A stretch of 24,197 nt of DNA from a virus, in IMG/VR virus record IMGVR_UViG_3300025525_000044, positions 1 to 24,197 of that record; one strand, written 5' to 3'. Both the position numbers and the translations under genes were made by a program. The notes below the pieces were generated by a model. It ran no database searches and was not told the origin of the DNA. It was given only the letters and a program-made list of their open reading frames with translations. Shown piece by piece: positions 1 to 24,197 of this stretch (positions are counted from its first letter, which is position 1; the number at the start of each line of letters is the position of its first letter).

Positions 1-1299
1 ATGACAAAACGGATCAACTTCACCAGCGAGCGTATAGCCGGCTTCAGATGCCCGAAAGGCAAGCAGCAGGCGATCTACTGGGACGCCAAGGCGCCGGGGC
101 TGGGGCTGCGCGTCACGAAGGCGACGACAAAATCCTACATCTTCGAAACCCGCCTGCACGGCAAGACCCTGCGCATCACCATCGGCGACGTGCGCGCATG
201 GGCGATTGGCAAGGCGCAAACCGAAGCCCGGCGACTGAAAACTCTGACCGACCAGGGCATCGACCCGCGCCTGCTCGAAGTCGAAAAAGCCGCCGAGGCC
301 GAAACCAGGCGCAAGGAAATCGGCCGCCGCGCGACAACCGTTGCCGAGGCATGGGAGGCCTACGTCAAGGCACGCCGTCGCAGATGGAGCGACCGCCATC
401 TGGCCGACCATCGCAAGCTCGCGCATCCCGGCGGCGTAAATGCCGAGAAGGGCGACCGCCTGACCGAACCGGGCGCATTGGCCGCCCTGATGCCCCTGAA
501 ACTGGCCGGGCTTGACGCCGACCGGGTCGAGGCCTGGCTGCGCATCGAGGCGGAGCGGCGCCCGACACAAGCCGCCCTCGCCTATCGGCTGCTGCGCGCC
601 TTCCTCAACTGGTGCGCCGACAAAACCGACTATCGCGGCATCGCTGCCGCCGGCGCCTGCAAGGCCAGCATCGCCAAAGACGTGCTGCCGAAGAAGAACG
701 CCAAGACCGACTGCCTGCAAAAAGAGCAGCTGCCCGCCTGGTTCGCCACCGTACGCGCCATCGGCAACCCGGTCATTGCCGCCTACCTGCAAACCCTGCT
801 GCTGGTCGGTGCGCGCCGGGAGGAACTCGCCGGCCTGCAATGGGACGACATCGACTTCCGCTGGAATGCCCTGACCATCCACGACAAGGTGGAAGGCGAG
901 CGCACCATTCCGCTGACGCCCTATGTCGCTTCGCTGCTGGCTGCCCTGCCGCGCCGGAATGAATGGGTATTCTCAAGCCCCATGGCCGCCTCCGGCCGCC
1001 TGCAGGAACCGAGCATTCAGCATCGCCGGGCCTGCACCGTGGCCGGCATCGGCGTGACCCTGCACGGCCTGCGCCGCAGCTTCGCCAGCCTTGCCGAATG
1101 GACGGAAATGCCCGCCGGCGTGGTGGCGCAAATCATGGGCCACAAGCCGAGCGCCACCGCCGAGAAGCATTACAAGGTGCGCCCCCTCGACCTGCTGCGC
1201 CTCTGGCACGGCAAGTACGAAGCATGGCTTCTCGAACAGGCCGGCATCGCGCAACCCGCCGCAAACGCCGAAAGCCTGCGGCTGGTCGGCGCGGCATGA
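1..1299 (+). CDS. Tyrosine-recombinase integrase (P4-type, DUF4102 N-terminus)
   Basis: This 432-residue protein should catalyse site-specific integration and excision of the element. Residues 1-95 resemble the N-terminal arm-binding domain of P4-type integrases (the APGLGLRVT and TLRITIGD strands). Residues 110-215 form the helical core-binding domain, and 235-400 the catalytic domain. Catalytic residues are visible: Arg272 in GARREEL, His355 and Arg358 in HGLRR, His381 in GHK and the nucleophile Tyr391 in EKHYKV, so the active site looks complete. The ATG is the first base of the window, so its ribosome site cannot be seen and a start further upstream is possible. It lies directly upstream of higBA. 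Given the proposed boundary at 5604, it most likely belongs to the plus-strand element and not to the Mu-like phage. Length and motifs are normal for the family. Confidence 0.95.
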   Translation: MTKRINFTSERIAGFRCPKGKQQAIYWDAKAPGLGLRVTKATTKSYIFETRLHGKTLRITIGDVRAWAIGKAQTEARRLKTLTDQGIDPRLLEVEKAAEAETRRKEIGRRATTVAEAWEAYVKARRRRWSDRHLADHRKLAHPGGVNAEKGDRLTEPGALAALMPLKLAGLDADRVEAWLRIEAERRPTQAALAYRLLRAFLNWCADKTDYRGIAAAGACKASIAKDVLPKKNAKTDCLQKEQLPAWFATVRAIGNPVIAAYLQTLLLVGARREELAGLQWDDIDFRWNALTIHDKVEGERTIPLTPYVASLLAALPRRNEWVFSSPMAASGRLQEPSIQHRRACTVAGIGVTLHGLRRSFASLAEWTEMPAGVVAQIMGHKPSATAEKHYKVRPLDLLRLWHGKYEAWLLEQAGIAQPAANAESLRLVGAA

Positions 1300-1303
1300 A
1301 CGA

Positions 1304-1332
1304 TTGCATTCTGTAAAACATCGTTATACACT
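1304..1332 (+). promoter_or_regulatory. Predicted sigma70-type promoter of higBA
   Basis: TTGCAT (1304-1309) and TACACT (1327-1332) are separated by 17 bp. A start point about 7 bp downstream would fall at the HigB ATG (1338), so the mRNA may be leaderless; no Shine-Dalgarno sequence precedes that ATG. The palindrome at 1312-1330 fills the spacer and overlaps the -10 box. Confidence 0.5.
1312..1330 (+). promoter_or_regulatory. Palindromic operator, probable HigA site
   Basis: This is an imperfect 19-bp inverted repeat with arms TGTAaAAC and GTTaTACA, centred on 1321; 14 of 19 positions match the reverse complement. It lies between the predicted -35 and -10 boxes of higBA. HigA antitoxins usually repress their own operon by binding such palindromes. 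The assignment is inferred from position and symmetry. Confidence 0.5.
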
Positions 1333-1337
1333 TTGAC

Positions 1338-1616
1338 ATGATCAGAAGCTTCCGTCACAAGGGCATCGAGCGTTTCTTCAAGACGGGATCGAAGGCCGGC
1401 ATACAGGCGCAGCAGGCTAACCGGCTGCGCATCATGCTGACACGATTGGACGTGGCCAACCGCCCCGAAGACATGGACGCGCCGGGATGGGGGCTTCACC
1501 CCCTGAAAGGCAACCTCGCCGGCCATTGGGCCGTTTCGGTAAGCGGCAATTGGCGCATGACCTTCGCCTTCGAAGGCGCCGATGCCGTGCTGGTCGATTA
1601 TCAGGACTACCACTAG
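1338..1616 (+). CDS. higB: HigB-type toxin (RelE superfamily mRNA interferase)
   Basis: This 92-residue protein has the pattern of the HigB / plasmid-maintenance killer family: an N-terminal IRSFRHKGIERFF segment, a central helical region, the conserved GLHPLKGNLAGHWAVSVSGN strand pair and a C-terminal YQDYH. HigB proteins cleave mRNA at the ribosome and are neutralised by HigA. The toxin precedes the antitoxin, the usual order for higBA and the reverse of most toxin-antitoxin operons. The length is normal and nothing looks broken. No ribosome site precedes the ATG, which fits a leaderless transcript from the promoter at 1304-1332. Its role here is probably to stabilise the integrated element. 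Confidence 0.92.
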   Translation: MIRSFRHKGIERFFKTGSKAGIQAQQANRLRIMLTRLDVANRPEDMDAPGWGLHPLKGNLAGHWAVSVSGNWRMTFAFEGADAVLVDYQDYH

Positions 1617-1629
1617 AGGAACCGCAATT

Positions 1630-1914
1630 ATGTCCAGAATGCACAATCCCGCGCACCCCGGCGAAGTGCTGCGCGAATTCCTGCCAGGGAACATGACCGT
1701 TACCGAAGCGGCGCAACGCCTCGGCATTTCGCGCGTCATGCTCTCGCGGGTGCTCAACGGCCGCTCGGCAATGACCGCCGACATGGCCATCCGTGTCGGC
1801 CTGCTCACCCGCACCACGCCGGAATCGTGGCTGACCAACCAGGTGCAATGGGACTTGTGGCAAAGCAGCCGCAAGCCGAAGCCCAAGGTGCAACCGCTGC
1901 AGCGGGCCGCCTGA
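1630..1914 (+). CDS. higA: HigA antitoxin (XRE-family HTH)
   Basis: This 94-residue DNA-binding antitoxin partners HigB. The N-terminal NPAHPGEVLREF signature and an XRE helix-turn-helix (about residues 22-45, containing TEAAQRLGISRVMLSRVLNG) are typical of HigA. The ATG at 1630 is preferred over an upstream in-frame ATG at 1582 for two reasons: AGAGGA at 1615-1620 lies 9 bp before it, and the longer form would run 48 bases into higB. The gap from the higB stop is 13 bases, so the two genes are co-transcribed. HigA should bind HigB and repress the operon at 1312-1330. A basic tail (KPKPK) follows the HTH. Confidence 0.92.
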   Translation: MSRMHNPAHPGEVLREFLPGNMTVTEAAQRLGISRVMLSRVLNGRSAMTADMAIRVGLLTRTTPESWLTNQVQWDLWQSSRKPKPKVQPLQRAA

Positions 1915-2012
1915 CCGACTCACGCCGCGCCTAGCCCGACGGGGCGAATACCGGGCACCTTCCCCGGCCGGCGCGGCACCTGCATGAAGGGCCGCATTGG
2001 AAGGAATGCGAC

Positions 2013-2888
2013 ATGAGCAACGACAAGAAAACAACAGGTAAGGCACCGCGCCCGGTAGTGCTGCCGGACGGCACTGTTTTTACGGCATACGGCGTTGTAA
2101 CAAGAGCGTCGCCTCCGATCACACCGACCAGTGGACGCGGAACATCTCCTGGCGAGCGCCGGAAGCCTGCCACCACGCCGGATTGGAGCGAATGGCGTTA
2201 CATCCCGAAGGTTGAAGTCTGGCAGGCATGCGCGCTGTCACTCAATCTTGATCCTCATTCGCTAGAGAAGCGGCGCTATGAGCGCATGAGCGAATCCAGC
2301 CCGGTGCCCTACTTCGAGGACAGCAGTTTTCCGAGCAAAACAATCCGCGACGAATTCAACAAACGGCGGCGAATGCTGATAGCGAACCTGCCGAATAATC
2401 CCGCTTTCTCGTTTCGCAATATCCTCGCCAATGGATGTAGCAATGTCGCTCTTGCTGAGTTCACAACATGGGCCTTGTCTATCGGCTGGAACATTCCGCC
2501 CGAATTGGCGGCGATGGCGCAGAAGCCGGGAGCACCGTCAGTTGCACCAATACCGCAACAAAGCAACGGCCATGAGGCAGTGATGCAACCGGTGGACTCA
2601 GAATCGACTAACCCCCGCACACGCGAGTCCATTGGCAGTGAACCGCTTATGAAAGCTGGACGAAATTCCGCTGACAGTGTTGTCAAATGGGTCAAGTATC
2701 AGGCTCGTGAACTGGTTAAGGAGAACGACAGAGGCAAAGACCTCGCTGAAAGAATTCGCCTTCTTGCCGAGAAAAATAAATACGAAAGCGAGCGTGGGAA
2801 GTTATCGATCCATCGCATCGTCAAATTGCTACCGGCAGGGATCACTGGGGGCAGAGAAAAAAACACTGGGAGACCAAAAAATAATTAG
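2013..2888 (+). CDS. Hypothetical protein with IPKVEVWQACALSLN motif
   Basis: This is a 291-residue soluble protein of unknown function. Residues 58-165 contain the most family-like part: W-x-x-IPKVEVWQACALSLNLDP followed by a helical region ending in ALSIGWNIPPELA. I have a general memory of this pattern in phage and integrative-element hypotheticals, but cannot name a function. Residues 165-205 are a low-complexity linker rich in Pro, Ser and Gln. The C-terminus (215-291) is charged and helical, ending in a basic KNTGRPKNN tail that could contact nucleic acid. GGAAGGA at 1999-2005, 7 bases before the ATG, supports the start. The second half is more AT-rich than neighbouring genes, which suggests a separate origin. 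No signal peptide or membrane segment is seen. Confidence 0.75.
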   Translation: MSNDKKTTGKAPRPVVLPDGTVFTAYGVVTRASPPITPTSGRGTSPGERRKPATTPDWSEWRYIPKVEVWQACALSLNLDPHSLEKRRYERMSESSPVPYFEDSSFPSKTIRDEFNKRRRMLIANLPNNPAFSFRNILANGCSNVALAEFTTWALSIGWNIPPELAAMAQKPGAPSVAPIPQQSNGHEAVMQPVDSESTNPRTRESIGSEPLMKAGRNSADSVVKWVKYQARELVKENDRGKDLAERIRLLAEKNKYESERGKLSIHRIVKLLPAGITGGREKNTGRPKNN

Positions 2889-2998
2889 GCATGCCGATTT
2901 AATTCAGTGCCAATTCGCTATGCCGAATATTCGATCAACGCGAAAGCCAGTCTGGGAGCGGGTTTCAACGATATCCAGGTAAATCTGTTTTTGTATTG

Positions 2999-3016
2999 AT
3001 TGGTATATATGCCAAT
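2999..3016 (+). promoter_or_regulatory. Palindrome over an extended -10 promoter before the HTH gene
   Basis: ATTGGTATATATGCCAAT is an 18-bp inverted repeat with one mismatched pair. It contains TGGTATATA, which fits an extended -10 element (TGn followed by a TATAAT-like box), and it lies about 70 bp before the HTH gene. A repressor or the HTH protein itself could bind here. The gene-free stretch 2889-3086 is AT-rich. It also holds the perfect palindrome CGAATATTCG (2924-2933) and two copies of ATGCCGA (2891, 2920). I see no gene in it. Confidence 0.4.
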
Positions 3017-3086
3017 TTTTCAATGAACCATCAACGCACCGATAACGGCAATCCCGCCAAGGTGCATTTCTCTCAAAGGAGGAATG

Positions 3087-3305
3087 ATGGTTACGGAAAA
3101 CTTCCCCGCATTAGCCGCCGTCGCCAATGGACGCGACACACTACCAACTCACGACGCCGCTGTAGCAATCAACCGCGCCGACCAGACCTTGCGCAAGTGG
3201 GCCTGCCTGGGCAATGGGCCGCTCCGCCCGATCCGCATTAACGGGCGTCTCGCCTGGCGCGTCGCCGACCTTCAAAAGTTGTTACTTGAAGGGAGCGCGC
3301 AATGA
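3087..3305 (+). CDS. Small winged-HTH regulator (AlpA/excisionase-like)
   Basis: This 72-residue protein has a helix-turn-helix at about residues 20-41 (THDAAVAINRADQTLRKWAC), then a short wing (RPIRINGRLAWRV) and a final helix. That is the layout of MerR/AlpA-type excisionases and activators. Such proteins sit before replication genes in P4-like elements and can control both excision and the operon. Two ATG codons are adjacent at 3084 and 3087. AAAGGAGG (3075-3082) ends 1 base before the first and 4 before the second, so 3087 is preferred. Its end overlaps the next ATG by 4 bases (ATGA). Specific function is inferred from fold and position. Confidence 0.75.
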   Translation: MVTENFPALAAVANGRDTLPTHDAAVAINRADQTLRKWACLGNGPLRPIRINGRLAWRVADLQKLLLEGSAQ

Positions 3306-3511
3306 AGCCGCGCAACCATTTCGAAGCCATCCGCGCCGGCGCGTACGATGCGATTGATGACGCCATCCGCAACGCCACCTCCTGCCCTACGGCCGATTTT
3401 TTCTGGGCGGTAAAAGAGGGCGTGCGCGAAGCGGTTGAAAGGGCGATTTTAATTCATGGCGATGATGCCCTGAGAGCGTTAAGCAATTTTGCGACGAAGG
3501 GCGACAAATGA
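3302..3511 (+). CDS. Small hypothetical protein
   Basis: This 69-residue protein is predicted to be mostly helical and mildly acidic, without membrane segments. It contains one Cys and a repeated Ala/Asp/Glu pattern (AYDAIDDAIRNA, VREAVERAIL). No family is recognised. It overlaps the HTH gene upstream and the ATPase gene downstream by ATGA at each end, so the three genes are probably translationally coupled. This argues that it is a real gene with a role in replication or its control. Confidence 0.65.
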   Translation: MKPRNHFEAIRAGAYDAIDDAIRNATSCPTADFFWAVKEGVREAVERAILIHGDDALRALSNFATKGDK

Positions 3512-4950
3512 CCGCTACCGCCCTCGCTCCCGGCCTGCATGGGCCGATCATGCCCCCAGCCGTCGCAATCGCGCGCGGCATCGCCCGCAACGTCCGCCAC
3601 CCAAAATTCGGCCGTGGCCGAGTGCTTCGAGCCGATGATCGCGTCGCCCGCATCGAGTTTGCCGACCATGGCGTCAAGGATATGTCTCTCGAAGTCGCAG
3701 CCCTTGAAGTTGTTGATGCGACTGATGCTGATTGCCTCAAATCCCCCACAGCAAGCGCAAAGCCCAAGCCAAAGGCATTGCCCTATGTCGCGGCGAAAAA
3801 CCCGCCAGCGGCCGATTCTGCCGGTCGTATCGCCTACCGCCGCGCATCGGACATTCAGGCCAAGCCGATCAACTGGCTATGGCAGGGCCGCATAGCACGC
3901 GGTAAGGTCACCATGGTGGCAGGCAATCCCGGACTTGGTAAGTCGCAAGTGACAGGGGCGGACATGGCCGCCACAGTTACGACTGGCGGCGCATGGCCAG
4001 ACGGGAGCTGCTGCGAACGCGGCAACGTCGCGCTCCTCTCGGCGGAGGATGACCCGGAGGATACGGGGCGCCCCCGGCTGGAAGCGGCCGGCGCTGACCT
4101 GTCGCGGGTATTCGTTCTCGATGCCGTGGTGGAAGCCTTCAATGCCGAGGGCGGAGAGATCAAGCGCGCCTTCAATCTCAAAACCGACCTTGCCCGGCTC
4201 GGGCGCATGCTCGACGAAATCGGCGGCGCTGCCATGATCGTTATCGACCCGATAACCGCCTATCTCGGAGAGACCGACAGCCACAAGAACGCCGAGATAC
4301 GCGCGCTGCTGTCGCCGTTGTCTGATCTGGCGGCGAAGCATGGCGCGGCCGTCGTTTGTGTCTCGCACCTGAATAAATCCGCTGGTGGCGAAGCACTGAT
4401 GCGCGTTACAGGAAGTCTTGCCTTCGTCGCGGCGTCGCGCGCTGCCTTCATTGTGGCGAAAGACCCGGAGAACGACGCGCGCCGGCTATTTCTGCCGATG
4501 AAGAACAACATTGGCAACGACCGAAGCGGGCTCGCCTTCAAGGTTGAATCGGCGCAAGTGAAAAGCCCGGCGGGACTGATTGAGACTTCGCGCATTGTAT
4601 GGGAGCCCGATCCCGTGGTCATGACCGCCGACGAGGCCATGCAACCCCAAGGCGACCCGGAAGAACGAAGCGCCATGGACGATGCTCGGCAATTCCTGCT
4701 CGGCCTGCTGGCCGATGGCCCGGTCAGGGCGGGGCAGATCAAATCCGATGCCGACGGGGCCGGCTTCAATTGGCGAACCATTCAAAGGGCGGCTGATAGG
4801 CTGAATATCGAACGCCACAAGGACGGCATGCGCGGCGGCTGGACGTGGAAACTACCCCCGAAGATGACAAGCACCCCCGAAGATGACAGACATAAAACGG
4901 TGTCGCCTTCGGGAAGTCTTGTCACCTTCGGGACGGATGGGGAGGATTGA
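3508..4950 (+). CDS. RepA-like AAA_25/RecA-fold ATPase with N-terminal Tudor-like domain
   Basis: This 480-residue ATPase resembles the RepA/AAA_25 helicase-loader or hexameric helicase group found in phages and mobile elements. It has Walker A AGNPGLGKS (138-146, Lys145), Walker B AMIVIDPI (242-249, Asp247) and a sensor-like SHLNK (286-290). Residues 390-447 look like a winged helix. Unusually, residues 28-70 match the C-terminal Tudor-like domain of UvrD/PcrA (VRHPKFGRGRVL, then IEFADHGVK and an ALEVV end), a module that contacts RNA polymerase. A flexible Pro/Lys linker joins the domains. The last 30 residues are low-complexity and are encoded by inverted repeats (4857-4932). The ATG overlaps the upstream stop. 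A likely role is replication of the excised element. A purely regulatory role is possible. Confidence 0.88.
   Translation: MTATALAPGLHGPIMPPAVAIARGIARNVRHPKFGRGRVLRADDRVARIEFADHGVKDMSLEVAALEVVDATDADCLKSPTASAKPKPKALPYVAAKNPPAADSAGRIAYRRASDIQAKPINWLWQGRIARGKVTMVAGNPGLGKSQVTGADMAATVTTGGAWPDGSCCERGNVALLSAEDDPEDTGRPRLEAAGADLSRVFVLDAVVEAFNAEGGEIKRAFNLKTDLARLGRMLDEIGGAAMIVIDPITAYLGETDSHKNAEIRALLSPLSDLAAKHGAAVVCVSHLNKSAGGEALMRVTGSLAFVAASRAAFIVAKDPENDARRLFLPMKNNIGNDRSGLAFKVESAQVKSPAGLIETSRIVWEPDPVVMTADEAMQPQGDPEERSAMDDARQFLLGLLADGPVRAGQIKSDADGAGFNWRTIQRAADRLNIERHKDGMRGGWTWKLPPKMTSTPEDDRHKTVSPSGSLVTFGTDGED
4857..4932 (+). repeat. Four 13-bp repeats, two in each orientation
   Basis: CCCGAAGATGACA occurs at 4857-4869 and 4876-4888. 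Inverted near-copies follow: TGTCGCCTTCGGG at 4901-4913 and TGTCACCTTCGGG at 4920-4932. The two direct copies lie in a longer exact 16-bp repeat (4854, 4873) with a 19-bp period; the inverted copies are also 19 bp apart. Copies 2 and 3 can pair, and copies 1 and 4 can pair outside them, giving nested hairpins. They encode the low-complexity tail of the ATPase. They may be iteron-like origin sites or an RNA structure. Confidence 0.7.
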
Positions 4951-4952
4951 GC

Positions 4953-5363
4953 GTGCGGAAAGTTGACCGCCCCGTTCCCTTCCCGTGGCCGTCAAGCGCC
5001 TATCGTGACGAATTCAAACGCCTGCGCCATCTCGGGCACTCGACATTCTGGGCACGCCATCTAATTCGCGACGCGAACCACAGGGCCCGCCTGTTCCCCC
5101 TTAAAGGCGAGAAGTGCGAAGCCTATGCCCGAAGTACCGGCAAGCCCTGCCAGGCCCCTGCAATGACCAATGGCCGCTGCAAGCTGCATGGTGGATTCTC
5201 GACCGGCCCAACGACGCCGGAAGGGAAAGCCAAGGCCTTGGCCGTCATCGGCCAGAAACCGTTTTCCATGGAGCGCACGCCCGGCAAACGCGGCAAGATT
5301 AGGCTCGAATCTCTCCTGCCCCCGCGCGCGTCATGGAGAGCGAAAAGCGCCAATAGCCGCTAA
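4953..5363 (+). CDS. HGGxSTGP-motif protein with Cys/His cluster
   Basis: This 136-residue protein of unknown function is from a family common in prophages and integrative elements. The recognisable part (about residues 52-98) is C-x10-C-x9-C-x2-H (Cys55, Cys66, Cys76, His79) followed by HGGFSTGPTTPEGKAKAL. The Cys/His spacing suggests a small metal-binding knuckle. The N-terminus carries basic and aromatic residues, and the C-terminus is basic and probably disordered. A GTG start at 4953 is chosen because GGAGG (4941-4945) lies 7 bases before it. A TTG at 4947 overlapping the ATPase stop is the alternative but sits too close to that site. Co-transcription with the ATPase is likely. Confidence 0.75.
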   Translation: MRKVDRPVPFPWPSSAYRDEFKRLRHLGHSTFWARHLIRDANHRARLFPLKGEKCEAYARSTGKPCQAPAMTNGRCKLHGGFSTGPTTPEGKAKALAVIGQKPFSMERTPGKRGKIRLESLLPPRASWRAKSANSR

Positions 5364-5530
5364 CCGCACCCGGCGGGGGTTCCGTACTGTTTGCCGCTGC
5401 GCTTTCGAGATACCCCCCGGGGCATGCGTTGCCGTACCCGTCGGTTTCCTTCTACTCTGCACCCGCCAAGCCGATGATGCCCCCGGCACCCCCTCGGCGA
5501 GGGAAGGGGCATAGCGCAATTTCACGCTGA
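5360..5530 (+). other. Ash-like reading frame without a start codon
   Basis: The frame reads 56 codons with the pattern I associate with the phage P4 Ash family: a GSVLFAAALSRYPPGHALP segment, then PSVSFYSAPAKPMMPPAP. It opens after a TAG at 5354-5356 and contains no ATG, GTG or TTG before residue 24, so a normal start is not visible. It sits directly downstream of the HGG gene in the -1 frame. Either the conserved feature is the nucleotide sequence (a structured RNA), or this is the decayed end of a gene. CCCTC-GGC-GAGGG (5491-5503) is a small hairpin inside it. From here to 5603 I see no other gene. Confidence 0.4.
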
Positions 5531-5610
5531 TCTTCGACCCCCTCCCCCCCCGGCCCTTCCTTGCCCTGAAAGTCAGCCCCCACAGGACGGCGAGTCGCAC
5601 GAATGTAAGG

Positions 5611-5651
5611 CCGCGCGCGTTTTGGCACTATTTTGCGCGACTTTTGGCACT
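5611..5651 (-). repeat. Two 22-bp-period direct repeats at the putative Mu-like right end
   Basis: GCGCGnnTTTTGGCACT occurs at 5613-5629 and 5635-5651, exactly 22 bp apart, with 15 of 17 positions identical. They start about 10 bp inside a TG (5604) that could be the terminal dinucleotide; the phage strand leaving the element would end in CA. Adjacent MuA-binding sites in Mu have a similar 22-bp layout. The five bases outside, ACGAA (5599-5603), would be one copy of the target duplication. Confidence 0.5.
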
Positions 5652-5756
5652 GCCGCCAAGCCTTTCCACGGCCACCTGGAAGTAATGCTCGCTAGCCTCG
5701 ATTCCGACGAACTGTTTGCCCTGCTGTAACGCAGCCGCGCCGGTGGTCGCCGACCA
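5628..5756 (-). pseudogene. C-terminal remnant of a DNA N6/N4 methyltransferase
   Basis: The minus-strand frame ending at TAG 5628-5630 reads SATTGAAALQQGKQFVGIE, then ASEHYFQVAVERL. This matches the motif I end and C-terminal helix of beta-class adenine or cytosine-N4 methyltransferases (usual form: GSGTTG-x-AAL-x-x-G-x-x-FIGIE, then YF-x-x-A-x-x-RL). Only about 42 residues remain. Upstream in the same frame the similarity stops near 5756 and a stop codon lies at 5796-5798. The catalytic DPPY/NPPY motif is absent, so the product cannot be active. It lies beside the phage right end, where Mu has its modification gene. Confidence 0.55.
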
Positions 5757-5865
5757 GCCAAGCGCAATGGTACGGATAGGCCGGGTGCGGTCGCTTCACG
5801 AAGCGGTGCTGCAAGCGGGCGCTGAACCTCTTCGGATCGCAGACGATAGCCAGTTTGGCGTTCAT
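5692..5865 (-). CDS. Small hypothetical protein, possibly a damaged gene start
   Basis: The product is a 57-residue basic protein beginning MNAKLAIVCDPKRFSARL. The ATG at 5865 has a good ribosome site (GAGGGG, 5 bases upstream) and overlaps the stop of the preceding tiny gene as ATGA, which supports real translation. From about residue 36 it overlaps the methyltransferase remnant in another frame, so its own C-terminus may be a read-out created by a deletion. No family is recognised. The first 35 residues may be the only original part. Confidence 0.45.
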   Translation of the reverse strand: MNAKLAIVCDPKRFSARLQHRFVKRPHPAYPYHCAWLVGDHRRGCVTAGQTVRRNRG

Positions 5866-5957
5866 GGTTTCCCCTCTTCCCCAAAGTGGATGCAGGCGCC
5901 GACCAGCGGCCCAAGAAGGGCGCTGGCGACGCACCAGGCGATGAACAGCCAGATCAC
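5862..5957 (-). CDS. Tiny single-pass membrane protein (31 aa)
   Basis: The product begins MIWLFIAWCVASALLGPLVG and ends GEEGKP. It has one hydrophobic segment (residues 2-23) and a short charged tail. The GTG start at 5957 overlaps the stop of the fibre-assembly gene as GTGA, and its own stop overlaps the next ATG as ATGA. Such double coupling is unlikely by chance. It could be a small holin-like or regulatory membrane peptide, but nothing in the sequence decides. Confidence 0.5.
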   Translation of the reverse strand: MIWLFIAWCVASALLGPLVGACIHFGEEGKP

Positions 5958-6556
5958 GGCTGCGCCTCATAGACAGCCGGCCAGCCGGCGCGGATGTCGT
6001 AGGCGGCCATCAGCTCGACGTCGGTCATCGCAGCCAGCGCGGCGCGGTGCTGCTCGGCGCGCATGAAGATCGCGGCCTCATGAATCTCGAAGGCGGTAAT
6101 CACCTCGCGGATTTTCCCGGCCGTGAGCGGCACGAAGGTGCCGGCCATCGTCTTCCACTGCACCTGCTGGCCGGCCACCAGGTAGGGGTCGGCGTCGGCC
6201 TGCGCGGCCGAGCGGTTGGCCATGCGTTCCCACTGCGTGCGCGACTTGATGTCGTTGTGGAACCAGTCGGCGCCGGCCTGGCAGCCGGACTCCTGGAGCC
6301 GGTCTCGATGCGCCTTGATTTGCCCCCACAGCATGTCGCGCACCTGGGCGACTGGCTTCGGCTCCGACGTGCCATCGCTGTGGTTGTAGTAGTAACGCTC
6401 GTCCGCCAACACCGGCTCAGGCTCCTCGGTGATGCCGTGCTGCGCGCGGGTGTCCGCATCTCGCAGGCTTCCGGCCGGGATGGTGATGGCGTCGTCACCC
6501 TCGCCGATGGTGAGGTCGATGTCGATGCGGATGGGTTGGCCGTTCAGTTTGAACAT
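5954..6556 (-). CDS. Tail fibre assembly protein, DUF4376-like
   Basis: This 200-residue protein probably helps fold or attach the tail fibres encoded just upstream. Residues 70-190 match the DUF4376 pattern: MLWGQIKAHRDRLQESG, then DWFHNDIKSRTQWERMA and an AGKIREVITAFEIHEAAIF helix. That domain is common in Mu-, P2- and lambda-like fibre-assembly proteins. The N-terminal 60 residues form a short beta-rich part (FKLNGQPIRIDIDL). The gap to the large fibre gene is 12 bases. The family is well known, but the precise chaperone role is inferred from position. Confidence 0.82.
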   Translation of the reverse strand: MFKLNGQPIRIDIDLTIGEGDDAITIPAGSLRDADTRAQHGITEEPEPVLADERYYYNHSDGTSEPKPVAQVRDMLWGQIKAHRDRLQESGCQAGADWFHNDIKSRTQWERMANRSAAQADADPYLVAGQQVQWKTMAGTFVPLTAGKIREVITAFEIHEAAIFMRAEQHRAALAAMTDVELMAAYDIRAGWPAVYEAQP

Positions 6557-6568
6557 GGTCGGATTCCT

Positions 6569-8869
6569 TTATCTGGCGTTGGCATAGCGGAAAGGGAAAG
6601 CGGCGAACAGCAGGAACCATGTCACGTATCCGCTGTAGTTGGCGTTGTCAGCAGAGGCTCCACTTCTCAACTTCACGCCATTAGAAACATGATCGGCCGC
6701 TGGGATGTTGCTCTGGTCGCCGTCTGTTCTGTTCATCCACATGCTTTGCGATACGACGTTGTATTGCGCTCGCGCGTTGTCGAGCGTGGCCCAGTAAGAG
6801 CCGACAGCATTCGACTTGAACAGCGAAAATGCTGGGAGAAAATCTGCCGGATCAAACGGCCCATCGTTTGATCCGTTGCCGTTGTGCTTGCCCAACTTGC
6901 ACAATCCGGCCGTTTCGGCGATGGAGATCCATCGATAGGTTCCAGACGGAAGGGCTGCCGCCACCGTGAATCCAGAAGCCGTGATCGTGCTGATCGACGA
7001 GTCGGTTGCCTCTGCCCCTGACTGCTCCAGATACAAGAGCTTTCCAGCCGTCAGGTCTGGGTGATAGACGTACCAACTACCGCCGGACTCGTTTCTGAGG
7101 ATGACCAACTTTCTAGCGTTACCAAGTCCGTCGGTCACCACATCAGCGACGCCGTTTACGTGCGCCAAGCGTCCCATAGCTACGCCATTTGCGGCAGCGA
7201 CTTTGATGGCGTAGCCAACGTAGCTTGTGCCGGCAAGCGCCGGGAAAGCGGCCTTGGCTGCTGTGCCTGACGAGTCAAGGTAGTTTCCCGCGTCGTCGGA
7301 AAACTGCCAGCGCCAACCTTCCGCAGCGTCGCGTCGCTTATAGATGCGGATCCAGTCTGACCATGAAGAGGCGGCGGACAACGTGGCCTGGATATTCGCA
7401 CCGGAGTCGGCGCGTGCCACGAAGACGGAATCGCTCTTCGTAAAACTCGGATAAGGCAGGTTCTTCGCGCACAGCGTCTTGTAGCCAGACTGCGGGTAAC
7501 TGAACGGCCGTTGGCCGAAGTTCACGATGCTCTTCGGCGAATTGTAGTCATCGGTGTTGGCCGCAAAGAATAGGAGGTCGGAGGTAAAGAGTGCCGGTGC
7601 GTTGATGGCGCCCTGCGATACGCCGTTCTTCCAGAACGTCACCGTCTGGGCGACAGGATCACACCCGACGCCGATTATGTCGCCGGCGTCCCAGGTGGCA
7701 CCGTAGGCGCTTGTGGCGCCCATCACGCGCTTGTTGCCGTTCTTGTCATAGCTGACGCCAGATGACGCCGCCCAGAGCTGGTTGGAATAGCTCACCGCAC
7801 TTACGACCCCCACCTGAACAATCGTCGGGGCGGACGTGTACTGATACTCGAAGAACACCGGGCGGTCTGTTGGCAGCGCAAGCGTGCTACGGCAGACGGT
7901 GTTTGACACCAGATGCGAACCCTGCACTTCAAGGCCCCCGCTAATGACGGCGCCAGACCCGACAGGATGAACAATGCTATTTAGGACGGCATAGTTCGTC
8001 GTCGGTGTATCAAGCATTGAGTCATAGGTTGCACCAGCCGTCAGGCTTACGTTCGTCGCCGTCCAGTTGTTTCCCGTCGTATCGGTATCGGACTGGCTAC
8101 GGTCGTAACCGAGCGTCGTCAATGAGGTCGTGTCATCGAATGGCAGGAAGAATCCGTTCGTGCCCCAGCCGTTCCTGGAACCACCGCCGGCCGCGACGGC
8201 CGAGCGGATGGCCTCCTTTGATTTCGGTCGCCACTGGCCGGTACGCGGATGGACTAAACCAAAGGACGTGGGTGCCATTGCCTTGCCATCGACGAAGAGC
8301 ACGTGCGAAAGAAGGCCATCAAACCACGCCGAGGTAGAAGCGGAAAGCGCGCCGAGCCGATGCAGGACATTTGAGTTAACCAGGCCGGGGGTGTTCTGTG
8401 CGGGGTAGGTTGGCGATCCAGCGGACTGTCTCTCGCTGTTGACGAACACGCGCATCCGCTCGGATGGCGTCGGATTCGTTGTGTCCCAGACGATCAGGAC
8501 GTCGTAGTGACTACCTGGATCACAGAACTTGCTGGCTGTGAAGACATTGCCCACTGTGGCACCGCCGGCATCTCCCAGGAAGAACTGTAGCTCGCCGGTA
8601 CCACCAATCAGAGACACGGAGTGCTGACTCACGGCGTCGATGTCGTTGCCAATGCCGAATATCCGCAGAGCATTTGCCAAGTTGGCACGCTTGCACTTGA
8701 ACCCAAGCGTCCATGTGGTCAGGCTGCCGACAGCGATAAAGGTGCGACTCCAGTAGGCGCCAGCCGAACGGCGATTGCGCACCGAGCGCTCGACTTTGCC
8801 ATACTCGTCGAGGGGATCGCCCCCGCCGCACATCATGACCGGGTTAGGGCTGCCCGGTGCGATCATCAT
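6569..8869 (-). CDS. Large tail fibre protein with LamG-like and SPRY domains
   Basis: This 766-residue protein is predicted to be a receptor-binding fibre or spike. Residues 30-205 look like a concanavalin/LamG-type sandwich (AYWSRTFIAVG to WFDGLLSHVLFVDG). Residues 335-455 match a SPRY domain (VSYDKNGNKR, then DIIGVGCDPVAQTVTFWKNG and IVNFGQRPFSY). The C-terminal 290 residues are beta-rich with Gly and Ser and are likely a second carbohydrate-facing region. The ATG at 8869 has GGAGA 6 bases upstream and overlaps the previous stop by 4 bases. A 320-residue in-frame extension upstream is only the shadow of the neighbouring fibre gene. Both domains suggest binding to surface glycans; the receptor is unknown. 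Confidence 0.82.
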   Translation of the reverse strand: MMIAPGSPNPVMMCGGGDPLDEYGKVERSVRNRRSAGAYWSRTFIAVGSLTTWTLGFKCKRANLANALRIFGIGNDIDAVSQHSVSLIGGTGELQFFLGDAGGATVGNVFTASKFCDPGSHYDVLIVWDTTNPTPSERMRVFVNSERQSAGSPTYPAQNTPGLVNSNVLHRLGALSASTSAWFDGLLSHVLFVDGKAMAPTSFGLVHPRTGQWRPKSKEAIRSAVAAGGGSRNGWGTNGFFLPFDDTTSLTTLGYDRSQSDTDTTGNNWTATNVSLTAGATYDSMLDTPTTNYAVLNSIVHPVGSGAVISGGLEVQGSHLVSNTVCRSTLALPTDRPVFFEYQYTSAPTIVQVGVVSAVSYSNQLWAASSGVSYDKNGNKRVMGATSAYGATWDAGDIIGVGCDPVAQTVTFWKNGVSQGAINAPALFTSDLLFFAANTDDYNSPKSIVNFGQRPFSYPQSGYKTLCAKNLPYPSFTKSDSVFVARADSGANIQATLSAASSWSDWIRIYKRRDAAEGWRWQFSDDAGNYLDSSGTAAKAAFPALAGTSYVGYAIKVAAANGVAMGRLAHVNGVADVVTDGLGNARKLVILRNESGGSWYVYHPDLTAGKLLYLEQSGAEATDSSISTITASGFTVAAALPSGTYRWISIAETAGLCKLGKHNGNGSNDGPFDPADFLPAFSLFKSNAVGSYWATLDNARAQYNVVSQSMWMNRTDGDQSNIPAADHVSNGVKLRSGASADNANYSGYVTWFLLFAAFPFRYANAR

Positions 8870-9762
8870 TTGCTGTCTCCCTGCGCACCGATCCAGATGC
8901 GAGTCGCGCTCTCGACGTAGTAGCCGAGCAGATCCACGGCACCAGCGACGGCGGTGAGTGCGGGCAGCGCGCCGCTGCTGCTCTTCCAGTAGCTGCCGTA
9001 GGCGATGGTGCGCGGCGTGCTGTCGTTGATGATGCGGATGACGCCGGACTGGCCGGGAGCGATGTTGCTCGGGTTGGCCAGGGTGATGTTGCCGGTGAGC
9101 GTGCCGTCGAAGTTGTTGGCCGTGGCGAGATCGAGCGTCACCGTGCCGGTGGTGGCCGGCAGCGCACCGGGCGTGCCGATCTGCGCTTTGGTGAAGCTGT
9201 TCTTCTGGTCGGTGCGCACGCCCAGGGCATCGATGTCGACGAAGAGCGTGGTGGCGCTCTTGGCGATGCCAATCGACATGCCGTCGGCCGGCGCGGTGTC
9301 GGTAACGGCACCGGCGGTACTGGCATCGAGGTAGTAACGCGCCCCCGGCGTCAGGCCGGTAAATAGCGGGCATTCGCCGTAGAGGTAGACCTTGCTGTTG
9401 GTGACGTCGGCGATACCCACCGCGCGGTTGTTCGCGGTGCCGTCGGCGATCGCTTCGTCGAAGCGGCTGTTGCCGCTGTCCCAGCGCACCGCCTCGCCAT
9501 TGGAGACGCTGGCCTCGAAGGTGGCGTTGTTGATGACCACCGCCTTCTGCGCGCCGGTGACCATCGCCGTGATGGCCTGACGGAGCTGGGTGTAATTGCC
9601 CTTGGTCAGCGGAATACCTGCCGCCTCGACGACATCGCAGATGTTTTCCTGCACATCGTTGAGCCAGTCGTCGGTAACGGTCGTGGATGGGGTTGCCGTG
9701 GCCGGGCTGCCCTCGGTAAAGAGGTTTCCCGGTGCGGCGGTGGCATGATCGATTCTGTGCAT
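8866..9762 (-). CDS. Tail fibre / baseplate-proximal fibre protein
   Basis: This 298-residue protein begins MHRIDHATAAPGNLFTEGSP and continues with VTDDWLNDVQENIC. This N-terminus is typical of prophage fibre proteins that attach to the baseplate. The central part carries Gly/Thr-rich beta repeats (GTVTLDLATANNFDGTLTG, NITLANPSNIAPGQSG) seen in phage stalk proteins, and the end forms a compact cap (LLGYYVESATRIWIGA). It follows gp48 after 9 bases and overlaps the SPRY fibre gene by ATGA. It may form the connector between baseplate and the larger receptor-binding fibre, in the position of Mu S (gp49). Confidence 0.82.
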   Translation of the reverse strand: MHRIDHATAAPGNLFTEGSPATATPSTTVTDDWLNDVQENICDVVEAAGIPLTKGNYTQLRQAITAMVTGAQKAVVINNATFEASVSNGEAVRWDSGNSRFDEAIADGTANNRAVGIADVTNSKVYLYGECPLFTGLTPGARYYLDASTAGAVTDTAPADGMSIGIAKSATTLFVDIDALGVRTDQKNSFTKAQIGTPGALPATTGTVTLDLATANNFDGTLTGNITLANPSNIAPGQSGVIRIINDSTPRTIAYGSYWKSSSGALPALTAVAGAVDLLGYYVESATRIWIGAQGDSK

Positions 9763-9771
9763 GGCGGTTCC

Positions 9772-10368
9772 TTAGGCGTAAGCAAACAGGACGTGGGTAT
9801 GGGCCGGCTTGAGTCGGTTGATGACGCATTCGAGCAACTCGTTGCCCCAGCTGCGAAGCGGTTCGCCGGCAGACGACCGGCCGGCCGCGAATTCGACGAT
9901 GCTGGCCTCGGGTGCATTGACCTGCCAGACGAATGTCCAGCCGTCGTTGCTCAAGGCATCGCCGGCGGCGCTGTGGCCAGCCTGGAACGGGCTGAATTCC
10001 GTGATCGTGATGGTGTAACCGAGGCTGGCTGCCAGAGCGATGTAGTAGGCGGCGCTCCGCCCACCGATGGTGGTGAGCTTGGCGACCAGCGCGGCGCGGC
10101 GTTGCGCCGTGGTTTGTGTTCCGGCAAGTGCCTCGACGCAGGGATCGGGCAGGCCGGCAACGCGCTCCCAGTCGGCGAGCAGCTCGGCCGTGGTGCGCGG
10201 GTCGGCTTCCTCGATCAGATCGGCGGCGCGGCCGTCGACGCGTGCCAGCTCATCCGCCCAGGCCAGCAGCAGATTAGTGAGCGCGGCATCCGCCTGGCGC
10301 GGCCAGGCGAAGCCCTGCGGCAGCAGCGCCTGGAGCTGGGCGAGGTAGGCGGTAGCCGTCAGAGCCAT
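9772..10368 (-). CDS. Mu gp48-like tail protein (DUF2313/YmfQ)
   Basis: This 198-residue protein of the YmfQ/DUF2313 family is located between baseplate J (gp47) and the fibres in Mu-like phages. Visible family features are the N-terminal YLAQLQALLPQGFAWPR, a central DWERVAGLPDPCVE and a C-terminal CVINRLKPAHTHVLF. It probably links the baseplate wedge to the fibres. Its ATG overlaps the upstream gene by 10 bases. The length is normal for the family. Confidence 0.9.
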   Translation of the reverse strand: MALTATAYLAQLQALLPQGFAWPRQADAALTNLLLAWADELARVDGRAADLIEEADPRTTAELLADWERVAGLPDPCVEALAGTQTTAQRRAALVAKLTTIGGRSAAYYIALAASLGYTITITEFSPFQAGHSAAGDALSNDGWTFVWQVNAPEASIVEFAAGRSSAGEPLRSWGNELLECVINRLKPAHTHVLFAYA

Positions 10369-11411
10369 GTGATCGTCCCGAAGGTAGCCATCTCGCCGAC
10401 GGCATGGGTGACGTTCGCGGCTGGCACGGTAAGGACGTGATCGTTTTCGCCGGAAGCCAGCGAGATCGCTTCGCGGATGTGCGATAACAGGATCGTTGCG
10501 CCCGGCTCGGATTCGCGCAGCAGCAGGTCGCGCAACTCGGCCTCGACGGCGGCGCGGATCGCGGCCGTGTCCGGCGCGAGGTCGATGGTGAAGTTGAGCG
10601 GCACGGCGATGGGGGCGACCACCGTGACATCCGCCGTCACCGGCCGCACGCTGTCGATGTATTCCTGCACCGCCGTCACCTCGCCAGCATCCGGGATCGG
10701 GCTGGCATCGTCGTCGCGCACGAAGCGAACGGTGACGGTGCCGAGGCCAAGCTCGGCCGGATATACCCAGGCACGCGTGACGCCCGGCACTTCGAGTGCC
10801 CAGGCAACGTAGTCATAACTTGCACCACCGTGCGGCGGCTGCTGGATGCGGGCCAACAGGCGGGCGCGCAGATCCTCGTCGGCCTCGATGTCGGCACCGC
10901 CGGTTAGGCCCCCGACAGCCACCGTGGCCGTGGCCGAGACGCCGTCGATCGGCGTGTCGAAACTCAGCAACGAGGCAGCCGATGCGTTACCGGCCTGGCC
11001 GCCATCAACGGCAGTAACGGCAATCGTGGCCGTGCCGCCGGAGATCGTTGCCTCGGCGTCGGTTGTGTATTGCGCGCCGTCAGAGCGTGCCAGGGTCGAG
11101 TCCGCCGGCACGATGGCGCCGTTGGCGCCGGTGACCGTGACGCTGCCGACTGCGGGCGAAGCGGCCTTGCGCGCCACGCCCCAGATCGAGGCGTGGCGTT
11201 CCAGCATGTCGCCGTCGGCGGTATCGATGATGACCTGGCGCGCGATCCACTCCAGGTAGCCGTAGAGGCCATGCGCAGCACCCGAATGCACGCGGGCCAG
11301 CACGTTGAGATTGGAGCGACGCAGACGGGCATCCGCGCCGGGCAGGCGCGTCTCGATGTCCGCTTCGGCGCGGTTGATCAGGGTCGGCAGATCGGGGCGG
11401 GAGAATGGCAT
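10359..11411 (-). CDS. Baseplate protein J-like (Mu gp47)
   Basis: This 350-residue baseplate wedge protein (Baseplate_J family) begins MPFSRPDLPTLINRAEADIE. It has the family's beta-rich middle (AVGSVTVTGANGAIVPADS), and a GLTGGADIEADEDLRARLL segment precedes the C-terminal domain. The ATG at 11411 is chosen because AGGAAG lies 6 bases upstream and the family usually starts with this motif; a longer open frame extends to 11567 over gp46. It assembles with gp46 and gp48 into the wedge around the hub. Confidence 0.93.
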   Translation of the reverse strand: MPFSRPDLPTLINRAEADIETRLPGADARLRRSNLNVLARVHSGAAHGLYGYLEWIARQVIIDTADGDMLERHASIWGVARKAASPAVGSVTVTGANGAIVPADSTLARSDGAQYTTDAEATISGGTATIAVTAVDGGQAGNASAASLLSFDTPIDGVSATATVAVGGLTGGADIEADEDLRARLLARIQQPPHGGASYDYVAWALEVPGVTRAWVYPAELGLGTVTVRFVRDDDASPIPDAGEVTAVQEYIDSVRPVTADVTVVAPIAVPLNFTIDLAPDTAAIRAAVEAELRDLLLRESEPGATILLSHIREAISLASGENDHVLTVPAANVTHAVGEMATFGTITWL

Positions 11412-11433
11412 GCTGGTCTTCCTATAGCGAAGC

Positions 11434-11883
11434 CTAGAGGTGGCTCCAAAGGGCCTCGAAGCGATAGCGGACGGGCTGGCCGTTCGGCCGCGTGATCGCG
11501 ATCGCGAGGCCGAGCATCTCGTCGCGGGGAATGAAGGCATCGACCTCGACGCGGCTGGCGATGCCATCCTTGATCAGCCAGCCCAGCGCCTCTTCGGCGT
11601 AGCCCTTGGCCTCGGCCAGCACGGACGGCAGCTGCTTGCGGCGGCCGAGCAGCCACAGGCGCGAGCCGAAGCGGTCCCCTGTGATGGCCGGAAACGAATC
11701 GCCCCACCAGCCGCGCACGTCGCCGGGCGACGGCGTTACATCGCTCTCGCGGGCGCGCGCATCCGTGAACAGCGAGAGAATGACAGCGGTGTCGAGACCG
11801 TCGTCGCCGGCCAGGCCGGGCGACTGGAGGAGCCATTCGGCGCCGCGCTCGAAGCTGATGAAGTGGGTGCGGATGTCGGTCAT
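11434..11883 (-). CDS. Phage GP46 family baseplate protein (Mu W-like)
   Basis: This 149-residue protein contains the GP46 family signature: DDGLDTAVILSLFTDARA, then RGWWGDSF and the LAEAKGYAEEALGWLIKDG region. It is a wedge or inner baseplate component in Mu-like myophages, functionally comparable to gpW/gp25-type proteins. It lies 3 bases after gp45 and 22 before gp47. Length and content are normal. Confidence 0.93.
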   Translation of the reverse strand: MTDIRTHFISFERGAEWLLQSPGLAGDDGLDTAVILSLFTDARARESDVTPSPGDVRGWWGDSFPAITGDRFGSRLWLLGRRKQLPSVLAEAKGYAEEALGWLIKDGIASRVEVDAFIPRDEMLGLAIAITRPNGQPVRYRFEALWSHL

Positions 11884-11886
11884 GGC

Positions 11887-12447
11887 TTACATCTTCTGGA
11901 TCGGATCGTCGGTCGGGCCACCGCCGTCGTTCTCCGGGTGCGTGTGAATGTTGTAGGTCTGGCGCATGCCTTCCATCGTCACGCCGTCGCTGTCGCAGCG
12001 GTCCTCGATCTCGCCGGTCACTTCGAGCAAAGGCGTCTCCATGCGAACTTTAGGTGTGTTGGTGATCGTGATCGGCAGACCGGCGCCGTCGATGATGATG
12101 CCGCTACGCGTCAGGTGTACCTTCTGACCGAGGTCATCGTAGAGCGCCACCTCGCCGCCGGCGAGCGCCTTCAATCGATAGCGCCGGTCGTCGGCGACGA
12201 TGACCACACCGTGGTCGCGACTGCCGCCCAGGGCGAGATAGATGCCCTCGGCGCCGGGCAGCGGCACCGAGGTGAAGCCGTACTGCTGCACACGGTCGAC
12301 GTTGTCGCACACCTCGCCATCGAGCAGCTTGACCTGTAGGCCCTGCATCCTGGTGGCGTCGTCGATCAGCGTGAGGATCGCCCGCGCCGCCATCAGGCGG
12401 ATGCGGCGGGCCAGCGGCGCCATCGCCTTGTATATCTCCCTGCTCAT
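11887..12447 (-). CDS. Baseplate assembly / tail spike protein V (Mu gp45-like)
   Basis: This 186-residue protein should form the trimeric membrane-piercing spike at the tail tip. The N-terminal half forms an OB-like fold (QVKLLDGEVCDNVDRVQQYG to GGSRDHGVVIVADD). The C-terminal half is a beta-helix that ends in YNIHTHPENDGG. His168 and His170 fit the HxH pair that binds iron at the tip of P2-type spikes. The ATG at 12447 has a G-run 5 bases upstream; a GTG at 12459 is an alternative. It lies directly after the hub gene. Confidence 0.92.
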   Translation of the reverse strand: MSREIYKAMAPLARRIRLMAARAILTLIDDATRMQGLQVKLLDGEVCDNVDRVQQYGFTSVPLPGAEGIYLALGGSRDHGVVIVADDRRYRLKALAGGEVALYDDLGQKVHLTRSGIIIDGAGLPITITNTPKVRMETPLLEVTGEIEDRCDSDGVTMEGMRQTYNIHTHPENDGGGPTDDPIQKM

Positions 12448-12466
12448 GACAGCCCCCACGCGCGCA

Positions 12467-13588
12467 TCACAGCGCGCTCCAGTCGTCGTTCGCCTTCTGT
12501 TTCTTTTCCTTCGCCTCCTTGGCGTTGATTTTCCCGAAGAGCTTCGAGCTGCCGATGCCGCTGATCAGATCGAAGGCTTCGCGGCGGGCGATCGACAAGG
12601 CCGTGCGGGTGCCGCCGTCGTCGAGCGTGTGCATGCAGCCGACGATCAGCATTTCCGCCTCCTTTAGATACAGCAGCGGCGACGTGACGGTGACCAGTGT
12701 GTTCGGCTGCCACAGCTTGCCGGCACCGTCCGTCCAGCCCTGCACGGTGATCGAGCCGCGCAGGCCGCGCCCCATGCGTACATTCTTTTCCCACTCGGCG
12801 CGGTCGCGAAAGCGGGTCTTGTTGCCGTGATCATCAGCCAGAACGATGCGCGGGCGGTAGCGGGTGATCGCCTCATCCGTCACGGTTGCCGCCGGGGCGA
12901 TGTGGCTGGCCGCCGCGTCGCCATCGAGGGCGATCTTGTCGTGTCCCTTGACGGTATAGATCGAGAAACGATCCTTCCAACTAAACGTCCCGCGCGCGGA
13001 TAGGATGTTCTGGCCTTCCACCAGCGCCGTTTCACCACGCACCTTGCCCGCCCGCGTAATGACCAGGTTGCCCTCGCCGTCAGCGATCAGCAGCACGGCC
13101 TTGAGGCGGGCAGCGCGCTCGATGCACTCGAAAGCGGTTTCGCCCGGCTCGATCTTGAAGCTGGGGAACGGATCTCCGACGTCGGTTTCCACCTTGACCT
13201 TGATCTTGAACGGTGCGCAAAGATCGGCGGCGATGCGATCCAGCGTCGCATTCGTCCATTGCCCGGTCTTGTGGATCGCCGAACAATCGACCAGATCGCC
13301 GGTGGCATCGCGCCCGCGCACAGAAATCCGGTGGGACTGCCGATCATAGGTCGGCTCGGCATCGTCCACATAGCCGGTGATGACGGTTTCGCCGTCGAGC
13401 TTGAGCGAGCACTGCTCGCCAGGTCGGATCGGCCGACTGGTGGATTGCCCCGGCCAGCGCTCTGTCACCTCCAGATCGAAGCTGTTGGCCACCTGCTCGA
13501 TGGAACGCGTTACAGAGACACGCTGCCAGCCGCCGTAAATCGCGGTGCCGACGTAGAGTTCTGCGCGACCAAGCATCTGCTCGTTCAT
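12467..13588 (-). CDS. Baseplate hub protein (Mu P/gp44-like, late-control D type)
   Basis: This 373-residue baseplate hub is homologous to Mu gp44 and to P2 gpD. The N-terminal beta domains contain the family's WQRVSVTRSIEQVANSFDLE and VITGYVDDAEPTYD segments. The middle has the FECIERAARLKAVLLIADG helix-strand, and the late part has KLWQPNTLVTVTSPLLYLKE. The C-terminus is lysine-rich (KEAKEKKQK). The ATG overlaps the gp43 stop as ATGA. The hub joins the tail tube to the spike encoded next. Confidence 0.93.
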   Translation of the reverse strand: MNEQMLGRAELYVGTAIYGGWQRVSVTRSIEQVANSFDLEVTERWPGQSTSRPIRPGEQCSLKLDGETVITGYVDDAEPTYDRQSHRISVRGRDATGDLVDCSAIHKTGQWTNATLDRIAADLCAPFKIKVKVETDVGDPFPSFKIEPGETAFECIERAARLKAVLLIADGEGNLVITRAGKVRGETALVEGQNILSARGTFSWKDRFSIYTVKGHDKIALDGDAAASHIAPAATVTDEAITRYRPRIVLADDHGNKTRFRDRAEWEKNVRMGRGLRGSITVQGWTDGAGKLWQPNTLVTVTSPLLYLKEAEMLIVGCMHTLDDGGTRTALSIARREAFDLISGIGSSKLFGKINAKEAKEKKQKANDDWSAL

Positions 13589-14823
13589 GCCAGCGCCTCC
13601 AGCCCAATGCCGCCGGGGACGAAGCCAGGATGACGGACGAGGATGGGATTGCGCGCCACGATCTCGGCCTCACGCGTTGCATCACCGAAAGCGCGGTAGG
13701 CCACCACCAGGGCCGGCAGCGTGGCCGGCATCGAGATCGTCACCAGGCGGGGAAGATCGGCGCCGCGTGCGGTGATGTCGCGCACCACGGCGGCACGCAG
13801 ATCCATCAGCGCGTTGTAGGTGGTGGCCGAAGCCGTGGCAGCCGCATCCTCCAGAGCATCGGCGAGCTGCTCGCGCAGCGCGACGGCCTGCTGGTAGGTG
13901 ATGCGGGGAGCGCTGGCGGTTGCGGGCGCCTTGAAGTCGAGTCGAGCCACTGCGCGGGCCGCCTCGATCACTGCCGCACGTTGCGCCAGCGACACGATAG
14001 CCGTGCGGTTGGTTGCCTGCGCACGGCGCGCAGGAGTCGTTAGCGGAACCGGCGGGCGCGACGTGCCGTAGCCGAAGAACTTCGCCAGCGAGGTGAAGGC
14101 ATCGGCCGGCCGCAGCACCGCGTTGCGCAGTCCGGAGACCAGGCCGAGCACCTGCACGGCCAGTGTCCGGGGCGCCAGAATCAGCGACGACAGCGACGAC
14201 GAAAAGCGCGAGACCTCGCCGATGAATTCGCCGACCACGGTCAGATCGGGCATCACGCCGGCGCGCGCGGCTTCGATAGCAGCCGTAGCGTCGGAGAGCA
14301 AGGCCATCGCATCGGTCGCCGTGAATTCCGGCAGCCCATCGATACTGAACTCTTCGGCGAACTCGTCGGCCACCGCCTCGGTTGCCACATCCGCCTGCGC
14401 ATCCACCACCGCTGCCGTGTTTGTCTCGGCCGACGGCTGGAGGTTCTCTGCCGTTTCGGTGAAGCGAAGCGTGAAGCGCGCCACGCCGCCCTCATCGACC
14501 AGCGACTCGACGAATCGGAAGGGCGCCACCTGTGCGACATTGAGACGCCCCAGCGTCGGGTGCACCAACTCGCCGACGCCGGGCTTCTTGAGCGCATCGC
14601 GCAGGGCATCGCGGGCCTTGAAGTAGTCGTCGCCGATGACGAAGGCTTCCAGGCTGAACTCCCCGGCCTTGCGCCCCATGTCCTCGACAAAGGGTTCATC
14701 GCGCAGCGGGTACTCATGCAGCACGCCGCGCCGGCCTTCTTCGGTATCCGCGCTGCGAACATAGAACGGCACGCCACGGAAGCTGGCCCGCTGGAGTTGC
14801 TTGCGCCAGGCAGCCTGATTCAT
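13585..14823 (-). CDS. DNA circularisation protein family (Mu N/gp43-like)
   Basis: This 412-residue protein has the DNA_circ_N domain in residues 1-120: WRKQLQRASFRGVPFYV, then RRGVLHEYPLRDEPFVEDMG and FVIGDDYFKARDALRDAL. In spite of the family name, the Mu gp43 equivalent is a tail/baseplate protein needed for tail assembly. Residues 150-400 are Ala-rich and mostly helical. It overlaps the tape measure by ATGA and the hub by ATGA, so the three genes are coupled. Length is close to that of Mu relatives. Confidence 0.92.
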   Translation of the reverse strand: MNQAAWRKQLQRASFRGVPFYVRSADTEEGRRGVLHEYPLRDEPFVEDMGRKAGEFSLEAFVIGDDYFKARDALRDALKKPGVGELVHPTLGRLNVAQVAPFRFVESLVDEGGVARFTLRFTETAENLQPSAETNTAAVVDAQADVATEAVADEFAEEFSIDGLPEFTATDAMALLSDATAAIEAARAGVMPDLTVVGEFIGEVSRFSSSLSSLILAPRTLAVQVLGLVSGLRNAVLRPADAFTSLAKFFGYGTSRPPVPLTTPARRAQATNRTAIVSLAQRAAVIEAARAVARLDFKAPATASAPRITYQQAVALREQLADALEDAAATASATTYNALMDLRAAVVRDITARGADLPRLVTISMPATLPALVVAYRAFGDATREAEIVARNPILVRHPGFVPGGIGLEALA

Positions 14824-16604
14824 GGCGCCACCATCGTCATGCCGTTATCGAGCGAAAACGGCACGTCGCGATTGTCCGAGCGAGCCGAGACTCCAGCCAC
14901 GCGCCCGTCCTGATCGACGCGGATGCGCACGTCGCCGCCGACTTTCGATTGCGCACCACCCGGCGTTACTGCGTTCGGCCGCGCAGGCCCTAGCGCATCG
15001 CCGGCCAGCTTGATCGCGGCGCCCGGCAGGGTGTATTTAGTGACCCACTCCGGCAGCATGTCCGAGATCGAGCGCAGCTTGGCGCCGATCCACTCCACCG
15101 CCTGCCCTACCGTGGTCTTGATGCCTTCCCACAAGCCGACGAAGAAATCCTTGATCGGCCCCCAGTTCTCGTAGATCAGACCGGCCGCCAGCGCCAGCGC
15201 GACGATGGCAATCGTGATCGGGTTGGCCAGCATGAACGCGCCCACGGCGCTGAATGCCGACAGCAGCTTGGCAAAGGCGCCCACGGCGAAGAGCACGCCG
15301 GGGCCGAGCGAAAACAGAACGGCCACCACCTTGCCGATCGCCCCCACGAGGATCAGCAGCGACCCGCCGCCGAGCAGCAGGCCGGCCACTGCGAGGGCCA
15401 GCCGCCCGAGCCACTTCGCGGCGAGCGGGTTGGCCTGGACGAGGCCCTTCACGGACTCGGACAGCGCGCCAAACCATTCCGTCAGGCTTTTCAAATCCTC
15501 GCTCACGGCTTCACCGACGCCGGCCAGCAGGTTGGTGAAGGTGCCGCTGGCGGCCTCCCACAGGTTGGTCAGGGTGCCCAGCACCGCGCCGACGCGCTTG
15601 TTGAGGTCGGCCTGCCTTTCCATGTCGGCCGTCATCTTGCGATAGCCTTCGGTGCCATTGCTGATCAGCGTGGACACCATCTGCATGTCCTGGCCGCCGC
15701 CGAACAGATGCTTGAGCACCTTGTTCAATTGCCCCGGCTCCAGCGCCTGGAGCTTGTCGAGCTGCGCCACCATGTTCTCGACGCCGAGGAAGTTGCCCTT
15801 CTTGTCGGTGAACTCCAGCGTGAATCCCTTCCGGGCTTGCAACACCTTATTGACCTCGCCGAGCTTCTTGGTGTCCTGTAACGCGTTGAGAATCGCCCCC
15901 ATGCCGGTGCCGACGGTCTCGCCGCTGCTGCCGGTCTTGATCAGGATGGCGTACAGCGCGCTCATTTCGCGGGTGGCTTCCAGCCCCTGCACCTTGACCG
16001 CCTTCAGCGCGCCGGCCGAGCGGGCGAAGGCGTACATCATCTGGGTCGCATCGACGCCCTGGTGATAGACGCGCTGGATGGTGTCCATGAACTTGAGCAT
16101 GTCGGCGTCGGCGACGCCCGTCGCTTCCTTCAGCTTGGCCACGAACTCTGCGGCCTGCTCCGGCGTCTGCTTCAGCAGCACCGCGATGTTCGCCGTCGCC
16201 TCGCCAACGCCTGACAAAATCGACTGGTCGGTGATGCCGAACTTCTTCAGCGTCGCCATCATGTTGAGGAAGTCGGTCGTGGTGCCGGGCAGCCGGTCGC
16301 CCAGCTTCACGGCCAGGGCATTGACCTGCTCGAAGGCGCCGGTCATGCCGTTCTTGTCCATCATGGCCGACTTGAGCCGCGTCGACGCATCCTCCAGGGC
16401 GGCGAAGGCGGAGACCGGTTTCGCCATCGCGCCGCCGAGGATCAGGCCGTTGCCCAGGGCGCCACGGCCGATTGCGCCGGCCTGGTCGGAGAGCCGCTTG
16501 AGCTTGCCGCGCAGCCCATCGACCTGCTGGACGATGCGCCCCATGCCCGTCATCTGGTCGAACAGCTTGACGGTAACGCCGAGGGCCATCATGGTTGTGG
16601 ACAT
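14820..16604 (-). CDS. Tail tape measure protein
   Basis: This 594-residue protein sets tail length and fills the tail tube before ejection. Residues 1-110 have the GVTVKLFDQMTGMGRIVQQV start and a coiled-coil stretch; residues 60-330 fit the TP901/PhageMin_Tail domain (FLNMMATLKKFGI, then MMYAFARSAGALKAV). Residues 400-478 are strongly hydrophobic with several predicted membrane helices, as expected for a protein that may insert into the inner membrane during ejection. The ATG at 16604 has AGGA about 10 bases upstream. Its start codon is only 14 bp from the divergent start of the plus-strand membrane gene. Confidence 0.93.
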   Translation of the reverse strand: MSTTMMALGVTVKLFDQMTGMGRIVQQVDGLRGKLKRLSDQAGAIGRGALGNGLILGGAMAKPVSAFAALEDASTRLKSAMMDKNGMTGAFEQVNALAVKLGDRLPGTTTDFLNMMATLKKFGITDQSILSGVGEATANIAVLLKQTPEQAAEFVAKLKEATGVADADMLKFMDTIQRVYHQGVDATQMMYAFARSAGALKAVKVQGLEATREMSALYAILIKTGSSGETVGTGMGAILNALQDTKKLGEVNKVLQARKGFTLEFTDKKGNFLGVENMVAQLDKLQALEPGQLNKVLKHLFGGGQDMQMVSTLISNGTEGYRKMTADMERQADLNKRVGAVLGTLTNLWEAASGTFTNLLAGVGEAVSEDLKSLTEWFGALSESVKGLVQANPLAAKWLGRLALAVAGLLLGGGSLLILVGAIGKVVAVLFSLGPGVLFAVGAFAKLLSAFSAVGAFMLANPITIAIVALALAAGLIYENWGPIKDFFVGLWEGIKTTVGQAVEWIGAKLRSISDMLPEWVTKYTLPGAAIKLAGDALGPARPNAVTPGGAQSKVGGDVRIRVDQDGRVAGVSARSDNRDVPFSLDNGMTMVAP

Positions 16605-16618
16605 GCTATGCTGATCCT

Positions 16619-16810
16619 ATGGAAACGCTGAAATCACTGTTCATCTGGGCCGTCCTGATCCTGGTGCTTTACGCCACCGGGGAAGTGATTGCCGCCGACG
16701 GGTGGCCGGCCGGCGGCGTTTTCCTGCTGGTGGTGCTCGTCTTCGCTGCCCTCGTCAGCGGCATTAGCGATCTCCTGACCCTGCCCTTCAAGAAGCGTTC
16801 TGACGGTTGA
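16619..16810 (+). CDS. Two-helix membrane protein encoded antisense to the tail operon
   Basis: This 63-residue protein has two hydrophobic segments: residues 7-25 (IWAVLILVLYATGEVIAA) and 30-52 (AGGVFLLVVLVFAALVSG), followed by a basic tail (PFKKRSDG). It occupies the only larger gap (16605-16787) of the tail operon and runs against it. The minus-strand frames there have no protein-like content, so the membrane pattern is likely the real coding signal. No clear ribosome site or promoter is seen before 16619; an in-frame ATG at 16595 is an alternative. A lysogeny-expressed membrane moron, for instance in superinfection exclusion, is one possibility. Confidence 0.5.
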   Translation: METLKSLFIWAVLILVLYATGEVIAADGWPAGGVFLLVVLVFAALVSGISDLLTLPFKKRSDG

Positions 16811-16931
16811 GCCGCACCGCCTGGCGGTGCCAGAACAGCAGCTCCTCGGTCTCCATCGCCCAGAGTTCCGACGGCTGAAAATGGAACGCCTGGGCAAGGT
16901 CGCCCATCACGTCTTCCCAGTTCCGGGGAAT
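16788..16931 (-). CDS. Tail chaperone extension reached by -1 frameshift (GpE-like)
   Basis: This 47-codon frame has no start of its own. It begins where the gp41 frame crosses the slippery run and ends at TGA 16788-16790. It reads IPRNWEDVMGDLAQAFHF, then QPSELWAMETEELLFWHRQA. This resembles the P2 GpE family (D-x-A-x-x-F-x-x-x-P-x-E-L-x-x-M-x-x-x-E-L-x-x-W). The fused product would be 82 residues from frame 0 plus 47, or 129 in total. Such G/GT-type pairs recruit tail tube protein to the tape measure. Confidence 0.75.
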   Translation of the reverse strand: MPRNWEDVMGDLAQAFHFQPSELWAMETEELLFWHRQAVRLNRQNAS

Positions 16932-17176
16932 CCCCCCAAAAAACCGCCCACCGCCTCCAGCACGCGCGGCACATCGTCGACGTCCAGGTTGTCCAGCGCG
17001 GCGGCCGGGAGATTCGCCAGGCCAGCCGCGAAGTCCAGCATCATGGCGAACGGAAACTCCATGCTTTTCAGCGGACGGAAGTCCTTCGCCGTCGGCCGGC
17101 GCAGCACCAGCTTCTCGATCTTCTCGCCGCCGAACTCGATGGGATGCTTGAGGGTGATTTCAGTAACGCCGTTCAT
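16907..17176 (-). CDS. Tail assembly chaperone, short form (Mu gp41-like)
   Basis: This 89-residue protein starts MNGVTEITLKHPIEFGGEKIEKLVLRRP in the typical gp41/tail-assembly pattern and continues with AKDFRPLKSME. It lies between tube and tape measure, where long-tailed phages keep a chaperone pair made by frameshifting. The last 7 residues come from the frame-0 read-out after the slippery site. GAGGAG precedes the ATG by 8 bases and overlaps the end of the tube gene. Confidence 0.88.
   Translation of the reverse strand: MNGVTEITLKHPIEFGGEKIEKLVLRRPTAKDFRPLKSMEFPFAMMLDFAAGLANLPAAALDNLDVDDVPRVLEAVGGFLGGFPGTGKT
16931..16943 (-). promoter_or_regulatory. Programmed -1 frameshift site (tandem slippery heptamers)
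   Basis: Read on the minus strand, T TTT TTG GGG GGA contains two heptamers in the correct phase for the gp41 frame: TTTTTTG (16943-16937) and GGGGGGA (16937-16931). A -1 slip gives direct entry into the GpE-like frame, whereas frame 0 ends 8 codons later. No stable downstream hairpin was worked out. Confidence 0.75.
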
Positions 17177-17178
17177 GC

Positions 17179-17532
17179 TCAATTCTCCTCGCAGGAGATC
17201 GCGCCGAAACGCAGCTTGACCTCGCCCTTCGACATCTCCAGGGCGCCCTTGCACCAGGCGCTGACGAGGGTGTAGGTCTTGCCGGTGTCGGTCTCGAAGA
17301 TCACGCGCTCGTCGGTGATGTCCATGAATGTCTTCAAGCTGAAGGCGGCGTTGTGGGCGATGGTGCACTCCACCTCCGGCGCGATGACCTTCTCCGCATA
17401 GCCGAGCACGCCGGCGTCGCCGAGCACGTCCTCGCGCTCGACGCCGCCGAACTTCAGCGTTGCCCCTTCCTTGCTGCGCAGCCGCTCGCCCTTGACGGTG
17501 ATGTAGGCGCGGCCGGTGATCTGGTTGCTCAT
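17179..17532 (-). CDS. Tail tube protein (Mu M/gp40-like)
   Basis: This 117-residue protein is the inner tube subunit of the contractile tail. Family features are the N-terminal NQITGRAYITVKGERLRSKEG and KFGGVEREDVLG, and the C-terminal GEVKLRFGAISCEE. Its size fits Mu-like tube proteins. It follows the sheath gene by 12 bases with a clear AGGAG before the ATG. It polymerises around the tape measure with help from the gp41 chaperones. Confidence 0.92.
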   Translation of the reverse strand: MSNQITGRAYITVKGERLRSKEGATLKFGGVEREDVLGDAGVLGYAEKVIAPEVECTIAHNAAFSLKTFMDITDERVIFETDTGKTYTLVSAWCKGALEMSKGEVKLRFGAISCEEN

Positions 17533-17544
17533 GAAAGGCTCTCC

Positions 17545-19023
17545 TTAAAGGATGTACTGCACGGCGGCGGCAAACACGTCGAACTGGTTGACCACGTTCG
17601 GCGGGATCACTGCGTTGACGCGGTTTTCGTCGGCCTCGGAGCGCAGCACGATGAGATCGGTCTTGAACTGCTCCAGGTCTTCGAGCAGGCCGACGCGCAC
17701 CATCTGCGCCGCCGCCGCGATCAGCGTGGCGCGGATCAGCTTCGGCGTGGCGATCTTCTGGCCGGGGCTGATGTACTGCAGCACGTCGTCGCCGGCCAGC
17801 TTGTGCGCCGGGTAGTCGCGCACCACGGCGAAGCGGAAGACGTAACGCATGTAGTCGACCGTCCACTTGGTGTTGAGCTTCAACAGGCTGCGATCATCCA
17901 TGCCGAAGGTGTTGGTCTGGTAGGTCGTGATGACCTGCTCGACCATCGCCGCGCCGGAAGGATCGAAGATGATGGTGCTGATGCCGTCGTAGAGCAGCAG
18001 GTTGCGCTCGGCGTCGGTGAAGCGGTCGGCCTCGGCCGGCGCCATCACGTCGGGCAGGCGCAGGCCGCGGAACGGGATGGCCGGATCGTTGGCGCCGGAG
18101 AATTCCACGGCGGCGGCGAACTGCGCGGCGACCACCCAGGACAGCGTCGGGCAGCCCTTGAGGCCGGGGAACGAGGTGTGCGGGCTGTTGCGCGCGGCGC
18201 CGTAGGCAGCCAGCGTGGCGAAGGTGCCGGACTTGAAGCCGAAGCTGTGGCCGGTGCGCATGTCCAGGCCGCCCCAGCGGCTTTGCAGCTCGCTCTCCAT
18301 CGCCGTGACGTTGGCCACGTCCGTCCAGGGCATCACCACGGTGTAGAAGGCGCCGGTGCTCATGGCGGCGATGGCGGTCAGCACATCCGGGTTGCCGGTG
18401 CCGCCGGACATCGCCACGATGGTGGCCGTCATGCCCTTGGGCGTGAATTCGCCGGTGTAGTAGTTGAGGCGCACGTCGATGCCGTTGCCTTCCTCGCCCT
18501 TGTGGCGCGCGGTCAGCGTTACCACGGCGGCGGCGGCGCTGGCGGTAACGGCCAGGTCGGGCAGCGCGGTGATCGCGGCGGCCACGGCGGTGGCGATGGC
18601 GGAAGCCGTCTGCGAGGCGGTGATGCCCACCCGCACCGGCTTGCCGCCGATGTAGAGGTTGAGCGTGCCGGCCTCGGTCGGCGTGCCGCCGAAGGTGATG
18701 GTGCCGGCGGCGGCGGCGCCGGCGCCGAGATCGTCCAGGGCCAGCGCCCACAGATCGGCGGTCGGATGCACCTTGAGCACGGCCGGGATCATCTGCGCCA
18801 GCATCGAGCCGCGGCCGAAGTAGTTGACGCCGTCGGCCTCGCGCGAGACGCGCGTCAGCACGCCCTGGGCGACGCTGCCTGTGGTCAGGCGCTGGCCGAG
18901 CAGCAGGACGCGGCGCGGCATGTTGGGCAGGCCGCGCACGGCGCGGGTGTGGTCGATCTCCAGCCAGGCGCCGGGAATGCGCCAGTCGGTCGGGATCGAC
19001 ATGAAGGTGATGTTGTCGGGCAT
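17545..19023 (-). CDS. Tail sheath protein (Mu L/gp39-like)
   Basis: This 492-residue contractile sheath subunit has the N-terminal IPTDWRIPGAWLEIDHTRAV typical of Mu gpL. An Ala/Gly/Thr-rich inserted domain spans about residues 100-210. A FSGANDPAIPFRGLRLPDVMAP segment precedes the conserved C-terminal domain (LNTKWTVDYMRYVFRF to PPNVVNQFDVFAAAVQYIL). AGGAGG lies 4 bases before the ATG. An internal Met8 is a possible alternative start. It shows that the phage is a myovirus. Confidence 0.95.
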   Translation of the reverse strand: MPDNITFMSIPTDWRIPGAWLEIDHTRAVRGLPNMPRRVLLLGQRLTTGSVAQGVLTRVSREADGVNYFGRGSMLAQMIPAVLKVHPTADLWALALDDLGAGAAAAGTITFGGTPTEAGTLNLYIGGKPVRVGITASQTASAIATAVAAAITALPDLAVTASAAAAVVTLTARHKGEEGNGIDVRLNYYTGEFTPKGMTATIVAMSGGTGNPDVLTAIAAMSTGAFYTVVMPWTDVANVTAMESELQSRWGGLDMRTGHSFGFKSGTFATLAAYGAARNSPHTSFPGLKGCPTLSWVVAAQFAAAVEFSGANDPAIPFRGLRLPDVMAPAEADRFTDAERNLLLYDGISTIIFDPSGAAMVEQVITTYQTNTFGMDDRSLLKLNTKWTVDYMRYVFRFAVVRDYPAHKLAGDDVLQYISPGQKIATPKLIRATLIAAAAQMVRVGLLEDLEQFKTDLIVLRSEADENRVNAVIPPNVVNQFDVFAAAVQYIL

Positions 19024-19044
19024 GGCGCCTCCTGTCTGGGTGGT

Positions 19045-19260
19045 TTACTTCTTGGGCTTGAGCGGAGAGACGTTGGCAGCGTCGCCACCGTCAGTCTGTT
19101 GCGGCGCGGCAGGCGCGGCGTCGAGGCGAACGTCGCCGTCGGCGACGCGGCGCAGCCAGAACGAATCGCGCTCGACGACTTCGCCCTCGGCCTTGAGAAT
19201 CTGCCCGTCGGGCTTGCGCACGCGGGCGCCGTGGATGGGGGTGGCGATGACCTGCGGCAT
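19045..19260 (-). CDS. Mu gp38-like protein (DUF2635)
   Basis: This 71-residue protein has the DUF2635 pattern: ATPIHGARVRKPDGQILKAEG, then VERDSFWLRRVADGDV. The tail is rich in Ala, Pro and Lys. The family occurs between gp37 and the sheath in Mu-like phages; function unknown. The ATG at 19260 is chosen because AGGAG lies 8 bases upstream, overlapping the gp37 stop; an upstream in-frame extension is within gp37. Confidence 0.85.
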   Translation of the reverse strand: MPQVIATPIHGARVRKPDGQILKAEGEVVERDSFWLRRVADGDVRLDAAPAAPQQTDGGDAANVSPLKPKK

Positions 19261-19271
19261 GATGGTTTCTC

Positions 19272-19868
19272 CTAGGGTTGAAGGATGTTGGTCTCGGACA
19301 CTTCCGGCGCCGAGGTGGAATGGTCGGGCGGTTCCCCGACCCATTTGCCGCGTTCGGCAGCGGTCTCGTGCGGCTCGATGTCGTAATCGGCGTGGAAGGT
19401 CTTGAAGAGCGCCAGGCTGTCTTCGTCGAGCGCGGGCGGCAGCGCGACACCGGTGGCCTCGACGGCGACCGTGGCCACGTAGAGGCCGGCGGCGTAGAAC
19501 GCCTCGTCGGCCTGGAAGCCGACGCCGGTGACGTAGAACACCACGCCGTCGGCCTTGCCGCCGTCCATGAGGGCCAGCACGCTGTCGATGATCTGCGCGA
19601 GGCCGATGGCCTTGCCGTCACCCTTGCGGGCCGCTTCCTGCCCCCGGCTATTGCGCGCCACGCAGGCAATGCCGAAGCGCGCGGCGGCAAGGCCGTCGGC
19701 CACCGAGAAATCCATCGGCGCGACATAGACGGCCGGCGCCTCCGCCGCCATGCGTTTGACCAACGATGCCGAGTCCAGATCCGGCAGACCGGCCACGGTG
19801 ACCAGCTTTTGACCCAGCGCGGCGTTTTTGACCAGGGCAACCAGGCCGTCTTCGAGTTCAGCCAGCAT
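19272..19868 (-). CDS. Mu gp37-like protein (DUF1834)
   Basis: This 198-residue protein of the DUF1834/gp37 family contains MLAELEDGLVALVKNAALG, then VYVAPMDFSVADG and the strand FYAAGLYVATVAVEATG near the middle. It probably acts in tail completion or in the head-tail joint. Adjacent ATG codons lie at 19871 and 19868; GGAGG ends 4 bases before the second, which is therefore chosen. The open frame continues upstream through the intergenic repeat, but that part is not gp37. Confidence 0.87.
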   Translation of the reverse strand: MLAELEDGLVALVKNAALGQKLVTVAGLPDLDSASLVKRMAAEAPAVYVAPMDFSVADGLAAARFGIACVARNSRGQEAARKGDGKAIGLAQIIDSVLALMDGGKADGVVFYVTGVGFQADEAFYAAGLYVATVAVEATGVALPPALDEDSLALFKTFHADYDIEPHETAAERGKWVGEPPDHSTSAPEVSETNILQP

Positions 19869-19948
19869 CATGCCTCCCGCCGGGCCGCCCCAAGGCAGGC
19901 ATGCGCCCCCTCGGGGGGCAGCGAACGAAGGTGAGCGTGGGGGCTCAT
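19868..19948 (-). repeat. REP-like palindromic element carrying a coupled 26-codon mini-ORF
   Basis: The spacer between the gpG-like and gp37 genes contains a GC hairpin (GCCCCC at 19905-19910 with GGGGGC at 19914-19919) and flanks reading GAGCCCCCACGCTCACC and CTTGGGGCGGCCCGGCGG. I remember this as a common intergenic repeat of betaproteobacteria. It reads as a 26-codon ORF starting MSPHAHLRSLPPEG. Its ATG overlaps the gpG stop (ATGA), and its TGA overlaps the first gp37 ATG. Confidence 0.55.
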
Positions 19949-20418
19949 ATCTGGCCTCCTCCGTAATGCCGGCGCAGCACATGCAGGATGTCAGCGCGGT
20001 CGTCCTTCGAGATGCCGAGGAACGGGCGCGCCGGAATGGTGACCTGTTTTGCCGTGACGAAACCGCCGGCAACCCTGAAGCGCAGCGCCTTGCCGGCCCT
20101 GGGCTTGATGACGCCGCCGAATTGATGGATGGCGGCATAGATGCGGTTGACGCCCCAGGCGGCCTCGCTCGACGTGGCGCGGCTGGAGATCGATCCGGAC
20201 AGGTGGCCGGCCTGGGTCAGGGTGCGGCCGCTCTTCTTCCGGCTCTTCTTCCAGGCAACGCCGTCCGGGGCGGCCTGGGTGCGAAAACGCAGGCGGGTGC
20301 TCGACTCGCCCAGGGCGGCGATCTCCCGCATGGCCGTCTGCGGCTGGGCCGCCGCCGACATCATGCGGCGGAGCTGGCTCATCAGGCGGGCGTCGTCGAA
20401 TTCGACCTCGAACTGCAT
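19945..20418 (-). CDS. Phage virion morphogenesis protein (Mu gpG / P2 S family)
   Basis: This 157-residue protein contains the signatures of the virion-morphogenesis/tail-completion family: GESSTRLRFRTQAAPDGVAWKK, then LTQAGHLSGSISS and IYAAIHQFGGVIKPR with the C-terminal IPARPFLGIS. It probably completes the tail terminus or the head-tail joint. In Mu the G gene lies between F and I; here it lies between gp36 and gp37. The ATG overlaps the gp36 stop by one base (TGATG). Confidence 0.9.
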   Translation of the reverse strand: MQFEVEFDDARLMSQLRRMMSAAAQPQTAMREIAALGESSTRLRFRTQAAPDGVAWKKSRKKSGRTLTQAGHLSGSISSRATSSEAAWGVNRIYAAIHQFGGVIKPRAGKALRFRVAGGFVTAKQVTIPARPFLGISKDDRADILHVLRRHYGGGQI

Positions 20419-20918
20419 CAGATGAATCCCGTGTCCTTGCGGTTGAACACATTGCCGCCCGAGCCGATCTCGACCGTGCCGCCGGCAGGCTGGCTGGCTG
20501 CGCCGAGATCGGCGCCGAGCGACACCTTGCCGGCGCCCGCCTCGCGGAAGAACCGCTCGGCGGCGTCGTAGCGTTTCTGGATGGTTTCGGTCGCCAGGTC
20601 GTCGTAGAGGAAGTAGCGCGCCAGGTCGCAGGCCAGGCGCTTGACCACCAGCGGCGGGCTGGCCAGCGGCACGGCGTAACGCACCGCGAGATAGCCGTCG
20701 ATGGTGTTGTCGGCGTCGGCCAGCGCGCCGGTGACAAGGCCCAGCGCCGCCGTCGCCGCCGCCTGTTCCGCCGCCGTCCAGGCGGACAGGTCGGAGCCTT
20801 CCGCCGCCGCACGCAGCAGCTCGGCCGTCACCAGCCTCGGCGTGCTGCGATCGGCGCGCTGCGCGATCTCTTCGGCGTCGAAGCGGTCGAGCAGTTCGGT
20901 GGCGGTGGCGTAGGGCAT
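20418..20918 (-). CDS. Mu gp36-like protein (DUF1320)
   Basis: This 166-residue protein begins MPYATATELLDRFDAEEIAQ, the usual start of the DUF1320/gp36 family. It contains the DNTIDGYLAVRYAVPLASPP segment and the CDLARYFLYDD helix. It probably acts as a head-tail connector or adaptor, as Mu J. The C-terminal 35 residues are Gly-rich and flexible. It overlaps the gpG-like gene by one base. Confidence 0.92.
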   Translation of the reverse strand: MPYATATELLDRFDAEEIAQRADRSTPRLVTAELLRAAAEGSDLSAWTAAEQAAATAALGLVTGALADADNTIDGYLAVRYAVPLASPPLVVKRLACDLARYFLYDDLATETIQKRYDAAERFFREAGAGKVSLGADLGAASQPAGGTVEIGSGGNVFNRKDTGFI

Positions 20919-20927
20919 GACCGATCC

Positions 20928-21158
20928 TTATTGCTTGCCGGCCGGATCACCCGCGGAGGGCGTGACGACAAGCTGGGGCTCGGCGAGCAGTTCGCCCACC
21001 TGGTCCTCGGTGAAGTCGTCGATCTCCACGACGGTCGGCTCGGCCGGCCAGGCGCGCCCGGCGCGGCGGAAGCCGTCGCGCCGGGCCTGAACGACGAGAT
21101 GCGTCACTCCCGCATCGACAGCGGGGGCGACCGGTTCGCTTTTCTTGGGTTTTGCCAT
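20928..21158 (-). CDS. Mu gp35-like protein (HI1506-related)
   Basis: This 76-residue protein contains VVQARRDGFRRAGRAWPAEP, the recognisable core of the HI1506/FluMu gp35 group, followed by an acidic FTEDQVGELLAEPQL helix. The N-terminus is Lys/Pro-rich. It sits between capsid and gp36 exactly as in Mu-like phages. GAGGAG lies 6 bases before the ATG. Function unknown; a structural or connector role is likely from position. Confidence 0.85.
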   Translation of the reverse strand: MAKPKKSEPVAPAVDAGVTHLVVQARRDGFRRAGRAWPAEPTVVEIDDFTEDQVGELLAEPQLVVTPSAGDPAGKQ

Positions 21159-21180
21159 TCCGTTCTCCTCGTTTATACGA

Positions 21181-22206
21181 TTACGACAGCCACGGCGTCA
21201 CGAGCAGCTTCGCCGTGTTGCGGTAGATGTTGTCGGCGCCGGCGGCGTTTTTCTCCGCCTGCAGGATCGTCAGGCCGGTCGCCTCCAGCGAAGGCGGCAC
21301 CACCAGCAGGCTCGGACGCACGCCCAGGGGCTTGCCGCTGTCGCCCTTCATGCTCATCAGGGCGGCGCGGGCGGCGCCATAGCTGGTTGCGTCGAGGGCC
21401 GCCTTGGAAGCATAGGCGAGCTGCCAGAGGCCGTAGCCGACGTTGCAGCGGGCATCCACGCCATAACGGAACAGCTTCTGGTTGAACACCGCCTCGTCGT
21501 TGTCCTGATCCATCTTCACCAGCCTGTAGTCACGCCGCTTCTGGAAGATGAACGGCTTGACCATCTTGGTGGCGTCGAGCAGGTACCAGGCGGTGCCGGC
21601 GCCGCCGCCGAAGTTGGAGACGGACGCAACCGATCCGTCGGCCTGCACCACCGGGTGGTCGGTATCGAAGAAATACTGGCCGTCGTAGCAGTTGGTGGAG
21701 AAGCCGGCCGCCATGAGGGCGAATATCAGTTCGTCCGGGTGGTTTCTGGCGTCCTGCCCAAGCTGGGAGAACATCGGCGTGTACACGCCGTAGGTATCAT
21801 CCTCGATGTGGTCGCGGTCGATACCAACGGTATTTTCGTAGCTCTTGTTCTTGATCGTGAAGTCGTGGCTCTTCAGGTTCTGGATGACGCGATCCCCCAT
21901 CCACTCGCGGAAGCGCGTGGTCGAGCCCAGCCAGGCGTACTGCTCCTGCGACTGCGACGACGGGATCTCCATCGCCACCTGCGCCCAGTCGGACGGCGCT
22001 GCGGCGAACGCCTCGTTGAACCGGGTGTTGAAGCCGGTGAACATGGCGTTCAGGCTGGCGCGATTGATGATCAGCCCGCCGAACCCGATCAGGGCCAGGT
22101 CGCTCTCGCGCTGGAAGGCCGGCTCGAACGGCATATGGCCGAACACGGCGGCAACGGCCACGGCCAGCAGCATCAGGCCGGCCACCCACTTGTAAGTCGA
22201 TTTCAT
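21181..22206 (-). CDS. Major capsid protein, Mu gpT-like, with N-terminal hydrophobic extension
   Basis: This 341-residue protein makes the HK97-fold head shell. From residue 45 (LIINRASLNAMFTGFNTRFN) to the end it matches the gpT family, including WLGSTTRFREWMGDRV, a DRDHIEDDTYGVY segment and NCYDGQYFFDTDHPV. The first 44 residues are atypical: KWVAGLMLLAVAVAAVFG (6-23) is a membrane-like segment. The ATG at 22206 has AGGAG 7 bases upstream, and no start with a ribosome site lies near residue 45, so the extension is translated as one protein. It may be removed by the I protease. The frame stays open to 22371, but that part overlaps the decoration gene. Confidence 0.92.
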   Translation of the reverse strand: MKSTYKWVAGLMLLAVAVAAVFGHMPFEPAFQRESDLALIGFGGLIINRASLNAMFTGFNTRFNEAFAAAPSDWAQVAMEIPSSQSQEQYAWLGSTTRFREWMGDRVIQNLKSHDFTIKNKSYENTVGIDRDHIEDDTYGVYTPMFSQLGQDARNHPDELIFALMAAGFSTNCYDGQYFFDTDHPVVQADGSVASVSNFGGGAGTAWYLLDATKMVKPFIFQKRRDYRLVKMDQDNDEAVFNQKLFRYGVDARCNVGYGLWQLAYASKAALDATSYGAARAALMSMKGDSGKPLGVRPSLLVVPPSLEATGLTILQAEKNAAGADNIYRNTAKLLVTPWLS

Positions 22207-22259
22207 GCGTTTTCTCCTGTTTGCGTGAAGGGATTGCTGGTTTGCGGGATGGGCGCCGC

Positions 22260-22670
22260 TTAGAGCTCGACCCAGACGCCGGCGGCATCCACGTCGCGGA
22301 CCTTGCCGGCCACGGAGCGGGTGCTGGTGCCGTTCGTCTTGGCCACGGTCTGGTCGTCGACCACATAACAATCGCTGCCGATGTCCGCCAGCGTGATGAG
22401 GTCGCCGGCCGCCGAGTTGGCGAAACGGAAGCAGCCCCGGCGGACCTTGACGCGAATATCGCCGGCGCCGCCGGCCGAGTTGTCGGCCTGCTCCACGGCG
22501 ACGCCCGCGCTCTTGAACGTGGTGGACGTCACCCCTTTGGTGGCGACGGCGGCGCCGGCGTTGAATCCGACAATCGCGCCGGCGTAAATCTTGGTGGTCG
22601 CTGCGACCGGGAACTCGAAATCGCTCCCCTCGCGGCTCGTGGTGTTGCGGTCAGCAGTCAGTGCAGCCAT
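22260..22670 (-). CDS. Capsid decoration-like protein (Mu gp33 position)
   Basis: This 136-residue beta-rich protein has many Ala, Gly and Thr: TTSREGSDFEFPVAATTKIY, a central VKVRRGCFRFANSAAGD, and the end VRDVDAAGVWVEL. This pattern is found in small capsid cement or decoration proteins encoded between protease and capsid in Mu-like phages (similar in position to DUF2190 proteins). AGGAG lies 6 bases before the ATG. Function is inferred from size, content and position. Confidence 0.75.
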   Translation of the reverse strand: MAALTADRNTTSREGSDFEFPVAATTKIYAGAIVGFNAGAAVATKGVTSTTFKSAGVAVEQADNSAGGAGDIRVKVRRGCFRFANSAAGDLITLADIGSDCYVVDDQTVAKTNGTSTRSVAGKVRDVDAAGVWVEL

Positions 22671-22699
22671 GCGAATCTCCTATTCGGGTTGGTGGGCGA

Positions 22700-23224
22700 T
22701 CAGGCCGCGGCGGTTTCCGCGGCCTTGGTCTTGAGGTAGGCCTCGGCGCCGATGCCGAGCTGCTTGCACACGGCGAGGTCGGTCTCGCTGAGCTTGCCGT
22801 CGGCGGCGCCGTCGCCCGCCCCCTTGCCGCCGCTCTGGGAGCCGGTCGGCACGATGGCCGGGGCCGTTTCCAGATAGCTCTTCAGCGAGGCGAGATCCTT
22901 GCCGCCCAGTCCGCGCGCCCAGGTCTCTTGGGCGGGCAGAATCTTGCCGGCCTTGAGCGCTTCGGCGATGACGCCGTCCAGCTCCTGGCCGCTGAGCTTC
23001 GCGGTCAGCGCGGCGACCTCGGCCTGCAGCGCCTTCATGGTGGCGACCGGCGCGAACTTCTCCGGGTCGGGCGTCGCCGCCTTCAGCGCGGCGACTTCGG
23101 TTTCCAGTCCGGAAACCTTGTCCGCGCCGGCCTTCAGCGCCGTAACGGCCGACAGCGCATCCGCCTCGGTCGCGGTCTCCTGCAGGCCGAGGGCGGCCAG
23201 CAGCTTCTTCAGCATTTCGTTCAT
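22700..23224 (-). CDS. Scaffold protein from an internal start (Mu Z-like)
   Basis: An ATG at 23224, inside and in frame with the protease gene, is preceded by GAGGAG (23236-23231) with a 6-base spacer, one of the best ribosome sites in this window. It would give a 174-residue product starting MNEMLKKLLAALGLQ, which covers exactly the coiled-coil scaffold part. Mu makes its scaffold Z from the 3' part of gene I in the same way. Confidence 0.7.
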   Translation of the reverse strand: MNEMLKKLLAALGLQETATEADALSAVTALKAGADKVSGLETEVAALKAATPDPEKFAPVATMKALQAEVAALTAKLSGQELDGVIAEALKAGKILPAQETWARGLGGKDLASLKSYLETAPAIVPTGSQSGGKGAGDGAADGKLSETDLAVCKQLGIGAEAYLKTKAAETAAA

Positions 23225-23731
23225 GCGGTTCTCCTCTGCGGGTTGATCGGGTGAAAGAAAACGGTGCGCGGCGACGGCGTCCATGCCGTCGAGCGCCGGG
23301 TTGTTGGTGATGGCCGCCATCTGGATCTCCAGCACGGCGCCGGTTTTGGTGTCGAAGCTGAAGACCGGGCTGATGAACTTGTATTCGCCGGCGGCAATCA
23401 TCTCCAGGGCGCGGGTGTTCCACTCCATGTCGATGGCGAACAAACCCTCACCCTCCACCCACTCCAGCGTGCGGAACCAGCCGGCGGCGGGTGCGGGCTG
23501 GCCGTTTTTCTCGGCGAGCAGGGTCTGGTGCTCGTAGTCGACGACCAGCGGCGTCTGCCGCTCGGCCGCTTTGACGATCAGCGCGGCGGCGATCTTCGCG
23601 TCGATGCGGTAGCCGGGCAGCTTCTCCGGCCGGCCGTCGCGGGCGCGGAACAGCGGCCCGGCCGGCAGCAGCTGCACGCGCCGGCCGCCGCCGAGGGCGA
23701 AGGTGAGAATGGCGATGTCGATGCGTTTCAT
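22700..23731 (-). CDS. Prohead protease with fused scaffold (Mu I-like)
   Basis: This 343-residue Mu I family protein matures the prohead. Residues 1-160 form the protease: RVQLLPAGPLFRARDGRPEK, then VVDYEHQT with candidate catalytic His68, and YKFISPVFSF with candidate nucleophile Ser121, before ITNNPALDGM. From residue 170 it is Ala/Lys-rich and coiled-coil-like (VSGLETEVAALKAA), as expected for a scaffold that is cleaved out. Catalytic residues are assigned by comparison with assembly proteases and are not certain. AGGA about 9 bases upstream supports the ATG at 23731. An internal start yields the scaffold alone. Confidence 0.92.
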   Translation of the reverse strand: MKRIDIAILTFALGGGRRVQLLPAGPLFRARDGRPEKLPGYRIDAKIAAALIVKAAERQTPLVVDYEHQTLLAEKNGQPAPAAGWFRTLEWVEGEGLFAIDMEWNTRALEMIAAGEYKFISPVFSFDTKTGAVLEIQMAAITNNPALDGMDAVAAHRFLSPDQPAEENRMNEMLKKLLAALGLQETATEADALSAVTALKAGADKVSGLETEVAALKAATPDPEKFAPVATMKALQAEVAALTAKLSGQELDGVIAEALKAGKILPAQETWARGLGGKDLASLKSYLETAPAIVPTGSQSGGKGAGDGAADGKLSETDLAVCKQLGIGAEAYLKTKAAETAAA

Positions 23732-23972
23732 GCCCAGAATCCTGCCGGTTTCGGCCTGGCCGATCCGCTAAAGCGTTTTACTGATTCGGGCGCCCGAAAA
23801 CCGGGAAAACCGGCTTTCCCGGCAAATCGGACCGACCGAAGCCCGCAGGACCGGCCCACTGACCCCGTTAAACCCCCGTTAAAAACCGCTGATGGAAATT
23901 TTCCGGGGGTAGGTAGCCACCCGGAGCCTCCGGCGGCTTGTAGGGCCTGTATCGCGGTTTTGGCAAAAACCC
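23732..23972 (-). promoter_or_regulatory. Palindrome-rich spacer before protease I, probable late regulatory region
   Basis: The region holds four perfect or near-perfect palindromes: TTCGGGCGCCCGAA (23785-23798), CCGGGAAA/TTTCCCGG (23801-23822), GGAAATTTTCC (23894-23904) and CCGGAGCCTCCGG (23921-23933). It also has a tandem CCCCGTTAAA (23863, 23874). In Mu a C-activated late promoter lies before gene I. An 82-codon open frame spans it and overlaps both neighbours by 4 bases, but the product has almost no acidic residues. No clear -10 box is assigned. Confidence 0.45.
23801..23822 (-). terminator. Possible weak intrinsic terminator or attenuator before protease I
   Basis: CCGGGAAA and TTTCCCGG form an 8-bp stem with a 6-base loop. 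On the minus strand the stem is followed by TTTT, a short U-run. It could reduce read-through from the F-like gene into gene I or act as a regulatory hairpin. Confidence 0.3.
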
Positions 23973-24197
23973 TCATTCCTTCCCCTCCAGTCCGGCCCGC
24001 GCGGCCTTCCCGGCCAGCATCCGCTCCAGGTGGGCCTGGCGGCCGCCGGGCGGGTAGGCGAACTCGGGGTCGACCCCGGCCGGCACGCGGCTGGTCTGGC
24101 CGGTGCGCTTGTTGGTGTAGTCCTGGTAACGCTCCGGCGGCGCCGTGCCGACCTTGGCGCCCAGGCGCTCGACCTGGCGGCTGCCGAGCTGGATCAC
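23973..24197 (-). CDS. Minor head protein, Mu gpF/gp30-like (C-terminal part)
   Basis: Only the last 74 residues lie in the window; the gene continues beyond 24197 and the apparent GTG at the edge is an internal codon. The visible tail reads RYQDYTNKRTGQTSRVPAG, then DPEFAYPPGG, the usual C-terminal signature of Mu-like head morphogenesis proteins (SPP1 gp7 superfamily). Such proteins are minor capsid components bound near the portal. Its stop is followed by the regulatory spacer and not, as in Mu, by gene G. Confidence 0.8.
   Translation of the reverse strand: MIQLGSRQVERLGAKVGTAPPERYQDYTNKRTGQTSRVPAGVDPEFAYPPGGRQAHLERMLAGKAARAGLEGKE

Follow-up and report, generated by a model that had tools for sequence, protein, structure and literature searches.

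Evidence that a Mu-like prophage ends beside a separate integrase-bearing element within one virus record

Gene content of the window

The window, by which we refer to the entire stretch of 24,197 nucleotides analyzed here, carries two sets of genes on opposite strands: all the genes of a plus-strand integrative element lie below position 5364, and all the Mu-like genes, which are on the minus strand, lie above position 5604. The features considered are as follows.

1-1299, plus strand: tyrosine integrase with Arm-DNA-bind_3 and Phage_integrase domains (PF00589, 3.8e-14; PF13356, 1.2e-9; PHROG 1)
1338-1914, plus strand: HigB toxin and HigA antitoxin genes (PF05015, 7.5e-19; PF01381, 3.1e-6)
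2013-2888, 3084-3305 and 3302-3511, plus strand: small open reading frames, no family match for the two scanned
3508-4950, plus strand: AAA_25 primase/helicase-like replication protein (PF13481, 8.5e-33)
4947-5363, plus strand: HGGxSTG-domain protein (NF041373, 1.3e-14)
5599-5603, no strand: candidate target duplication ACGAA (CGAA, 5600-5603, if 4 bp long), directly outside the terminus
5604-5610, minus strand: very probable prophage right terminus, TGTAAGG on the plus strand (phage 3' end ...CCTTACA on the minus strand)
5613-5629, plus strand: R1, outer putative transposase-binding site, GCGCGCGTTTTGGCACT
5635-5651, plus strand: R2, inner putative transposase-binding site, GCGCGACTTTTGGCACT
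5628-5753, minus strand: 3' remnant of an N6/N4 DNA methylase gene, a right-end accessory gene (97% to positions 127-276 of locus L047, then a jump to L047 position 1540)
5954-6556, minus strand: tail-fibre assembly-type protein, DUF4376 (PF14301, 2.2e-16; PHROG 2837, tail)
6569-9762, minus strand: tail-fibre genes, with a DUF7483/SPRY-bearing part (6569-8839; PF24299, PF00622) and an upstream fibre/collar open reading frame, the rest being open reading frames only
9772-14823, minus strand: Mu-type baseplate genes, starting at 9772 (wedge subunit), 10359 (gpJ-like), 11434 (gp46-like), 11887 (gp45-like open reading frame), 12467 (gpP-like hub) and 13585 (gpN/DNA-circularisation-like)
14820-19023, minus strand: tape measure (from 14820), tail tube (from 17179) and gpL-like contractile sheath (from 17545) (PF10145, PF04984; PHROG 185)
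19945-24197, minus strand: head-tail connector genes (from 19945 and 20418) and an F-like minor head gene, of which only the end is present, running off the record
21181-22260, minus strand: major head protein, within this interval
22700-23731, minus strand: Mu I-type protease

Mu-type head and tail genes are accordingly present in the window, and the contractile tail sheath (17545-19023; PHROG 165, 2.4e-163) is 36.9% identical to gpL of Mu. The record covers the right part of the prophage, with the left end, the transposase region, and the position of a second ACGAA all lying beyond it. The plus-strand side, for its part, has a tyrosine integrase at one end together with a replication gene.

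The first-pass annotation had described a minus-strand Mu-like series ending at 5604, with every plus-strand integrative gene on the other side. That arrangement holds for the position of all the genes, but the last reading frame of the series is not intact, in that the methylase gene was truncated by a 1.26-kb deletion at 7-bp TCGCCGA repeats, with about 40 C-terminal codons remaining. The intact gene is found in a relative (L022, 151-909, minus strand; PF01555, 4e-26); and in the relatives the methylase gene extends into the right end and has its stop codon between R1 and R2, as does the remnant. R2 is therefore coding sequence for the C-terminus of the remnant in the window and part of the methylase coding sequence in the relatives.

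The right terminus and its repeats

R1 and R2 contain two exact direct copies of GCGCGnnTTTTGGCACT whose starts are 22 bp apart, exactly as the earlier reading of the sequence had it, and no further copy with up to 3 mismatches is present in the window. When up to 3 mismatches were allowed, the 2 matches in the window compared with 1.63 expected, and an exact 10-mer repeated at +22, which was encountered once in the window, was also present at least once in 8 of 200 windows simulated under a first-order Markov model; the repeat pair by itself is only moderately unusual as a chance occurrence. Its significance stems rather from the recurrence elsewhere of TGTAA, a GC-rich spacer, and the repeats as a set, with the DNA outside the TGT differing. 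The same annotation had likened the 22-bp spacing to that of adjacent transposase sites at a Mu end, which likeness is borne out by the self-match of the Mu right end, whose peak is at offset 22: the best self-match at that offset was 19/26 for Mu, 16/26 for the window, and 13/26 for DMS3.

The pattern TTTTGGCACT-N12-TTTTGGCACT taken alone is not phage-specific, since it also matches unrelated DNA such as Clostridium/Lacrimispora promoters. It occurs there at loci L011, L015, L017-L019, L024, L027, L028, L035-L040, L044, and L046, in which setting it resembles a LytTR/AgrA-type operator without connection to the phage. The repeats of the window might then be regulatory operators (LytTR-type direct repeats with a 12-bp spacer) instead of transposase sites, a proposal in whose favor it can be adduced that, in Clostridium/Lacrimispora, that 10-N12-10 pattern precedes agrB-like and response-regulator genes. 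In the phage set, however, the pattern keeps a fixed distance from the TGT, a mirror-image arrangement exists at the opposite end, and it is at the TGT that the outer DNA begins to differ; the position of the terminus contradicts the operator proposal, which we regard as scarcely credible.

The terminus and the left end in relatives

The repeat pair was searched for in about 85,000 genomes and 2.9 million viral contigs, the latter of which were also scanned for the terminus pattern. About 17 other records had the same right terminus: the TGTAA, the GC-rich spacer, and the repeats were conserved across the phage set, whereas the bases outside the TGT varied, as the differing flanks of an element inserted at many unrelated sites do (the flanks common to L005 and L007, and to L128 and L131, mean that those pairs are not independent). 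The homology of the window to two near-complete relatives, contigs of 42,262 and 41,556 bp that share 93-96% identity with the window in their J, gp48, and sheath proteins, begins exactly at 5604, which position corresponds to 127 in both. The identification of TGTAAGG at 5604 as a Mu-like right end is thus upheld by a terminus common to the relatives, an outer DNA that differs, and a homology starting at that very base. Just inside the end, most of the better-matched right-end loci have gp48, J, gp46, gp45, P, and N in the same minus-strand order; L016, L020, L054, L057, L129, and L130 gave no match to the window proteins within the stretch covered.

As had been predicted, the left terminus in the relatives is an inverted TGT that carries the repeat in further copies and has a transposase gene as its neighbor. 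That terminus reads TGTGGGG...TTTGGCAC (TGTGGGG-N11-TTGGCAC), with TTGGCAC at +18, an offset equal to that at the right end, and usually with more copies near +100 and +153. Inverted 5'-TGT/CA-3' termini accordingly mark the phage-host boundary, the right one in the window and both in the relatives, and each end has several repeats that are putative transposase-binding sites, which at the right end follow the 22-bp register. The pair TGTGGGG-N11-TTGGCAC (left) and TGTA-N5-GCG-N5-TTTGGCA (right) is diagnostic, and with it the prophages of this widespread transposable group can be delimited exactly.

A PHROG 310 transposase with a Mu-transpos_C domain adjoins the left end in G001 and G045. The prophage G045 is complete, measures about 41.2 kb, and comes from a genome sampled in the family of G006 (a Rhodocyclaceae MAG); chromosomal LysR-type and dehydrogenase genes lie outside it, and its right end agrees with that of the window in all of the outermost 24 bases. 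Its transposase (PHROG 310, 1.2e-167; rve and Mu-transpos_C) is followed by a MuB-like ATPase (PHROG 296) and, further in, by a Mu-type portal gene (Portal_Mu). The relatives thus possess the DDE transposase A (of Mu/D3112 type) and MuB-like ATPase of a region that, for the prophage of the window, lies beyond the record; they have Mu-type genes for the head and the contractile tail as well. The Mu-transposase profile PF02914 gave no match anywhere, the controls included, and being uninformative was replaced by PHROG 310 and PF09299.

Certain individual loci had peculiarities of their own. The late regions of G001 and G003 are about 92% identical and their right ends near-identical, while their transposases are only about 32% identical: the transposition module was swapped and the end sequence kept. 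In G014 (L199, 2246-4097) the transposase gene is apparently split, with the N-terminal part on the plus strand and the catalytic part inverted on the minus, which configuration is either an invertible segment or an assembly error. The left phage terminus of G017 (L136, 209-301) lies in a tandem 69-bp duplication that creates two successive TGTGGGG ends; and a 6-kb element in G252 (L197, C227:1900-8400) with both phage termini, an intact 5-bp duplication GTGGT, and no more than a few head genes is an internally deleted prophage remnant.

The plus-strand element

Relatives of the AAA_25 protein, with identities of up to 48%, were present in 32 of the 399 genomes sampled from the family of G006. 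Two tRNA-targeted elements, L172 and L174, resemble the plus-strand side of the window in their AAA_25 proteins (43-48% identical), and neither carries Mu genes. L172 is a stand-alone element with an integrase 57% identical to that of the window plus an AAA_25 gene, having a 57-bp att repeat at a tRNA-Ala; L174 has AAA_25 followed by HGGxSTG (51% identical) as in the window, and an 18-bp att repeat at a tRNA-Thr. As to the window itself, its att sites are either beyond the record or unrecognised: the window contains no tRNA gene, and its positions 5301-5650 and 1-60, when searched for an attR, shared no 12-mer with the tRNA genes of the homologous elements. Since the phage starts 240 bp after HGGxSTG in the window, whereas the downstream att repeat of L174 is located about 1.06 kb after that gene, the phage likely inserted inside, and not beside, the integrative element, as far as these distances indicate.

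A search of plasmid DNA with the flank returned mainly HigBA matches. Among the viral contigs, which we searched for an empty site through close relatives of the window AAA_25, none of the latter was found, nor was the outer flank CACAGGACGGCGAGTCGCACGAA present in any of them.

Two elements in one record

With high confidence, we interpret position 5604 as the right terminus of a Mu-like prophage beside a separate integrase element, the two gene sets being neighbors by insertion only. The principal competing explanation, that of one hybrid temperate phage combining integration by a tyrosine integrase with a Mu-type tail operon, draws on the presence of both gene sets in a single 24-kb virus record, and on the existence of contractile-tail phages, such as the Bordetella phage PY223, with Mu-type late genes and no annotated transposase. 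Such a phage is nevertheless difficult to reconcile with a homology that stops exactly at 5604, with relatives that have inverted termini and a transposase, with an integrase that is unmatched outside the end in all the right-end loci examined, and with integrase/AAA_25 elements devoid of Mu genes. The hybrid was therefore rejected as highly improbable on the grounds of the sharp homology boundary and of the lack of linkage in the relatives; a conserved integrase-to-tail unit, which by the first-pass annotation would have told against its own reading, is seen neither in the right-end loci nor in the integrase/AAA_25 elements, so that its description of two elements and not one hybrid phage stands, and the apparent combination of an integrase and a Mu tail is settled as such.

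Another explanation would be that the junction comes from packaged phage DNA or from an assembly chimera, with the 5.6-kb flank consisting of packaged host DNA and not of the surroundings of a chromosomal prophage. Mu-like virions do carry heterogeneous host DNA, up to 2 kb at the right end in D3112 (PMC4378225), and the two ends of G003 have unrelated host flanks; yet the flank in the window is at least 5.6 kb, which length would exceed the reported right-end host DNA, and the cutting of the record at a gene start would imply a longer parent contig with host DNA. We consider this origin unlikely, if less so than the hybrid.

As to why the two elements of the preferred interpretation share a record, the record starts at the first base of the integrase ATG, and geNomad moves the edge of a provirus outward to an integrase lying within 10 kb (PMC11324519). 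Most simply, the record starts at the integrase because provirus-calling software extended the edge to that nearby gene; and an edge extension of the geNomad type would be the reason for the attachment of the element to the phage record. Provirus-boundary software can in this manner give rise to spurious linkages where an integrase lies close to a transposable phage.

Comparison with known transposable phages

The window phage shares with Mu the late gene set (gpL sheath, gpP, gpN, I protease, and gp46/47/48-type baseplate) and, at the right end, adjacent transposase sites in a 22-bp register, but the right end of Mu, TGAAGCGGCGCACGAAAAACGCG, differs from that of the window, so that the end sequences are not of the Mu type (Muvirus); a further difference is the PHROG 310-type transposase carried by the relatives of the window phage. 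The termini of DMS3, in contrast, TGTGGGGAGGTGACTGTTTTGACAC at the left (TGTGGGGAGGTGACTG...) and TGTAGCGCGGCGCGAAATTTGGCGC at the right (TGTAGCGCGGCGCG...), match the format of the window phage family, and the DMS3 transposase is 43-48% identical to those of the relatives G058, G190, and G259. The D3112 group has 22-bp putative transposase sites at both ends with 5'-TGT termini, and the tails of D3112-type phages are long, flexible, and non-contractile (PMC4378225). D3112 and DMS3 (Casadabanvirus) are thus set apart by a non-contractile tail from the window phage, whose tail is contractile and of the Mu type, with no long siphovirus tail; moreover, in the published scheme for the D3112 group R1 is inverted relative to R2, whereas in the window the two are direct repeats. 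The window phage has the Casadabanvirus end format, yet we do not count it among the members of that group; judged by its genes and ends, it combines a D3112-type end format with a Mu-type contractile tail. The Burkholderia phage KS10 has Mu-type contractile-tail genes along with a transposase for which 30% identity to that of D3112 has been reported, as well as four 15-nt putative sites and no reported flanking direct repeats (PMC2628397); the likeness considered here is that of gene content (contractile-tail genes plus transposase).

Insertion and target duplications

By analogy with Mu, the transposase would bind R1 and R2 along with matching left-end sites and pair both ends, nick at the 3' CA of each TGT...ACA terminus, and join those ends to staggered cuts in the target, which joining would leave a target duplication of 4-5 bp. 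This prophage copy presumably has a matching left end. The target was, or adjoined, an integrative element of the tRNA type (tyrosine integrase, HigBA, AAA_25, HGGxSTG), and before the insertion would have read ...GTCGCACGAA|..., with the duplicated bases in one copy.

Among the 14 records with both ends, 7 had a 5-bp duplication and 4 a 4-bp one, and the remaining 3 (G003, G017, and G430) had none. The short duplication expected at the ends of such a phage is thus present in 11 two-ended relatives (loci L134-L142 and L186-L197). The 5-bp duplications were in G058, G190, G259, G045, G252, G020, and G027 (GCGGC, GTGGT, CCGGC, GGCCA, GTGGT, CTTAA, and GGAGG), and the 4-bp ones in G138, G001, G014, and G022 (CCTG, GGCG, CTAC, and GACC). 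Since the relatives exhibit both lengths, the duplication in the window is either ACGAA or CGAA, with ACGAA, the earlier suggestion, remaining a reasonable guess.

The lengths may be related to the transposases. All the members of the DMS3 clade (G058, G190, G259, G045, G027, and G020, this last typed from a gene segment) have 5 bp, and all those of the Gregale clade (G001, G138, and G014, the latter likewise typed from a gene segment) have 4 bp, while the transposase of G022, with 4 bp, forms a long branch close to the DMS3 side; the two clades use nearly the same right-end sequence. That the duplication length follows the transposase clade (DMS3-like 5 bp in 6/6 typed, Gregale-like 4 bp in 3/3 typed) is a proposition which, with so small numbers, we hold to be evenly balanced. 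The 4-bp set could not be extended, as the transposase relatives in the viral contigs were without one or both recognisable ends. The published target duplications measure 5 bp in Mu and 6 bp in B3 (PMC8705779), beside which values a 4-bp stagger in a Mu-type transposase, if true, would stand; the testable question that arises is that of 4- versus 5-bp target cuts by related Mu-type transposases. Apart from this 4-bp subgroup, which is mildly new, the biology is ordinary and well resolved.

The 4-bp reading in G001 is backed, in a comparison of flanks, by the uninterrupted site in the left flank of G003, whose insertion is 11 bp away. The left ends of G003 (L047-L049) and G001 (L050-L052), which belong to separate records, are situated at that 11-bp distance within the same intergenic region, MFQVRIHGRGGQG..., which is bounded by a tRNA-like 3' end and a porG-like gene and is a possible insertion hot spot.
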